The translations under genes were made by a program, and so were the position numbers. Below the pieces are notes generated by a model. That model was not told the DNA's origin, ran no database searches, and was given only the letters and a program-made list of their open reading frames with translations. From Massilia sp. 9I (GTDB taxonomy: Bacteria > Pseudomonadota > Gammaproteobacteria > Burkholderiales > Burkholderiaceae_D), in NCBI RefSeq assembly GCF_902506415.1, contig NZ_LR733275.1, positions 2,519,795 through 2,583,794 of the forward strand: a DNA stretch of 64,000 nt, given 5' to 3'. This document shows, piece after piece, positions 1 to 64,000 of this stretch (the stretch's first letter is position 1; each line of letters opens with the position of its first letter).

Positions 1-3000
1 CGGGCGTCGAATACCAGGTGCAGTTCGCCGCCCCGGCCGGCAGCGTGTTCACCCGTGCAGACCAGGGCGACGATGCCGGCGACAGCGATGCCGGCGCCAA
101 CGGCAAATCGCAGATCGTCAAGCTGGCCTCCGGCGAAAACAACACCACCATCGACGCCGGCGTCTACACCCCGGCCAGCCTCGGCGACCGCGTCTGGATG
201 GACGCGAATGCCAACGGCCAGCAGGATGCGGGCGAAACCGGTGTCGCGGGCGTCACCGTGACCCTGATCGGCGGCGGCGCCGATGGCCTGGTCTCGACCA
301 CGGCCGACAACACCAGCGCCAGCACCACGACCGACGCCAACGGCAACTACAAGTTCGAAGGCCTGACGCCCGGCACCGAGTACCAGCTGCAATTCAGCGC
401 ACCGGCCGGCAGCATCTTCACCGCTGCCGACAAGGGCGACGACGCCAGCGACAGCGATGCCGGCGCCAACGGCAAGTCGCAGATCGTCAAGCTGGCATCC
501 GGCGAGAACAACACCAGCATCGACGCCGGCGTCTACAAGCCGGCCAGCCTGGGCGACCGCGTCTGGCTCGACGCCAACGGCAACGGCCAGCAGGACAGCG
601 GCGAAACCGGCGTGGCCGGCGTGAAAGTCACCCTGATCGGCGGCGGCGCCGACGGCCAAGTCGCGACGACCGCCGACAATACTAGCGCCGAGACCACCAC
701 CGACGTCAACGGCAACTACAAGTTCGACAACCTCGCGCCTGGCATGGAATACCAGGTCAAGTTCGATAAACCCACCGGTACCGTGTTCACCGCCCAGGAC
801 AAGGGCGCAGACACCAGCGACTCGGACGCGAGCAGCGCCGGCATGTCCCAGGTCGTCAAGCTGGCCGCCGGCGAGAACAACACCACCATCGACGCCGGGG
901 TCTACAAGACCGCCAGCCTGGGCGACCGCGTCTGGCACGACGTCAACGCCAACGGACAGCAGGATGCGGGCGAGACCGGCGTGGGCGGCGTGAGCGTGGT
1001 CCTGATCGGCGGCGGCGCCGATGGCCTGATCTCGACCACCGCCGACAATACCAGCGCGACCACCACGACGGACGCTAACGGGAACTACAAGTTCGAGGGC
1101 TTGACCCCGGGCATGGAATACCAGGTGCAGTTCGTCGCCCCGGCCGGCGCCGTCTTCAGCCCCGTCGACAAGGGCGACGATGCCAGCGACAGCGATGCAG
1201 GCAGCAACGGCAAGTCGCAGATCGTCAAGCTGGCCTCCGGCGAGCACAACTCGACCATCGACGCCGGCGGCTACATGACGGCCAGCATCGGCGACCGCAT
1301 CTGGGCCGACGCCAACGGCAACGGCATCCAGGACGCGGGCGAAGCCAGCGTCGCAGGTGTCGTCGTCAACCTGGTCAATGCGGCCGGCGCCACGGTCGCA
1401 ACCCGCACCACCGGTGCGGATGGCCTCTACCTGTTCGACAACCTGACGCCGGGCGACTATCGCGTCGACGTCAACCTCGCCAGCCTGCCGAGCGGTTATG
1501 TTGTCACGACCAGGAACGCGAGCGGCAGCACCGCGCTGAACGACAGCGACGCGGATCCGACCACCGGCCGCACCGCCTACACCACTCTCGAATCGGGCGA
1601 GTCCGACCGCAGCTGGGATATCGGCATCAAGGCGCGCTCGGTCGGCATCGACATCGAAAAGCTGGTGCATGTCGAATATACGACGCCGGCCGCAAGCGCC
1701 CCGGCAGAAGGCTTGACCCCCGGCTTCTGGAAGAACCACACCGGCGCCGGCGGCGCTCCGCTGAGCGGCTGGCCGGAGACCGGCCTGTCGCCGAGCGCCA
1801 GCTACGAGGCCCTGTTCGGAGTCGACGTTCCGAACTCCGCGCCTACCCTGCTGCAGGCGCTCAGTGCCAATGGCGGCGGCGTCGAAGCGCTGCTGCGCCA
1901 CTCGGCCGCGGCGCTGCTCAATGCCGCCAACCCGTACATCAACTACCAGTACACCACGGCCCAGGTCATCTCCATGGTGAAGTCCGCATTCGCGAGCGGC
2001 GACTTCGAAACGACCAAGAACCTGCTGGCCAAGCAGAACGAGCTGGAAGCGAACCTGAAGGACCTGGCCCCGACGGCGACCAACGTGGTTACCCAGGACG
2101 TCGACGCCGATACGGCGGACGCGGGTCCGACCGGCCCGGTCGGCGGCAAGGCCGTGTTCACCTACATCGTCAAGAATACCGGCAGTGTCGAACTGGGTAA
2201 CGTGAGCGTCGTGGACGACAAGATCGCCGGCCTGAGCTTCGTGGGCGGCGACACCGACAAGGACGGCAAGCTGGACGTCAACGAGACCTGGACCTACAAG
2301 GGCTCCGAAACGATCGCGTCGACGGCGGTGCGCGTCAACACCGGCACCGTGACCGCGAAGGACCTGGTCTCGAACGTCGCGGTGAGCGATTCGGACGTGG
2401 CCTACTACAACGGCACGACGCCGGGCCAGTCCCTTGGCGACCGTCTGTGGCTGGACAACGACGGCAACGGTATCCAGGACGCCGGCGAAGCCGGTGTCGC
2501 CGGCGCCACCGTGCAGCTCAAGAACAGCAGCGGCACCGTGCTGCAGACCACGACGACCGATGTCAACGGCTACTACGGCTTCAACGTCAGCACCGGCAGC
2601 TACATGGTGACGTTCCAGACGCCGACCGGCTACGTGGTCACCGGAAAGGACCTCGGCGGCAACGATGCTACCGACAGCGACATCGATGCGGTCACCAAGA
2701 CCACCGGCGTGATCAATATCGTCAGCGGCCAGCAGAACCAGACCGTCGACGCCGGCGTGTACCAGACCGCTTCGCTGGGCAACCGCATCTGGCTCGACGC
2801 CAACGCCAATGGCCGCCAGGATACGGGCGAGTCCGGCGTGGGCGGCGTGTCCGTGACCCTGATCGGCGGCGGCGCCGACCGCCTCCTGTCGACCACGGCC
2901 GACAATACCAGCGTGACGATGACCACGTCGGCCGACGGCAGCTACCTGTTCAACGGCCTGACGCCAGGCGTCGAATACCAGGTCCAGTTCGGCAAGCCGT

Positions 3001-4469
3001 CCGGCTACGGCTTCACGCTGGCCGATAGCGGCGACGACGCCGGCGATTCGGACGCCAACACCAGCACCGGCAAGTCGCAGATCGTCAAGCTGGTCTCGGG
3101 CGAGGTGAATACCAGCGTCGACGCCGGCCTGGTCGCGCGCGGCTCGATCGGCGACACGGTGTGGGAGGACGTGAACTACAACGGCATCCGCGACGCGAAC
3201 GAAGCAGGCATCAAGGGCGTCACCGTGCGCCTGCTGAATTCGGCCGGCACCGTCATCGAAACGACTACTACCGACAGCAACGGCAAGTACCTGTTCGACG
3301 ACCTGAACGCAGGCAGCTACCGCGTCGAAGTGGTCGAACCGAGCGGCTACTTCGTCACCAAGCAGAACCAGGGCACAAACGATGCCGTCGATTCGGACAT
3401 CGACACCGTCTACGGCAGGACCAGCCTGATCACCCTGACCCAGGGCGAGAACGAACTGACCTGGGATGCGGGCCTGTACCGCAAGGCTTCGCTGGGCGAC
3501 AAGGTGTGGGAAGACCTGGACCACGACGACATCCAGGATTCCGGCGAAGGCGGCATTGCGGGCGTCACCGTGAAGCTGTACACCTCGGCGGGCGTGCTGG
3601 TCGCGACCACCAAGACCAACACCAGCGGCAATTACAAGTTCAGCGATCTGGATCCTGGCACCTACTACCTGCAGTTCGACAAGAACGATGTCATCTACAA
3701 GGGCATCAACATGGACAACTGGATGTGGGCGAGCAAGAACATCGGCAGCAACGATGCGATCGACTCGGACGTCAACGGTGACGGCGTCGCCAAGACCAAC
3801 GTGACCCGCACCGACAACATCAGCCTGAGCTCGGGTGAGAACGACATGAGCTGGGATGCGGCGATCACCCCGATCGCGATCGACCTGAACGGCGACGGCG
3901 TGCACACCGTGGCGCGCAGTGCATCGAACGCCACCTTCGACCTGCTCGGCACCGGCCGCGCGATCGCCTCGGGCTGGTTGTCTAGCGAAGACGGCTTCCT
4001 GGCGGTCGACGCCGACGGCAACGGCAAGATCGACAGCATCGCCGAACTGTTCGGCGGCGCAAGCAAGGGCGCCGGCTTCAACCAGCTGGCAGGCTATGAC
4101 AGCAACCGCGACGGCGTGGTGGATGCACAGGATGCCGCGTTCGGCGAACTGCGTATCTGGCGCGACGCCAACGGCAACCACCAGACCGACGCCGGCGAGC
4201 TGATGACGCTCGCAGAAGCCGGCGTGGTGTCGCTGAAGGTCGCCTACGTCGAGCTGCCCTTCGTCGACGCCCAGGGCAACCTGCACCTCGAGCGCAGCAG
4301 CGCCACCCTGGCCTCGGGCGCCACGGCCGACATGACCGACGTCTACTTCGCAATCGACGCCCGCGACGCCGAGCACGGCGCGCCGACCCTGGCCGAACTG
4401 CTGGCCGGTATCGAAGAGGCGCCGGTGGTGCCGGTGGCCGTGGTGGGCCAGCCGCTGCCGGTGATGTAA
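1..4469 (+). CDS. SdrD B-like repeat surface protein, 5' end missing
   Basis: The frame is open from the first bases, so the true start lies upstream; an internal GTG at 18 is not the start. About nine SdrD B-like (Cna_B-type, beta-sandwich) units can be seen, each opening with a GDRVW-type motif followed by DANGNGQQD and closing with an NxTxDAGVY-type motif. They begin near 171, 540, 909, 1278, 2415, 2766, 3138 and 3483, plus a partial first unit. A TPGFWKNH-type domain lies at about 1710-1980 and a DUF11-like segment (FTYIVKNTGSVELGNVSV) at about 2085-2410. The C-terminal 200 residues carry EF-hand-like Asp-rich loops (DLNGDGV, DADGNGKID, DSNRDGVVD), suggesting calcium binding. The likely role is an extracellular stalk or adhesin. 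No LPXTG or membrane anchor is visible at the end, so export by a type I-like route is plausible but unproven. Confidence 0.85.
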   Translation, partial: GVEYQVQFAAPAGSVFTRADQGDDAGDSDAGANGKSQIVKLASGENNTTIDAGVYTPASLGDRVWMDANANGQQDAGETGVAGVTVTLIGGGADGLVSTTADNTSASTTTDANGNYKFEGLTPGTEYQLQFSAPAGSIFTAADKGDDASDSDAGANGKSQIVKLASGENNTSIDAGVYKPASLGDRVWLDANGNGQQDSGETGVAGVKVTLIGGGADGQVATTADNTSAETTTDVNGNYKFDNLAPGMEYQVKFDKPTGTVFTAQDKGADTSDSDASSAGMSQVVKLAAGENNTTIDAGVYKTASLGDRVWHDVNANGQQDAGETGVGGVSVVLIGGGADGLISTTADNTSATTTTDANGNYKFEGLTPGMEYQVQFVAPAGAVFSPVDKGDDASDSDAGSNGKSQIVKLASGEHNSTIDAGGYMTASIGDRIWADANGNGIQDAGEASVAGVVVNLVNAAGATVATRTTGADGLYLFDNLTPGDYRVDVNLASLPSGYVVTTRNASGSTALNDSDADPTTGRTAYTTLESGESDRSWDIGIKARSVGIDIEKLVHVEYTTPAASAPAEGLTPGFWKNHTGAGGAPLSGWPETGLSPSASYEALFGVDVPNSAPTLLQALSANGGGVEALLRHSAAALLNAANPYINYQYTTAQVISMVKSAFASGDFETTKNLLAKQNELEANLKDLAPTATNVVTQDVDADTADAGPTGPVGGKAVFTYIVKNTGSVELGNVSVVDDKIAGLSFVGGDTDKDGKLDVNETWTYKGSETIASTAVRVNTGTVTAKDLVSNVAVSDSDVAYYNGTTPGQSLGDRLWLDNDGNGIQDAGEAGVAGATVQLKNSSGTVLQTTTTDVNGYYGFNVSTGSYMVTFQTPTGYVVTGKDLGGNDATDSDIDAVTKTTGVINIVSGQQNQTVDAGVYQTASLGNRIWLDANANGRQDTGESGVGGVSVTLIGGGADRLLSTTADNTSVTMTTSADGSYLFNGLTPGVEYQVQFGKPSGYGFTLADSGDDAGDSDANTSTGKSQIVKLVSGEVNTSVDAGLVARGSIGDTVWEDVNYNGIRDANEAGIKGVTVRLLNSAGTVIETTTTDSNGKYLFDDLNAGSYRVEVVEPSGYFVTKQNQGTNDAVDSDIDTVYGRTSLITLTQGENELTWDAGLYRKASLGDKVWEDLDHDDIQDSGEGGIAGVTVKLYTSAGVLVATTKTNTSGNYKFSDLDPGTYYLQFDKNDVIYKGINMDNWMWASKNIGSNDAIDSDVNGDGVAKTNVTRTDNISLSSGENDMSWDAAITPIAIDLNGDGVHTVARSASNATFDLLGTGRAIASGWLSSEDGFLAVDADGNGKIDSIAELFGGASKGAGFNQLAGYDSNRDGVVDAQDAAFGELRIWRDANGNHQTDAGELMTLAEAGVVSLKVAYVELPFVDAQGNLHLERSSATLASGATADMTDVYFAIDARDAEHGAPTLAELLAGIEEAPVVPVAVVGQPLPVM
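171..1646 (+). repeat. Tandem 369-bp coding repeats (SdrD B units)
   Basis: Three consecutive units start at 171, 540 and 909 with an exact 369-bp (123-codon) period, and a fourth, more diverged unit starts at 1278. The first three are close at the DNA level: the stretch encoding IGGGADG and TTADNTSA recurs almost unchanged in each, and again in the unit at 2766. Such repeats allow unit number to change by recombination and can cause assembly collapse. Confidence 0.8.
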
Positions 4470-4475
4470 GGGGAA

Positions 4476-4499
4476 CGGGGCCGGAGAAATCCGGCCCCG
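4476..4499. terminator. Hairpin between convergent genes
   Basis: A perfect 9-bp inverted repeat (cggggccgg at 4476-4484, ccggccccg at 4491-4499) with a 6-nt loop starts seven bases after the surface-protein stop and ends 15 bases before the convergent DUF4214 gene stop. It has no T-tract on either side, so it is a hairpin of terminator type rather than a textbook intrinsic terminator. Confidence 0.5.
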
Positions 4500-4514
4500 G
4501 AATGTGGCTTGCGC

Positions 4515-5651
4515 TTACTGCGGGATCGGGACTGCGCGCAGGGTGCTGGTGGCAGTGCAGGTGGCCACGTGGTTGTCCAGCGTCCAGCGGTTCGCGGTGC
4601 GGTCGAACATGGTGCCGCTGAACTCGCGCGTGGCGCTGTCATAGCTCAGGTCGAGGCGAATCCCGCCGCTGCTGTAGTAGCGCGTGAGGGGCGTCACCAT
4701 GACCTCCTCGTCCGGATAGACCACGTCGAAATAGACCACAGCGGGGCCATTCGCGGACGGTAAGTAGGTCCCCACCACGACCTCTTTTTCCAGGTACAGC
4801 GTCGCTCTCTTCTGCGCCGCATCGAGAACGATGCGCAGGTCGGCCGTGATGGTCTCCCCCAGCTGCGAGGGCGCTTCGCAATACAGGGATGCGCTGCAGT
4901 TCGTACCCAAACAATGCGTTGGCGGCACCTCGACGGCCGTGGTGCGCGTGGTAACGCGGAACATGCCGTCCAGCGACTGCACCGGACCCGGGAGCCAGAT
5001 GCCGCCGCGCACGTCCGCCGCCACCTGCGCCTTGTTTTCCTCGCCGTCGCTGAACATCGCCAGCATCTGCGCCGGCGTCACGGCGCCGGCATTGAGCAGC
5101 TTGAGCCAGTAGTCGTAGCCCGCCGGGTCGGGCTGCCGGTGCAGCACGTTCTGGTAGTAGCGCGAGAGCAGGTCGGCGTTGCCCGGCGCGGTTCCATACA
5201 GGGTACGGAATTCCGGGGACTTGAGGAACTCGGCCGCGATACTGCCGATATCCATGCCCTTGTCGGCCGCGTCCAGCCAGAAGGCATAGCCGCCGGCGTC
5301 CGGCTTGCGATCAAAAGCCGCCTGGTAGACCCGGTACACGGTGCCGCCGTTGCCCTCGGTATCGATGACCAGCGTGCCGTCGGCGAAACGCAGGCGCTGC
5401 ACGCCGGCTTCCACCGCCACGCTGCGGCCGCTCGCCAGATGGACCACGGTCGCGCCCTTGGCGCCCAGGGTGACCTGATAGGCGGCGCGCACCTCCTCGA
5501 ACGCCTGGGTCCGCGCTGCCGACAGCGCCGCGGCGGACTGGAACACGGTCGCTGCCGTCCGGGCCGGCGCCGGCAAGACCCGGTCTTCCTGGCCGCCACT
5601 GCATGCGGCCAGCAACAGCGCCACCCCGGTGGCTACAAGCGTATTGCGCAT
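4515..5651 (-). CDS. DUF4214 domain lipoprotein
   Basis: A 378-residue secreted lipoprotein. The N-terminus has a hydrophobic h-region ending in LAAC with the lipidation Cys at residue 17. Residues about 95-200 hold two DUF4214-type helical repeats (VYRVYQAAFDRKPDAGGYAFW and the later YYQNVLHRQPDPAGYDYWL). This domain is common in surface-layer-like and adhesin proteins. The remaining 170 residues contain four Cys, which could form disulfides, and match no family I recognise. The start is supported by a strong purine-rich ribosome site (gggagagag) five bases upstream. The gene converges on the SdrD-type protein, so a cell-surface role is plausible, but the exact function is unknown. Confidence 0.75.
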   Translation of the reverse strand: MRNTLVATGVALLLAACSGGQEDRVLPAPARTAATVFQSAAALSAARTQAFEEVRAAYQVTLGAKGATVVHLASGRSVAVEAGVQRLRFADGTLVIDTEGNGGTVYRVYQAAFDRKPDAGGYAFWLDAADKGMDIGSIAAEFLKSPEFRTLYGTAPGNADLLSRYYQNVLHRQPDPAGYDYWLKLLNAGAVTPAQMLAMFSDGEENKAQVAADVRGGIWLPGPVQSLDGMFRVTTRTTAVEVPPTHCLGTNCSASLYCEAPSQLGETITADLRIVLDAAQKRATLYLEKEVVVGTYLPSANGPAVVYFDVVYPDEEVMVTPLTRYYSSGGIRLDLSYDSATREFSGTMFDRTANRWTLDNHVATCTATSTLRAVPIPQ

Positions 5652-5684
5652 CTACTCTCTCCCTGATGTTGTCGAAATGCGCCC

Positions 5685-5714
5685 ATTGTAGGGATGGCGC
5701 CATGGCAACTCCAA
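5685..5714 (-). promoter_or_regulatory. Candidate sigma70 promoter for the DUF4214 gene
   Basis: On the minus strand a TACAAT -10 (5690-5685) lies 34 bases upstream of the ATG. A weak TTGGAG -35 (5714-5709) precedes it with 18-bp spacing. The assignment rests on sequence match only. Confidence 0.4.
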
Positions 5715-5762
5715 CCGCTGTGCATAATGTCGCGACCGCGACATCCGGCCGGCGCGCGCGCT

Positions 5763-5782
5763 GTTTAGTAAACGCGCTAAAC
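5763..5782. promoter_or_regulatory. Candidate LacI-family operator
   Basis: GTTTAGTAAACGCGCTAAAC is an inverted repeat with GTTTAG and CTAAAC arms around 8 bp. The left part, GTTTAGTAAAC, is itself a perfect 11-bp palindrome. It lies 25 bp upstream of the candidate -35 of the mannosidase operon, whose third gene encodes a LacI-type regulator. Binding by that regulator is inferred. Confidence 0.5.
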
Positions 5783-5806
5783 ATGGGCTGGCTTATCATC
5801 GCTTTC

Positions 5807-5835
5807 TTGCCGGAAAAGCAAACTCGGCATATATA
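5807..5835 (+). promoter_or_regulatory. Candidate sigma70 promoter of the mannoside operon
   Basis: TTGCCG (5807-5812) and TATATA (5830-5835) are separated by exactly 17 bp. Transcription would begin near 5842. That places the upstream in-frame ATG at 5835 inside the -10 and so supports translation starting at 5868. Confidence 0.55.
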
Positions 5836-5867
5836 TGCAAGACGAGAATGCCATCGTTGGAGACCAC

Positions 5868-8204
5868 ATGACTGTCCGTTCCGCCCGCGCCGCCCTGCTC
5901 TTGCCCATCTTCGGCGCCTGTGTCGCACTGGCCCACGCCGCCCCGCCGGGCAGCCCCGCCGCCGCCGTGAACGTCTTCATCGGTACCGGCGGCGACGGCC
6001 ACACCTTCCCCGGCGCCACCCGCCCCTTCGGCATGGTCCAGCTCAGCCCCGATACCCAGGTGCGCCACTTCCGCCAGAGCTATCCCTGGGCTGCCGGCTA
6101 CCGCTACGACGACACGTCCATCCTCGGTTTTTCGCACACCCACTTCTCCGGCAGCGGCCACTCCGACCTGGGCGACGTGCTGCTGATGCCCTTCAGCGGC
6201 GAGACCAAGCTGGAACCGGGCTACCCCGAACGCCCCTTCTCGGGCTACCGCTCGCGCTTCTCGCATGACCAAGAAAAGGCAGAACCGGGCTACTACGCGG
6301 TGCGCCTGAAGGACAACGAGGTGGACGTCGAGCTGACCACGAGCGAGCGCGTCGGCCTGCACCGCTACCGCTTCGGCAAGGACGCGCCGGCCAAGGTGAT
6401 CCTCGACCTGCGCCAGAGCATCTACGACTACGGCAGCAAGAACCTGTGGTCGCGCCTGCGCGTGCGCGACGCCGCCACCCTCACCGGCATGCGCGAGACG
6501 CGCGGCTGGGCGCCCGGCCGCCAGCTCTACTTCGCCATCCGGTTCTCACGCCCGATCAGTGCGCGCCAGCTGCTCAACCGCGAGGAAGCCGTCGAATACC
6601 GCGGCTTCGCGGCGCCCGGCAAGACCCCGGCCGACAAGGTGCTGGTCGAAGGCAAGGCCCTGGTCGCCGCGCTGGAATTCGGCGTCCCCGCCGACGGCAC
6701 TTTGCTGGTGAAGGTGGCCTTGTCGCCGGTCAGCGAAGACAATGCCATCGCCAATCTGGACGAGATGCCGGGCTGGGACTTCGACGCCGAACGGGGCCGC
6801 GCCTCGACCGCCTGGAACGAGGCGCTGTCCGCGGTGAAGGCGGAGGCGCCCGAACCGATGCGCACGATGTTCTATACCGCCCTCTACCACAGCATGCTGG
6901 CGCCTTCGCTGTTCATGGACCGCGACGGGCGCTACCGCGGACCGGACAATCAGGTGCACCAGGCCAAGGGCTTCGACTTCCATTCCACCTTCTCGCTGTG
7001 GGACACCTATCGCGCCCTGCATCCCTTGCTGACCCTGGTGGCGCCGGAGAAGCGCAACGCCGATTTCGTGAATTCCCTGATCGCCGCCCAGCAGCACAGC
7101 CCCTACGGCATTCTGCCGGTGTGGTCTTTCCATGGCCAGGAGACCTGGTGCATGATCGGCTACCACGCGGTGCCGGTGATCGCCGATGCCTACATGAAGG
7201 GCATCAAGGGCTTCGACGCCGACAAGGCGCTGGCCGCCATGACGGCGTCCGCCGAATATGGCCCCTACGGCGGGCTGGCACACTATATGAAGCTGGGCTA
7301 CGTGCCGATCGACCGCGAGCCGGAAGCGGCTTCCAAGACGGTGGAGTACGCGTTCGATGACTGGACCATCGCGCGCATGGCCGAGAAGATGGGCCGCAAG
7401 GACGTCGCCGCCACCTACTACAAGCGGGCCCAGAACTACCGCAACGTGTTCGACCGCGAGACCGGGTTCATCCGCGCGCGCAAATCGACCGGCGAGTTCC
7501 GCACGCCCTTCAACCCGGTACAGTCGAACTTCGGCAGCGACTATACCGAGGGTAGCGCATGGCAGTACTCCTGGTATATGCCGCACGATAACGCCGGGCT
7601 GATCTCGATGCTGGGCGGGGACGCCGCGCTGGCGGCTAAACTGGACCAGGTGTTCGACGCCAAGGTGGAGGACAATGTCTACGCCCATATGGAAGACATC
7701 TCGGGCCTGATCGGCCACTACGCCCACGGCAACGAGCCCTCGCACCACGTCGCCTACTTGTACAACTACGCCGGCGCCCCTTGGCGCACGCAGGAACGCC
7801 TGGCCAATATCATGGCGACCCAGTACTACAACCGCCCGGACGGCCTGTCCGGCAACGACGACCTGGGCCAGATGTCGGCCTGGTTCGCCTTTACCGCGCT
7901 GGGCTTCTATCCGGTCGCCCCGGGGAGCAACGAGTACGTGATCGGCCGCCCCTTCCTGGAACGCGCGCAGCTCAAGCTGCCGAACGGGAAGCGCTTCACC
8001 GTGCGCGCCGAGGGCTTGTCGGACGCAAACGGCTATGTCGGCCGCGTCACCTTGAACGGCAAACCGCTTGCCCGCACCTACCTGACGCACGAGGACATCA
8101 CCGCCGGCGGCGAACTGGTGTTCACCATGCAGGCGACGCCCAACAAGGACTGGGGCAAGGAACGCACTGCCCGCCCCTACACCCAGACCGCCTACCAGCC
8201 ATGA
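5868..8204 (+). CDS. GH92 family alpha-mannosidase, exported (first copy)
   Basis: The 778-residue product is a glycoside hydrolase family 92 enzyme. These are calcium-dependent exo-acting alpha-mannosidases that trim mannose from glycans. A signal peptide ends near AHA at residues 23-25. The N-terminal beta-sandwich begins VNVFIGTGGDGHTFPGATRPFGMVQ, here quoted only as the family hallmark around residues 34-58. The conserved TEGSAWQYSW carries the probable catalytic acid Glu561, and GNDDLGQMSAW carries the conserved Asp pair 664-665 expected to act as general base. Start 5868 is preferred over 5835 because GGAG lies seven bases before it and a good signal peptide follows. It overlaps the next gene by ATGA and probably acts in the periplasm. 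Confidence 0.9.
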   Translation: MTVRSARAALLLPIFGACVALAHAAPPGSPAAAVNVFIGTGGDGHTFPGATRPFGMVQLSPDTQVRHFRQSYPWAAGYRYDDTSILGFSHTHFSGSGHSDLGDVLLMPFSGETKLEPGYPERPFSGYRSRFSHDQEKAEPGYYAVRLKDNEVDVELTTSERVGLHRYRFGKDAPAKVILDLRQSIYDYGSKNLWSRLRVRDAATLTGMRETRGWAPGRQLYFAIRFSRPISARQLLNREEAVEYRGFAAPGKTPADKVLVEGKALVAALEFGVPADGTLLVKVALSPVSEDNAIANLDEMPGWDFDAERGRASTAWNEALSAVKAEAPEPMRTMFYTALYHSMLAPSLFMDRDGRYRGPDNQVHQAKGFDFHSTFSLWDTYRALHPLLTLVAPEKRNADFVNSLIAAQQHSPYGILPVWSFHGQETWCMIGYHAVPVIADAYMKGIKGFDADKALAAMTASAEYGPYGGLAHYMKLGYVPIDREPEAASKTVEYAFDDWTIARMAEKMGRKDVAATYYKRAQNYRNVFDRETGFIRARKSTGEFRTPFNPVQSNFGSDYTEGSAWQYSWYMPHDNAGLISMLGGDAALAAKLDQVFDAKVEDNVYAHMEDISGLIGHYAHGNEPSHHVAYLYNYAGAPWRTQERLANIMATQYYNRPDGLSGNDDLGQMSAWFAFTALGFYPVAPGSNEYVIGRPFLERAQLKLPNGKRFTVRAEGLSDANGYVGRVTLNGKPLARTYLTHEDITAGGELVFTMQATPNKDWGKERTARPYTQTAYQP

Positions 8205-10504
8205 AGCAGCTCGCCGCCGTTTTCTTCCTGGTGACCGCCTGCGCCGCCCAGGCCCAGACCGTCGGCAAGGTCAGCGACCCGGTAGAATGGGTCAATCCCC
8301 TGATGGGCACCGCCAGCAAGCCGGAGCTCTCGAACGGGAATACCTACCCGGCGATCGCCGTCCCCTGGGGCATGAATTTCTGGACGCCGCAAACCGGCAA
8401 GATGGGCCATGGCTGGGCCTATACGTATGACGCCGACAAGATCCGCGGCTTCAAGCAGACCCACCAGCCTTCTCCCTGGATGAACGACTACGGCCAGTTC
8501 GCCATCATGCCGGTGACGGGCGCCAAGCGCTTCAACCAGGATGCACGCGCCAGCTGGTTCTCGCACAAGTCCGAGACCGCCAAGCCCTATTACTACAGCG
8601 TCTACCTGGCCGACGCCGACGTCACCACCGAGATTACGCCGACCGAGCGCGCGGCCCAGTTCCGCTTCACCTTCCCCAAGTCCGACGCCAGCTACGTAGT
8701 GGTCGATGCCTTCGACAAGGGCTCCTACGTGAAGATCATCCCTGGCCAGCGCCGGGTGATCGGCTACAGCACCCGCTACGCGCGCGGGCCGCTGCCGAAG
8801 AACTTCCGCAATTACTTCGTCATCGAGTTCGACCAGCCCTTCACGTCCACTGACACCTGGCAGGGCGAGACGCTCGAGGAAGGCAAGCTGGAGAACGAAG
8901 GGGCGCACAGCGGCGCCCTGCTCGGCTTCGCCACTGCCAAGGGACAGAAGGTGTACATGCGGGTCGCCTCTTCGTTCATCAGCTTCGAACAGGCGGAGCT
9001 GAACCTGCGCCGCGAGCTGGGCCAGGACGATTTCGACGCCACCCGCGCCAAGGCCAAGGCATTGTGGAACGGCGTGCTGGGCCGGCTGTCGGTGGAAGGC
9101 GGCACGGTCGACCAGACCCGGACCTTCTATTCGTCCCTGTACCGCACGGTGCTGTTCCCGAACAAGATGTACGAACTCGACGCCGCGGGCAAGCCGGTGC
9201 ACTGGAGCCCCTACAATGGCCAGGTGCTGCCCGGCTACCTGTTCGCCGGCACCGGCTTCTGGGACACCTTCCGCGCACTCTATCCCTTCCTGAACCTGGT
9301 CTACCCCGCGATCAACAGCGAGATGCAGGAAGGCCTGGCCAATGCCTTCCGCGAAGGCGGCTGGCTGCCCGAATGGTCCAGCCCCGGCTATGCCAACATC
9401 ATGATCGGGAATAATTCGGCCTCGGTGGTATCCGACGCCTGGATCAAGGGCGTGCGCGGCCAGGACATCGAGACCCTGTGGCAGGCCCTCAAGCATGGCG
9501 CCGACAACGAGGGACCGGTGCAAGCCGTGGGCCGGGCCGGCGTGAAATACTATAACGAGCTCGGTTACGTGCCCTATGACGTCGGCATCAACGAGAACGC
9601 GGCGCGCACGCTGGAATACGCCTACGACGACTTCACCATTTACCAGCTAGGCAAGGCGCTGGGCAAGCCGGCCGCCGAGATCGACATCTACGCCCGGCGC
9701 AGCATGAACTACAGGAAGCTCTTCGATCCCGAGACTGGCCTCATGCGTGGCAAGAACAGGGACGGCAGTTTCCAGGCGCCCTTCAATCCCTTCAAGTGGG
9801 GCGACGCCTTCACCGAGGGGAACAGCTGGCACTATTCGTGGTCGGTGTTCCACGACGTCGATGGCCTGGTGCGCCTGATGGGCGGACGCAAGGCGTTTGT
9901 CGACAAGCTCGATACCGTATTCACGCTGCCGCCGATCTTCGACGAGAGCTACTACAAGACCGTGATCCACGAGATCCGCGAGATGCAGATCGCGAACATG
10001 GGCCAGTACGCCCACGGCAACCAGCCGATCCAGCACATGATCTACCTGTACAACTACGCCGGCGCGCCCTGGAAGGCCCAGTACTGGCTGCGCGAGACCA
10101 TGGAACGCATGTATGCGCCGACGCCGGATGGCTATTGCGGCGACGAGGACAATGGCCAGACCTCGGCCTGGTACGTGTTCTCGAGCCTGGGCTTTTACCC
10201 GGTGACGCCCGGCGTGAACCAGTACGTGATCGGCACCCCGTTGTTCCCGAAGGCCAGCGTGAAACTGGAAAACGGCCGCACCCTGACCGTGCGCGCCAAA
10301 GGCAAGGGACGCTATGTCGACGCCCTGCGCATCGACGGCAAGCCGGTGTCGCGCACCTGGCTCGGCCACGCGGAAGCCGTGAAGGGCGCCACCCTCGACT
10401 TCAGCATGTCGGCCACACCCAATACGACGCGCGGCACGCGCGAACAGGATGCGCCCTACTCGTTTTCGCGCGACCCGGCCCGTCCGGCCGTGCTGAAGGA
10501 CTGA
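8201..10504 (+). CDS. GH92 family alpha-mannosidase, exported (second copy)
   Basis: A 767-residue second GH92 enzyme. The ATG overlaps the stop of the first copy (ATGA), so translation is probably coupled. A signal peptide ends at AQA near residue 18. Family landmarks are WVNPLMGT at the N-terminus, TEGNSWHYSW with probable catalytic Glu539, and GDEDNGQTSAW (647-657) in place of the GNDDLGQ of the first copy. Sequence drift between the two copies suggests that they act on different mannosidic linkages rather than being a recent duplication. The linkage cannot be assigned from sequence alone. The product probably works with its neighbour to release free mannose for the isomerase encoded downstream. 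Confidence 0.9.
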   Translation: MKQLAAVFFLVTACAAQAQTVGKVSDPVEWVNPLMGTASKPELSNGNTYPAIAVPWGMNFWTPQTGKMGHGWAYTYDADKIRGFKQTHQPSPWMNDYGQFAIMPVTGAKRFNQDARASWFSHKSETAKPYYYSVYLADADVTTEITPTERAAQFRFTFPKSDASYVVVDAFDKGSYVKIIPGQRRVIGYSTRYARGPLPKNFRNYFVIEFDQPFTSTDTWQGETLEEGKLENEGAHSGALLGFATAKGQKVYMRVASSFISFEQAELNLRRELGQDDFDATRAKAKALWNGVLGRLSVEGGTVDQTRTFYSSLYRTVLFPNKMYELDAAGKPVHWSPYNGQVLPGYLFAGTGFWDTFRALYPFLNLVYPAINSEMQEGLANAFREGGWLPEWSSPGYANIMIGNNSASVVSDAWIKGVRGQDIETLWQALKHGADNEGPVQAVGRAGVKYYNELGYVPYDVGINENAARTLEYAYDDFTIYQLGKALGKPAAEIDIYARRSMNYRKLFDPETGLMRGKNRDGSFQAPFNPFKWGDAFTEGNSWHYSWSVFHDVDGLVRLMGGRKAFVDKLDTVFTLPPIFDESYYKTVIHEIREMQIANMGQYAHGNQPIQHMIYLYNYAGAPWKAQYWLRETMERMYAPTPDGYCGDEDNGQTSAWYVFSSLGFYPVTPGVNQYVIGTPLFPKASVKLENGRTLTVRAKGKGRYVDALRIDGKPVSRTWLGHAEAVKGATLDFSMSATPNTTRGTREQDAPYSFSRDPARPAVLKD

Positions 10505-10514
10505 GGCGAGCAGC

Positions 10515-11498
10515 ATGCCGGTGACCATCCGCGACATCGCCAGGGCCACGAACTACTCGATCGGCACGGTCTCGCGCGCGCTCAAGAACCAGGACGGCCT
10601 GAGCGAAAAAACGCGCGCCCGCATCCGCGCCGTGGCGCGCGAGCTGGGCTATGACCTAGGCAAGCTGCGCCAGGGCGAGCTGCGCCGCATCGCCTTCCTG
10701 CTGCACCGCCAGCAAGATACCCGCTCGTCCAGCGCTTTTTACCTGCCGGTGCTGCACGGCGCCGAGGAAGCCTGCCGCAAGCGCGGCATTTCGCTCTCCT
10801 TCGTGGTGGTCGGGCCGGCCGAACCGGTGGTGGAGCTGGTGCGCGTGCACCAGCCGGACGCGATGCTGTGCGCCGGCTTCTTCGAACCGGAGCTCCTGGG
10901 CGCCCTGCGCGACAGCGGCAAGCCGCTGGTGCTGCTCGACATGCGCCTGCCCGGCTACCAGTGCGTCAACCCGGATCACCAGCTGGGCGGCTACCTCGCC
11001 ACCCGCCACCTGCTGCGCCTGGGCCGCAAACGCGTCGCCATGCTGTGCGGCTCGCTGGCCCACCACAGCATCCTGGAGCGCAGCCGCGGCTTTCGCAAGG
11101 CCCTGTTCGAGGCGCGCATGCTGGCCGATCCGGAGCTGGAAGTGCAGCTGCCCAGCGTGGGCGACCCGCTCGCCAACGTGCGCCAGGCGGTGGACACCCT
11201 GCTGGCCCTGCCCAGGCGCCCGGACGCCCTGTTCTGCTACAACGACAGCACTGCGCTGGCCGCGATGCAGCACTGCCTGGAACGCGGCCTGAAGGTGCCG
11301 CACGACCTGGCGATCGTCGGCTTCGACGACATCCAGGCCGCAGGCGCCGCGATTCCGCCGCTCAGCAGCATCGCCATCGACAAAGAAGCGCTCGGCGCGA
11401 TGGGCATCGAGCTGCTGCTGGAAAAGAACCCTGCTGTCGATGCCGACTGCACGCTGCCGGTGCAGCTGGTGGTACGCGAGAGCAGCAACGACGATTAA
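10515..11498 (+). CDS. LacI-family transcriptional regulator
   Basis: The 327-residue product has a LacI-type helix-turn-helix at residues 3-50 (TIRDIARATNYSIGTVSRAL, then GYDLGKLRQ for the hinge) and a periplasmic-binding-protein-like sugar-sensing domain containing the typical ALFCYNDSTALAAMQ and DLAIVGFDDI segments. It starts 10 bases after the second mannosidase and ends 9 bases before the isomerase, so it sits inside the operon it probably controls. The effector is likely mannose or a mannoside; the inverted repeat at 5763-5782 is the obvious operator candidate. Confidence 0.88.
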   Translation: MPVTIRDIARATNYSIGTVSRALKNQDGLSEKTRARIRAVARELGYDLGKLRQGELRRIAFLLHRQQDTRSSSAFYLPVLHGAEEACRKRGISLSFVVVGPAEPVVELVRVHQPDAMLCAGFFEPELLGALRDSGKPLVLLDMRLPGYQCVNPDHQLGGYLATRHLLRLGRKRVAMLCGSLAHHSILERSRGFRKALFEARMLADPELEVQLPSVGDPLANVRQAVDTLLALPRRPDALFCYNDSTALAAMQHCLERGLKVPHDLAIVGFDDIQAAGAAIPPLSSIAIDKEALGAMGIELLLEKNPAVDADCTLPVQLVVRESSNDD

Positions 11499-11507
11499 GA
11501 GGACAAC

Positions 11508-12737
11508 ATGGACCACTATCCCGACTTCTTCTCGCCCGCGACCCTCAGCGGCCACGTCGCCCACACGATGTCCTTCTACCATCCACGTGCGGTCGATCCG
11601 AGCGGCGGCTTCTACCACTTCTTCCGCGACGACGGCAGCATCTACGACCGCCGCACCCGCCACCTGGTGTCGAGCACCCGCTTCGTGTTCGTGTACGCCA
11701 ACGCCTGGCGCCACTTCCAGGACCCGGACTACCAGCGCATGGTGCGCCACGGCGTCGACTTCCTGCGCCGCGCCCACCGCAACCCGGAGACCGGCGGCTA
11801 CGCCTGGCTGCTGGAATGGGACGGCGGCGGCGCGCGCGTGCTGGACGCCGACAACCACTGCTACGGCCTCGCCTTTCTGCTGCTGGCCTATGCGCATGCC
11901 CTGAACGCGGGTATCGAGGAGGCGCGCGGCTGGATCCGCGAGACCTTCGCGCTGATGGAACAGCACTTCTGGGAAGAGGAACATGGCCTGTACGCCGACC
12001 AGGCCAGCGCCGACTGGAGCGTGCGCGACCCCTACCGCGGCCAGAATGCCAACATGCACGCCTGCGAGGCCCTGCTGGCTGCCTTCCGCGCGACAAACCA
12101 CCTGCCCTACCTGCACCGTGCAGAAACGCTGGCCCGCAACATCACCCAGCGCCAGGCCGGACGCGCCGGCGGCATGATCTGGGAGCACTACACGCATGAC
12201 TGGCAGGTCGACTGGGACTTCAACCTGCACGACAAGGCGAACCTGTTCCGCCCCTGGGGCTACCAGCCGGGCCACTTCACCGAGTGGAGCAAACTGCTGC
12301 TGCAACTGGAGGCGCAGGGACAGCACCTGCTTGGTGCGCGCGACTGGCTGCTGCCGGCTGCCCAGGACCTGTACGCGAAGGCGCTGCGCCACGCCTGGGA
12401 CGCCAGGCATGGCGGCCTGCACTACGGCTTCGCGCCGGACGGCAGCGTCTGCGACGCCGACAAGTATTTCTGGGTGCAGGCCGAAACCCTGGCCGCCAGC
12501 GCCCTGCTGGGGGCGCGCACCGGCGCCGAGCGCTACTGGGTCGACTACGAGCGCCTGTGGCGCTACTGCTGGGAGCATTTCGTCGATCACGAGCACGGCG
12601 CCTGGTACCGCATCCTCACGGCCGACAACCGCAAATACTCCGACGAGAAGAGCCCGGCCGGCAAGGTCGATTACCACACCATGGGCGCCTGCTGGGACAT
12701 CATCCCGGCACTGGCCCAGCGCCGGCCGCAGGCCTAG
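11508..12737 (+). CDS. AGE-family sugar isomerase (probable D-mannose isomerase)
   Basis: A 409-residue cytoplasmic protein of the N-acylglucosamine 2-epimerase superfamily, an (alpha/alpha)6 barrel. Recognisable blocks are SSTRFVFVYANAW, WEHYTHDWQVDWDFN and RPWGYQPGHFTEW, whose His256 is a conserved active-site position, and a final His in VDYHTMGACWD. Length fits the mannose isomerase / YihS / AGE group (about 390-420 residues). Given two alpha-mannosidases and a LacI regulator in the same operon, interconversion of mannose and fructose is the most likely activity. N-acyl-hexosamine or cellobiose epimerisation is less likely. An AGGA-type ribosome site lies just upstream of the ATG. Confidence 0.8.
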   Translation: MDHYPDFFSPATLSGHVAHTMSFYHPRAVDPSGGFYHFFRDDGSIYDRRTRHLVSSTRFVFVYANAWRHFQDPDYQRMVRHGVDFLRRAHRNPETGGYAWLLEWDGGGARVLDADNHCYGLAFLLLAYAHALNAGIEEARGWIRETFALMEQHFWEEEHGLYADQASADWSVRDPYRGQNANMHACEALLAAFRATNHLPYLHRAETLARNITQRQAGRAGGMIWEHYTHDWQVDWDFNLHDKANLFRPWGYQPGHFTEWSKLLLQLEAQGQHLLGARDWLLPAAQDLYAKALRHAWDARHGGLHYGFAPDGSVCDADKYFWVQAETLAASALLGARTGAERYWVDYERLWRYCWEHFVDHEHGAWYRILTADNRKYSDEKSPAGKVDYHTMGACWDIIPALAQRRPQA

Positions 12738-12823
12738 GCGCCTGATGTCTTGCGTCGCGGAATCGGACGCTAGACACTGTGCCATTGCGCTAGCATGGCC
12801 ACCTCACACAAGAGGAGACGACC

Positions 12824-13162
12824 ATGGGCGAAATGGCAAACATTCAATCCTGTATCCAGGCCTGCCAGGAAGCGTTGCGGGCCTGCCAGGCCTGCGTCGC
12901 AGGCGACATCCGCGATGGCAACGGCGAATGCATCGCGATCAACCTCGACTGCGCGGACATCTGCGCCGCCACCCTGAACGTGATGTCGCGCGGATCGCCC
13001 CACCACGGCGACTTTTGCGCGCTGTGCGCCCACGTCTGCCGCGCCTGCGCCGCCGAGTGCGCCAAGCACGCGTCGATGCACCAGCACTGCGCCGAATGCC
13101 AGGCCGCCTGCGAGCGCTGCGCTGCCGAGTGCGACAAGCACGCCCGCGAACGCCACATCTGA
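12824..13162 (+). CDS. Cys-rich four-helix bundle copper-binding protein
   Basis: The 112-residue protein has 17 Cys arranged mostly as CxxxC along amphipathic helices (CIQACQEALRACQAC, CADICAA, CALCAHVCRACAAEC, CAECQAACERCAAEC). This is the pattern of the DUF326 / Csp copper-storage family, which packs Cu(I) inside a four-helix bundle. There is no signal peptide, so a cytosolic Csp3-like protein is expected. AGGAG eight bases before the ATG fixes the start. It is transcribed alone between the mannose operon and the sulfatase gene. The terminal oxidase and the Cys-motif redox proteins in this window would be logical users of copper handling, but no direct link is visible. Confidence 0.85.
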   Translation: MGEMANIQSCIQACQEALRACQACVAGDIRDGNGECIAINLDCADICAATLNVMSRGSPHHGDFCALCAHVCRACAAECAKHASMHQHCAECQAACERCAAECDKHARERHI

Positions 13163-13197
13163 GCGTCGCCCGCCCGACTGTTGTAGGTACACAGCAA

Positions 13198-13240
13198 TTT
13201 AACGGAAATTTAACGGCTGGCTAACGCCTTGCTGAACGGT
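13198..13240. promoter_or_regulatory. 11-bp-phased TTTAAC repeats upstream of the sulfatase gene
   Basis: TAACG occurs at 13200, 13211 and 13222 with exact 11-bp spacing. The first two copies share TTTAACGG, and a degenerate copy (GAACGG) follows at 13234. Hexamers repeated every 11 bp are typical binding sites of OmpR/PmrA-family response regulators, two monomers binding one DNA face. A GGCGCC-TTC-GGCGCC hairpin at 13266-13280 separates it from the gene. Confidence 0.5.
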
Positions 13241-13350
13241 AACTGATAGCATCCGGTACGACCGCGGCGCCTTCGGCGCCCGTCGACGGTGCATCGCCTG
13301 GCGATGTGAATTCCACCCAGGCGCGCCGTGCGGCGCAACAAGCGTTCTCG

Positions 13351-15348
13351 ATGGTCCATCCAGCATCCGGCAATCCTTCCCAAGACAAGCTTCCTTCGAC
13401 TCGACTGGCGCGCTTCACCCTGTGGGCAGGTCCCTACGCCGGCCTGCTGCAGATGCTGCTGCTCGGCCTGGCGATCCTGAGCCTGTCGCGCCTTGGCCTG
13501 GCGGCCTGGCAGTGGGACCGGGTGCAGGCCACGGGCATCGCCGGCAGCCTGTTCCTGCAGGGCGTGCGCGCCGACCTGATCCTGCTCGGCTATTTTCTCG
13601 TGGTCCCGCTGCTGCTGGCCCCCTTGCTCGCGCACCGGGCCTCGAGCCGGGCCTGGCGCGTGCTGACGGTGGCATGGGCTACCTTCGCCCTGGTCTTCAT
13701 CGTCTTCATGGAGCTGTCCTCACCGCAGTTCATCATGCAGTACGACGTGCGTCCGAACCGCCTGTTCGTCGAATACCTGGTCTATCCGCGCGAAGTGTTC
13801 GCGACCCTGTGGAACGGCTTCCGCACCGCCCTGCTGCTGGGCGTCGGCGCGACCATCGTGCTGGCCGTGCTGCTGTTCCGCCTCCTGCAGCGCTCCTCGA
13901 AAGGCATGCGCATGTGGCCGGCTCGCCGCCTGCTGCTGCTCTGGCCCGTGCTGTGCGTGCTGGTGTTCATGCAGGTGCGCTCGACCACGGGCCACCGTCC
14001 CGCCAACCCGGCCCTGTTCGCCCTTACCGGCGACTCGATGGTCAATTCGCTCATCATCAATTCCGGCTGGTCGGTGCTCGATGCGATCGGCTCGATGCGC
14101 AAGGAAGCCGTCTCTTCCGAAATCTACGGCAAGATCGAGCGCGCCAAGGTGTTCGAGCAGGTCAAGGCCGCGCCGTGGCTGCAGGGCGCCCGTTTCGACA
14201 ACCCTGAGCTCCCGACACTGCACCGCCAGCAGGCCGCGATCACGCGCGAGCGCCCGCTCAACCTGGTGATCGTGCTGCAGGAAAGCCTGGGCGCTACCTT
14301 TGTGGAATCGCTCGGCGGCCTGCCGGTCACGCCGGAGCTGGAAAAGCTCAAGAGCGAAGGCTGGTGGTTCGAGCAGCTGTACGCGACCGGCACCCGCTCG
14401 GTGCGCGGCATCGAAGCGGTGGTGGCCGGCTACGCACCGACCCCGGCGCGCAGCGTGGTCAAGCTCTCGCTGGCCCAGCAGAATTTCTATACCCTGGCGG
14501 CGGGACTGGGCCAGCAGGGCTACCACACCGAATTCGTCTACGGCGGCGAAGCGCACTTCGACAACATGCGCAGCTTCTTCACCGGAAACGGCTTCCAGAA
14601 GGTGGTCGACATCAAGGAAATGCGCCCGAATTTCGTGGGCAGCTGGGGCGCCTCGGACGAGGACCTGTTCGACAAGTCGCTCGAGCGCCTCAAGACCTTG
14701 CACGACCAGAAGAAACCTTTCTTCAGCCTGATCTTCACCTCGTCCAACCACGAACCGTTCGAGTTCCCGGACGGGAAAATCGCGCTGCACGACCCGCAGA
14801 AGCAGACCGTCAACAACGCCGTGAAATACGCCGACTACGCCCTCGGCAAATTCATCCGCGAGGCGAAGAAGCAGGACTACTGGAAGGACACCGTGTTCCT
14901 GATCGTGGCCGACCACGATAACCGGGTCTACGGCAACGCCCTGGTGCCGATCAAGAAGTTCCACATCCCGGGCCTGATCCTCGGCGCCGACATCCAGCCC
15001 AAGCGCATCCCGACCATCGCCAGCCAGGTCGACCTGGGCCCGACCCTGCTGTCGCTGGTGGGCGTCTCCAGCACGCACCCGATGATCGGCCGCGATTTCG
15101 TGCGTGACAGCAGCACCCCGGGCCGCGCCCTGATCCAGTTCAACAATTACTTCACCTGGCTGGAAGGCTCTTCGGCCACGATCCTGCGTCCCGGCCAGCC
15201 GCCCTTGCTGGGCCGCTACGACGCCGCCAGCGGCGTGCTCGATCCGAACGCCGGCCAGCCGAGCCAGGCCCAGGTCGAGCAGGCGATGGCGCACGTGATG
15301 CTGCCTTCGCTCCTGTACCGCGAACAGCGTTACCGCCTGGCACCCTGA
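13351..15348 (+). CDS. LTA synthase-family sulfatase / phosphoglycerol transferase, membrane-bound
   Basis: The roughly 665-residue protein has five predicted N-terminal membrane helices (including LLQMLLLGLAILSLS and LLLGVGATIVLAVLLF) and a periplasmic sulfatase-fold domain. The catalytic features are VIVLQESLGATFVE, a metal-binding Glu in the expected first site; the nucleophile region GTRSVRGIEAV (Thr before RSVRG); and VFLIVADHDNRVYG with the metal-binding Asp-His. Such enzymes transfer phosphoglycerol or phosphoethanolamine to envelope glycans or lipids. ATG 13351 is chosen; a GTG at 13306 would add 15 residues, and neither start has a good ribosome site. The acceptor is unknown. The phased repeats upstream hint at control by an envelope-stress two-component system. 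Confidence 0.8.
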   Translation: MVHPASGNPSQDKLPSTRLARFTLWAGPYAGLLQMLLLGLAILSLSRLGLAAWQWDRVQATGIAGSLFLQGVRADLILLGYFLVVPLLLAPLLAHRASSRAWRVLTVAWATFALVFIVFMELSSPQFIMQYDVRPNRLFVEYLVYPREVFATLWNGFRTALLLGVGATIVLAVLLFRLLQRSSKGMRMWPARRLLLLWPVLCVLVFMQVRSTTGHRPANPALFALTGDSMVNSLIINSGWSVLDAIGSMRKEAVSSEIYGKIERAKVFEQVKAAPWLQGARFDNPELPTLHRQQAAITRERPLNLVIVLQESLGATFVESLGGLPVTPELEKLKSEGWWFEQLYATGTRSVRGIEAVVAGYAPTPARSVVKLSLAQQNFYTLAAGLGQQGYHTEFVYGGEAHFDNMRSFFTGNGFQKVVDIKEMRPNFVGSWGASDEDLFDKSLERLKTLHDQKKPFFSLIFTSSNHEPFEFPDGKIALHDPQKQTVNNAVKYADYALGKFIREAKKQDYWKDTVFLIVADHDNRVYGNALVPIKKFHIPGLILGADIQPKRIPTIASQVDLGPTLLSLVGVSSTHPMIGRDFVRDSSTPGRALIQFNNYFTWLEGSSATILRPGQPPLLGRYDAASGVLDPNAGQPSQAQVEQAMAHVMLPSLLYREQRYRLAP

Positions 15349-15378
15349 CGGCCGTCACCAGAAACAAAGCTGCAACAA

Positions 15379-15400
15379 AATCGGCCGGACCCGGCCGATT
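15379..15400 (+). terminator. Probable intrinsic terminator after the sulfatase gene
   Basis: A 10-bp inverted repeat (aatcggccgg, ac, ccggccgatt) starts 30 bases after the stop. It is followed by the moderately T-rich attattcatctt and preceded by acaaaa, so it may work in both directions. Confidence 0.6.
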
Positions 15401-15524
15401 ATTCATCTTGGGTTCCTGATAATATTGTTTGTGGCATCAGCCGCAAACCAGACCGGGAACGACAAGATGGACGCGAGACCACCAGCACCGATCGCCGGCG
15501 TCACGCCACCCGAGGGAGGGTGAC

Positions 15525-17624
15525 ATGCGCGTCCTGCGCACCCTCTTTCTTTTCCTGCTCCTGTTCCACGCCGCCTGGGGCCAAGCCGCGCCATCGAGCG
15601 AGACCGGCCATGCGCGCGCCAGCCTGCTGCTGCACGCGCCCGCCGGCATCAAGCCCGGCGCCGAGGTCTGGCTCGGCCTGCGCATCCAGCACCAGCCGCA
15701 CTGGCACACCTACTGGTTGAATCCCGGGGATTCCGGCCTGCCGACCACCATGGCATGGACCCTGCCGCCCGGCTTCCGGGCCGGCGACATCGCCTGGCCG
15801 ACGCCGAAACAGCTGCCGCTCGGCCCGCTGATGAATTATGGCTACGACGGCGACCTGCTGCTGCCGGTACGCCTCGCCGTCCCGGCGGACTACCGGGGCG
15901 GCCCCGTGCCGGTCAAGCTGCGCGCCGACTTCCTGATCTGCGAAGAAGTCTGCATTCCCGAGTTCGCCGAACTCGATACCGTGCTCGATGCGGCGCCCGT
16001 GGCCACCGAGGCGACCCTGTTCGAGCGCGCCTTGGCCGCCGCGCCGCTCACGCTGCCGGGCGTCAAGGCGACGGCGCGCTTCGACGGCCATGCCCTCCTG
16101 ATCGAGGCCTCCGGCCTGCCCGCCGCCTACCAAAACCAGCCGTTGCAGCTGTTCCCGGAAAACGGCGCGGTACTCGACCACCCCGCGCCGCTGGCTCAGG
16201 AATGGCAGGGCGGGCGCCTGCTGCTGCGCGCCCCGCTGTCGGCCCAGCGCAGCGACAGTCCCGCCTCGATGGATGCCGTGATCACGGCCGGCCACAAGAC
16301 CCCCGGCATCCGCGTCAGCTTTGCGGTCGTGGGACCGTGGCCGAAGCCCGGCGCCGCCATGCCGGCAAGCGCGGCGCCGGCGCCGGCGAGCGCGCCACCT
16401 CCTGCTGCCGACCGTCCCTGGCTGGTGGTACTGGCCCTGGCCTTCCTCGGCGGCGCCATCCTCAACCTGATGCCCTGCGTGTTCCCGGTGCTGTCCCTCA
16501 AAGTCCTCGGCTTTGCCCAGCACGGCGGCGAACGCCGGCGCATCGTCGCCGGCGGCTTTGCCTACACTGCCGGCGTGATCGCCTCCTTCCTGCTGCTGGC
16601 CGCGCTGCTGCTGGGCCTGCGCGCCAGCGGCGAACAGTTGGGCTGGGGCTTCCAGCTGCAGTCGCCGGTATTCGTCGCGGCGCTCGCCATCCTGTTCACC
16701 CTGATCGGCTTCAACCTGGCCGGCCTGTTCGAGTTCCGCCACCTGCTCCCGAGCCGCATCCTGAGTGCACGCGCCCGCAACCCGGTGGCGGACGATTTCC
16801 TCACCGGCGTGCTGGCGGTCGCCGTGGCTTCGCCCTGCACTGCGCCCTTCATGGGTGCGGCCCTGGGCGCCGCCCTGGCGCAGCCCGCACCGCAGGCCTT
16901 GTCCGTGTTCGCGGCGCTCGGCGCCGGCATGGCGGCGCCCTACCTGGCCGCCAGCCTGTTCCCCGGCCTGGCCAGCGTGCTGCCGCGCCCCGGGCCGTGG
17001 ATGGTCCGCTTCAAGGTCTTCATGGCCTTCCCCATGTTCGCCACCGTGGTGTGGCTGCTGTGGGTGCTGGGGCTGCAGGCGGGCGTGGATGCGATCGCCG
17101 CGGTCCTGGGGCTGATCGTCGCCGCCTCCTTCGGCGTGTGGGTGCTGGGTATCCCGGCGCGGGGCCATGCGGGCCGGTGGATCGGCATCGGCGCCACCAT
17201 GCTGGCCCTCGCGGGCGCGGCCGCCTGGGCCTGGCCCGCTTTCAAGGACGCACAAGCCGGAACGCCGGCGGCAGCGGCATCAAGCGAATGGCTGGCATGG
17301 TCCCCCGAGGCAGTGCGCGAGGCGCGCCGGCAGGGGCGGCCGGTGTTCGTGGATTTCACCGCCGCCTGGTGCGTCACCTGCCAGTACAACAAGCGCACCA
17401 CCCTGGCTGATCCGGCCGTGATGGCCGATTTCAGGGCGCGCAAGGTCGTGCTGCTGCGGGCCGACTGGACCCGGCGCGACGAAACGATCACGCAGGCACT
17501 CAAGGAGCTCGGACGCAGCGGCGTGCCGGTGTATGCGCTGTACCGCATTGGTGCGGCGCAACCCACGCTGCTGTCGGAACTCCTGAGCGTGGACGAAGTC
17601 CGGCAGGCGCTCGCCGCGCCCTGA
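15525..17624 (+). CDS. DsbD-like protein-disulfide reductase
   Basis: The 699-residue membrane protein passes electrons from the cytoplasm to periplasmic thiol proteins. A signal peptide ends near GQA. The N-terminal periplasmic domain (about 25-280, DsbC-like/DsbD-alpha type) contains CEEVC. About eight membrane helices (about 300-575) carry the paired Cys in NLMPCVFP (Cys318) and ASPCTAPF (Cys438). The C-terminal thioredoxin-fold domain has WCVTC with Cys616 and Cys619. This three-part layout is diagnostic for DsbD/ScsB proteins. GGAGG eight bases before 15525 sets the start. The adjacent redoxin gene is a likely client. Confidence 0.88.
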   Translation: MRVLRTLFLFLLLFHAAWGQAAPSSETGHARASLLLHAPAGIKPGAEVWLGLRIQHQPHWHTYWLNPGDSGLPTTMAWTLPPGFRAGDIAWPTPKQLPLGPLMNYGYDGDLLLPVRLAVPADYRGGPVPVKLRADFLICEEVCIPEFAELDTVLDAAPVATEATLFERALAAAPLTLPGVKATARFDGHALLIEASGLPAAYQNQPLQLFPENGAVLDHPAPLAQEWQGGRLLLRAPLSAQRSDSPASMDAVITAGHKTPGIRVSFAVVGPWPKPGAAMPASAAPAPASAPPPAADRPWLVVLALAFLGGAILNLMPCVFPVLSLKVLGFAQHGGERRRIVAGGFAYTAGVIASFLLLAALLLGLRASGEQLGWGFQLQSPVFVAALAILFTLIGFNLAGLFEFRHLLPSRILSARARNPVADDFLTGVLAVAVASPCTAPFMGAALGAALAQPAPQALSVFAALGAGMAAPYLAASLFPGLASVLPRPGPWMVRFKVFMAFPMFATVVWLLWVLGLQAGVDAIAAVLGLIVAASFGVWVLGIPARGHAGRWIGIGATMLALAGAAAWAWPAFKDAQAGTPAAAASSEWLAWSPEAVREARRQGRPVFVDFTAAWCVTCQYNKRTTLADPAVMADFRARKVVLLRADWTRRDETITQALKELGRSGVPVYALYRIGAAQPTLLSELLSVDEVRQALAAP

Positions 17625-17661
17625 CGGGAATGAGGATGATGACCAAGCACAGGAGGATTAC

Positions 17662-18267
17662 ATGAAGCGCACCATCGCACTTTCGCTGTTTGCCGCCGGC
17701 CTCGCACTGCACGGCAGTGCCTTTGCCGAAGCCGTGGTCGGCCAGCCCGCCCCCGTCTTCAAGGGCGTCGACGCCGCCGGCAAGCCGGTATCGCTGGACC
17801 AGTACAAGGGCAAGTACGTGGTGCTCGAATGGGTCAACCCGGAGTGCCCCTTCGTGAAGAAGCATTACGACAGCGGCAACATGCCCACCACCCAGAAGTA
17901 CGCCGTCGACAAGGGCGTAGTCTGGCTGGCCGTGAGCACCAGCGCCGACGGCGACCGCGCCGGCAAGTCGGCCGCCATCAGCGACTGGGTGAAGTCGAAG
18001 AAGGCCATGCCCACCGCGACCATCATGGACACGGGCGGCGCCATCGGCCGCGCCTACGGCGCCCGCACCACCCCGCACATGTACCTGATCGACCCGAGCG
18101 GAAAGCTGGTGTATGCAGGCGCGATCGACAGCAAGCCGACCGCCAACCCGGCCGACATCAAGGGCGCCACCAACTACATGGTGCAGGCGATCGACGAATC
18201 GCTCGCGGGCAAGCCGCTGAGCCAGGCAAGCACCAAGCCTTACGGCTGCTCGGTCAAATACGGCTGA
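17662..18267 (+). CDS. Secreted thioredoxin-fold protein (AhpC/redoxin type)
   Basis: A 201-residue exported redoxin. The signal peptide ends at AFA (residue 22). The thioredoxin-fold core is recognisable from VGQPAPVFKGVDAAGKPV and VVLEWVNPECPFVKKHY. It has one active-site Cys (Cys62 in ECPFVKK) instead of CxxC, like one-Cys redoxins of the peroxiredoxin-like group. A second Cys occurs only near the C-terminus (YGCSVKYG), so an intramolecular disulfide between them is possible. The cis-Pro loop is TTPHMY. It sits 37 bases after the DsbD-like gene with its own AGGAGG ribosome site, and probably forms a periplasmic thiol or peroxide-defence pair with it. Confidence 0.82.
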   Translation: MKRTIALSLFAAGLALHGSAFAEAVVGQPAPVFKGVDAAGKPVSLDQYKGKYVVLEWVNPECPFVKKHYDSGNMPTTQKYAVDKGVVWLAVSTSADGDRAGKSAAISDWVKSKKAMPTATIMDTGGAIGRAYGARTTPHMYLIDPSGKLVYAGAIDSKPTANPADIKGATNYMVQAIDESLAGKPLSQASTKPYGCSVKYG

Positions 18268-18388
18268 TCCCTTCTACGCATGCGGGGCGGATAATTTATC
18301 GCCCGGTCCGTCGCCGCATGCGGGCGCTGCTATGATGGTCCCCGATGTTTTCAACGAGCGGCAGCGCCGCGATAACCAGGGGATCCGC

Positions 18389-19294
18389 ATGCGTTCTACC
18401 TTCTTCACCCGCCGCAGCCTGCTGGCCGCGGCGGCGTTCAGCCTTACCGCGTTCCTGCCGCTGGCCGAGGCGCTGGCAGCGCCCTTCGAGTCAAGCCGCA
18501 TCACCGTGCGCACCGAGGGCTCCGGTCCCGACGTCATCCTGATCCCCGGTCTGAATTCCTCGCCGCGCGCCTGGGCCTCGACCGTCGCCGCGCTGCCGGG
18601 CTACCGCTACCACCTGGTGCAGGTATCGGGCTTCGCCGGCCAGCCGATCGGCGGCAACAAGGAAGGCAACGTGGCGGCGCCGGTGGCCGACGAGATCGCG
18701 CGCTACATCAAGGAAGCGGGCCTGAAGCAGCCGGCCGTGATCGGCCACTCGATGGGCGGCACCATGGGCATGATGCTGGCGGCGCGCTATCCGGACGCGC
18801 TCTCGCGCCTGATGGTGGTCGACATGGTCCCCTATCTCGGCACCTTCTTCGCCGGCCCCGGCGCCCCGGCGGAAAAGGTCGAGGCAGTGGCCAACGCCAC
18901 CATGGCCGGCATCCGCAACGCCACGCCGGAACAGCGCTCGGCCAACACCAGCGCCACCATCGCCGGCATGGTCAACACCGAATCGATGCGCGCCGGCGCC
19001 ATCGCCGACTCGGCCGCCAGCGACCTCGATGTCAGCAGCCGCGCCTACCGCGAGCTGATCGTCACCAACCTGATCCCGGAGCTGGGGAAAATCACCAAGC
19101 CGGTGACGGTGCTCTACGTGCAGCCGAAGAGCGTGCCGATCCCGGCCGAGCAGTTCGACTACGTCTACAAGAGCGCCTACGCGCCGGTGAAGTCGCTGAC
19201 CCTGAAACGCATCCCCGACAGCGCCCACTTCATCATGTGGGACCAGCCGCAGCGCTTCCAGAGCGAAGTGAAGGCCTTCCTGGCCGCACCTTGA
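18389..19294 (+). CDS. Exported alpha/beta hydrolase
   Basis: The 301-residue product carries a signal sequence with RR (TRRSLLAAAAFSLTAF) that could be Tat- or Sec-type, cleaved near ALA (residue 30). The fold markers are HG-loop-like LIPGLNSSP, nucleophile elbow GHSMGG with Ser121, and a late His in IPDSAHFIMWDQP that completes the triad. Oxyanion and cap features do not reveal the substrate; esterase or lactonase activity is possible. Start 18389 is preferred over 18332 because the signal peptide follows directly and a GGGGA stretch precedes it. The gene ends 10 bases from the convergent DUF1622 gene. Confidence 0.8.
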   Translation: MRSTFFTRRSLLAAAAFSLTAFLPLAEALAAPFESSRITVRTEGSGPDVILIPGLNSSPRAWASTVAALPGYRYHLVQVSGFAGQPIGGNKEGNVAAPVADEIARYIKEAGLKQPAVIGHSMGGTMGMMLAARYPDALSRLMVVDMVPYLGTFFAGPGAPAEKVEAVANATMAGIRNATPEQRSANTSATIAGMVNTESMRAGAIADSAASDLDVSSRAYRELIVTNLIPELGKITKPVTVLYVQPKSVPIPAEQFDYVYKSAYAPVKSLTLKRIPDSAHFIMWDQPQRFQSEVKAFLAAP

Positions 19295-19304
19295 GACGAC
19301 GGGG

Positions 19305-19703
19305 TCAGCGGCCTGTCGCCGCCCCCTTTTCCGCGCGGGCGTCCCCCTCGTCCGCGCTCTCTTCCCTGATTTCCTTGCTGAGGAAGTAGTTCAGCGTGGT
19401 GCGGATCACCGCGATCGCGGCCAGCTTGCCGATCCGGTCCCAGGTCGGCGCCACCGCGGTCGACAGGATATCGGCGGCCAGCTGCAGTTCCAGCGCCAGG
19501 GTCAGGTAACGCGCAAAGGCCAGGCGGATCGGCGTGAAGCTGCCGCCGCGCGCGAACAGCAAGTGGCGCACCAGCGCCAGCACGACCACCACCAGCCCGG
19601 CCGCGATCACGATGGCGCCGAGCGCCTCGACCGCCAGGCGCAGCCACTCGACGCTGGCGCGCACCTGCTCCTCGGCCTGGCCGAACAGGCTGCCCGGCTC
19701 CAT
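19305..19703 (-). CDS. DUF1622 membrane protein
   Basis: The 132-residue protein has three hydrophobic segments, including ALGAIVIAAGLVVVVLALV, and the family core FTPIRLAFARYLTLALELQLAADILSTAV and IRTTLNYFLSKEI, here described by residues about 57-110. This matches the DUF1622 family of small inner-membrane proteins of unknown function. It is convergent with the hydrolase and divergent from the alcohol-dehydrogenase operon, so it appears to be transcribed alone. Confidence 0.75.
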   Translation of the reverse strand: MEPGSLFGQAEEQVRASVEWLRLAVEALGAIVIAAGLVVVVLALVRHLLFARGGSFTPIRLAFARYLTLALELQLAADILSTAVAPTWDRIGKLAAIAVIRTTLNYFLSKEIREESADEGDARAEKGAATGR

Positions 19704-19877
19704 CAGCGCAGCACCACGCTGCAGGGCAGCATGGTGACCCTCGTCAAACCTGTCAATTTCATCTCATCTCCCCCATCGTTTGCGCGACAAAGCATAGCCA
19801 ATTTGCGCATTCTGCCGCGTCCATTTGCTCAGCTGATCTGTGCGCCGATTTCGCTAGGCGCTTGGTATAAAGACATC

Positions 19878-21677
19878 ATGAATACTTCTTTTAATGGGTC
19901 GCTCTTGTGGTCCCGGCGCGCGGCGCGGACCGCCCTCCTGGCGCTGGCCTGCGCCGCCCCCTGCGCCCATGGCGCGGCGCCAGCTGCCGCCGACGGCGAA
20001 TGGCCGATGGCGGCGCGCGATTACGCGAGCACGCGTTTCAGTGGGCTGAACCAGATCACGCCCGCCAACATCAAGGGACTGCAGGTCGCCTTCACCTTTT
20101 CGGTCGGCGTCGACCGCGGACAGGAAGCCGCACCGATCGTGGTCGGTAGCACCATGTACGTGGTGGCGCCCTTCCCGAACTACCTGTATGCGCTCGATCT
20201 GTCCAAGCCGGGCGCGCCCCTGAAATGGAAATTCTCGCCGCACCCGAACCCGGGCGCCCAGGGCGTGGCCTGCTGCGACGTGGTCAACCGCGGCGTGGCC
20301 TACCACGAGGGCCGCATCTACATGAACACCCTGGACGGCCAGACCATCGCGGTGGACGCGGCCAGCGGCAAGGAAGCCTGGCGCACCAAGCTGGGCGACA
20401 TCAACAAGGGCGAGACCATCACCATGGCGCCGATCGTCGTCAAGGGCAAGGTCCTGGTGGGGAACAGTGGCGGCGAGTACGGCGTGCGCGGCTGGCTGGT
20501 GGCGCTGGACGCCGCCAGCGGCAAGGAAGCCTGGCGCGCCTGGAGCACGGGGCCGGACAGCGAGGTCCTGATCGGGCCCGACTTCAAGCCCTACTACGCC
20601 TCCGACAAGGGCAAGGACCTGGGCGTGAAGACCTGGCCGCCCGGCGCCTGGAAAATCGGCGGCGGCAACGTGTGGGGCTGGATCTCCTACGACCCGCAGG
20701 CCGACCTCATTTATTACGGCACCGCCAATCCCGGCCCCTGGAATCCGGAACAGCGCCCCGGCGACAACAAGTGGACCGCCGGGATCTTCGCGCGCGACCC
20801 CGACACCGGCCAAGCGCGCTGGTTCTACCAGTGGAGCCCGCACGACCTGCACGACTACGACGGCGTCAACGAGAACATCCTGCTCGACATGCCCTACAAG
20901 GGCGCCCAGCGCAAGCTCCTGGTGCACCCGGACCGCAACGGCTACGTCTACGTGATGGACCGGCTCAGCGGCCAGGTACTGAGCGCCGAGCCCTTCTCCA
21001 CCATCACCGCCACCGAAGGCGTGGACCTCGCTACGGGCAAGCTGAAATACAACCCGAAGAAGCAGCCCCGCGTCGGCCAGGCCGTGCGCGAGATCTGTCC
21101 CGCTTCGCCGGGCGCCAAGGACTGGCAGCCCTCGGCCTGGTCGCCGCGCACGGGCCTGCTCTACATCCCGCACCAGAACCTGTGCCAGGACGCGGCCACC
21201 TACGACGTCTCCTACATCGCCGGCACGCCTTTCGTCGGCCTGGACAACAAGATCTATCCGGCGCCCGGCAAACCGCGCGGCGAACTGACCGCCTGGGACG
21301 TCGCCAACGGCCGCGCCAGATGGTCGGTACCGGAACGCTTCCCGGTCTGGTCCGGCGCCCTGGCCACCGCCGGCGACGTGGTGTTCTACGGGACCATGGA
21401 CGGCTGGTTCAAGGCAGTAGACGCGCGCGACGGCAAGCCGCTGTGGCAGTTCAAGGTGGGCTCCGGCATCATCGGGCAGCCGATGACTTACCGCGGCCCG
21501 GACGGCAAGCAGTACGTGGCGGTGCTGTCGGGCGTGGGCGGCTGGGCCGGCGCAATCGTCGTGGGCGACCTCGACCCGCGCGACAGTACCGCCGCATCGG
21601 GCTTCGTCAACGTCATGCGCGACCTGCCGCAGCACACCGGGAAAGGAGGCATGCTGTATGTGTTCGCGCTCCCGTAA
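19878..21677 (+). CDS. PQQ-dependent alcohol dehydrogenase with lanthanide-type DxD motif
   Basis: A 599-residue periplasmic quinoprotein of the methanol/ethanol dehydrogenase family. It oxidises alcohols and passes electrons to cytochrome c. The signal peptide ends near AHG. Beta-propeller repeats show the W-motifs (ALDAASGKEAWRAW and similar). The vicinal disulfide Cys132-Cys133 (VACCDVV) lies over PQQ. The catalytic region HDYDGVNE has Asp326 and Asp328: the extra Asp two residues after the catalytic Asp is the mark of lanthanide-using XoxF/ExaF enzymes and is Ala or Thr in calcium enzymes. The ribosome site is weak, and a TATAAA at 19866-19871 lies very close to the ATG. First gene of an operon that reaches 28145. 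Confidence 0.9.
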   Translation: MNTSFNGSLLWSRRAARTALLALACAAPCAHGAAPAAADGEWPMAARDYASTRFSGLNQITPANIKGLQVAFTFSVGVDRGQEAAPIVVGSTMYVVAPFPNYLYALDLSKPGAPLKWKFSPHPNPGAQGVACCDVVNRGVAYHEGRIYMNTLDGQTIAVDAASGKEAWRTKLGDINKGETITMAPIVVKGKVLVGNSGGEYGVRGWLVALDAASGKEAWRAWSTGPDSEVLIGPDFKPYYASDKGKDLGVKTWPPGAWKIGGGNVWGWISYDPQADLIYYGTANPGPWNPEQRPGDNKWTAGIFARDPDTGQARWFYQWSPHDLHDYDGVNENILLDMPYKGAQRKLLVHPDRNGYVYVMDRLSGQVLSAEPFSTITATEGVDLATGKLKYNPKKQPRVGQAVREICPASPGAKDWQPSAWSPRTGLLYIPHQNLCQDAATYDVSYIAGTPFVGLDNKIYPAPGKPRGELTAWDVANGRARWSVPERFPVWSGALATAGDVVFYGTMDGWFKAVDARDGKPLWQFKVGSGIIGQPMTYRGPDGKQYVAVLSGVGGWAGAIVVGDLDPRDSTAASGFVNVMRDLPQHTGKGGMLYVFALP

Positions 21678-22482
21678 ATTGGCCGGCCTCCTCGGCCTGG
21701 CCGTTGCCGCATTCGGCGCCGCCCCTGCCGGCGCCTCCGGCCTCGAACTGCGCGTCTGCGCCGAACCCGACAACCTGCCCTATTCGCGGCGCGACGAGAG
21801 CGGCTTCGAGAACCGCATCGCGCGCCTGGTGGCGCAGGACATGGGCGCGACCCTGCGCTACTTCTGGCAGGAGCAGCGCCTCGGCTTCGTGCGCAAGACC
21901 ATGGGCGCCGGCCAATGCGACGTGTTCATCGGCGTGCCCGCCGGCTTCGAGCGCGTGCTGCCTACCCGGCCCTACTACCGCTCGTCCTATGTCGCCGTGC
22001 GGCGCGCCGCCGACGCTCCCTTCGCCTTCGAGGATGCCACGGTGCGCACGCGCCGCATCGGCGTGCAGCTGGTCGGCGACGACCTCGCCGCCAGCCCGCC
22101 CGGCCACGCCCTGGTGCGCGCCGGCGCGGTCGACAACGTCACCGGTTTTCTCGTCTATGGCGAAGGCCCGGCGGCCCAGCGCATGGTCGATGCCGTGGCC
22201 GCAGGCAGCATCGACGTCGCCCTGGTGTGGGGGCCGCAGGCCGGCTGGTACGCACAGCGCAGCGCCGTGCCGCTCGCGCTGCAGCCCCTCGGCCAGCCCC
22301 AGGGCCTGCCGATGCCTTTCAGCTATGCCATCGCAATGGGCGTGCCCAAAGGCGCGAGCGCACTGCGCGACCGGCTCGACGAGATCCTGCAACGGCGCCG
22401 CGCCGACATCGACGCGATCCTCGCCGAGTATGCGGTGCCGCGCAGCGAGCTTGCCGCCGTCGCCGAAGGAGCGCGGCCATGA
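21658..22482 (+). CDS. MxaJ/XoxJ-type periplasmic protein associated with quinoprotein dehydrogenase
   Basis: The 274-residue exported protein has a solute-binding-protein fold. Its opening ELRVCAEPDNLPYSRRDESG and the later QCDVFIGVPAGFERVLPTRPYYRSSYV are typical of the quinoprotein-dehydrogenase-associated family that includes MxaJ and XoxJ. Those proteins help to mature or activate the dehydrogenase rather than feed an ABC transporter. The gene overlaps the dehydrogenase by 20 bases. Its own AGGAGG site lies inside the upstream coding sequence, and it overlaps the following cytochrome gene by ATGA. Confidence 0.85.
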   Translation: MCSRSRKLAGLLGLAVAAFGAAPAGASGLELRVCAEPDNLPYSRRDESGFENRIARLVAQDMGATLRYFWQEQRLGFVRKTMGAGQCDVFIGVPAGFERVLPTRPYYRSSYVAVRRAADAPFAFEDATVRTRRIGVQLVGDDLAASPPGHALVRAGAVDNVTGFLVYGEGPAAQRMVDAVAAGSIDVALVWGPQAGWYAQRSAVPLALQPLGQPQGLPMPFSYAIAMGVPKGASALRDRLDEILQRRRADIDAILAEYAVPRSELAAVAEGARP

Positions 22483-22994
22483 AGCGCGCGTTTGCATTCC
22501 TCGCTACCGTGCTGGTCCTGGCGGGCTGCTACCGCGAACAGCGTCCGGTGAAGGCGCCGCCGGCCGCCTCCGGCGTGGCCGACCGTTCCTACGCGGCCCG
22601 CGAAGACACGGCGGTCGTCAACCGCTACGAGGAGAACGCCTTTGCGGTCTCGCAGGGCAAGACCTGGTTCCGGGCCTATAACTGCAATGGCTGCCATGCC
22701 TCCGGCGGCGGCAACAGCGGCCCGGCCCTGATGGACGCCACCTGGCGCTACGGGTCCGACCCGGCCAGCATCTTTACCAGCATCGCGGCCGGGCGGCCGA
22801 ACGGCATGCCGGCCTTCGGCAAGCGCGTCCCGGAAGACCAGATCTGGCAGCTGGTCGCCTACGTGCGCTCGATGAGCGGACAATTGTCGGGCAGCGTGGC
22901 GCCCTCGCGCAGCGACAGCCTGTATCCGGGCGAACCGGAATCGCGGCGCGAGCCGGAGCAGCCCAAGGGCGAAGCGCCGCCGGCGGAGCGCTGA
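22479..22994 (+). CDS. Cytochrome c lipoprotein, probable dehydrogenase electron acceptor
   Basis: The 171-residue lipoprotein (LAGC, lipid Cys17) has one haem-binding motif CNGCH (69-73) and distal-ligand candidates in NGMPAF (Met) near residue 108. Its family pattern, YNCNGCHASGGGNSGPALMD followed by WRYG and GRPNGMPAFG, is typical of cytochromes encoded beside PQQ dehydrogenases. The C-terminal 35 residues are a low-complexity Pro/Glu tail. Position between the dehydrogenase and oxidase subunit II suggests that it carries electrons from PQQ to the oxidase while anchored to the membrane. ATGA overlap with the gene before, two bases from the gene after. Confidence 0.85.
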   Translation: MKRAFAFLATVLVLAGCYREQRPVKAPPAASGVADRSYAAREDTAVVNRYEENAFAVSQGKTWFRAYNCNGCHASGGGNSGPALMDATWRYGSDPASIFTSIAAGRPNGMPAFGKRVPEDQIWQLVAYVRSMSGQLSGSVAPSRSDSLYPGEPESRREPEQPKGEAPPAER

Positions 22995-22996
22995 GC

Positions 22997-24016
22997 ATGC
23001 GCGCCACGGTTCTTCCTTGCCTGCTGTTCGCCGCCGCACCCGCCCTGGCGCAGACGCCCGCCCAGAGCGCGCTGCGGCCGACCGGCATCCAGGCCGAACA
23101 CATCGGCTGGCTGTGGAACCTGACCCTGGGGATCTGCACGCTGGTCTTCCTCGCTGTGGTCGCCGCATGCCTAGTGGCCCTGCGGCGCGCGCCCAAGGAT
23201 GGCGCGGGCCATACGCCCGACCTGGATTCGCTGGTGCGCCCCGAGCGCCGCATCCACCGCACGATAGGCTGGGCGGTGGGGGTGTGCACCGTGCTGCTGC
23301 TGGTCCTGCTGGCCGCCGACGTGTTCACCAGCCGCGCGCTGGCCAGGATGCCCCTGAAGAACGCCGTCAACATCGAACTGGTCGGCCACCAGTGGTGGTG
23401 GGAGGCGCGCTACCAGTTCGCGGACACCTCGCTCAATTTCAGCACCGCCAACGAACTGCACATCCCGGTCGGACGCCCGGTCGTGATCAGCCTGCGCAGC
23501 ATCGACGTCATCCATTCGCTGTGGATCCCGAACCTGCACGGCAAGCGCGACCTGATTCCCGGCCGCACCGCCCTGCTGCGCCTGCGCGCCGACCGGGCCG
23601 GCGTCTACCGCGGCCAGTGCGCCGAATTCTGCGGCCTGCAGCACGCCAAGATGGCGCTCGAAGTGATGGCCGAGCCGCCGGCGCAATACGAGGCCTGGGC
23701 GGCGCGCCAGCGCCAGCCGGCGCACGAGCCGGCGGATCAGCTCAGCCTGCGCGGGCGCGCGGTCTTCGAAGATGGCACCTGCATCATGTGCCACACGGTG
23801 AACGGCACCATCGCCCAGGGCAAGCTCGGCCCCGACCTGACCCACCTGGGCAGCCGCCGGACCATCGCGGCCGGCATGTTCCCGAACAATCGCGGATTCT
23901 TGAGTGGCTGGATCGCCGACCCGCATTCGATGAAGGAGGGTGTGAACATGCCTGCCAACGCCCTCGCACCCGACGACCTGCAGGCGCTGGCCGCCTATCT
24001 GGAGAGCCTCAAATGA
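22997..24016 (+). CDS. coxB: Cytochrome c oxidase subunit II with fused cytochrome c domain
   Basis: A 339-residue caa3-type subunit II. The signal peptide (PALAQ) is followed by two membrane helices (about 35-60 and 90-115), the aromatic stretch GHQWWWEARY, and the CuA site with Cys208-AEF-Cys212, His216 and Met219. A C-terminal cytochrome c domain with CIMCH (262-266) and an MPANAL Met ligand is fused, so the complex can take electrons directly from soluble or lipid-anchored cytochromes. The gene overlaps subunit I by ATGA. Confidence 0.92.
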   Translation: MRATVLPCLLFAAAPALAQTPAQSALRPTGIQAEHIGWLWNLTLGICTLVFLAVVAACLVALRRAPKDGAGHTPDLDSLVRPERRIHRTIGWAVGVCTVLLLVLLAADVFTSRALARMPLKNAVNIELVGHQWWWEARYQFADTSLNFSTANELHIPVGRPVVISLRSIDVIHSLWIPNLHGKRDLIPGRTALLRLRADRAGVYRGQCAEFCGLQHAKMALEVMAEPPAQYEAWAARQRQPAHEPADQLSLRGRAVFEDGTCIMCHTVNGTIAQGKLGPDLTHLGSRRTIAAGMFPNNRGFLSGWIADPHSMKEGVNMPANALAPDDLQALAAYLESLK

Positions 24017-25938
24017 GTATCGACGCCGCCGACAGCGCGTTCCCCCGCCTGCCGCCGCACGAGGCTGCAACGCTGGAGCGGACCTGGAGCGACCCACCCG
24101 GCGTCTATGGCTGGTTCTCCGCGGTCAACCACAAGACCGTCAGTCTGCGCTTCATGATCGTGACCTTCGGCTTTTTCGTCGCCGGCGGCATCCTGGCCCT
24201 GATCATGCGGCTGCAGCTGGCCAAGCCCGATAACACTCTGGTCAAGCCGGACTTCTACAACCAGCTGTTCACCATGCACGGCAGCACCATGATGTTCCTG
24301 TTCGCCGTGCCGGTGATGCAGGCCGTCGCGATGTACCTAGTGCCGCTGATGATCGGTGCGCGCAGCGTGGCCTTCCCGCGCATGAACGCCTTCGCATTCT
24401 GGATCTTCACCTTCGGCGGGCTGATGCTGTACATCGCCTTCTTCCTCGACATCGGCCCCGACGTCGGCTGGTTCGCCTATGTTCCGCTGGCCGGGCCGCA
24501 GTTCTCGCCCGGCAAGCGCGTCGACTTCTGGGCGCAGATGATCACCTTCACCGAAACCGCGTCCCTGATGGAGGCGATCATCCTGATCACCACCATCCTC
24601 AAGATGCGCGCGCCCGGCATGACCCTGAACCGCATGCCGCTGTTCGTCTGGACCATGCTGGTGACCTCCTTCATGGTGCTGTTCGCGATGCCGGCCGTGA
24701 TGCTGGCCAGTACCGCCCTGATCACCGACCGCCTGGTCGGCACCCACTTCTACAACCCAGCGGAAGGCGGCGACGCGGTATTGTGGCAGCACCTGTTCTG
24801 GTTCTTCGGCCACCCCGAGGTCTACCTGATCTTCATCCCGCCGCTCGGCTTCATCTCGAGCATCGTGACCACCTTCGCGCGCCGCCCGGTGGTGGGCTAT
24901 CCGGCCATGGTGCTGGCCCTGATCGCCACCGCCTTCTTCGCCTTCGGCCTGTGGGTGCACCACATGTTCACCGCCAACCTGCCGGAGCTGGGCAAGACCT
25001 TCTTCACCGCGGCCAGCCTGATCATCGCGATCCCGACGGCGGTGCAGATCTTCTGCTGGATCGCCACCCTGTGGAGCGGCCGGCTCGACCTGCGCACACC
25101 GCTGCTGTTCGTGCTGGCCTTCTTCGTGATCCTGCTGCTGGGCGGCCTGACCGGCCTGATGCTGGCCTCGGTCTCGCTCGACACCCAGCTGCACGACAGC
25201 TACTTCGTGGTCGCCCACCTGCATTACGTGCTGCTGGGAGGCGCGGTGTTCCCGCTGTTCGGCGCCTTCTATTACTGGTTCCCCAAATTCACCGGGCGCA
25301 TGCTGAGCGAGCGCCTGGGGCGCTGGAACTTCTGGCTGTTCTTCATCGGCTTCAACGTCGCCTTCTTCCCCATGCACCTGCTGGGCCTCGAGGGCATGCC
25401 GCGCCGCGTGTACGCCTATCCCAAGGAGATGGACTGGGGCGCGATGAACCTCGTCGCCACCCTCGGCGCGGCCATGATTGCCGTGAGCGTGCTGCTCTTC
25501 ATCGTCAACGTGCTGCGCAGCCGGCGCCACGGCGAGCTGGCAGGGAGCGACCCGTGGCAGGCCGGCACCCTCGAATGGAGCGTGGCCTCGCCTCCGCCGG
25601 CCGGCAATTTCGAGCTGGTGCCGGTGGTGCATGGCCGCTATCCGCTCTGGCTGCCGCGCCGCACGCCCGCCTACGTGACGGGCCTCACCAGCGAGCACCG
25701 CGAAGTCCTGGTGACCTCGGTGGCCGACGCGGAACTCGACCACCGCCTGTGGCTGCCCAAATCCTCGCCCTGGCCCTTCCTGGCGGCGCTCGCCACCACC
25801 GCCTTCTTCGTGGGCAGCATCTTCACGCCCTGGGCGGTGGTCTGGGGCGCCATTCCGGTTGCGATCGCCGCCACCGTCTGGTTCTGGCCGAGCAAGTCGA
25901 CCACCGAGAAGCGTACTGCCAGCGAGGTGCGGCCATGA
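24013..25938 (+). CDS. ctaD: Cytochrome c oxidase subunit I, extended form
   Basis: The 641-residue haem-copper oxidase catalytic subunit is about 100 residues longer than common subunit I. The CuB and cross-linked Tyr region is HPEVY (His267, Tyr271) with Glu269 of the D-channel as in A-type oxidases. His316-His317 complete CuB, and His402/His404 ligate the haems. The extra C-terminal region (after about 540) adds hydrophobic helices (FLAALATTAFFVGSIF and AVVWGAIPVAIAATVWFW), as in caa3-type enzymes where subunit I has taken over helices from subunit III. Proton-pumping terminal oxidase of the inner membrane. ATGA overlaps at both ends. Confidence 0.92.
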   Translation: MSIDAADSAFPRLPPHEAATLERTWSDPPGVYGWFSAVNHKTVSLRFMIVTFGFFVAGGILALIMRLQLAKPDNTLVKPDFYNQLFTMHGSTMMFLFAVPVMQAVAMYLVPLMIGARSVAFPRMNAFAFWIFTFGGLMLYIAFFLDIGPDVGWFAYVPLAGPQFSPGKRVDFWAQMITFTETASLMEAIILITTILKMRAPGMTLNRMPLFVWTMLVTSFMVLFAMPAVMLASTALITDRLVGTHFYNPAEGGDAVLWQHLFWFFGHPEVYLIFIPPLGFISSIVTTFARRPVVGYPAMVLALIATAFFAFGLWVHHMFTANLPELGKTFFTAASLIIAIPTAVQIFCWIATLWSGRLDLRTPLLFVLAFFVILLLGGLTGLMLASVSLDTQLHDSYFVVAHLHYVLLGGAVFPLFGAFYYWFPKFTGRMLSERLGRWNFWLFFIGFNVAFFPMHLLGLEGMPRRVYAYPKEMDWGAMNLVATLGAAMIAVSVLLFIVNVLRSRRHGELAGSDPWQAGTLEWSVASPPPAGNFELVPVVHGRYPLWLPRRTPAYVTGLTSEHREVLVTSVADAELDHRLWLPKSSPWPFLAALATTAFFVGSIFTPWAVVWGAIPVAIAATVWFWPSKSTTEKRTASEVRP

Positions 25939-26555
25939 GCGAGCTGAGGAAAGAAGGCCGGCAGTCCGAGGCGCTCGACGTCTGTCACCTGCCCACCTTC
26001 GCCTTCGGCCAGCGCAGCCCCATGTGGTGGGGCACCATGGGCCTGATCGCGATCGAGACCACGGTGTTCGCGCTGGTCGTGATGAGCTATTTCTATCTGC
26101 GCAGCCATGCCAGCGTGTGGCCGATGAGCCGCTTCGCGCCCGAGCTGGTCTGGGGCACCGTGAATACCGGGATCATGCTGTTCAGTGCCCTGCCCAACTG
26201 GTACGCCAAGCGCGCCAGCGAGCGCCTCGATCTCAAGGGCGTGCGCATCGGCCTGATCCTGTGCATGCTGTTCTCGGCAGCCTTCCTGGGCGTGCGCGTC
26301 ATGGAATTCACCGCCCTGAACACGCGCTGGGACAGCAACGCCTACGGCTCCGTGGTCTGGATGCTGCTCGGCCTGCACACCGTGCACCTGGTCACCGACA
26401 CCTACGACACCCTGGTGCTGACGGTGCTGATGCACACCGGCCCGCTCGAAGGCAAGCGTTACGTCGACGTGAGCGAGAACTGCGCCTACTGGTACTTCGT
26501 CATCTTCAGCTGGATACCGATCTATGCCGTCATCTATTGGGGAGCACGCATCTGA
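25935..26555 (+). CDS. Cytochrome c oxidase subunit III, short form
   Basis: The 206-residue membrane protein matches subunit III (WWGTMGLIAIETTVFALVV, LGLHTVHLVTDTYDT, then VSENCAYWYFVIFSWIPIY). It has about five helices, two fewer than classical seven-helix subunit III, consistent with the longer subunit I. It overlaps the subunit I stop by ATGA. A stabilising role for the oxidase is expected. Confidence 0.88.
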   Translation: MSELRKEGRQSEALDVCHLPTFAFGQRSPMWWGTMGLIAIETTVFALVVMSYFYLRSHASVWPMSRFAPELVWGTVNTGIMLFSALPNWYAKRASERLDLKGVRIGLILCMLFSAAFLGVRVMEFTALNTRWDSNAYGSVVWMLLGLHTVHLVTDTYDTLVLTVLMHTGPLEGKRYVDVSENCAYWYFVIFSWIPIYAVIYWGARI

Positions 26556-26557
26556 AT

Positions 26558-26890
26558 ATGGGAAACTGGCCCGCTCTGATCCTTGCGCCCTCACTGGCGC
26601 TGGTAAACCTGTCGATCAGCTACGCGCTGGTGCCGCCGTCATGCGCGCACCAGAACACGGTCGCCCTGCACCTGGTCTCGGCGGCCATCCTGCTGCTGTG
26701 CATCCTGTTCAGCTGGCAGGCCTGGCGCAACTGGCGCGCCGCGCGCGTCGCGCTGCCTTCCGACAGCGACCGCCGCGCCCAGCGACCGCCCTTTGTCGCG
26801 ATGGTCGCCATGATGGTCGGCGCGCTGTCCAGCCTGGCCGTGCTGGCCCAATGGTTCCCCAGCTGGATACTCTCGCCATGCGCAAACTGA
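26558..26890 (+). CDS. Small membrane protein of the oxidase operon
   Basis: The 110-residue protein has three hydrophobic stretches (LILAPSLALVNLSISYALV, HLVSAAILLLCILF and VAMMVGALSSLAVLAQWF). I recognise no named domain. Its place between subunit III and the CtaG-like assembly factor, two bases after subunit III and overlapping ctaG by 13 bases, argues for an oxidase-associated subunit or assembly helper. Confidence 0.7.
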   Translation: MGNWPALILAPSLALVNLSISYALVPPSCAHQNTVALHLVSAAILLLCILFSWQAWRNWRAARVALPSDSDRRAQRPPFVAMVAMMVGALSSLAVLAQWFPSWILSPCAN

Positions 26891-27789
26891 CCCTTTTCCT
26901 TTGCTGGCTGCTCGCGGCCCGTGCGCAGGCCCACGACGTCGAGCAGGAAGTCGTGGCCAAGGACGTGCTGCGCTGGGGCTCCGAGTGGTACGTGATGGCC
27001 CTGCTGGCGCTGTCGCTCGGCCTGTATGTGCTCGGCGCGGCGCGCCTGTGGCGGCGCGCGCACGGTTCGCGGGCAGCCTTGCGGCGCCAGTTCGCCTGCT
27101 TCCTGGGAGGATGGATCGTGCTGGCGCTGGCCCTGGCCTCGCCCATCGACGGCGCCGGCAGCCTGGCCTTCTCGGCCCACATGGTGCAGCACGAGCTATT
27201 GATGATCGTGGCCGGGCCGCTCCTGGTATTGGGACGCCCGCTCGGGGCGTGGACCTGGGCGCTTCCCGCGGCCTGGCGCGGGGGCGTGGGACGGGCGACC
27301 CATGGCCGCCTGCTTTCCGTGTTCTGGCGCGAGATCACGCGGCCGCTGACGGCCTGGCTGCTGCACTTTGCCGCCCTGTGGGTATGGCACGTGCCGTTCC
27401 TGTTCCAGGCCGGCCTCGAGGACAACAACGTGCACGCCCTGCAGCACGCCAGCTTCCTGTTCACCGGACTGCTGTTCTGGTGGGCAGTGCTGGGCAAGCA
27501 CCGCAGGAGCGCCGCGCGCGGCGCCGGCATCGTCTACCTGTTCACCACCATGATGTACACCGGCGCGCTGGGCGCCCTGTTCACCGTATCGGAATCGATC
27601 TGGTATCCCGCCTACGGCCACAACGCCACCTACTTCGGCCTCACGGCGCTGGAAGACCAGCAGCTGGGCGGCCTGATCATGTGGATCCCGGCCGGCCTGG
27701 TCTACCTGGCGGCGGGGCTGATGCTGTCGGCAGGCTGGCTGCAGCGCGGCGATACGGCCGCCGGGCTGAGCTTGGGAGCGCGGCAATGA
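26878..27789 (+). CDS. ctaG: Caa3-type cytochrome oxidase assembly protein CtaG
   Basis: The 303-residue protein has an N-terminal signal-like segment (LFLCWLLAARAQAH) and seven hydrophobic segments with the family landmarks SAHMVQHELLMIVAGPLLVLG, described by residues about 98-118, then LWVWHVPFLFQAGLEDNNVHALQH and TMMYTGALGALFTVS. This is the Caa3_CtaG family required for copper insertion and assembly of caa3 oxidases, unrelated to the Cox11-type CtaG. Conserved His residues in the helices are likely metal ligands. Starts inside the preceding gene and overlaps the next by ATGA. Confidence 0.85.
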   Translation: MRKLTLFLCWLLAARAQAHDVEQEVVAKDVLRWGSEWYVMALLALSLGLYVLGAARLWRRAHGSRAALRRQFACFLGGWIVLALALASPIDGAGSLAFSAHMVQHELLMIVAGPLLVLGRPLGAWTWALPAAWRGGVGRATHGRLLSVFWREITRPLTAWLLHFAALWVWHVPFLFQAGLEDNNVHALQHASFLFTGLLFWWAVLGKHRRSAARGAGIVYLFTTMMYTGALGALFTVSESIWYPAYGHNATYFGLTALEDQQLGGLIMWIPAGLVYLAAGLMLSAGWLQRGDTAAGLSLGARQ

Positions 27790-28145
27790 AGGCGGCCGCT
27801 CTGTTCCTCGTGCTGGCGGCGCTCGCCGGCTGCGAAAAGCGCTTGCCTGACATCGATCCCCTGAGCGGCGGCTCGCCGCGCGCCGGCAAGGAATTGATCG
27901 AACGTTTCGGCTGCGTCGCCTGCCACCGGATCAAGGGGATCACCGGGCCGCGTAGCAAGGTCGGCCCCTCCCTGGAAGAGATCCGCCAGGCCAGCTACGT
28001 CGCCGGCGTGATGCCGAACAGCCCCGGCAACCTGGTCAAATGGATCATGGACCCGCGCGAGGTGGATCCCAAAACGGCGATGCCCGACCTGGGCGTGACC
28101 GAGGCCGAGGCGCGCGACATGGCGGCCTACCTGTACAACCAGTAG
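27786..28145 (+). CDS. Small cytochrome c lipoprotein at the operon end
   Basis: The 119-residue lipoprotein (LAGC, lipid Cys16) has haem motif CVACH (43-47) and a distal Met in TAMPDLGV. The fold is a class I cytochrome c of minimal size. It follows ctaG with an ATGA overlap and ends the dehydrogenase-oxidase operon. It probably acts as a membrane-anchored electron carrier to the CuA domain. Two distinct lipoprotein cytochromes in one operon suggests one for the dehydrogenase side and one for a general input. Confidence 0.82.
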   Translation: MKAAALFLVLAALAGCEKRLPDIDPLSGGSPRAGKELIERFGCVACHRIKGITGPRSKVGPSLEEIRQASYVAGVMPNSPGNLVKWIMDPREVDPKTAMPDLGVTEAEARDMAAYLYNQ

Positions 28146-28148
28146 CCA

Positions 28149-28193
28149 CCGCACCAAAGGACAATATCGACAAGATGACAATCCGCCTACAGT
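28149..28193 (+). promoter_or_regulatory. Candidate activator-dependent promoter (site plus TACAGT -10)
   Basis: ACCAAAGGACAA (28153-28164) is followed after exactly 23 bp by TACAGT (28188-28193), a good -10 with no recognisable -35. The same site-to--10 spacing is found at 30919-30963, so the two promoters are probably controlled by the same activator. Transcription would start near 28200, ahead of the EAL gene. Confidence 0.5.
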
Positions 28194-28253
28194 CCTGATG
28201 CAAGCATCGGCAAAGCATCTACCTGCCGTCCCCCAGGACCCGGAGAGAACGTC

Positions 28254-30260
28254 ATGTTGTCGCAATACAAACAATCTAGCCCGGCGCGGCCGCGCGCTTC
28301 CCGGATCGGCGTGGATCCGCGCGCCTGCATCCTCGCCTTGAGCGCCATCGCGCTGGGTCTCGCCACGGCGGCCTTCGCCCCTGTCGTGCGGCTGCCGCCA
28401 GCCGCCTTTCTGGCTGGAAGCAGCCTGGCGCTCCTGCTCGCCCTGTCGCTATCGGCCTGGCGCCGCCATGCGCGCGCCCAGCGTTCACTCAACGCCAGCC
28501 GTTCGGGCTGGCGCGATTTCCAGCAGCTGGCAGGCATCGGCAGCCTGCGCTATGGCCTCGACGACGGCATCTGGCATGCTTCCTCGACCTTCGTGGCGCT
28601 GACCGGCCTTGGAACCGGCGCAGGGCATGGGCCCGCAGAATTGTTCGGCCTGCTCGGCAGGCGCGACCGGGTCAGGCTGCAACGCGCGGTGCGCGCGGCG
28701 TGGATCGATGGCGAGAGCTTCGACCACGACATGCTGCGGCTCAGCCTGGCCGACGGCAGCACGCGCTGGGTGCACCTGCGCGGCCGGGTCAGCGAGCGCG
28801 GAAAGGGCGCCATGGTCCTGCTATGCACCATCCAGGACATCAGCCGGCGCTCCCAAGCCGTCAGTGCGGCCGGCGACCCCGACGCCCGCGACGCGCTGAC
28901 CGGCCTGCCGGGCCAGGGCGCACTCGCGGGCCGCCTGTTGCTGCTGCAGCGCGAGGCGCGCCAGCGGACCGGGCTGCTCATGCTCGACCTCGACCATTTC
29001 AGCATGTTCAACGCCGCCCAGGGAAGCGATCGCGGCAACCTGCTGCTGCGCGCCGTGGCCGCGCGCATCCAGTTCCGGCTCGGGCCGGACGCACTGGCGA
29101 CGCGGGTGCGCGCCGACCGCTTCGCGGTGCTGCTCACCGACCTGCCCTGGTCGGCGGGCGCCGCGCACGAGCACGTGGTCCGCGTCGCCGAGGCCTTGCG
29201 CGACGCGCTGGCCGAACCCTTCGAGCTCGACGGCCTGCGCCAGGCCTGCACGGCCAGTATCGGCCTGGCCCTCGCAGCGCCGGATACGCCGCCGGCCCGG
29301 GAGCTCATGCGGCGTGCCGAGAACGCGCTGACCCAGGCCAAGGCAGGCGGTCGCAACCTGATCCGCCTGTATGACCCGGCAATGGAAGCGGTCGAGGCGG
29401 CCCGCCTCGCGCTCGAGAACGACCTGCGCCTGGCGGTGTCGAGCGGCCAGTTCGAACTGCATTATCAGGCCCAGGTCGACAGCGCCGACCGCATCCTCGG
29501 CGCCGAGGTGCTGGTGCGCTGGCGCCACCCGCTGCGAGGCCTGGTGCCGCCCGCCAGCTTCATTCCCTTGTGCGAAGGTACCGGCCTGATCCTCCCGCTC
29601 GGGCGCTGGGTGCTGGAGACGGCCTGCGCGCGCCTGGCGGCCTGGTCGGGCGACCCGCTGCTGGGCGACCTGACGCTGTCGGTGAACGTCAGCGCCGCCC
29701 AGTTCACCGAACCAGGTTTCGTCGACCAGGTTTTGGCCACCCTGGCGCACAGCGGCGTGGACGCGCGCCGTCTCAAGCTGGAACTGACCGAGGGCCTGCT
29801 GCTGGCCGACACCGAGGGCGTGATCGCGACCATCCGGGCCCTGAAGGATGCCGGGGTCGGCATCTCGCTCGACGATTTCGGCACCGGCTACTCCTCGCTC
29901 GCCTACCTCAAGCGGCTTCCGATCGACCAGCTCAAGATCGACCGCACCTTTGTCGCCGACGTCCTGAGCGACGCCAACGACCTGGCCATCGTGCGCACCG
30001 TGGTGGCGCTGGGCCGCAGCTTCGGCCTCGAAGTGGTGGCGGAAGGCGTGGAGACGGATGCGCAGCGGGCCCTCTTGACCGAGCTCGGCTGCCGCGTATT
30101 CCAGGGCTTCCTGTTCTCGCGCCCGCTGAGCCTGGCAGGGTTCGAGGAACTGGTTGGCCGCTGCGGCCGCATTGCCGCTGCCCGCGAGGCAGTTGCTCCG
30201 GTCCCGGAATATGCGTTATCGTGTGTCCGTGGAGATAATATGCGCCATGCAGATGAGTGA
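28254..30260 (+). CDS. PAS-GGDEF-EAL signalling protein with degenerate GGDEF
   Basis: The 668-residue protein has two N-terminal membrane helices (about 25-62), a PAS-like domain (about 85-200), a GGDEF domain (about 215-375) and an EAL domain (about 390-640). The cyclase signature is replaced by RADRF (286-290), so diguanylate cyclase activity is unlikely. The EAL domain keeps EVL (418-420), the NVSAAQF Asn, ELTEG Glu, DDFGTGYSSL with Asp540-541, Lys in LKIDRTF and VVAEGVE, so it should hydrolyse c-di-GMP. The GGDEF part may instead sense GTP. The end overlaps the following FixJ-type regulator by 14 bases, which suggests a joint pathway. Confidence 0.87.
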   Translation: MLSQYKQSSPARPRASRIGVDPRACILALSAIALGLATAAFAPVVRLPPAAFLAGSSLALLLALSLSAWRRHARAQRSLNASRSGWRDFQQLAGIGSLRYGLDDGIWHASSTFVALTGLGTGAGHGPAELFGLLGRRDRVRLQRAVRAAWIDGESFDHDMLRLSLADGSTRWVHLRGRVSERGKGAMVLLCTIQDISRRSQAVSAAGDPDARDALTGLPGQGALAGRLLLLQREARQRTGLLMLDLDHFSMFNAAQGSDRGNLLLRAVAARIQFRLGPDALATRVRADRFAVLLTDLPWSAGAAHEHVVRVAEALRDALAEPFELDGLRQACTASIGLALAAPDTPPARELMRRAENALTQAKAGGRNLIRLYDPAMEAVEAARLALENDLRLAVSSGQFELHYQAQVDSADRILGAEVLVRWRHPLRGLVPPASFIPLCEGTGLILPLGRWVLETACARLAAWSGDPLLGDLTLSVNVSAAQFTEPGFVDQVLATLAHSGVDARRLKLELTEGLLLADTEGVIATIRALKDAGVGISLDDFGTGYSSLAYLKRLPIDQLKIDRTFVADVLSDANDLAIVRTVVALGRSFGLEVVAEGVETDAQRALLTELGCRVFQGFLFSRPLSLAGFEELVGRCGRIAAAREAVAPVPEYALSCVRGDNMRHADE

Positions 30261-30885
30261 CTTGCCGCCCCTTGCAGCGACCATCCATGTAGTCGACGAC
30301 GACGCCGCCATCCGCGGCGCGCTCCAGCGCCTGCTGGGTGCGGCCGGCTATACGGTGCTCGGCTACGACAGCGCCGAGTGTTTCGCGCTGGCCCCGACCA
30401 GCGCCGCGCCCGGCTGCATCGTGCTCGACCTGAACATGCCCGGCCTCGACGGCCTTGGCCTGCAAGACCTGCTGGCGCGCAGCGACAACCCCCTTCCCAT
30501 CATCTTCCTGACCGGTTCCGGCGACATCGCCAGCAGCGTGCGCGCGATCAAGGGCGGCGCCGAGGATTTCCTGCCCAAGCCGGTGCGCAGCGAGCAGCTG
30601 TTCGACGCCGTCGAGCGCGCCCTTGCGCGCTACGACAGCGGCCGCCGCGAACGGGCCGAGCGCGAGGTGTTGAACCAGCGCTTCGCCAGCTTGACGCCGC
30701 GCGAACGCGAAGTCTTCGGCCTGGTGGTCCAGGGACTGCTCAACAAGCAGGTCGCCTACGAGCTCGGGAATACCGAGCGCACCGTCAAGGAACAGCGCCG
30801 CAGCGTCATGGAAAAGATGGGCGCGGGCTCGCTGGCCGAACTGGTGATCGCCGCGGCGCGCCTGGGCATCGTGCAGGCCGCCTAA
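30247..30885 (+). CDS. FixJ-family response regulator
   Basis: The 212-residue protein has a receiver domain (HVVDDDAA acidic pocket, phospho-Asp61 in VLDLNMPG, switch TGSGD, Lys111 in LPKPV) and a LuxR/NarL-type helix-turn-helix at the C-terminus (LTPREREVFGLVVQGLLNKQVAYELG). Length and linker match FixJ. ATG 30247 lies about 12 bases after GGAG; ATG 30253 is an alternative. Its most likely kinase partners are the three histidine kinases at 33080-40027. The TTGTACC-AA-GGTACAA palindrome 34 bases downstream is a candidate target. Confidence 0.88.
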   Translation: MQMSDLPPLAATIHVVDDDAAIRGALQRLLGAAGYTVLGYDSAECFALAPTSAAPGCIVLDLNMPGLDGLGLQDLLARSDNPLPIIFLTGSGDIASSVRAIKGGAEDFLPKPVRSEQLFDAVERALARYDSGRRERAEREVLNQRFASLTPREREVFGLVVQGLLNKQVAYELGNTERTVKEQRRSVMEKMGAGSLAELVIAAARLGIVQAA

Positions 30886-30896
30886 GCACGGCCACA

Positions 30897-30915
30897 GCGC
30901 CGGCCACGCCGGCGC
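30897..30915 (+). terminator. GC-rich hairpin after the FixJ-type regulator
   Basis: A perfect 8-bp stem (gcgccggc / gccggcgc) with a 3-nt loop starts 12 bases after the stop. No T-tract follows, so it may slow or attenuate transcription rather than end it. The palindromic operator begins four bases later. Confidence 0.4.
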
Positions 30916-30918
30916 GCA

Positions 30919-30963
30919 TTGTACCAAGGTACAAATTACAGGCGCTGCCGCAGGCCCTACAGT
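30919..30963 (+). promoter_or_regulatory. Palindromic operator plus TACAGT promoter
   Basis: TTGTACCAAGGTACAA (30919-30934) is a perfect palindrome with 7-bp arms and a 2-bp centre. Exactly 23 bp later is TACAGT (30958-30963). The site centre lies about 43 bp before the predicted start, the usual position for an activator that touches RNA polymerase at the -35. It would drive the receiver gene and probably the chemoreceptor and kinases beyond. Confidence 0.6.
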
Positions 30964-30994
30964 GCAGCATCGACAACGATGCCAGACACTGCCC

Positions 30995-31369
30995 ATGGAT
31001 GCCCACATCGCCCTGGTGGAAAACGACCTGCCTACCAACCGCGCCCTCGCGCGCCTGCTGCGAATCAGCGGTTATACGGTCGCTCCCTTCCCGTCCGCGG
31101 AACAGTTCCTGGACTGCCTGGCGGCCGGTTTGCCCGCCTGCCTGATCGCCGACGTCGACCTCGACGGCATGTCGGGGGTCGAGCTGCAGGCGCTGCTGCG
31201 CCAGCGCCATCCCGATCTTCCCGTCATCGTCATCACCGGCCGCAGCGACCCCGAAGCCCAGGCCAGGGCCGAGGCGCTGGGCTGCAGCAGCTTCCTGCAC
31301 AAGCCGGTCGGCGCCCGCGACCTGCTCGACGCGATCGTGCTGGCGATCGCCGGCCGCCGTCCGCACTAG
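30995..31369 (+). CDS. Single-domain response regulator
   Basis: The 124-residue protein is a lone receiver: acidic pocket ENDLPT, phospho-Asp53 in LIADVDLDGM, Thr81 in ITGRSD and Lys103 in LHKPV. It lacks an output domain, so it acts by protein contact or as a phosphate sink, as CheY- or DivK-like proteins do. It is closest in style to the FixJ receiver encoded upstream. The start at 30995 has no clear ribosome site; GTG 30962 would lie on the -10 element and is unlikely. Confidence 0.8.
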   Translation: MDAHIALVENDLPTNRALARLLRISGYTVAPFPSAEQFLDCLAAGLPACLIADVDLDGMSGVELQALLRQRHPDLPVIVITGRSDPEAQARAEALGCSSFLHKPVGARDLLDAIVLAIAGRRPH

Positions 31370-31398
31370 CCTTCCAACCACTCCATACGAGGATTACC

Positions 31399-33003
31399 GT
31401 GCTCAACAACATCCTGATCAAGACCCGCCTCACGGCGGTCATCAGCCTGCTCCTGGTCGCCTGCGTGGCGCTGGGCGCCGGCGGCCTGTTCGCCCTGCAG
31501 TCGGTCAACGGATCGCTCAAGACCGTCTATGAAGACCGCCTGATCGCGCTCGGCCAGCTCGACCGGGTCGTGCGCCTGGCCAACCGCCACCAGCTGATGC
31601 TGGCCAAGGCCCTCACCGACCAGGACCGGAATATCGCGGGCCAGATGGATGCGATCGAAACCGATATCGACGAGGGCGGCAAGGTATGGGAGGCCTACAG
31701 CAACACCGAAATGACGGCGGACGAGCGCATGCTCGCGGACGAATTCGCACAGCACCGCGCGGTATTCATCCGCGACGGCGTCCGGCCCGCGATCACCGCA
31801 CTACGAAATGGCGACCGCGGCACCGCGACGGTGCTGGTACATGGCGCGGTCGACCATCTGTACCGTCAGGCCCGTCCGGCGCTGGGCAAGCTGATCGATC
31901 TTCAGCAGGACGTCGGCAAACGTGAGTACGAGTCGTCCCAGGAACACTTCCAGCAGTTCCGCCTGCTGGTGGCCGGCGCGATGCTGCTGGCCGCCGTGGT
32001 GGGGACGCTGGCCGGCTGGTGGCTGGTGCGCAGCATCAGCGCTCCGCTCGACAATGCGATTCGCGCCGCCCGCGGCATCGCGGCCGGCGAGCTGGCGCAG
32101 GACTTCCACATCGACTCCACCAACGAAATGGGCCGCATGCTGAGCGCCCTCAAGGACATGAGCGAATCGCTGGCGCGCACCGTCGGCGCCGTGCGCCTGA
32201 GCAGCGACACGATCGCCGTTGCCTCGCGCGAGATCGCGGCCGGCAACCTCGACCTGTCGGCGCGCACCGAACAGCAGGCCGCCAACCTGGAAGAGACCGC
32301 CTCGTCGATGGAAGAACTGACCTCGACCGTGCAACAGAACGCCGACAATGCGCGCCATGCGCGCCAGCTGGTGGTCAAGGCGGCCGACCAGGCCGCGGAC
32401 GGCGAACGGGTGGTCGGCCAGGTGGTCGCCACCATGGACCAGATCAAGGACAGTGCCGGCCGGATGAACGAGATCATCGGCGTCATCGACGGCATCGCCT
32501 TCCAGACCAATATCCTGTCGCTGAACGCGGCGGTGGAAGCGGCCCGCGCGGGCGCCCACGGCGCCGGCTTTGCGGTGGTGGCGAACGAGGTGCGCAACCT
32601 GGCGCAGCGCTCGGCCGCCGCGGCCAAGCAGATCCGCGACCTGATCAACGATTCGGTAGAACGCATCGGCCAGGGCGGGGCCCTGGTCAACCACGCCGGC
32701 GCCACCATCGGCGGTCTGCTGCTGGCGGTGCGCGAAGTGTCCGACCTCATGGCCGAGATCGCCGCCGCCAGCGAGGAACAGAGCGCCGGCATCCAGCAGG
32801 TCAACGAAGCCGTGGTCCAGATGGACACCGTGACCCAGCAGAATGCCGCCCTGGTCGAGGAGTCGGCCGCGGCCGCGGCCAGCCTGGAAGAACAGGCGGC
32901 GGGCCTGGCGCAGACCGTCAGCGTGTTCAGGACCACGCGCGCCGCCGCGCCAGCGCGGCCTGCGGAAAGCACCATCGCAACAAGGCTTGCGCTTTCGCAA
33001 TAA
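31399..33003 (+). CDS. Methyl-accepting chemotaxis protein
   Basis: The 534-residue chemoreceptor has a membrane helix at about 10-30, a periplasmic four-helix-bundle-type ligand domain (about 31-190), a second membrane helix (about 192-213), HAMP (about 214-266) and a cytoplasmic signalling hairpin with the conserved tip AFQTNILSLNAAVEAARAG near residue 370. The segment LSARTEQQAANLEETASSM is typical of beta-proteobacterial Tsr-like receptors. There is no C-terminal CheR-binding pentapeptide. Translation starts at GTG 31399 with GAGGA just upstream. Its position among kinases and receivers suggests that it senses the same stimulus. Confidence 0.9.
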   Translation: MLNNILIKTRLTAVISLLLVACVALGAGGLFALQSVNGSLKTVYEDRLIALGQLDRVVRLANRHQLMLAKALTDQDRNIAGQMDAIETDIDEGGKVWEAYSNTEMTADERMLADEFAQHRAVFIRDGVRPAITALRNGDRGTATVLVHGAVDHLYRQARPALGKLIDLQQDVGKREYESSQEHFQQFRLLVAGAMLLAAVVGTLAGWWLVRSISAPLDNAIRAARGIAAGELAQDFHIDSTNEMGRMLSALKDMSESLARTVGAVRLSSDTIAVASREIAAGNLDLSARTEQQAANLEETASSMEELTSTVQQNADNARHARQLVVKAADQAADGERVVGQVVATMDQIKDSAGRMNEIIGVIDGIAFQTNILSLNAAVEAARAGAHGAGFAVVANEVRNLAQRSAAAAKQIRDLINDSVERIGQGGALVNHAGATIGGLLLAVREVSDLMAEIAAASEEQSAGIQQVNEAVVQMDTVTQQNAALVEESAAAAASLEEQAAGLAQTVSVFRTTRAAAPARPAESTIATRLALSQ

Positions 33004-33079
33004 ATGTTGAGCCTGGCTGTCAATACGGCTATGATTCCTGCATACGCCGCCGCTATTGCGCGCCGGCCGGGAGCGATGG

Positions 33080-34342
33080 ATGAGAGCTGACGATGCCTTG
33101 CCGCAATCCGAATCCGGCGACATCCTCGTGGTCGAGGACACGCCGGCATCGCTGCGCCTGCTTGCCTCGCTGCTGGCGAAGGCCGGCTACCGCGTGCGCG
33201 AAGCCCCGGACGGCGAGCTGGCCTTGTGGAGCGCCCAGGCCCAGCCGCCCGACCTGATCCTGCTCGACGTGCGCATGCCCGGGATGGACGGCTACGAGGT
33301 GTGCCGCCAGCTCAGGCGCAGCCCGGCCCTGCAGGACGTGCCGGTGATCTTCCTGTCGGCCTTCAACGATACCGACGACAAGCTGCGCGGCTTCGAAGCC
33401 GGCGGGGTCGACTACATCGCCAAGCCCTACGATTTCCTCGAAGTGAAGGCGCGCGTCGCCGCCCAGCTGCAACTACGCCAGTTGCGCCGCCTGCTGGCCT
33501 ACCAGAACGCGCACCTGCAGCAGCTGGTCGAAGCCAAGGCGCAGCAGCTGCTGCGCAGCGAGCTGGCCCTGGCCGCGGAGAAGCAGCAGCGCGACGCCGC
33601 CGAGCGCGAGTCGCGCCTGCGCCTGGCCGAGATCGCCCACCTGAACCGGAATGCCAGCGCCACCGTGCTGTGCGCCTCGCTGATTCACGAGCTCAACCAG
33701 CCGCTGGCCGCCATCCTCAGCAATGCCGAAGCCGCCGAACTGCTGCTGGCGCGCCCTCGGCCCGCGCTTGGCGAGATCGCCGAGATCGTGGGCGACATCC
33801 GGCGCGACAACCTGCGCGCGAGCGACCTGATCCAGCGCATGCGGACCATGCTGCGCAAGGGCGAACCAGTGCACGCAGAGCTCGACCTGGCACGCCTGGT
33901 GCGCCAGGTCGCGGGCCTGCTGGCGGCGGAGGCGCGCAAGCGCCGCATCCGCATCGAGGTCCAGGCGCCGGATACGCCGCTCGCAGTCTGTGGCGACGCC
34001 GTGCAGCTGGAACAGGTACTGGTCAACCTGGTCCTGAACGCGATGGACGCGATGCAGGACAGCCCCGGCGCCGCCTGCATCGCGATCCGCGCCGAGCGCC
34101 TGCACGGGGAGGTGCAAGTGCGGGTCTCCGACCAGGGCTGCGGCTTCGATGGCGAAGCGCCCACCGGTTTCGCCTCCTTCGCCAGCACCAAGCCGCAGGG
34201 CATGGGACTCGGCCTGTCGATTTCGAGCGCCATCGTCCAGGCCCATGGCGGCCGACTGACGGCCAGCAACAACCCGGAAGGCGGCGCCACTGTCGGCTTC
34301 CTCCTGCCCGCTGGCGCAGCGCGGGGGACGCTGCCCGCATGA
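33080..34342 (+). CDS. Receiver-histidine kinase hybrid (REC-coiled coil-HisKA-HATPase)
   Basis: The 420-residue soluble kinase begins with a receiver (phospho-Asp63 in LLDVRMPGMD), then a coiled coil (about 130-190). The dimerisation domain has His203 in LIHELNQPL, the version found in FixL/DctB-type kinases that often pair with FixJ-type regulators. The ATPase domain has the N-box LVNLVLNAMDAM and the G-boxes DQGCGFD and GMGLGLS. No membrane segment is seen, so its input must be phosphorylation of the receiver by another kinase. GGGAG before 33080 supports this start over 33056. It overlaps the next kinase by ATGA. Confidence 0.87.
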   Translation: MRADDALPQSESGDILVVEDTPASLRLLASLLAKAGYRVREAPDGELALWSAQAQPPDLILLDVRMPGMDGYEVCRQLRRSPALQDVPVIFLSAFNDTDDKLRGFEAGGVDYIAKPYDFLEVKARVAAQLQLRQLRRLLAYQNAHLQQLVEAKAQQLLRSELALAAEKQQRDAAERESRLRLAEIAHLNRNASATVLCASLIHELNQPLAAILSNAEAAELLLARPRPALGEIAEIVGDIRRDNLRASDLIQRMRTMLRKGEPVHAELDLARLVRQVAGLLAAEARKRRIRIEVQAPDTPLAVCGDAVQLEQVLVNLVLNAMDAMQDSPGAACIAIRAERLHGEVQVRVSDQGCGFDGEAPTGFASFASTKPQGMGLGLSISSAIVQAHGGRLTASNNPEGGATVGFLLPAGAARGTLPA

Positions 34343-36903
34343 ACCCACGGCTGCCATCCTGGCGGCGCTGCCTGACGGCGCTGCTGATGCTGGCATGCCT
34401 GCTGCCGGCACGGGCGGCTGACGCCCCACCGCCGGACAAGCGCGTCCTGCTGCTGGCCTCCTTCGCCTACGGACGCCCCGGCGTGCAGGAATTCATCCGA
34501 GCCTATACCGCGACCCTGCTGGAGGGCGGCATGGCGCGCGACCATATCGCGGTGGAGTACCTGAACCTCGAGACCGACAATGGTCCCGCACAGCGCGCGC
34601 GCCTACGCGAACTGCTGCAGGAACGCTACCGCGCCGCGCCGCCCGACCTGATCGTCGCCATCCAGCAGCCGGCGACGGAGTTCTTGCTGCAGGAGCTGCC
34701 CACGCTCGCGCAGCAGGCCACTTTGCTGTCGGACGGCTCCAGCCTCGATCCGCGCGGCGCGCCCGCCGGCTACCGCATGCTGCTGATACCGGCGCGTCCG
34801 CACGTTCGCCGCACACTGCAGCAGGCCATGGCCCTGTTCCCGGCCACAGAACGGATCCTTGTAGCGGTGGGCACGGGACCAGCGGACCAGGAAGGCAAGC
34901 GTGAAATCGCGGCGGTTGCAGCCGAACTGGGCCTGCGCGCTCGGCTCGAGTTTACCGACGGACTCAGCTTCGACGGCATGGTCGCACGCGCCGCCCAGGC
35001 CGGACCGGGTACGCTCATCCTCGCTGGCATGATCAATCGCGACGTCGAGGGCGCCACCATCGCGACCTACGACATCTGGCTGCGCATCATGCGCGCCGCA
35101 CGGGTTCCAAGCTTCGTCTTGTTCAACTTGACCGTGGGCGAAGGCAGCCTGGGCGGCGCGGTGCAGCACGTGGAGCGCACCGCCGCCATGACGGCCGGCT
35201 TGACGCTCGACATCCTGGCCGGACGGCGCGGCGTGGCGCGGGGAGCCACCGTGCTGCCGGTTCAGCCGACCAGCTTCTACGACTGGGCGCAGTTGCGGCG
35301 CTGGGGCGCCGACCCCGGGCTGCTGCCGGCCGATACGCTGTACGTCAACAAGCCGGTGTCGCCGTGGCGCGCACACCCGGGTGCATCGGCCGCCGCCCTG
35401 CTCATCATCCTGCTGCTGTCACTGCTGGCCGGCGGCCTGCTGCTGCAGCAGCGCCGCCTGCGGGTAGCCGAGCGCCGCTACCGTGTGCTGGTCGAGCATG
35501 CGCCGGAAGCGATCGTCGTCTACGATCCGGCCCTGGGACGCTTCGTCGACGCCAATACCAAGGCCGAGCGCCTGTTCGGCGCCAGCCGCGAGGAACTGCT
35601 GCGCAGCGGGCCCGCCCGTTTCTACGCCGAGGACCAGCCGGATGGCCTGGCCCTTGAGGAGTCGGTGCTGCGCAACGCCGAGCGCGGCCTGGCCGGCGAA
35701 GAGCTCAGCGTGCAGCGCACGGTGCGCGCGCTCGACGGCCGCTGCACGCCTTGCCAGGTGAGCGTGGTAGCCCTGCCCTCGGCCGGAGGCTCACTCTTGC
35801 GCGGCGGCTACGTCGACATCAGCGAACGGGTGCGCGCCGAAGAGGAATTGCGTCACTACCGCGGGCATCTCGAAGCCGTGGTCGAACAGCGCACGGCCGA
35901 CCTGTCGCGCGCGCTGCAGGACGCGCAGGACGCCCGCCGCGCGCGCAGCGCCTTCCTGGCCAATATGAGCCACGAGCTGCGCACGCCGCTGAACGCCATC
36001 ATCGGGTTCTCGCAGATGATGGCCGCCTCCACCAGCATGTTCGAGGACGAGCGCCACAACCTGCGCCTCATCCACGGCGCCGGCGTGCAGCTGCTTGGGA
36101 TGGTCAACGAAATCCTGGAACTGGCCAAGCTCGAATCGGGCCAGGTGCGGCTGGACCCGGGTCCGGTGGCGGTCGAGGCCCTGCTGCGCGACGTGCTGGA
36201 GCGCCTGCGTCCGGAAGCGCAGCGCAAGGGCCTGGGTCTTTCGTACTCCTGCCCACCCCTGGCCCCGCACATCGCGGACGGCCCCAGGCTGCGCCAGGTG
36301 CTGCTCAACCTTGCCACGAACGCGGTCGCCTTCACCGAGACGGGCGAAGTCCGGATCGACGTCGAGCCGCTCGACGCCGCCCAGGACCGGGTTCTGCTGC
36401 GCTTCAGCATCAAGGACAGCGGCATCGGCATCGCGCCCGCCGACCAGTCGCGCATCTTCGAAGCCTTCGTGCAGGCCGGCGCGGAAAAGCATCCTCCAGG
36501 GGTCGGCCTCGGCCTTACCATCGCCCGCGAATACCTGCGCCTGATGGACGCGGTGCTGGAGCTGCGCTCGGCGCCCGGCCAGGGATCCTGCTTCGCGTTT
36601 TCGCTGGGCCTGGCGACCGCCGGGCCGGATGCTCCCCGGACCGTCGCCACGCCAGCGCCGGAACAGCCACCGCCATCGGCCGCGACGCCCCTGTCCGCCG
36701 GCCAGCTGGCGTTGGTGCCGCTTGCCCAGCGCCAGGCCCTGCATGGCGCACTGCGCCAGCTCGATCTGCAGCATGCGCGCGCGCTGGTCGCCGCGCTGCG
36801 GGAGACGGGGCCAGCCGGGCTCGCCGACGCCATCGACGCCATGCTCGACCGGCACCGCTACCGAGAACTGTGCGCGCTGCTGGAGCAGTCGCCGTCCACC
36901 TGA
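34339..36903 (+). CDS. Sensor kinase with periplasmic ABC-substrate-binding-like domain
   Basis: The 854-residue membrane kinase has a signal sequence ending near ARAA. A large periplasmic domain (about 30-345) follows with the ABC_sub_bind-type fold (KRVLLLASFAYGRPGVQEF, then DLIVAIQQPATEFL). Then come one membrane helix (about 350-372), a PAS domain (about 378-495), a HisKA domain with His545 in NMSHELRTPL and an ATPase domain (N-box LLNLATNAVAF, G-boxes DSGIGIA and GVGLGLT). The last 80 residues are an unassigned helical tail. Kinases of this layout are known from alcohol-oxidation regulons, which makes a small alcohol or related solute a reasonable guess. Confidence 0.85.
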   Translation: MNPRLPSWRRCLTALLMLACLLPARAADAPPPDKRVLLLASFAYGRPGVQEFIRAYTATLLEGGMARDHIAVEYLNLETDNGPAQRARLRELLQERYRAAPPDLIVAIQQPATEFLLQELPTLAQQATLLSDGSSLDPRGAPAGYRMLLIPARPHVRRTLQQAMALFPATERILVAVGTGPADQEGKREIAAVAAELGLRARLEFTDGLSFDGMVARAAQAGPGTLILAGMINRDVEGATIATYDIWLRIMRAARVPSFVLFNLTVGEGSLGGAVQHVERTAAMTAGLTLDILAGRRGVARGATVLPVQPTSFYDWAQLRRWGADPGLLPADTLYVNKPVSPWRAHPGASAAALLIILLLSLLAGGLLLQQRRLRVAERRYRVLVEHAPEAIVVYDPALGRFVDANTKAERLFGASREELLRSGPARFYAEDQPDGLALEESVLRNAERGLAGEELSVQRTVRALDGRCTPCQVSVVALPSAGGSLLRGGYVDISERVRAEEELRHYRGHLEAVVEQRTADLSRALQDAQDARRARSAFLANMSHELRTPLNAIIGFSQMMAASTSMFEDERHNLRLIHGAGVQLLGMVNEILELAKLESGQVRLDPGPVAVEALLRDVLERLRPEAQRKGLGLSYSCPPLAPHIADGPRLRQVLLNLATNAVAFTETGEVRIDVEPLDAAQDRVLLRFSIKDSGIGIAPADQSRIFEAFVQAGAEKHPPGVGLGLTIAREYLRLMDAVLELRSAPGQGSCFAFSLGLATAGPDAPRTVATPAPEQPPPSAATPLSAGQLALVPLAQRQALHGALRQLDLQHARALVAALRETGPAGLADAIDAMLDRHRYRELCALLEQSPST

Positions 36904-36922
36904 ACCCTTTCCTCAGTTTCCC

Positions 36923-39900
36923 ATGAATGTTCTGCGCAAGCTTTCCCTGTCACGGCGCCTGCTGCTCCTGACCGGCATTTTCGCCGCCGGCTTCGCCGCC
37001 TACGGCGCCTGGTCCTTTCGCACCCTCGACCACTTGAAGGTCAATGGCCCGCTGTATGCCCAGATCGCCGCCTCCAAGGACATCGTCGCCGACGCCCTGC
37101 CGCCCTCGCTGTACGTGTCCGAAGCCTACCTGCTGTCGCTGCAGCGCGGCATCCGTCCGGGCAGCCCGGCACTGGCGCGCGACTATCTGGGTCGCCTGCA
37201 ACTGCTGCGCGACGCCCATGAGGCGCGCCTGCGCCAATGGCGTGCCCACGGCGCCGGCCTGGGCGCGCCGCTCGACGCGGTAGGCGCAAGCGGCGCGGCC
37301 TTCTATGCGTTGGCGCGCGACGTGCTGGCGCCCGCCATCGCGCAGGGCGACCAGCCGGCTGCGCGCGCGGCGCTCGCGCGCATGGACGATGCCTTCGCCC
37401 TGCACCGCAAGACGATCGACACCCTGGTCGCACGCGCCTCCGCGCTGGCAGCCGGCAGCGAGGCGCGCGCCCGGGAGCGGATCGAGAGCGAGCGCCGCAT
37501 CCAGCTGGGCGTCCTGCTCGCCGCGGTCCTGGCCGCCACCGCCGCGGCGGTGACGGTGCGGCGCAGCATCACCGCGCCGCTGTCCGAGGCGCTGGCGCTG
37601 GCCGGCCGGGTCGCGCGAGGCGACATGCGCGAACAGCCGCTGGCGCGCCATCCGGACGAACCAGGGCGCTTGCTGGACGCCCTTGACGCAATGCGCGCCA
37701 GCCTGGCGCACATGCTGGAAGAGCGCGCCGCCGCCGAGCAGTCGCTGCGCCGGGCCAAGGAACTGACGGAGCGCCTGATCGACAGCGCGAACGTGGTCGT
37801 GGTCGGGCTCGACCGGGAGGGCCGGGTCGTGATCTTCAACGAGACCGCGAGCAAGGTGACCGGCTATGCCGGCGCCGAGATGCTGGGACGGATCTGGCGC
37901 GAGGCGCCGCTGTTCGACGCCCAGGCAGCCGCGCGCTGGCCGGCGCGCGAAGGCTGGGACGCCGTCCCCGCGACCGACGAAGGATCCATACGCACCGCCG
38001 GCGGCGCCGAGCGCTGCATGGCCTGGCAGAACACCGTGCTCGGCCCCGAGGGTGGCGAGGTCGCCCTCATCAGTTTCGGGATCGACGTGACCGAGCAGCG
38101 CGATGCCCTGGCGGCGATGCAGCGTGCCCAGGAGGCGGCGGAAGCGGCAACCCGCAGTAAAAGCGAGTTCCTGGCCAACATGAGCCATGAGATCCGCACC
38201 CCGATGAACGCGGTGATCGGGATGACCCGGCTGGCCCTCATGACCGGCCTCGACGAGCGCCAGCGCAATTACCTGGAAAAGGCCGACCGTGCCGCGCACG
38301 GGCTGCTGGGGATCATCAACGACATCCTCGATTTTTCCAAGATCGAAGCGGGCAAGCTGCGCTTCGAGAAGCGCCCGCTGCTGGTGCGCGCGCTGCTCGA
38401 CAACCTGGCCTCCCTCACCGTGCTGCGCGCCCAGGAGAAGGGCCTGGAACTGCTGTTCGACGTCGCGCCCGACGTGCCGCTCGAACTGGGCGGCGACGCG
38501 CTGCGCCTCGGCCAGGTGCTGCTCAACCTCGTCAACAACGCGATCAAGTTTACGGAACGCGGCAACATCATCGTCGGCTTGCGCTTGCTGGAGCGTGGCG
38601 CCGGCGACGTGCTGCTGCGCTTCGAAGTGCGCGATACCGGGATCGGCATCACGACGCAGCAGATGGAGGGCCTGTTCCGCCCCTTCGCCCAGGCCGACGC
38701 CTCGACCACCCGCACCTATGGCGGCACCGGGCTCGGACTGTCGATCTCGCGCAGCCTCGTCGAGTTGATGGGCGGGCGCATCTGGGTCGAGAGCGAACCG
38801 GGCGTGGGCAGCAGCTTCATGTTCACCGCGCGCCTGGACCGTACGCCCGGAGGAAGCGCGCTCGCGCTGGCGCCGGTGCTGCCGGGACGGATGCGGGTGC
38901 TGGTGGTGGACGACAATCCGGCCGCGCGCGAGATCATCACCGGCATCCTTGACTCGATGCGCATGACGGCCGTCGCCGTCGCCGGTGCAGCCGAGGCGAT
39001 CGCCGAGCTGGAACATGCCGAGCAGCGCAGCGATCCCTACCAGCTGGTCCTGATGGACTGGGTCATGCCGGGCATGAACGGCCTGGAAGCCCTCCGGGCG
39101 ATCCGCGCCAACCCGGCCATTCCGTCGACCCTGTCGATCATCATGGTGACCGCCTACAGCCGCGACGAGCTGCTGGCGGACGCCGCGGATCTTGACGAAC
39201 TCGGCGTGCTGGAAAAGCCGGTGACACCCTCGAGCGTGTTCGACGCCATCGCGAGCAGCGTGCGCGACACGGCGCGCGCCGTAAAGACGGCGCTCGATGG
39301 CCCGGCCGACGATGCAGGGACCAGGGAAACGGGGCTGCGGGGCTCCGAGGTGCTTTTGGTCGAAGACAACGAGATCAACCAGGAGGTCGCGCGCGGCATG
39401 CTGGATATCCTGGGCGTGCGCACCACCGTGGCGCGCAACGGGCGCGAAGCCCTCGACCTGCTGGCCGCTCGCGCTTTCGACCTGGTCCTGATGGACTGCC
39501 AGATGCCGGTCATGGACGGCTACGAGGCGACGCGGCGGATCCGCAGCGACCCGCGCCACGCGCGGCTGCCGGTACTGGCCATGACGGCGAACGCCATGAG
39601 CGGGGACGAGCGCCTGTGCCTGGAAGCGGGAATGAACGAACACATCGCCAAGCCGATCGACTTCGAACTGCTGGCGGCCAGGCTGGCGCACTGGCTGGGC
39701 AAGCCGGCGCAAGACCAGTCCGTGCTGATCGACGCCAACCCCGGCTCCGATGCACGCGCCGCACTGGCGCAGCTGTGCATGTCAGGCGCTGCCTTCCAAC
39801 AAGATTTCGAGCTTGCACTCGCCAGCGGCGAGCCTGGGCGCGCACGCCGACTGTTACACCGCTTGCAGGGCGACGCGGGCGCGGCCGGAGCGGGCGCGCT

Positions 39901-40027
39901 CGCCGCCGCAGCGGCCGGCCTCGCGGCGCGCCTGGACGCGCAGCCCGGATCGGCCTCGCTGCCGGTGGAGTTTGCAAGCCTGCTGGCCGATACGCTGGCG
40001 CAGGCTGCGAAGATGCGGCGGGACTGA
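36923..40027 (+). CDS. Hybrid histidine kinase with two receivers and an HPt-like tail
   Basis: The 1034-residue protein runs: membrane helix (about 10-30), periplasmic sensor (about 31-190), second helix (about 192-212), HAMP, PAS (about 285-400), HisKA with His422 in NMSHEIRTPMN, ATPase (N-box LLNLVNNAIKFT, GGTGLGLS), receiver 1 with Asp712, receiver 2 with Asp858, and a C-terminal HPt-like domain with His979 in LLHRLQGDAGAAGA. All parts of a phosphorelay are therefore in one chain, and the HPt His can pass phosphate to the free regulators encoded upstream. The ribosome site is weak. The gene starts 19 bases after the preceding kinase. Confidence 0.87.
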   Translation: MNVLRKLSLSRRLLLLTGIFAAGFAAYGAWSFRTLDHLKVNGPLYAQIAASKDIVADALPPSLYVSEAYLLSLQRGIRPGSPALARDYLGRLQLLRDAHEARLRQWRAHGAGLGAPLDAVGASGAAFYALARDVLAPAIAQGDQPAARAALARMDDAFALHRKTIDTLVARASALAAGSEARARERIESERRIQLGVLLAAVLAATAAAVTVRRSITAPLSEALALAGRVARGDMREQPLARHPDEPGRLLDALDAMRASLAHMLEERAAAEQSLRRAKELTERLIDSANVVVVGLDREGRVVIFNETASKVTGYAGAEMLGRIWREAPLFDAQAAARWPAREGWDAVPATDEGSIRTAGGAERCMAWQNTVLGPEGGEVALISFGIDVTEQRDALAAMQRAQEAAEAATRSKSEFLANMSHEIRTPMNAVIGMTRLALMTGLDERQRNYLEKADRAAHGLLGIINDILDFSKIEAGKLRFEKRPLLVRALLDNLASLTVLRAQEKGLELLFDVAPDVPLELGGDALRLGQVLLNLVNNAIKFTERGNIIVGLRLLERGAGDVLLRFEVRDTGIGITTQQMEGLFRPFAQADASTTRTYGGTGLGLSISRSLVELMGGRIWVESEPGVGSSFMFTARLDRTPGGSALALAPVLPGRMRVLVVDDNPAAREIITGILDSMRMTAVAVAGAAEAIAELEHAEQRSDPYQLVLMDWVMPGMNGLEALRAIRANPAIPSTLSIIMVTAYSRDELLADAADLDELGVLEKPVTPSSVFDAIASSVRDTARAVKTALDGPADDAGTRETGLRGSEVLLVEDNEINQEVARGMLDILGVRTTVARNGREALDLLAARAFDLVLMDCQMPVMDGYEATRRIRSDPRHARLPVLAMTANAMSGDERLCLEAGMNEHIAKPIDFELLAARLAHWLGKPAQDQSVLIDANPGSDARAALAQLCMSGAAFQQDFELALASGEPGRARRLLHRLQGDAGAAGAGALAAAAAGLAARLDAQPGSASLPVEFASLLADTLAQAAKMRRD

Positions 40028-40040
40028 GGCGCTTGCCGCC

Positions 40041-40292
40041 TCAGATGAAAGGCCAGTTGAGGATGCGCTTGAGGTGCAGCACGGTGCGCGCGCCGATGTA
40101 GCCGAAGGCGAAGGCAAAGGCCAGCAGGCTCCAGACATCGCCCATGACGGCCAGCCAGACACCGCCCACCGTGCTGGCGGCCACCAGCACCATCAGCCAC
40201 AGCTCGATGCTGAGGAAGAAAGCGGATGCTTCGTGCCAGACGCGCTGCAGCAGCGCGACGGCTTCACCGAGATTTTTGATGTCGTGGCCCAT
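40041..40292 (-). CDS. Small inner-membrane protein of unknown function
   Basis: The 83-residue protein has two hydrophobic segments (FFLSIELWLMVLVAASTVGGVWL and VWSLLAFAFAFGYIGA, quoted as residues about 24-46 and 52-67) and basic ends. I recognise no family. ATG 40292 is preferred because GGGAAGA precedes it; the longer open frame upstream runs through a transcription terminator. Ends 13 bases from the convergent hybrid kinase. Confidence 0.65.
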   Translation of the reverse strand: MGHDIKNLGEAVALLQRVWHEASAFFLSIELWLMVLVAASTVGGVWLAVMGDVWSLLAFAFAFGYIGARTVLHLKRILNWPFI

Positions 40293-40337
40293 GGCGGTCT
40301 TCCCAAGTTGGCAATGAAAGAAATGAAAGTCGGGTGC

Positions 40338-40369
40338 AAAAACGACAATCGCCGGCAGAAGCCGGCGAT
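40338..40369 (-). terminator. Intrinsic terminator after the indolepyruvate oxidoreductase gene
   Basis: Read on the minus strand, a 9-bp perfect stem (atcgccggc / gccggcgat, loop of 4) is extended by an imperfect lower stem and followed by five T residues (40342-40338). It lies 91 bases after the oxidoreductase stop and just before the small membrane-protein gene. Confidence 0.75.
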
Positions 40370-40459
40370 CGTTCGTGTTATGTTGCAGTGCAGTATAACA
40401 CGGATTTTTGCCTGACAGCATCATTCTCCCCGCGCGGGCCGGCGCGGGATTGCGCCAAT

Positions 40460-43400
40460 TCAAGACCCTGTTTCAGCCATCTTGCGCACCAGCACGACTT
40501 CCTTCACCGGCTGCCGAAACGTCTGCAGCAGGCGAGCAGCTTCCGTTTCGGCGCGCGCCATGTTCGCCGCCTTCACGTGACCATAGCCGCGGATCGATTC
40601 CGGCAGCTGGGCCAGCTTCAAGGCGGCCGCACGGTTGCCGGCATTCAGTTCGCTTGCCAGCATCCCGGCCAGGGCCAGGGTGTCGTCGCGCAGCCGGCGT
40701 TCGGCGCGGCGCTCGTGGGTGTAGCCGAACGGGTCGAAGACGGTGCCGCGCAAGGCCTTGAGCGGCGCCAGCATGCGGAAGGCGCTGCGCATCCAAGGGC
40801 CGAAGCGCATCTTGGCCGGGACGTCCGAGCCGGGCTTCTTTCGAGCCAGCAGCGGCGGCGCCAGGTGGTACTCGACGCGGAAGTCGCCTTCGAACTGCTG
40901 CGCCAGGCCTTCGAGGAAACCGGTCCGGGTGTGCAGGCGCGCCACTTCGTACTCGTCCTTGTAGGCCATCACCTTGAACAGCGAGCGTGCGATTGCCTTG
41001 GCGACCGCGCGCTTCGAATCCGGGCCGTCGATCTCGAGTTCGCGCGCTTCCACCCCCGCCACTGCGGCGCGAAAGCGCTCGGCGTAGGCGGCGTCCTGGT
41101 ACTGGGTCAGCCAGTCGACGCGGAAGGCCACCAGCTCCTCCAGCGAGGCCGGCGGGGTGAATTGCACCACCCTGGCCGGCTGCGCCAGGCGCGCCGCCGC
41201 CTTCTCGTCCGCCGCGACCAAGCGTCCCAGCATGAATGCCTTCTTGTTCATCTCGACCGCGACGCCGTTCAATTCGATCGCGCGCATCAAGGCTTCCAGG
41301 CTGACCGGCACCAGCCCCAGCTGCCAGGCCGCACCCATCATCAGGATGTTGGCGCCGATCGGGTCGCCCAGCACGCTGGCCGCCACCTGCTGGGCGTTCA
41401 GTCGGAGGGTCGGGCCGCCCGCATCCGTGATCTTGGCCAGCAGATCGTCCTTGCGGATGTCGGCGTCCGGGTCGCGCGTGAATTCCGCGGTCGGGGTCTC
41501 GTTCTCGTTGGCGACGACCCTGGTATGGCCGCGCCGCATGACGGCCAGCGCGTCCGGCATCGCGGCCACCACCAGGTCGCAGGCCAGCAAGGCGTCCGCC
41601 TGCTGCAGGTCGATGCGCACCTGGTGCAGCAGCTTCGGCGACGGCGCCAGCCGCACGTGCGACATCACCGCCCCGCCCTTCTGGGCGAATCCCATGAAGT
41701 CGAGCGTGGAGGCGCCCTTGCCTTCCAGGTGGGCCGCCATCGTGATCAGCGCGCCCACGGTCACCACGCCGGTGCCGCCGACGCCGGCCACCAGCATCTC
41801 GAAGGGCTTGGCGAAGCCGTATGCGGGCGGCAGCGGATACGCCGCCAGCATCTCTTCCAGCTGGCGCAGTTCCAGGCTCGCGGCGGCCGGCTTTTTCAGG
41901 CGCCCGCCGATCACCGACACGAAGCTGGGGCAGAAGCCTTCAACGCAGGAGTAATCCTTGTTGCAGGACGCCTGGTCGATCTGGCGCTTGCGGCCCAGCG
42001 GCGTTTCCAGGGGCAGGATAGACAGGCAGTTCGACTGCACCCCACAGTCGCCGCAGCCTTCGCACACGGCCGGGTTGATGACCATGCGGCGCGGCGGATC
42101 CGGGAACACGATGTTGTCGGGCTTGTTCTTCTTGCGGCGGCGGCGCTTCTCGGCGGCGCAGGTCTGGTCGTAGACCAGCACCGTGACCCCTGGCAGCTCG
42201 CGCAGGCGGCGCTGGACCGCATCGAGTTCGCTGCGGTGGTGCACCGTCACGCCGGCCGGCAGGGTGATGCCCTGGTAGTTTTCCGGCTGGTCGGTCACTA
42301 CCACGGCCAGGGCTGCGCCTTCGCTCAGCACCTGCTGCAGGATCTGCGGCACGCTCAAGCTGCCGTCCACCGGCTGGCCGCCCGTCATGGCAACGGCGTC
42401 GTTGTACAGGATTTTGTAGGTGATGTTGGTGCGCGCCGCGATCGCCTGCCGGATCGCCAGGTAGCCCGAGTGGTAATAGGTGCCGTCGCCCAGGTTCTGG
42501 AACACGTGCTTCTCGCGCGTGAAGCGCGAGGCCGCGACCCAGGGCACGCCCTCGCCGCCCATCTGGGTCAGCGTGAAGGTATCGCGCTGCATCCAGCTGG
42601 CCATGAAATGGCAGCCGATGCCGGCCAGGGCGCGGCTGCCTTCCGGCACCCGGGTCGAGGTATTGTGCGGGCAGCCCGAGCAGAAATACGGCGTGCGCTT
42701 GACGGCGTCGGCGCCGTTCGACAGCACTTCGGCGCGGCAGAACTGCGGCAGGAATTCTTCCAGGCGCAGCTGGGGGAGCTTCGGCGCCAGCCAGCTCACC
42801 AGCACTGGCGCGATGCGCGAGGGACGCAGTTCGCCCAGGCTGGACAGCAGCGGCGCGCCAGCCAGGTCATGCTTGCCCAGAACCTGTGGGCGCGCATCCG
42901 GCGCCAGGTTGTAGAGCAGGCTTTTCAGCTGCCCTTCGATGACGTCGCCCTTCTCTTCCACCACCAGCACTTCGGCAAGGCCGTGGGCAAAGGCATGCAG
43001 GCGGCTGCGCTCGAGCGGGAAAGTCAGACCCGGCTTGTACAGGCGCAGGCCGAGCGCTTCCAGCTGGTCCAGCGTGATGCCGAGGCGCTCGAAGGCTTCC
43101 AGCAGGTCGAGATAGGCCTTGCCGGCGGCGATGATGCCGAGCATGGCGCCGGGCGCCGGCACCACCAGCTTGTCGATCGAGTTGACGGCGGCGAAGGCAT
43201 GCACCGCCTGCAGCTTATCGGCCACCCGCTGTTCGATCGCCAGGCTGGGCAAGTCCGGCCAGCGGTAATGCAGGCCGTCGCCCGGCCGCGCATAGCCTTC
43301 GGGCTCCTTGAACATGGGCGCCTCCGGCAGTTCGACGACGGCGCCGCCCTCCACCGTTTCCGAGATCGCCTTGAAGCCCACCCAGGCGCCCGAGAAGCGC

Positions 43401-44002
43401 GACAGCGCCCAGCCGTACAGGCCGAATTCCAGGTATTCCTCGATGTTGGCCGGGTTCAGCACCGGCATGCCCCAGGCCATGAAAGCATGGTCGCTCTGGT
43501 GCGGCATCGACGAGGACACGCAACCGTGGTCGTCGCCGGCCACCACCAGCACCCCGCCCAGCGGCGAGGAACCATAGGCATTGCCGTGCTTGAGCGCGTC
43601 GCCGGCGCGGTCCACGCCCGGGCCCTTCCCGTACCACATGGCGAACACGCCATCGACCGTGCGGTTCGGATCGCCGCCGACCTGCTGGGTGCCGAGAACG
43701 GCGGTCGCGCCCAGTTCTTCGTTAATCGCGGGCAGGAATTCGATCGCGTGCTGCTGCAGGATGTTCGATGCGCGCCAGACTTCCTGGTCGACCGCACCCA
43801 GCGGGGAGCCGCGGTAGCCCGAGATGAAGCCGGCGGTATCCAAGCCGGCGCGTTCGTCGAGCGCCTTTTGCATCACCGTCAGGCGGATCAGCGCCTGGGT
43901 CCCGGTCAGGAACACCCGTCCCTGCTGGCGCGTCAGGTTGTCGTCCAGGCGGTAGGAAGGATCGACCAGCGCCGACCCCACCTCCTCGTGCATCGTTCCC
44001 AT
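40460..44002 (-). CDS. Fused indolepyruvate ferredoxin oxidoreductase
   Basis: The 1180-residue enzyme decarboxylates aryl-pyruvates such as indolepyruvate (from aromatic amino-acid breakdown) to acyl-CoA and passes electrons to ferredoxin or a substitute. The N-terminal part resembles the pyrimidine half of the TPP enzyme (GYRGSPLG). A TPP-binding part follows (GDGTYYHSG and ILYNDAVAMTGGQP). Near the middle comes CEGCGDCGVQSNC, an iron-sulfur motif, and then the gamma-type domain (VAGVGGTGVVTVG). Alpha, beta and gamma parts are fused in one chain, as in aerobic proteobacteria. ATG 44002 has a TGGAGA ribosome site; an ATG at 44050 would add 16 residues. Divergent from an Lrp-type regulator. 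Confidence 0.9.
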   Translation of the reverse strand: MGTMHEEVGSALVDPSYRLDDNLTRQQGRVFLTGTQALIRLTVMQKALDERAGLDTAGFISGYRGSPLGAVDQEVWRASNILQQHAIEFLPAINEELGATAVLGTQQVGGDPNRTVDGVFAMWYGKGPGVDRAGDALKHGNAYGSSPLGGVLVVAGDDHGCVSSSMPHQSDHAFMAWGMPVLNPANIEEYLEFGLYGWALSRFSGAWVGFKAISETVEGGAVVELPEAPMFKEPEGYARPGDGLHYRWPDLPSLAIEQRVADKLQAVHAFAAVNSIDKLVVPAPGAMLGIIAAGKAYLDLLEAFERLGITLDQLEALGLRLYKPGLTFPLERSRLHAFAHGLAEVLVVEEKGDVIEGQLKSLLYNLAPDARPQVLGKHDLAGAPLLSSLGELRPSRIAPVLVSWLAPKLPQLRLEEFLPQFCRAEVLSNGADAVKRTPYFCSGCPHNTSTRVPEGSRALAGIGCHFMASWMQRDTFTLTQMGGEGVPWVAASRFTREKHVFQNLGDGTYYHSGYLAIRQAIAARTNITYKILYNDAVAMTGGQPVDGSLSVPQILQQVLSEGAALAVVVTDQPENYQGITLPAGVTVHHRSELDAVQRRLRELPGVTVLVYDQTCAAEKRRRRKKNKPDNIVFPDPPRRMVINPAVCEGCGDCGVQSNCLSILPLETPLGRKRQIDQASCNKDYSCVEGFCPSFVSVIGGRLKKPAAASLELRQLEEMLAAYPLPPAYGFAKPFEMLVAGVGGTGVVTVGALITMAAHLEGKGASTLDFMGFAQKGGAVMSHVRLAPSPKLLHQVRIDLQQADALLACDLVVAAMPDALAVMRRGHTRVVANENETPTAEFTRDPDADIRKDDLLAKITDAGGPTLRLNAQQVAASVLGDPIGANILMMGAAWQLGLVPVSLEALMRAIELNGVAVEMNKKAFMLGRLVAADEKAAARLAQPARVVQFTPPASLEELVAFRVDWLTQYQDAAYAERFRAAVAGVEARELEIDGPDSKRAVAKAIARSLFKVMAYKDEYEVARLHTRTGFLEGLAQQFEGDFRVEYHLAPPLLARKKPGSDVPAKMRFGPWMRSAFRMLAPLKALRGTVFDPFGYTHERRAERRLRDDTLALAGMLASELNAGNRAAALKLAQLPESIRGYGHVKAANMARAETEAARLLQTFRQPVKEVVLVRKMAETGS

Positions 44003-44100
44003 CGTTGTCTCCACTATGCAGCCCTGCAGGCTTGTTGATAGCGAAATCATAGGTCTCTGGACGGGAAATAACTTGCCTGACTTGCCGAGCTTTGAGGCAG

Positions 44101-44115
44101 AATAGGTAAACTATT
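44101..44115. promoter_or_regulatory. Candidate Lrp/AsnC operator
   Basis: AATAG-N5-CTATT is a 15-bp AT-rich inverted repeat 18 bases before the regulator ATG and 98 bases before the divergent oxidoreductase ATG. Size and AT content fit Lrp-family sites; binding is inferred from position. Confidence 0.4.
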
Positions 44116-44132
44116 TCTGTTTTGATCCCTCT

Positions 44133-44600
44133 ATGGAAAAATTTAACCTTGACGCCGCGTCAATGCGCATCCTGCGCGAGCTGCAGCAGGACGGCCGCCT
44201 GTCCGTCAACGAACTGGCCGAGCGGGTCGGCATGTCGGCCTCGCCCTGCTGGCGGCGCCAGAAGGAGCTGGAGGAGAACGGCTACATCCGCCGCTACGCC
44301 GCCCTCCTCGAGCGCCGCAAGCTCGATCTGGGGCTGGTGTGCGTGCTGCATGTCTCGCTGACGCGCCACGAGGCGGGCGTGGTCGAGACCTTCGAGGCGC
44401 AGATGAAAGCCTGTTCCGAGGTGATGGAATGCTACGAGGTGACCGGCACCTCGGACTACATCGTCAAGGTCATGGTCGCGAACATGGACGCTTACCACGA
44501 CCTGCTGCACAACGTGCTCCTGAAGCTGCCGGGCGTGTCGCAGCTGAACACCAGCGTGGCGCTGCGCGAAGTGAAGTACGAGACCGCGCTGCCGCTCTAG
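44133..44600 (+). CDS. Lrp/AsnC family transcriptional regulator
   Basis: The 155-residue protein has an N-terminal helix-turn-helix (DAASMRILRELQQDGRLSV, then ELAERVGMSASPCWRR) and the RAM effector domain (VVETFEAQM, EVTGTSDYIVKVMV). Such regulators respond to amino acids. Divergent location from the indolepyruvate oxidoreductase makes that gene, and hence aromatic amino-acid breakdown, the likely target. Its stop codon overlaps that of the convergent EAL gene. Confidence 0.9.
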   Translation: MEKFNLDAASMRILRELQQDGRLSVNELAERVGMSASPCWRRQKELEENGYIRRYAALLERRKLDLGLVCVLHVSLTRHEAGVVETFEAQMKACSEVMECYEVTGTSDYIVKVMVANMDAYHDLLHNVLLKLPGVSQLNTSVALREVKYETALPL

Positions 44601-46183
44601 GCCGCGACGCCGGCCGCCCGCTCTTCGCGCTGCGCGGCCAGCCGCACCGCGTCCGCAAACGACATCGGCCGGCCGAACAGCCAGCCCTGCGCATACTGGA
44701 CCGCCTGCCCCTGCAGGTAGTCGGCCTGGGCCTGGCTCTCGACGCCTTCCGCGATCATACGCAGTCCCATGGTGCGCGCCATGGCGATGATATGTCCTAC
44801 TACCTGGCTGGTCGGCGCCCCGGTGCCGATCGCTTCGATGAAAGCGCGGTCGATCTTCAGGAAGTCCAGCTCCAGCGCTGCCAGGTAGGACAGGCTCGAA
44901 TAGCCGGTGCCGAAGTCGTCGACCGCCACCTCGACCCCACGCGCGCGCAAGGCCGCGATCACGCGCAGGGCATTGTCCATGTCGAGAAAGTCCCGTTCCG
45001 TGATCTCGACGATCAGGTTGGACGGGCGCGCGCCGCTGCGCTGCAGGAAGCGCTCGACCATACCGACGATCGCAGTCGACCCGAAATCGGCTGGCGACAG
45101 GTTGAGCGCGACATGGAAGTCCGGATTGGCCGCCAGGTAGGCGCCCGCGTCGGCCTCGGCCAGCTCCAGCACGCGCTCGGTTAGGCGGGTGATGATGCCC
45201 GACTGTTCAGCCACGGGGATGAACAGATCGGGGCCGATCTGCTCCCCGGTCGAGCGCCGCCACCGCAGCAGCGCTTCCACGCCGACGCAGCGGCCGGTCG
45301 CCAGCTCGACGATGGGCTGGTAGGACAGGTAGAACTCGTTATTGCGCAGTGCATGGCGCAAGGCGGCGGCGATCGAGCGCTGCTGGCGCGCCAGGACCAG
45401 CACTGCGACGGCGATTGCCAGGCCTGCCAGCGCGGCCATGGGTACCAGGCGCCATGCGATCGCCTCGGCCCGTTCTTCCAGGTAAGCGACCGGCAGCGCA
45501 GCCACCGCCGCGATCAGGAAGCGCGACGAACGAACGACCACCACCAGGCGCCCGTCTTCGATGAAGCGGGCCTCCATGCGGCCGCGCAGGGCGCCGAGCC
45601 AGGCCCGCTTGACCGCGCCCTTGGCCAGTTCGGGCGCGGCGCTGGACGCCGCTTCGACATGGAACACCCCGACCGCGACGTCCGGAATGGCGGTCGAGAT
45701 ATCGAGCGGCAGGTCGCGGTGCAGCACGGCCGCGTAGCCGCCGCGCTCGAGCGCGATGAGCGGCGACGCACCCGGCGCTGCCAGGGGTACGTGGGGGTGG
45801 ATGGCGATGCCTTTCGAGGTGCGCAGGGACACTTCGCCCAGCGGCAGCGGCACGCTGCCCATCGAGGAGCACACGATGGTCCCGGCGCGTACGAAACCCA
45901 GCGCCTGGATATAGGTGGAGGTCAGGTCGAGCTGGCGCATCAGGGCCAGCGAGTCCGGCGAACAGGGTGGCGCTCCCTGGCTCATCAGGCGACCGATCGC
46001 CAGCTCGGCCTGCTGGGCCGTCTTGTCGGTACGATAGAGGACCGCGCGCGCATAGGCGCGCGTCATGTCGGCCGCGGCGTCGAAGGCCTGACGCTGCGCC
46101 TCGCGCCAGGCCAGCCAGGGCAGCACGACGACGGAGGCGAGCGCAATGACAATACTGATCCAGAGGATGATCCGGCCACGCAT
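44597..46183 (-). CDS. CSS-motif EAL phosphodiesterase
   Basis: The 528-residue membrane enzyme has a membrane helix (about 6-26) and a periplasmic CSS domain with Cys74 and the CSS triplet at 105-107 (TIVCSSMG). A second helix (about 230-250) leads to the EAL domain with EAL at 303-305, the ALNLSPADF Asn, EITERDF Glu, DDFGTGYSSL, Lys in FLKIDRAF and MIAEGVE. All catalytic positions are present, so it should degrade c-di-GMP. In related proteins the two periplasmic Cys form a disulfide that controls activity, so this is likely a redox-tuned switch. ATG 46183 follows an AAGGGA site. Confidence 0.88.
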   Translation of the reverse strand: MRGRIILWISIVIALASVVVLPWLAWREAQRQAFDAAADMTRAYARAVLYRTDKTAQQAELAIGRLMSQGAPPCSPDSLALMRQLDLTSTYIQALGFVRAGTIVCSSMGSVPLPLGEVSLRTSKGIAIHPHVPLAAPGASPLIALERGGYAAVLHRDLPLDISTAIPDVAVGVFHVEAASSAAPELAKGAVKRAWLGALRGRMEARFIEDGRLVVVVRSSRFLIAAVAALPVAYLEERAEAIAWRLVPMAALAGLAIAVAVLVLARQQRSIAAALRHALRNNEFYLSYQPIVELATGRCVGVEALLRWRRSTGEQIGPDLFIPVAEQSGIITRLTERVLELAEADAGAYLAANPDFHVALNLSPADFGSTAIVGMVERFLQRSGARPSNLIVEITERDFLDMDNALRVIAALRARGVEVAVDDFGTGYSSLSYLAALELDFLKIDRAFIEAIGTGAPTSQVVGHIIAMARTMGLRMIAEGVESQAQADYLQGQAVQYAQGWLFGRPMSFADAVRLAAQREERAAGVAA

Positions 46184-46309
46184 GCTGTCCCTTGGTTCCG
46201 ACGGCCGCCTTGTCGCGCGTAGTGACGGCGGCCGGTGCCCCAGTATATCCCCATCCGCGCGCCTGGCGGTGGCGCCGGCCGGACACGCTGGACAGAAGCG
46301 GGTCACCCC

Positions 46310-46375
46310 TTAGGGAGCGACCTTGACGATGACCCCATTGTCATGGGTCAGGCGCGATATGACGCGCACCTTCAT
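46310..46375 (-). CDS. Possible 21-residue peptide coupled to the DUF1593 gene
   Basis: A short frame ([20 protein letters not shown] plus Pro, then stop) begins with an ATG that overlaps the stop of the DUF1593 gene as ATGA, the same coupling used by confirmed gene pairs in this window. It matches nothing I recognise. It may be a real small peptide, the remnant of a lost downstream gene, or chance. Confidence 0.3.
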
Positions 46376-47661
46376 CGTGCGGGCGCCGGCGCCTGTGCAC
46401 GGCGCAGGCGCGCCGCGAAATCGCGCAGGTAGGCTTCGCGCCAGCGGCTGACCGTCTTCGCGCCCTGGAACTGTCCTTCGCTCAGGCGCGGATCGGGATC
46501 ATCGGTCCACCAGTTCGGGTATCTGTTTGAGGGCCGGCGCGCCAGTTTGGGCGCCGGATTGCGCGAGGTGAAGGCGCCGGTCTGGCCATCCAGTCCCGGA
46601 TGGTTGCTCTCGATGCGGTAGGTCCAGCGCTTCTCCTCCTTGGGCGAGAACAGGAAATACCAGCCGCCGTCGGCCCGCGCAAACCCGGGGAAGGCCTGCT
46701 TGTCGACGATGAGGGCGGCGCGCGGCGCAACCGGCGCCTCACCGATGGGACGGTACACCAGCTCCATGATGGCGAAGGTCTCGACCATGTCGGAGGCGGA
46801 GGGCGCCGCGTCGAACACGAGGCGCGGCCGGTCCCAGGCGCGCACGAAACTGCCGCCCCAGCCGCCCGCTGCCGGATTCTCCGAGTTCACCCCCATCACA
46901 TAGGCCAGCGAAGGCGTGTCGCCCATCTTGATCTTCGGGGCGATGCCGGCGAAGTAGTCGCCCAGCGTGCTGCCCTTGACGTGGCGCTCCACGAAAGCCG
47001 CGTTGCCAAGATCGCCCGACTGGTCGCCACCGCCGAACCAGCCGCGGTAGGTCGAGTTGTTTTCGATGACCCAGAGCTCGGGATGCTCGCGCATCAGGTA
47101 GTCGTAGGCCGCGTTCGACCACTTCTTGTTCGGACCGCCGATCATGTAGACGCGCAGCTTCGGCTTGATGTCCGGCGCATCGTGCAGGGCCTGGGCCAGG
47201 TCGTCGAATCCACCCCACAGCAGCACCCAGAGCGGACGCGCATCCCCATGGCGGGCGCGCTCGACAATCCAGTTCGAGCCTTCGGTCGGCCTGCCCCAAC
47301 CCGGCGGCGGGGACAGGTCCAGGCCGCCCTGCTTCGAGATGCTGCGCAAACGGGCCGGGGTCGGATAGTCCTGCGACCAGGTCTTCAGGTTCGGATAATC
47401 CTTTTCGTAGGCATCGATGATGCTGAGCAGGTGGCGCTTGCGCTCACGTCCCTCGCCCCAGGGCGAGGCGATCAGGCCTTCCAGCTCGATCATGTCGGCG
47501 TACAGCAGCAGGTGGACCAGCGACTGGAAGTCGTCGAAGTCGGTGCCGCCGATGTCGGTGGAGACGATCACGCGGGGCTTGACTCCCGCCGCTGGCGCGA
47601 ACGCGGCGGCGGACAGCGGCAGCGACATGGCAAGCAGGGCAAGCAGGCGGCGGCGGTTCAT
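46372..47661 (-). CDS. DUF1593 nucleoside-hydrolase-like exported protein
   Basis: The 429-residue protein has a signal peptide ([17 protein letters not shown]). The N-terminal domain resembles nucleoside hydrolases: [14 protein letters not shown] mirrors their Asp-rich metal loop, and [16 protein letters not shown] is the second family block. This is the DUF1593 family, found in polysaccharide-utilisation loci and annotated variously as cellulose-binding. The C-terminal 100 residues contain [13 protein letters not shown] and are probably a beta-sandwich. It lies 7 bases after the pectate-lyase/esterase gene on the same strand, so a role in pectin side-chain breakdown is likely. Substrate unknown. 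Confidence 0.8.
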
Positions 47662-47668
47662 GGCGGGC

Positions 47669-49569
47669 TTACCTTTGCATTGGTGGTAAAGACAGGGCTG
47701 GAACCGCGCCGGTAAATTCGCGCAGCACGATAGGCGCCACGATTTCCGCGCCCTTCTCGTTCAGGTGGGTCAAATCGGGGCCCTTGGCATCCGTTTTCGG
47801 CGGAGGGCCCAGCGTGGTGGACTCGGCCTCGCCCAGCGCGGCGAAGGCCGTCATGCTCGCGGTGTGCAAGTCGACCAGCGGCAGCCGGCGCTCGCTGGCG
47901 ACCGCGCGGGTGGCTGCGGCCCAGGGCGCCAGGGTGTCGGCCAGCTTGCCGTTCTCGAAGGTGCGGCGCGCCAGCGGCGTGACCATGACCGGCACCGCGC
48001 CCGTGGCCACGGCTTCATCGGCGTAGCGTCCCATGTTCGCCGGGAACTCGGTCTTCAGGTCGGTCGAGCGCCCCGGTTTGCCCGGTTGGTCGTTGTGGCC
48101 GAACTGGATCAGGACATAGGTCTGGCTGAAGTCGCGATTCTCCTCCAGCAGGCCGCGGATTTCTTCCCAATAGCCTTCGGCACGGTAGCTGCTGGTGCTG
48201 CGGCCGGCGCGGCCCTTGTTGAGGCAGGCGACGCGCGGCGCCAGGCGCCGGCACAGGGCGTCGCCATAGCCGCCGTTCGGCGCCATGGTCGAATCACCGA
48301 CCAGGATCACGCGCACCGGTTTGATCGGCTGCGACCAGGCGGCGTAGCGCGCCAGCGCCTTCTCCGGAACGCTGCCGTACCAGGCGTAGCCGTTGCGGCG
48401 TTCGACGTCGATCTCGCTCACGTCGTCATGGATGCTGCGGTCGCGGTCGCCGAACACCGGTTTGCCTGTGCGCGCATCGTAGTAGCGCGACCACAGGGCG
48501 GGCGCACCCGGCGCCGGCTGCAGGCGCCTGCCGGCAGCACCGCCGCCGGTCCAGGCGAGGTCGCGCAGCGCGGCAGCGCGCAGCCAGGCCACGCCCGCAT
48601 GCACGGCGTCGCGCACGTCAGGCGCGGGATCGGGCAGACGCATCAGGAACATCAGCACGCCCGCGCTCTCGCTGCTTGCCAGGGCCGCGGGCTCGAAGTT
48701 GCGCGCGCCTGCCAGCTCCAGGCTCAGGACGTCGTACTGCTGTCCCCATCCAGTGCGCTTGGCGCCGCTGGCCTGCTGGGTGGCCACCAGCATCGCGCTA
48801 GCGCGCCGCAGCGCGCCCTGCGTTTCCTGCTTGAGCGCGGGCGGCACGAAACCATAAACGCTGCGCCCTTCGCCGATGTCCAGCATGAGGTCCAGGACTC
48901 TCACCATGGCATCGTCATTCAGGGTCACTGCATCGTGATAGCCGCCCTGCAGCGGATAAATCTGGGGGAAGCCGCCGTTCGGGTACTGCGCGTTCAGGAG
49001 GTAGCGCAGGCCCTTGAGGAAGGCCGCGCGGTAGACGTCGCCCCGGTCGCCCAGCTGCGCCGCGACCAGCGCCAGGAAGCGCATCTCGGTGGTGGTGGCG
49101 CCGTTGTCGATGGTGCCGACATAGCTCCAGGAATCCTTGCGCTGCGCGCCTTCCGGCGGCGACCAGGACTCGCCCGGGCGGCGCGGCGGGCCGCTGCGGT
49201 CGGCATTCTTGCCCCAGCCGCCGGCCGGTGTCTGGAAGCTGAGAATGGTGTCGGCCACCCGCAGCGCCTCGGGCGTCCCGTACCAGGCGGCGGGTTTTCG
49301 CAGCGGCATCCCGCCATCCCCAGTCGCATGCGGCCGGCCGCGGCCGCCGGGTCGGCGCGCTCCGCCGCCAGGGCAGCCTTGTCGGCCTCCATCAAGGCGC
49401 GCGAACGCGTCAGGTAGCCGGTCCACTGGGCGCGCTCGGCCGCTGGCAGCGCCGCGATGCGGGTCTCGCTCAGTGGCTGGGCCGGCGTCATGGCGCCCAG
49501 TACCGCCGCCTGGGTGATGGCGGGAAGGGACAGGCACAGCGCGCCGATCGATACGGTTAGATGTCGCAC
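47669..49569 (-). pseudogene. Secreted PL10 pectate lyase fused to CE12-type esterase, frameshifted
   Basis: The N-terminal 80 residues (signal peptide ending ITQA, then SETRIAALPAAERAQWTGYL) start at ATG 49569. They are in a different frame from the rest, which continues as RKPAAWYGTPEALRVAD. The switch needs a -1 shift near 49330-49350 within a GC-only run (cggccggccgcggccgccgg). The rest holds a PL10 pectate lyase (SFQTPAGGWGKN, TLNDDAM, about 49300-48380) and a SGNH esterase with GDSTMAP, GHND and DLTHLNEKG blocks, like CE12 rhamnogalacturonan acetylesterases (about 48310-47680). The joined protein would cut pectin and remove acetyl groups. A real mutation or a sequencing error are both possible. 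Without the shift, ATG 49309 would give a cytoplasmic product without a signal peptide. Confidence 0.8.
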
Positions 49570-49601
49570 GACAGACTTTCTTCGGTTTTGCGGGATGCCC
49601 C

Positions 49602-49632
49602 AAAAAAACAGGCGGAGCCGGGGCTCCGCCTG
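49602..49632 (-). terminator. Intrinsic terminator after the TonB receptor gene
   Basis: On the minus strand an 11-bp stem (caggcggagcc / ggctccgcctg) is followed directly by seven T residues (49608-49602). It begins 20 bases after the receptor stop and separates the receptor from the pectate-lyase gene, which therefore needs read-through or its own promoter in the 32 bases between. Confidence 0.85.
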
Positions 49633-49652
49633 TGTTCAGTCCGCGAGGTCGT

Positions 49653-52571
49653 TTAGAACTTGTACTCGACGGACGCGCGGTAGACGCGGCCCATCATGTC
49701 GGCAAGGCTGGTCAGGTAGCCGCCGCTGTAGATCGTGTTGGCGGTCAGCGGTGGCCATTCTTCCGTGATGTTGTTCACACCCAGCGAGATCGTGGTGTTC
49801 TTGATCCCGGTGTAGCGCACGTTCAGGTTGAACTGGCTATACGACTCGACTTCGGTCAGGGTGGAACCGGCGCGCGGGGTCAGGTCGGTCAACCCGGTAT
49901 TGAAGCGCTGCGACAGGGTCGTCTTCCAGTCCCCCAGGCTGTAGGTTACCTGGGCGGTGTACTTCCAGCGCGGGTTCACCTGCGGCATGCCGGCCAGGCC
50001 CGAGTTCGGACCGGCGCTGCCGAAGCGGCCGTCGTTGGTGATGATGCCGACGTTGCTCAGCCACGGGCCGTTACGCTCGCTCTGGAACTCGTACTTGTGG
50101 TACCAGGTCGCATCCAGCTTGGTGTCGAAGGTGCCGAAACTGGTCTTCGGGAAGCGGTAGCTGGCCGACAGGTCGGCGCCGCGGATGCGGGTCTGGCCGC
50201 GGTTGGCCTGGCTCGCCACGATGTGGTCGATGGTGCCGTCCGCACGACGCAGGATGAAGTCGGTGTACTTGTCCGGATTCTGCTGGATCTCGGCGATCGA
50301 CACCGCGCCCAGCACGTCCTTGATCTTCAGGCCCCAGTAGTCGACGGTCATCGACAGGTTCTTGATCGGCTCCAGGCCGAAACCGATGTTGAAGCCGCGC
50401 GACTTTTCAGGCTTGAGGAAGGTGTTGTTCGGCGACTTGGTCCAGTACGAGGTCAGCACGTTGCAGACCTGGTCGGCGGTGTAGCCCGCGGACGGGGTGC
50501 CGGTGCCGGCGACCAGCGGCTGCGAGCTGCGGCACAGCTGCGGGTCGTCCATCACCTGGGTGCGCACTTCCGGCGTCGGGTTCTGGATGTCCATGATCGA
50601 CGGGGCGCGGAAGCCGCTCGACACCGAGGCGCGCACCAGCAGCATGTCGTTCGGGGTCCAGCGGGTCGCGAGCGCCGGGTTCACGGTGGTCTGTTTCAGG
50701 TCGTCGTAGTGGTCGGCGCGCACCGAACCGTTGACGGTGAAGGTCTTGGTGATCGGCGCATCGGCTTCCAGCACCAGCGAGGAAATCTGGCGCTTGAGCT
50801 TCTTGGCCACGCCCTGCGGCAGTTCGCCGATCAGGTCGGTCTGCACCACGTTGCCGGCGGCGTCGATGTTGTAGCTGCCGTCGGCCTTCTTCAGCACATA
50901 ATCCAGCGGTGCATTGAAGGTGCGCGCCGAGTCTTCGCGCAGTTCGCCCGAAATCGCCAGCACCAGGTCGCCGCCGCCCAGTTCCCACACCGGCTTGGTC
51001 ACGGTCAGGTCGACGCTCTTGTTGAAGGCCTTGTTCAGGCGGTAGGTATAGTCCTCGGCCTGGATGCTGCGCAGGTATTCGATGCCTGCCGCGTCCTGCG
51101 GGCCGAACGGGTTCAGGATGCCCTTGTCGAAGCCTTCCTGGGCCTTCGAGTACAGGATGTAGCCTTCGCCGACGCGGGTGTCGCGCTTGGACTGGCCGTA
51201 GTTCAGGCCGGCGCGGTAGTCCCAGCCCGCCACGTTGCCTTCGGCCGACAGCACGATGCGGTCGTTGGACTGCTCGTCGTTGCGGTAGGCCGGTCCGAGT
51301 TCGCCCGGGCCCCACTGGAAGTAGATGGTGCGGTTGTTCAGGTTCAGGTCACTGACGGTGCCCGGGGTACGGGTCGCGTCGATGTAGGCGGTCGGCGTGT
51401 TCGCGCCGGTATTGCTGCCCACGACCTTTGGCACCGGCGTGATGCCCTTGCCCGGATAGAACTTGCTGGTGGACGTCAGCGAGTAGGTGGTGAAGGGGTT
51501 GTTCGCGCCCGGCACCTGCATGCCGCGGAACTTCTGCACGGTGAATTCCGAGTGCAGCACGTCGAGGTCGATCTTGTGGCCGCCCGCGAGGTTCCAGCTG
51601 GCGCGGCCGCTCACGGTGGTGATCTCGCTGCCGTCGGTGACGGCAGTCCAGAACAGCGGATTGCGGATGCAGCCCGGCGCGTAGACCGGCGGGTTGGCCA
51701 GGCTGTTGTTGCCCAGGGTCGGCAGCGAGTACGGCGACGAGCAGCCGGTCGCGAAGTTCGGGTTGTAATTCGAGTTGGCGGTGCGGGCGAAGCCGAAGTT
51801 GGCCAGCGGGTTCGGGTTGCGCGCGTCGGGAGTGATGCCCAGGCCCAGGCTGCGCAGCACGGCCGGGTCATGCTGCTCCGGGCGGTCGCCCTGGAACAGC
51901 GCATCCTTCTTCTGGTGGTCGACCGCGATGTAGGCATTGAAGCCGTCCTGGCCCAGGTCGCCCCAGCCGGCGATCGCGCCGATGCTCTTGGTGGTGCCGC
52001 CGCCGCTCATCTCCGGGCGCGCGTATTCGGCCTTGATCGAAGCGCCCTTGTAGCCGCGCTTGGTCCAGTAGTTCTGCACGCCGCCGATCGCGTCGGCGCC
52101 GTAGATCGAGGCGCCGCCGCCGTTCAGGGTCTCGACGCGGTCGAGCGCCATGCGCGGGATCACGTTGACCGAGATGTACTGGTCCTGCAGCGGCTCGTTC
52201 GCCAGGCGGCGGCCGTTCAGCAGCGACAGGGTGCGCATCGGGCCGAGGCCGCGCAGGTTGGTCACCGGACCGGCCGCGCCGGAGTTGGTGCCGAGCGACA
52301 GGGACTGCGGCTGTTCGAGCACGAAGTCCTTCAGTTCGGTGTGTCCGCGAGCTTCCAGCTCCTGCGCCTTCACGGTGGTGACCGGCGTGGTGCCTTCATC
52401 GGCGACGCGGCGGATCAGCGAGCCGGTCACGACCACCGCCTGGGGAGCGGCCTCTGCCTGTGGCGCGTCCGAGGTCTGCGCCTGCGCCTGCGCCGCGAGC
52501 TGGAACAGCGCGAGGCTCACCGCAGTGGCGATGGCCGCACGGCGTGGGGTGGGAACAAAGTACGGGTTCAT
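49653..52571 (-). CDS. TonB-dependent receptor (pectin-oligosaccharide type)
   Basis: The 972-residue outer-membrane receptor has a signal peptide ending AQAQ. It has a TonB-box-like QAVVVTGSLIRR, a plug domain (about 45-165; GLGPMRTLSLLNGRRLANEP and NGGGASIYGADAIGGV) and a long beta-barrel ending in the aromatic YRASVEYKF. Receptors of this size without a siderophore signature usually import oligosaccharides. A perfect AAGGAGA site precedes ATG 52571. Its 5' region carries two pairs of GntR/FadR-type operator sites. It is likely to import pectin fragments for the neighbouring enzymes. Confidence 0.88.
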   Translation of the reverse strand: MNPYFVPTPRRAAIATAVSLALFQLAAQAQAQTSDAPQAEAAPQAVVVTGSLIRRVADEGTTPVTTVKAQELEARGHTELKDFVLEQPQSLSLGTNSGAAGPVTNLRGLGPMRTLSLLNGRRLANEPLQDQYISVNVIPRMALDRVETLNGGGASIYGADAIGGVQNYWTKRGYKGASIKAEYARPEMSGGGTTKSIGAIAGWGDLGQDGFNAYIAVDHQKKDALFQGDRPEQHDPAVLRSLGLGITPDARNPNPLANFGFARTANSNYNPNFATGCSSPYSLPTLGNNSLANPPVYAPGCIRNPLFWTAVTDGSEITTVSGRASWNLAGGHKIDLDVLHSEFTVQKFRGMQVPGANNPFTTYSLTSTSKFYPGKGITPVPKVVGSNTGANTPTAYIDATRTPGTVSDLNLNNRTIYFQWGPGELGPAYRNDEQSNDRIVLSAEGNVAGWDYRAGLNYGQSKRDTRVGEGYILYSKAQEGFDKGILNPFGPQDAAGIEYLRSIQAEDYTYRLNKAFNKSVDLTVTKPVWELGGGDLVLAISGELREDSARTFNAPLDYVLKKADGSYNIDAAGNVVQTDLIGELPQGVAKKLKRQISSLVLEADAPITKTFTVNGSVRADHYDDLKQTTVNPALATRWTPNDMLLVRASVSSGFRAPSIMDIQNPTPEVRTQVMDDPQLCRSSQPLVAGTGTPSAGYTADQVCNVLTSYWTKSPNNTFLKPEKSRGFNIGFGLEPIKNLSMTVDYWGLKIKDVLGAVSIAEIQQNPDKYTDFILRRADGTIDHIVASQANRGQTRIRGADLSASYRFPKTSFGTFDTKLDATWYHKYEFQSERNGPWLSNVGIITNDGRFGSAGPNSGLAGMPQVNPRWKYTAQVTYSLGDWKTTLSQRFNTGLTDLTPRAGSTLTEVESYSQFNLNVRYTGIKNTTISLGVNNITEEWPPLTANTIYSGGYLTSLADMMGRVYRASVEYKF

Positions 52572-52593
52572 TCTGTCTCCTTGATGTTTTTGT

Positions 52594-52717
52594 AAGAATT
52601 GATATGACCACACTTCTTTTTGGTCAGGCCACTGTTCCGGCGCCTTACCTTCAACTCTACCTCTCTGTGAAGGCATTGCAAGAATTGATATGACCACATC
52701 ATAAACTGGTCTGTCCA
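52594..52717. promoter_or_regulatory. Two pairs of phased GntR/FadR-type operator sites
   Basis: Four sites fit TGRT-N3-NCCA: TGATATGACCA (52600-52610), TGGTCAGGCCA (52621-52631), TGATATGACCA (52686-52696) and TGGTCTGTCCA (52707-52717). Within each pair the sites are exactly 21 bp apart (two helical turns). The 19-bp stretch aagaattgatatgaccaca occurs identically at 52594 and 52680. A TATGAT -10 on the minus strand (52703-52698) lies between the members of the upper pair, so a bound repressor would block the TonB-receptor promoter. The whole 446-bp gene-free stretch 52572-53017 holds these sites, the one at 52892-52908 and an otherwise AT-rich leader. Confidence 0.65.
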
Positions 52718-52891
52718 CTTTGTTGAAAAAAATTGGGAAATTGTTCCCTCAATACATCAGTCAAACGTTTGCGTGGGGCGGAATTATGCTAGCCGGGTCG
52801 TTTTTTGTTGTATTGAGAACAATGCATACGGGCTTGCAAAGCGCTTGGAGAGCGTGCGGGACGGCCGCAGCCTCTGTCCAACCAATCGTTA

Positions 52892-52908
52892 AATTGGTCT
52901 TGCCAATT
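52892..52908. promoter_or_regulatory. Fifth GntR-type operator, before the Gfo/Idh gene
   Basis: AATTGG-N5-CCAATT contains TGGTCTTGCCA (52895-52905), the same core as the four upstream sites, and is the most symmetrical of the set. A second nearby inverted repeat, ACCAAT-N6-ATTGGT (52881-52898), overlaps it. It lies 110 bases before the oxidoreductase ATG. Confidence 0.55.
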
Positions 52909-53017
52909 CCGACACTTCACGCCACCATAGGCGAAGCCGGCGCCGCACCGTCCACGCGCCGATGGAACGACCGGTCTGCCAGAGCCGGTCAATACAACAA
53001 GCATGGAGACAGACGAA

Positions 53018-54466
<1,449 letters not shown>

Positions 54467-54483
54467 TTCCTGCCGTCGCTAAC

Positions 54484-54513
54484 AAAAAGCCAGCTCGCGC
54501 TGGCTTTTTTTTT
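54484..54513. terminator. Bidirectional intrinsic terminator
   Basis: A 7-bp stem (agccagc / gctggct) with loop tcgc is preceded by five A (54484-54488) and followed by nine T (54505-54513). It ends both the Gfo/Idh gene (+) and the convergent TonB receptor gene (-); the T run touches the receptor stop codon. Confidence 0.9.
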
Positions 54514-56527
54514 AGAAGTCCACCGAGAGATAGGCCGAGGCGAGCCTGCCGGCGATCACATCGTAGGCCCCTGCCCCGCGCAGTTCCAGGCCGTAGGTAT
54601 CGAACAGGTTGCTGACCGCGACCCGGAGCGAGGCCGGGCGTTCCATCAGGGTGAAGCGGTAGCGGCCGCTGAGCGAGGCCAGGGTGCGGGCGGGAAGCGC
54701 GACCCGGTTGTCGACGGTGGCGGTGACGGCGCCGCTGTGCGAGGCGCTCATGTCCAGCGACAGGCCGTCCAGCCAGGGCGTGCGCCAGTCCAGGTTGAGT
54801 TCCACGCTGCGCCGGCTCATACCGACCGGACGTTCGCCGACCCGGCCCAGCCTGACGCCTTCGCCGGTCGCGCGCGGGCGCGATAGCACGGCGCCAGCCA
54901 CCAGGTTCAGGCGCGGCGTCAAGGCGCCGGCCAGCGATAGTTCCAGCCCGCGGTTCTCGACCTCGCCCAGCTGCGCATAGCGGTTCGAGGCATCGAAGTT
55001 GAAGTAAGGCTTGCGCAGCTCGAACAGGGTGGCCACCAGCTTGATCGCGGGCGTCAGCGCATAGCGCAGGCCCAGGTCGCCCTGGGTGGTGCGGATCGCC
55101 GGCAGCAGCTCGTTGCGGTTGACCGCATTGCTGGGCGCCACCCCGCTCTCTTCCAGCCCGCGCGTGAAGCTGCCGAAGACAACGAGGTTTTCGCCCAGCG
55201 GCACGGCCGCGGTGGCGTTGTACAGCCAGGGCTTGTCCTGCGCCGTTGCCGGCGCCAGGCCGGGCTTGTGCAGCTCCTTGCTGTAATCGGTCTTCTGCAG
55301 GCCGAAGCCGATCTCGCCGACCCCGCGCCAGCGTCCTTCGTAGGCCACGCCCGCCGTGTGCTGGCGCGTGCGGTCATGCGTCTGCGGGCCGAAGCGATAG
55401 GCCGGCTCCGGCAGGACGACGGGCGCATCGACCGTAGTCGGGCCAAGGTCGAACAGCTGCGAGCCATCGTAGTGGCGCCGGCGGTCGCGCCCGCGCAGGC
55501 TAAGATGCAGGCTGTGCAGGCGCGGGCCTTCCGCGATCAGTCTCGTTGCACGCAGTTCGCCGCTGGTGGACGCGGTGCCGGAGGGCGGATCGGCGATCAG
55601 GAGGCGGTTGGCGCGGCCGTCCGGCGTGAGTCCGGTGAGCAGGTGGGTGAAAGCGCGGTGGTCCTCGTACTGGGAACGGAACACGCCGGCGCGCAGCAGC
55701 CAGCCGCCGCCCGCCTCCGCGTTGGCCAGCAGCCCGTAGTTCATCCCGGTGCTGCGGTAGTCGGCCCAGTCCGGGCCAAGGAAGCGGCGCCGCTCGATGC
55801 GCGGCGGGAGGACGGGGCCGGCCGGCAGGTAGCTGGGCGCCTTCTCGTCGTCATAGGTCTCCATCCGGTTCCAGAACGGGACGATCTCGAAGGCCGCCGA
55901 TGGACGCCAGCGCAGGCTCAGCGCCGCATTGCGGTAGCGCGAATCGGTCCCGTTCGGATATTCATTGCTGCCGGTGGCCGCACCGAAGCCGAGCCCCAGC
56001 ACCCGTCCCGCCAAGGGCAGTTCGGCGTCGGTCTCGAGATAGGCCGCTCCATAGCTGTCGCCGCCCACCAGCAGGGCCGCTTTGGCCTGCTCGCCCGGCT
56101 TGCGCAGGCTGTAGTCGACGATGCCGGTGGGCGCCGGGAAAGGATAGCCCTGGGCCGAAATGCCGACCCGGATGGTGGTCGAGCGCCGGATGCGCGCCGA
56201 CAGGCCCCAGGCCTGGTCGAAGTACAGGCCGTCGATGCGGGCATTGCCGGCCGCGATCGGCGAAAAACCGCGCACGCTGGAAGCGTTGTACAGGCCGATG
56301 GTCTCGCGCCCGACGCTGGTGCCGAAGGCATCCTCGGCCTGGCGCACCGCATTCTCGTCGGTCCTGCCCTGCGCCTCGCGGCTGCCAGCCTTGGACGATC
56401 CCGGGGGCTGGTCGGACACGGGAGCGGTGGTCTGGGCCCAGGCGGGCGTCATGACGGCGGCCAGGAGGACGGCCGGGCCGAGGAGATTGGGCATGGAGAG
56501 CATCGCGGAAGTTGGAGAGCTCGGCAT
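54512..56527 (-). CDS. TonB-dependent receptor (siderophore-like)
   Basis: The 671-residue outer-membrane receptor has a signal peptide ending AWAQ (from MLSMPNLLGPAVLLAA). A plug domain (about 55-165, with SSVRGFSPIAAGNARIDGLYF and PFPAPTGIVDYSLRKPG) is followed by a barrel ending SAYLSVDF. Size and plug style resemble siderophore or haem receptors more than sugar receptors, but no clear TonB box is seen. ATG 56527, 56503 or 56494 could each be the start; none has a strong ribosome site. A perfect palindromic operator lies 25 bases above the first. Substrate unassigned. Confidence 0.8.
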   Translation of the reverse strand: MPSSPTSAMLSMPNLLGPAVLLAAVMTPAWAQTTAPVSDQPPGSSKAGSREAQGRTDENAVRQAEDAFGTSVGRETIGLYNASSVRGFSPIAAGNARIDGLYFDQAWGLSARIRRSTTIRVGISAQGYPFPAPTGIVDYSLRKPGEQAKAALLVGGDSYGAAYLETDAELPLAGRVLGLGFGAATGSNEYPNGTDSRYRNAALSLRWRPSAAFEIVPFWNRMETYDDEKAPSYLPAGPVLPPRIERRRFLGPDWADYRSTGMNYGLLANAEAGGGWLLRAGVFRSQYEDHRAFTHLLTGLTPDGRANRLLIADPPSGTASTSGELRATRLIAEGPRLHSLHLSLRGRDRRRHYDGSQLFDLGPTTVDAPVVLPEPAYRFGPQTHDRTRQHTAGVAYEGRWRGVGEIGFGLQKTDYSKELHKPGLAPATAQDKPWLYNATAAVPLGENLVVFGSFTRGLEESGVAPSNAVNRNELLPAIRTTQGDLGLRYALTPAIKLVATLFELRKPYFNFDASNRYAQLGEVENRGLELSLAGALTPRLNLVAGAVLSRPRATGEGVRLGRVGERPVGMSRRSVELNLDWRTPWLDGLSLDMSASHSGAVTATVDNRVALPARTLASLSGRYRFTLMERPASLRVAVSNLFDTYGLELRGAGAYDVIAGRLASAYLSVDF

Positions 56528-56551
56528 TATCCGTTAGCCGTGGCGTCCTGC

Positions 56552-56572
56552 ATGTTCGAAAATTTCGAACAT
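56552..56572. promoter_or_regulatory. Perfect 10-bp-arm palindrome between divergent genes
   Basis: Arms ATGTTCGAAA (56552-56561) and TTTCGAACAT (56563-56572) are exact reverse complements around a single A. Such a long perfect repeat is unlikely by chance and fits the operator of a dimeric repressor. It lies close to the TonB-receptor start and 80 bases before the YceI gene. No matching regulator gene is in the window. Confidence 0.6.
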
Positions 56573-56651
56573 ACCCCGGTAAATTTTCCGTTTTTTGCCA
56601 ACGTGCAATCCGTGCATACTGCGTTCCTCAATCGACCCAAAGGATCCCAGC

Positions 56652-57218
56652 ATGAAAAAAATCGCACTTCTCCTGTTGTCGGCAGCCCTCTCCAGTACTG
56701 CCCTGGCCGCGCCGGAGACCTATGTCATCGACGGCTCGCACACTTTCCCGCGCTTCGAGTACAGCCACTTCGGCTATTCGACCCAGATCAGCCGCTTCGA
56801 CAAGACCAGCGGCAGCATCGTCCTGGACCGCGCGGCGAAGACCGGTTCGATCGACGTCAGCATCGACGCGACCAGCGTCAACACCGGCTTCCCGGTATTC
56901 AACCAGCACCTGCAGGCCGAGGACTTCTTCGACACCAAGAAGTACCCGACCATCACCTACAAGTCAAGCAAGCTGAACTTCGAGGGCGACAAGCCAAGCT
57001 CGGTCGACGGCACCCTGACCATCAAGGGCATCGCCAAGCCGGTCCGCCTGGAGATCAGCTCCTTCCACTGCATGCCGCACCCGATGCTCAAGAAAGACGC
57101 TTGCGGCGCCAACGCAGTCGCCAAGATCAAGCGTTCGGAGTTCAACAACGGTAAATACGCGCCCTATGTCAGCGACGAGGTGACCCTGTCGATCGCCGTC
57201 GAAGCCGTCAAGCAGTAA
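56652..57218 (+). CDS. YceI-family periplasmic protein
   Basis: The 188-residue protein has a signal peptide (KKIALLLLSAALSSTALA). The YceI lipocalin-like fold is recognisable from YVIDGSHTFPRFEYSHFGYS, VNTGFPVFNQHLQAEDFFD, FFDTKKYPTITYKS and TLTIKGIAKPVRLE. Family members bind long polyprenoid molecules in a barrel and are often induced by acid or membrane stress. AAGGA precedes the ATG. Divergent from the TonB receptor with a shared palindrome, so the two may be co-regulated. Confidence 0.88.
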   Translation: MKKIALLLLSAALSSTALAAPETYVIDGSHTFPRFEYSHFGYSTQISRFDKTSGSIVLDRAAKTGSIDVSIDATSVNTGFPVFNQHLQAEDFFDTKKYPTITYKSSKLNFEGDKPSSVDGTLTIKGIAKPVRLEISSFHCMPHPMLKKDACGANAVAKIKRSEFNNGKYAPYVSDEVTLSIAVEAVKQ

Positions 57219-57285
57219 GCCTTTGCGCCTGCCGGCGCGACAATTGGAGGACAAACTGGCGCCCTGGGAGGGGCATAATTCCAGT

Positions 57286-58614
57286 ATGAGCTCCTCCATC
57301 TCCTCCTCCGCCCAGCTGGCCGGCGCCCTCGGCCAGACCGACCTGTATGCCTCGGCCACGCAGTCGCTGCTGGCACGCCATCCAGGCCTGAAGACCATCG
57401 ATGCGCAGCTGAGCCGCGATACCGCGCGCCTGTCGTCCATCGGCCGCATGGCGCTGGCGCTGGACGCCTTCCGCGCCCGCGCCAACGGGGTGGCAGGCGA
57501 GAACCTCGGCACCGCGATCAAGGTCGATGGCAAGGCGGCGAGCGCCCAGCTGAGCGGTTCCGGCGCCGCCGCCGGCACCCACACGATCGAGGTCCAGCAG
57601 CTGGCCCAAGGGCAGCGCCTGGTCGCGCGGGCACTGCCGGACAAGGACAAGGCGATCGGCACCGGCGCGCCCACCCTGATCCGGATCGAAACCGGCAGCG
57701 GCAAGGAAGCGAGCAGCGTGACGCTCCGTATCGAGCAGGGCAACAACACACTGGACGGCATTGCCAAGGCCATGCGCGAGGCCGGCCTGGATGCCAAGCT
57801 AGTCGAAGACGGCAAGGGTTTTGCCCTGAACCTGAGCGGCAAGCCGGGCGCCGCCAACGGCATGCGCGTCACGGTCGAGGGCGACGGGGCGCTGGGCGCC
57901 CTGCTCTCCTACGGCAGCGGCGCGGCGGGCGGCATGAGCCAGCAGGCCGCGGCCCAGGATGCGCGCGCCGTCGTGGACGGCAAGGCCGTCACCTCATCGA
58001 CCAATACCCTGGACAAGGGCATCGCCGGGGTGTCTCTGAGCCTGAGCGCCATCGGCAAGAGCGAAGTGAAACTGGCGCGCGACCCCGCTGCCGTCGCCGG
58101 CAACGTCAAGCAGCTGGTCGAGGCCTTCAATACGCTGGGAGCGAGCCTGGACGGCCTGAAGACCGGCGACGCTACCCAGGACAGCCTGCCCGCCCGGGTC
58201 AGGCTCGAGATCGGCCGGGTACTCGATGCCGCCGACCCCAAGGTGCTGGCCGACATCGGCATCACGCGCAAGGACGGCAAGCTGGTGCTGGACACGAAGA
58301 AACTGGAGGCGGCCATCGCGGCCGATCCGAACCGGGTCACGGACCTGGTCGGCAAGCCAGGCGCCGGCCTGGCGGCGCAGTTCGCACAGAGCGCGACGCG
58401 ACAGCTGACCCAGGGCGGCATCCTGGCCGACCAGGCCAGCGCCGTCCAGGATCACGTGGACAAGCTGAGCGCGCAGAAGGCGCAGGTCACCGACATCGTC
58501 CAGCGCCAGGCCGTCCTGCTCGCGCAGCAGTACAGCCTGGGCGGCACTGGCGGCAGTTCCTTGTTCGGCTTAAGCGGCAACAAGCCGTTGTCGCTGTTCG
58601 ACTTCATGGCTTGA
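57286..58614 (+). CDS. FliD-like protein outside any flagellar cluster
   Basis: The 442-residue protein resembles the flagellar hook-associated protein 2 / filament cap family. The mid-region EVQQLAQGQRLVARA matches FliD_N. The C-terminal half FNTLGASLDGLKTGDATQDS, ADIGITRKDGKLVLDTKKL and AIAADPNRVTDLVG matches FliD_C. The N-terminus is unusual (MSSSISSSAQLAGALGQTDLY) and lacks the typical GSGLD segment. No other flagellar gene is in the window, and it is 67 bases after a YceI gene. It may be a second cap protein or a derived adhesin. A GGGAGGGG run lies about 13 bases before the ATG. Confidence 0.7.
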   Translation: MSSSISSSAQLAGALGQTDLYASATQSLLARHPGLKTIDAQLSRDTARLSSIGRMALALDAFRARANGVAGENLGTAIKVDGKAASAQLSGSGAAAGTHTIEVQQLAQGQRLVARALPDKDKAIGTGAPTLIRIETGSGKEASSVTLRIEQGNNTLDGIAKAMREAGLDAKLVEDGKGFALNLSGKPGAANGMRVTVEGDGALGALLSYGSGAAGGMSQQAAAQDARAVVDGKAVTSSTNTLDKGIAGVSLSLSAIGKSEVKLARDPAAVAGNVKQLVEAFNTLGASLDGLKTGDATQDSLPARVRLEIGRVLDAADPKVLADIGITRKDGKLVLDTKKLEAAIAADPNRVTDLVGKPGAGLAAQFAQSATRQLTQGGILADQASAVQDHVDKLSAQKAQVTDIVQRQAVLLAQQYSLGGTGGSSLFGLSGNKPLSLFDFMA

Positions 58615-58619
58615 CGCCT

Positions 58620-58646
58620 GGCGGCCGCGCCTTGCACGCGGCCGCC
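58620..58646. terminator. GC-rich hairpin between convergent genes
   Basis: A 10-bp stem (ggcggccgcg / cgcggccgcc) with a 7-nt loop starts five bases after the FliD-like gene and ends seven bases before the convergent nuclease gene. No T-tract, so termination is uncertain. Confidence 0.45.
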
Positions 58647-58653
58647 GCCCCGA

Positions 58654-59892
58654 TCAGAAATTCAGGGTGACGCTGCGCGGGCAGTGGTCGCTGGTCTCGA
58701 TGCGCTGGCCGGGCAACTGCACCACGGCTGTCTTGCGCGAACCGAGGTTCGCCGGCTGGCGCGCTGCGAGTGCGCCGCTGATCACGATGTGATCGAGCCC
58801 CGAGAAGCCGCGGCAACCCTCTTCGACGCCGCTCAAGGGCACCTGCTGCAGGGTCCTGGAGCCGTCGTTCAGTTCCTGCCACAGGTAGCGCGTCGCCACC
58901 TTGCCGTCGGCGCCCGGCGCCGGCACGCCGGCCGGATCGCTGCCGTCGTTACGGACCTGCGCCGGCTTGATGGCGGCCGCTGCCTCTTCGTCGATGCGGC
59001 GGTTGAAGTCGCCGAGCAGCACGAACTCGGGACTGCCCTTGGCCACGCTGTCGATCCAGCGCTCCAGCGGCGCGACCTGCCGGTTCAGCACCTGGCAGGC
59101 GCCGGCGCGGTCGTCGAGCAGGCGCGCCTGGTAGGTCGGGGTCGGCACGATGTTGGCGCAGCCCGACTTCAGGTGCACATTGAGGAAGCTGATGCGGCGT
59201 CCCGGCAGCTGCAGTTCGAGGGCCAGGCCCGGACGCACCTTGCGCGCTTCCGGATCTTGCGGATTGTCGCTCACGGCCAGGCCATGCTCCACGCTGCACA
59301 CGGCGGGAGCGGAACCCAGGCTGCTGTCCCAGGCGAAGGCCACGGTCTGGAAGCCGTCGTGCGGCGCGTCGCAGACCTTGAAACGGTCGGCATGGCGGCC
59401 CAGCACCTGCCTGACCACCTCCGCCGAGCGCACTTCCTGGAAGGCGATCACGCGCACGCCCTGCTTCTCGACCAGTCCGTCGACGGTCGCCTGCAGGCCG
59501 GCCAGCTTGGCCGCGTAGTCGGCGCTGGTCAGCTGTACCGGGGCGCCGCGTCCCTGGTAGGCATTACATGGCGCCATCATGGCCTGCTGCGCCGGCCCGC
59601 CGAACAGCTTTTCGGTATCGGCGGCGCACTGGCGCGCCACCCGGTTGGCCTCTTCGGTGATCGACGCCTGGCCCGGCTCGCGGCGCGGGCGCGTGTCGCA
59701 CCAGGACACGCTCTTGCACACGGCATTCTGGCGATCGAAATCCTGCTGCGAACCGGCCCAGGCCATGTTGAAGGAGGCAACGCCGATCGGCGTCGGTGGC
59801 GCTTCCGGGGCGGCGTGGGCGACCGGGGCGGCGCACAGCGCCAGCAGGACGGTGAATGGCAGGGGCGTGAAGAGGTGGCTCAGTTTTTTCAT
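58654..59892 (-). CDS. Exported endonuclease/exonuclease/phosphatase family protein
   Basis: The 412-residue secreted protein has a signal peptide ending VAHA. The DNase I-like fold is shown by IGVASFNMAW, AFQEVRS (metal-binding Glu), VHLKSGC, LLGDFNRRID (Asp-Asn pair), FSGLDHIVIS and SDHCPRSV (catalytic Asp-His). Eight or more Cys outside the core could form disulfides, in line with secretion. Substrate may be DNA, RNA or a phospholipid or inositol phosphate; the sequence does not decide. No clear ribosome site precedes ATG 59892. Confidence 0.83.
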   Translation of the reverse strand: MKKLSHLFTPLPFTVLLALCAAPVAHAAPEAPPTPIGVASFNMAWAGSQQDFDRQNAVCKSVSWCDTRPRREPGQASITEEANRVARQCAADTEKLFGGPAQQAMMAPCNAYQGRGAPVQLTSADYAAKLAGLQATVDGLVEKQGVRVIAFQEVRSAEVVRQVLGRHADRFKVCDAPHDGFQTVAFAWDSSLGSAPAVCSVEHGLAVSDNPQDPEARKVRPGLALELQLPGRRISFLNVHLKSGCANIVPTPTYQARLLDDRAGACQVLNRQVAPLERWIDSVAKGSPEFVLLGDFNRRIDEEAAAAIKPAQVRNDGSDPAGVPAPGADGKVATRYLWQELNDGSRTLQQVPLSGVEEGCRGFSGLDHIVISGALAARQPANLGSRKTAVVQLPGQRIETSDHCPRSVTLNF

Positions 59893-59935
59893 GGTATGGA
59901 CGCCGGACCGCAGGGCGTGAGGTGAAATGCAAGGA

Positions 59936-61624
<1,689 letters not shown>

Positions 61625-61629
61625 GGCGC

Positions 61630-62841
61630 TCACTCGCCGCTCGGCACCAGCACGCCGTCGGCGCGGTAGCGGGCGATCAAGAGCTCCTGCACCCCGAGCG
61701 CCTCGTGGCGGGCCGGGGTAAACGGCGGCGCATAGGTCTTGATCAGGCCGCGATACGGGCCCAGCTTCTCCAGGGCGTCGCGCACCGCCTTGCGGTCGGT
61801 GCTGCCCGCCCTGTCGATGGCCCGCGCCAGGATATGCATCAGGTCATACGCATGGGCCACACCGACCGGCCCCTTGATGTCCTCGATCCGGCGTACGGGC
61901 GAAACCGCGCCCAGGCTGGCCAGGATGCGCTCGCGCCGTTTGGCGTCGAGGTTGAAGAAGGAGAAGGTCTGGATCACGGAGAAGTCGACCTGGTTCAGGG
62001 CTGGCCCTGCCTGGCGTACGAATTCGCCGCCCGTCACGCCCCAGTGGCTCAGGATAGGCAGGCGTTCGGCCTGCGGCAAGGCCGCGACCTCGCGCACCAG
62101 GACGGCGGCTTCGTCGTCGTTGGCGACCAGCACCACGACCTGGGCGCCGGCCGCGCGCAGGGTCTTGAACCTCGCCACCAGGGTCTGGTCGCGCCAGTTG
62201 TACCAAGCGGTCTGCACGATCCTCACGTCCTTGTTCGCCTCCACGAACTTTTCCGCGGCGGCCAGGTTGCTGCGTCCCCAGGAGGTATTCGTCATCAGGA
62301 GCCCGACCCGGCGCAGGCCGCGCTGGCGCGCCGTCTCGAGCAGTTTGGGCATGGCCAGGCTGTCGCGCAGCGACAGGCGGTAGACGTAGTTCGGCCGCAT
62401 GCCGTTGTCGACGATGGCGTCGGCCGAGGACCAGGGGGCCATGAACAGGGTTTTGGTGGCCTTGAGGGTGGGGAGTTCTTCGATCACGACCGGGCTGAAC
62501 CTGCCGCCGAAGACAGCCACCAGGTCGGACATGCGGGCGAATTCCTCGATATTTCGGATCCCGCGGGCCGGGATCGAGCGGTGGTCCTTGGTCACCAGTT
62601 CGATCGGCCTGCCGCCCAGCACACCCCCTGCCCGGTTGATTTCACCGATGGCGGTGCGCATCCCGAGTTCCACCGCCTGGGCCGAGGTGCTGTTGTCCAG
62701 CCCGAATTCGGCGTCGAGGCCCACGCGCACCGGCAAGGGAGCGGCTTGTGCCCAGCCGACGCCGAACAGGACCGGCAGCATGAGGGTGGCCAGGCTGCGC
62801 TTGAAGAAACTGATGAGATGAAGTGCTGTCGGGTTCAACAT
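61630..62841 (-). CDS. Periplasmic binding protein (branched-chain amino-acid type)
   Basis: The 403-residue exported protein has a signal peptide (LATLMLPVLFGVGWAQA). Its core is the type I periplasmic-binding fold of the Leu/Ile/Val-binding group (VRVGLDAEFGLDNSTSAQAVELG, VAVFGGRFSPVVIEE, HAYDLMHILARAIDRAG). No ABC permease or ATPase gene adjoins it. The next gene is a sensor kinase, so it probably acts as the ligand-capturing part of a sensory system. ATG 62841 is preferred (AAAGAG just before). Confidence 0.85.
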   Translation of the reverse strand: MLNPTALHLISFFKRSLATLMLPVLFGVGWAQAAPLPVRVGLDAEFGLDNSTSAQAVELGMRTAIGEINRAGGVLGGRPIELVTKDHRSIPARGIRNIEEFARMSDLVAVFGGRFSPVVIEELPTLKATKTLFMAPWSSADAIVDNGMRPNYVYRLSLRDSLAMPKLLETARQRGLRRVGLLMTNTSWGRSNLAAAEKFVEANKDVRIVQTAWYNWRDQTLVARFKTLRAAGAQVVVLVANDDEAAVLVREVAALPQAERLPILSHWGVTGGEFVRQAGPALNQVDFSVIQTFSFFNLDAKRRERILASLGAVSPVRRIEDIKGPVGVAHAYDLMHILARAIDRAGSTDRKAVRDALEKLGPYRGLIKTYAPPFTPARHEALGVQELLIARYRADGVLVPSGE

Positions 62842-63007
62842 AACTCTTTGCCAACGCTGATCCGACATTGTAATCGGGGACGGTGGCCGCACGACTGGCC
62901 ACACTGGTGAAAGTTGCACATCAGCAACGAGACGGCGCCGTCGCACCGCTGTGATATGGTTTTCGTCAAATTTCCGCAACCGATAGGCAGACATCAAAGG
63001 AGTCAGG

Positions 63008-63769
63008 ATGAACCGCTTCAAGGACAAGAACGTACTGGTCACCGGCGCAGCGTCCGGTATCGGGCTGGCGGTCGCGCGCCGCTTTCTCGACGAGGGCGCG
63101 CGTGTCGTGATGCTCGACATCGACGAAGCCACCCTCCGCAAAGCTGCTTCGGACCTGCCTCAGGACCGCGTGCTCGTGCAGGTCGGCGATACCGCCGACA
63201 AGGCGACCGCGACGGCTGCCGTCAAGGCGGCCGTCGAGCGCTTCAGCGGCCTGCATGTCCTGGTCAACAACGCCGGGGTCGCGACCGAGGGCGACATCAT
63301 GGCGACCAGCGAAGAAGATTTCACACGCGTCATGGCGGTCAACGTGGCCGGCTACTTCCACATGGCCAAGGCGGCCATGCCCGAACTGGTGAAGACGCGC
63401 GGATCGATCGTCATGACCTCTTCCGTCTCGGGACTAGGAGGCGACTGGGAACTGTTCGCGTATAACACCTCGAAGGGCGCGGTCAGCAACATGGTGCGCG
63501 CGATGGCCATGGATGCGGCCAAGGATGGCGTGCGGGTGAACGCGGTCAATCCGAGTTTCACGGCCACCCGCATGACCGAAGACATGCTCGCCAAACCGGA
63601 GCTGGTCGCCGAGTTCAGGAAGCGCATGCCGCTCGGCGCGCCCGAGGATCCGGAAGGCGTCGCGGCCGCGATGGTGTTCCTGGCGAGCGAGGATGCGCGC
63701 CTCATCACCGGCGTGAACCTGCCGGTGGATGCGGGATTGATGGCGTCGAACGGGCAGCCGCATCAGTAA
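63008..63769 (+). CDS. Short-chain dehydrogenase/reductase
   Basis: The 253-residue NAD(P)-dependent oxidoreductase has the cofactor motif TGAASGIG (12-19), NNAG (87-90), catalytic Ser139, Tyr152 and Lys156 (YNTSK) and the C-terminal LASEDARLITGVNLPVDAG typical of classical SDRs. Asp37 after the second strand suggests NAD preference. Substrate not deducible. An AAAGGAGT ribosome site precedes the ATG. Confidence 0.88.
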   Translation: MNRFKDKNVLVTGAASGIGLAVARRFLDEGARVVMLDIDEATLRKAASDLPQDRVLVQVGDTADKATATAAVKAAVERFSGLHVLVNNAGVATEGDIMATSEEDFTRVMAVNVAGYFHMAKAAMPELVKTRGSIVMTSSVSGLGGDWELFAYNTSKGAVSNMVRAMAMDAAKDGVRVNAVNPSFTATRMTEDMLAKPELVAEFRKRMPLGAPEDPEGVAAAMVFLASEDARLITGVNLPVDAGLMASNGQPHQ

Positions 63770-63897
63770 GACGCTGCCCGGCGTCCAGGTCCCGGACCTG
63801 CTCACCCTGGATGGCAATCCGGCGTTTTGTGCCTATACTGGCTTCGGCGCCCTCCCGGGCAGCCCTTGAGCTGACGGAGTCAGGCTGGGGAGCAGAC

Positions 63898-64000
63898 ATG
63901 AAACACGGTTCCGCACGTGCCCTTAGTCCGGCGGTGCTCGCGACAGTGCTGGCCGCGGGCCTGGCGTCGGGCCCCGCCGTCGGCGCCGACAAGGTCCTCG
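63898..64000 (+). CDS. Start of an exported protein, cut by the window end
   Basis: ATG 63898 follows GGGGAG. The first 34 codons encode a signal peptide (basic start, then PAVLATVLAAGLASGPAVGA) with a cleavage site near VGA. A weak TATACT -10 lies at 63834-63839. Nothing can be said about function. Confidence 0.6.
   Translation, partial: MKHGSARALSPAVLATVLAAGLASGPAVGADKVL

Follow-up and report, generated by a model that had tools for sequence, protein, structure and literature searches.

A putative XoxF3 dehydrogenase system with its own caa3-type oxidase and altered proton-channel residues in Massilia sp. 9I

A dehydrogenase gene sharing a tight gene row with a terminal oxidase raises the question of whether the two constitute a respiratory chain of their own and, if they do, how its oxidase handles protons. 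Such a row occurs in Massilia sp. 9I within a 64,000-nt stretch of contig NZ_LR733275.1 (the window; positions are counted from its first nucleotide). We regard it as likely that the row encodes a XoxF3 system, in which XoxF would deliver electrons via a tethered cytochrome c to its own caa3-type oxidase; the bc1 complex would be unneeded, the K-channel lysine and the D-channel aspartate of the oxidase would have been lost, and PQQ would be imported. The row and its neighbors comprise the following features:

19305..19703, - strand: DUF1622 membrane protein (PF07784, 90.3 bits), divergent, upstream boundary of the row
19878..21677, + strand: xoxF, lanthanide-type PQQ methanol/alcohol dehydrogenase, 599 aa (TIGR03075, 4mae match, Ln residues, tree)
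21658..22482, + strand: xoxJ, periplasmic substrate-binding-like partner of quinoprotein dehydrogenases (TIGR03871)
22479..22994, + strand: first lipoprotein cytochrome c, one CNGCH, lipobox-like LAGC (Cytochrome_CBB3)
22997..24016, + strand: coxB, oxidase subunit II, CuA site and fused cytochrome c domain (caa3 type)
24013..25938, + strand: coxA, haem-copper oxidase subunit I, 641 aa (TIGR02891)
25935..26555, + strand: coxC, oxidase subunit III, short form, 206 aa (COX3)
26558..26890, + strand: three-helix membrane protein with two cysteines (predicted fold; no Pfam family)
26878..27789, + strand: ctaG, caa3-type oxidase assembly factor (Caa3_CtaG)
27786..28145, + strand: second lipoprotein cytochrome c, one CVACH, lipobox-like LAGC (Cytochrom_C)
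28254..30260, + strand: GGDEF-EAL protein, 108 nt downstream of the row

The ORF check of the window returned nine ORFs at 19878-28145, all on the + strand and in the implied frames, and the six overlaps named in the sequence-only reading proved correct in every coordinate: xoxF/xoxJ (21658-21677), xoxJ/first cytochrome c (22479-22482), coxB/coxA (24013-24016), coxA/coxC (25935-25938), small membrane protein/ctaG (26878-26890), and ctaG/second cytochrome c (27786-27789), all +. Gaps of 2 nt separate the first cytochrome c from coxB (22994/22997) and, provided that the ATG at 26558 is the start, coxC from the small membrane protein. The GGDEF-EAL gene probably lies outside the nine-gene system. 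A consensus scan of 19300-28400 detected no promoter-like sites (0.7 expected) and, over the two strands, six terminator-like sites (3.8 +/- 2.2 expected); the + strand accounts for two of these, located within coxA and ctaG, with none past 27449. The Rfam and tRNA scans gave no matches. We infer that the nine genes are co-transcribed.

The earlier assignment of the first gene product as a PQQ alcohol dehydrogenase is borne out and can be sharpened. In profile searches, it scored 634 bits with TIGR03075 (cut-off 480), i.e., within the PQQ methanol/ethanol dehydrogenase family, and XoxJ scored 268.6 bits with TIGR03871 (cut-off 212). The best solved chain for XoxF was 4mae, a methanol dehydrogenase. 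At E172, N256, D299, and D301 (4mae numbering), which we take to be the lanthanide-enzyme residues, the window protein matches the Ln enzymes at all four positions; among XoxF rows from loci linked to cox1, D301 and E172 are present in 73/73, and N256 and D299 in 72/73. Judging from these residues, the window dehydrogenase is a lanthanide-type XoxF; D301 rules out a MxaF-type Ca enzyme. Methanol would be its likeliest substrate.

In the tree, an 84-row XoxF clade (local support 100) comprised 67 linked rows, 13 rows without data, and 4 unlinked rows. A separate clade of 23 rows, none of them linked, held 4mae, 7o6z, and 6oc5, presumably the XoxF1, XoxF2, and XoxF5-type references; six further linked rows fell in small branches outside both clades. 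The window XoxF branches apart from the three references, and its position rules out a canonical XoxF5 identity. By our reading of tree position, gene content, and taxa, it is identified as a member of the XoxF3 clade; the label rests on the gene content and taxa in the available portions of PMC10875860 and PMC7065363, the tree containing no sequence labelled XoxF3 in print. XoxF3 is described as lacking biochemical data in the accessible text of PMC10875860. Accounts available in part report that the XoxF3 protein of Methylosinus trichosporium goes up with cerium, and that in Methylocella silvestris XoxF3 is hardly expressed, with no significant lanthanide-related change at the transcript level.

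On the oxidase side, CoxA reached 707 bits with TIGR02891 (CtaD family; cut-off 671) and far less on ccoN, which rules out a type B or C oxidase. CoxB stayed slightly under the cut-off of TIGR02866 (145.4 vs. 147.7 bits) and passed Pfam COX2 and Cytochrom_C; it combines a CuA site with a fused cytochrome c, as subunit II of caa3 oxidases does, and the CuA motif and CxxCH recur in CoxB of 75/75 linked loci. CoxC matched COX3 (36.9 bits, above the cut-off) and CtaG matched Caa3_CtaG (197.5 bits; cut-off 27.7). By its domain content, then, the window oxidase is of the caa3 type.

Each of the two small cytochromes carries one CxxCH and a lipobox-like LAGC, in line with the lipid-anchored carriers proposed earlier. 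The first (Cytochrome_CBB3, 54.4 bits) has a counterpart in 75/75 linked loci, lipobox-like in 58, and is likely the XoxG counterpart and the first electron acceptor; the second (Cytochrom_C, 28.8 bits, above the cut-off) has one in 38/75, lipobox-like in 19. The canonical XoxF5, XoxF4, and MxaF systems (xoxFGJ, mxaFJGI) have the dehydrogenase, the J protein, and a cytochrome c in common with the window row, and their XoxF carries the same Ln residues. Their cytochrome cL is soluble, whereas the window cytochrome is lipoprotein-like; XoxG is called membrane-bound in the available part of PMC10875860.

In the proposed mechanism, the periplasmic lanthanide- and PQQ-dependent dehydrogenase would pass electrons to the membrane-tethered cytochrome c, from which they would proceed via the cytochrome domain of CoxB, CuA, and the low-spin haem to the haem-CuB center, the putative site of oxygen reduction; XoxJ and CtaG would assist the activation of the dehydrogenase and the oxidase, respectively. 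The bc1 complex would not be needed in such a chain. Bypass of bc1 is, however, general for known methanol dehydrogenases, so of the dedicated chain suggested from the sequence, the linked dehydrogenase and oxidase stand, and the bypass is not distinctive.

The dehydrogenase and the terminal oxidase do belong together. Where the flanks are complete and XoxF is at least 53% identical, 65 of 74 loci carry cox1 no more than 7 kb away and the other nine have none nearby (75 of 84 loci under a looser rule); unlike the window, loci with XoxF less than 53% identical, as in the canonical systems, had cox1 within 7 kb in 0/19 cases. The association spans five named phyla and occurs among XoxF3-like proteins, with no instance in rows grouping with the XoxF1, XoxF2, and XoxF5-type references. 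XoxF and CoxA distances correlate (Mantel r 0.61, n = 71; the top of 2000 permutations was 0.24). Three same-genus loci (L241-L243) repeat the whole nine-gene order on a single strand, and xoxF, cytochrome, cox2, cox1, cox3, and ctaG are co-directional in this order in 48/75 linked loci; hence, the order exceeds chance. The named carriers include Noviherbaspirillum soli, Azohydromonas australica, Mesorhizobium, and Microvirga.

An alternative is that the oxidase is a general one, serving any c-type cytochrome, and stands beside xoxF through shared regulation or joint transfer. Two genomes (L185, L186) have oxidases 70–71% identical to the window CoxA in 20-kb stretches devoid of xoxF, so this oxidase is not bound to XoxF; the host genome itself encodes a second K-less oxidase (L188), whose 20-kb stretch gave no match to XoxF or XoxJ, and in 14/75 linked loci the oxidase lies upstream of xoxF. 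(Cytochrome c1 and other oxidases are encoded at further sites of this genome; a paralogue near C7:863799, a short match only, was left out of the extracted set.) Still, the restriction of the linkage to XoxF3-like proteins, its spread over five phyla, the correlated divergence of XoxF and CoxA, and the tight overlaps speak against a general oxidase, and we deem it unlikely.

The union as such is not new and has precedents in other bacteria. The available text of Voutsinos 2024 (PMC10875860) describes XoxF3 systems that comprise cox, ctaG, cytochrome c, xoxG, xoxJ, and a ~110-aa protein; for xoxF3 operons containing cox and ctaG, it cites a mini-review (its ref. 11). Acidobacteria are reported there to have this set of genes, the small protein encoded between coxIII and ctaG included, and the ~110-aa protein is reported also from some Gemmatimonadetes and Verrucomicrobia; the window row contains cox I-III, ctaG, cytochromes, XoxJ, and the ~110-aa protein alike, in a betaproteobacterial host, probably of the Oxalobacteraceae. 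Likewise, the accessible part of Degli Esposti 2014 (PMC4013037) describes COX operon type a-II as having a COX1 with a COX4-like extension and a 5-helix COX3, often with a PQQ methanol dehydrogenase. The window row shares the dehydrogenase in the operon and the short COX3, and its CoxA model (pLDDT 81) has two extra C-terminal helices (587-604, 607-624) that may correspond to the COX4 part of a COX1-COX4 fusion; the type a-II dehydrogenase is described there as related to MxaF, whereas that of the window is XoxF. We infer that the XoxF-linked class and type a-II are one and the same. As far as the sources available in part describe it, the rus operon of Acidithiobacillus, like further operons that join a donor to its oxidase, also unites donor-side proteins with an aa3 oxidase, the donor being iron instead of alcohol.

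What may be new concerns the proton channels. The channel losses, like the absence of PQQ genes discussed below, went beyond the remarks of the earlier reading. Site-directed work on aa3-type oxidases holds the D- and K-channel residues essential. With P. denitrificans numbering given first, the window CoxA has K354>Q345, D124>S118, and N113>M107, with I190 at the position of N199, and retains E278 (as E269). It has the haem and CuB ligands, Tyr280, and E278 of type A (A1) oxidases and lacks the D-channel Asp124, Asn113, and Asn199 of the type A1 fingerprint (PMC3084760, Table 2) and the K-channel Lys354, belonging by sequence to the CtaD family nonetheless. Across 71 linked CoxA, K354 occurs in none and D124 in 20; either D124 or E278 is absent in 66, five retaining both, and the six haem and CuB histidines are conserved in all 71. 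In controls, K354, D124, and E278 are all kept (23/23 rows, 19 distinct). K354 is also absent in 11/11 relatives counted as unlinked, so losing it does not depend on linkage to XoxF. The xExxWT motif of CoxB, which we read as carrying the K-channel entry glutamate, is absent from the window CoxB and found in 0/75 linked loci vs. 5/5 controls.

Since the channel residues are missing while the haem and CuB ligands remain, the protein is probably a functional oxidase without the standard proton routes. It would derive from an A-family branch that lost its K-channel lysine, the sub-branch at hand having lost the D-channel aspartate too; the protons for oxygen chemistry would then have to take another route, and pumping would probably be reduced or absent, making the oxidase a fast, low-yield electron sink. 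More tentatively, the XoxF3-linked oxidases at large could be an A-family class lacking both standard paths (K-channel lysine and its glutamate in subunit II both missing; D-channel interrupted at D124 or at E278 in 66 of 71), i.e., natural non-pumping or differently pumping aa3-type enzymes favoring rate over yield and recruited from the PEVY and PWVY sub-branches, with the window host depending on PQQ from its neighbors.

Non-pumping is not obligatory, given that five linked CoxA keep D124 and E278 and that E181 of the window CoxA (predicted helix 169-197) could serve a new route. Near-normal pumping via E181 or other polar replacements, which would leave the D/K loss with little bioenergetic meaning and is compatible with the main electron path, is a serious possibility, although on the lower side of even. 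E181 is present in 56/56 PEVY-linked CoxA and 11/11 relatives counted as unlinked, its position being glycine in all controls; the N199 position is glutamate in 24/56 PEVY-linked CoxA, and type B and C oxidases function with other channel residues according to the available text of PMC3084760. On the other hand, the window enzyme has isoleucine and methionine at the N199 and N113 positions, and E278 and E181 are both missing from the PWVY sub-branch. No description of channel residues in XoxF-linked oxidases was found in open-licence PMC papers, and the available part of PMC10875860 is silent on missing channel residues as well as on lost PQQ synthesis; Degli Esposti 2020, cited for D-channel variants in the accessible text of PMC8239418, may already describe the losses in this branch.

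The host genome yielded no PqqC match and no PqqE (best match 54.9 bits; cut-off 381), and both are present in 16/16 other XoxF-bearing genomes tested. Hence, the host probably imports PQQ, as gene absence suggests; use of PQQ without own synthesis has been described for many Gram-negative bacteria in sources available in part. Without these genes, the window enzyme could also be idle, and the system inactive or decaying, which we hold to be very unlikely: all nine frames are open, the tested catalytic residues are intact, and a second PQQ dehydrogenase is retained. A glutathione-type formaldehyde dehydrogenase is encoded as well.

At a granite and soil site, XoxF3 accounted for 340 of 411 methanol dehydrogenase sequences (PMC10875860, available text). 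Should its own oxidase indeed pump hardly any protons or none, soil methanol would yield less energy than is assumed, and the linked oxidases would offer natural experiments on aa3-type function without the D- and K-channel residues.

The ~110-aa protein is reported in the available part of PMC10875860 to be structurally similar to vesicle-transport proteins. This likeness gained no support here: no PDB fold matched at E <= 0.001, and the Pfam search gave no family for the window protein and, for 47 members, nine families with one or two members each, all at E 0.001 or weaker. The fold predicted for the window protein (pLDDT 89) has three helices, and C29 and C108 are the sole invariant columns in the set of 47, whose selection took cysteines into account.

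The nine plus-strand open reading frames described by the sequence-only reading are present at the places it gave, and the six gene overlaps it named are all correct; the remaining two junctions of the row are 2-nt gaps. Family scans assigned xoxF to the PQQ methanol/ethanol-type dehydrogenases and its neighbour to the MoxJ/XoxJ-like proteins; after these come a lipoprotein cytochrome with one haem, a CoxB to which a cytochrome c domain is fused, CoxA, CoxC, a membrane protein that matched no family, CtaG and, as the last gene, a second one-haem lipoprotein cytochrome. Since a promoter and terminator scan was uninformative, it is from gene spacing alone that we infer probable co-transcription of the nine genes. 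The row and the other features of the window referred to here are as follows:

5835-10504, plus strand, two adjacent GH92 glycosyl hydrolases
15429-17624, plus strand, DsbD-like protein upstream of the cluster
17662-18267, plus strand, AhpC/TSA-family protein upstream of the cluster
19305-19703, divergent, DUF1622 gene, the upstream border of the row
19878-28145, plus strand, the nine-gene row
108 nt downstream of the row, GGDEF-EAL gene
40460-44050, minus strand, long indolepyruvate ferredoxin oxidoreductase-family protein
47669-49603, minus strand, pectate lyase with a GDSL-type esterase domain
54512-56527, minus strand, TonB-dependent receptor, under the siderophore-receptor cut-off

The observation is thus confirmed; its interpretation as a dedicated alcohol-to-oxygen chain bypassing the bc1 complex stands in part and was mostly known already. 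COX operon type a-II includes PQQ dehydrogenases, according to excerpts of Degli Esposti 2014. What is left of interest is that the oxidase is bioenergetically odd in a way that can be tested, and that the host apparently depends on PQQ.

The closest solved structure to the window XoxF is the methanol dehydrogenase chain 4mae, the XoxF of a verrucomicrobial methanotroph; the four residues checked, which have roles in lanthanide binding and catalysis, are all present. A FastTree tree of 122 rows places the window XoxF inside an 84-row clade (local support 100), separate from a 23-row clade with three solved references. We call the larger clade XoxF3, there being no sequence labelled XoxF3 in print among the rows placed, because published XoxF3 clusters share its gene content and kinds of organism. 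In the excerpts drawn on, such clusters occur in Acidobacteria, Gemmatimonadetes, Verrucomicrobia, Mesorhizobium and Azospirillum (PMC10875860, PMC7065363); likewise from excerpts, cerium raised XoxF3 protein in Methylosinus trichosporium, and XoxF3 was barely expressed in Methylocella silvestris, with no significant change with lanthanides.

The named-genome scan was queried with a six-sequence XoxF alignment, and a relative was encoded in at least 583 of at least 592 matched stretches; among the matches listed, the best were Noviherbaspirillum soli and a Massilia MAG. The best 80 of the at least 583 relatives, selected on XoxF similarity and not on linkage, were joined by rows from the host's class, order and family to give 123 distinct XoxF-like rows. 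A locus is called linked when cox1 lies within 7 kb of the xoxF-like gene, and full flanks denote 6.5 kb or more downstream of xoxF and at least 3 kb upstream of it. At 53% identity to the window or more, 74 of 100 rows have full flanks and 65 of these are linked, the nine others being L105, L107, L116, L121, L136, L141, L142, L144 and L145; below 53%, 19 of 23 rows have full flanks, the host's second PQQ dehydrogenase among them, and cox1 was found within 7 kb in 0 of 19. Under a looser rule that also admits linked loci from short contigs, the figure is 75 of 84. On the XoxF tree, 67 linked rows belong to the 84-row clade, none to the reference clade and six to small branches outside the former (L051, L138, L139, L146, L147, L254); loci with two XoxF-like matches are labelled by the second, so that the linked L122 and L126 appear as without data. 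In the host family, an XoxF match at E <= 1e-150 was found in 45 of 392 genomes, and the identities listed form two groups, at least 58% and at most 52%.

The co-directional order xoxF, cytochrome, cox2, cox1, cox3, ctaG is seen in 48 of the 75 linked loci; six keep the order from xoxF to cox3 with ctaG not in that place, 14 carry the oxidase upstream of xoxF on the same strand, and the remaining seven show other arrangements or are truncated. The distances among the XoxF proteins correlate with those among the CoxA proteins (r 0.61, n = 71; maximum among 2000 permutations 0.24), to which shared species history contributes. In L100 and L108, cox1 near xoxF is in two pieces, possibly through a frameshift or an assembly error.

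The window CoxA keeps the six tested haem and CuB histidines and the cross-link tyrosine. Residues (P. denitrificans numbering) were counted in 71 linked CoxA, i.e., the 75 linked loci minus the short cox1 matches L078, L100, L108 and L140; as close kin are among them, for example several from Mesorhizobium and Bradyrhizobium, they are not independent observations. Standard proton-channel residues are missing from these oxidases. K354 occurs in 0 of 71, being replaced by Q (59), A (8), T (2), G (1) or S (1). D124 is kept in 20; 15 of the 71, the PWVY group, have W in place of E278, and all of these keep D124. D124 or E278 is missing in 66, and both are kept in five (L052, L053, L091, L117, L134). 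Control oxidases of the same order, 19 distinct proteins taken from best matches and not at random, have N113, D124, N131, E278, T351 and K354 in 23/23 rows (four duplicates). All 75 linked CoxB carry the CuA and haem motif; a further motif, whose glutamate we take to be the K-channel entry, is found in 0/75 linked versus 5/5 control CoxB.

In a CoxA FastTree tree (106 rows aligned, 102 different; channel columns included), a single change accounts for the loss of K354 and another for that of D124, and the PWVY group forms one clade (support 99). This places the K354 loss at the base of the oxidase branch and the D124 loss within it. A glutamate in a predicted helix, E181 (window numbering), is found in all 56 PEVY-linked CoxA, i.e., those keeping E278, in all 11 relatives counted as unlinked and in no control, which makes it a candidate replacement for the lost channel residues; it is absent from the PWVY group as well. 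As far as excerpts of Degli Esposti 2021 go, K-channel variants were mapped on a tree of archaeal families A and B, and one hypothesis reckons seven K-channel losses in family A; descriptions of channel losses in XoxF-linked oxidases were not found in the parts consulted of the open-licence PMC literature.

Evidence against close coupling of the oxidase to XoxF comes from the 11 relatives counted as unlinked, all of which also lack K354, although one of these, L189, is on a 3.3-kb contig and the same genome's xoxF is at another contig's end (L054). Two of the 11, L185 and L186, also lack D124; they are the closest to the window CoxA (70-71% identity), and xoxF was not matched in the 20-kb stretch of either. 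These two clusters suggest that the oxidase changes its partners: in L186, an ORF with three CxxCH motifs directly follows the ctaG ORF, and in L185, a 783-aa frame beginning at ctaG contains three such motifs. The host itself encodes a second CoxA without the K-channel lysine (L188, G000:C7:4107108-4108991; 48% identical), with D124 kept, cytochrome genes adjoining and no XoxF match within its 20-kb stretch.

For the membrane protein encoded between coxC and ctaG, a three-helix fold is predicted with good confidence (pLDDT 89); it matched no family in Pfam and no PDB fold at E <= 0.001. Of 51 loci, 48 yielded a protein of this kind downstream of cox3 when two spaced cysteines were made a requirement of the search (none picked in L073 and L146; a poor L091 pick left out). 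When the window protein was aligned with 46 of the 48 picks (L124 and L126 left out), the two cysteines were the only invariant columns, a result partly built in by that selection. The first cytochrome is lipoprotein-like by a loose pattern in 58 of 75 linked loci; it is thus common for this carrier to be tethered to the membrane.

The host genome (5.5 Mb, rated 100% complete) encodes six COX1-family genes and a cytochrome c1, so the XoxF-oxidase chain supplements an ordinary one. Fae was not found in it and a glutathione-type formaldehyde dehydrogenase is present, a combination that would suit methanol oxidation for energy. Although the genome encodes two PQQ dehydrogenases, PqqC was not matched in it and no hit for PqqE exceeded the cut-off; both were found in 16/16 other XoxF-bearing genomes tested. 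The host is thus apparently dependent on PQQ, a cofactor used but not made by many Gram-negative bacteria, according to an excerpt of PMC12124388. Its second PQQ alcohol dehydrogenase (G000:C7:1446542-1448059; L002, L200) is 41% identical, with the lanthanide aspartate present. Pectin is a natural methanol source, and the pectate lyase in the window is a possible ecological tie.
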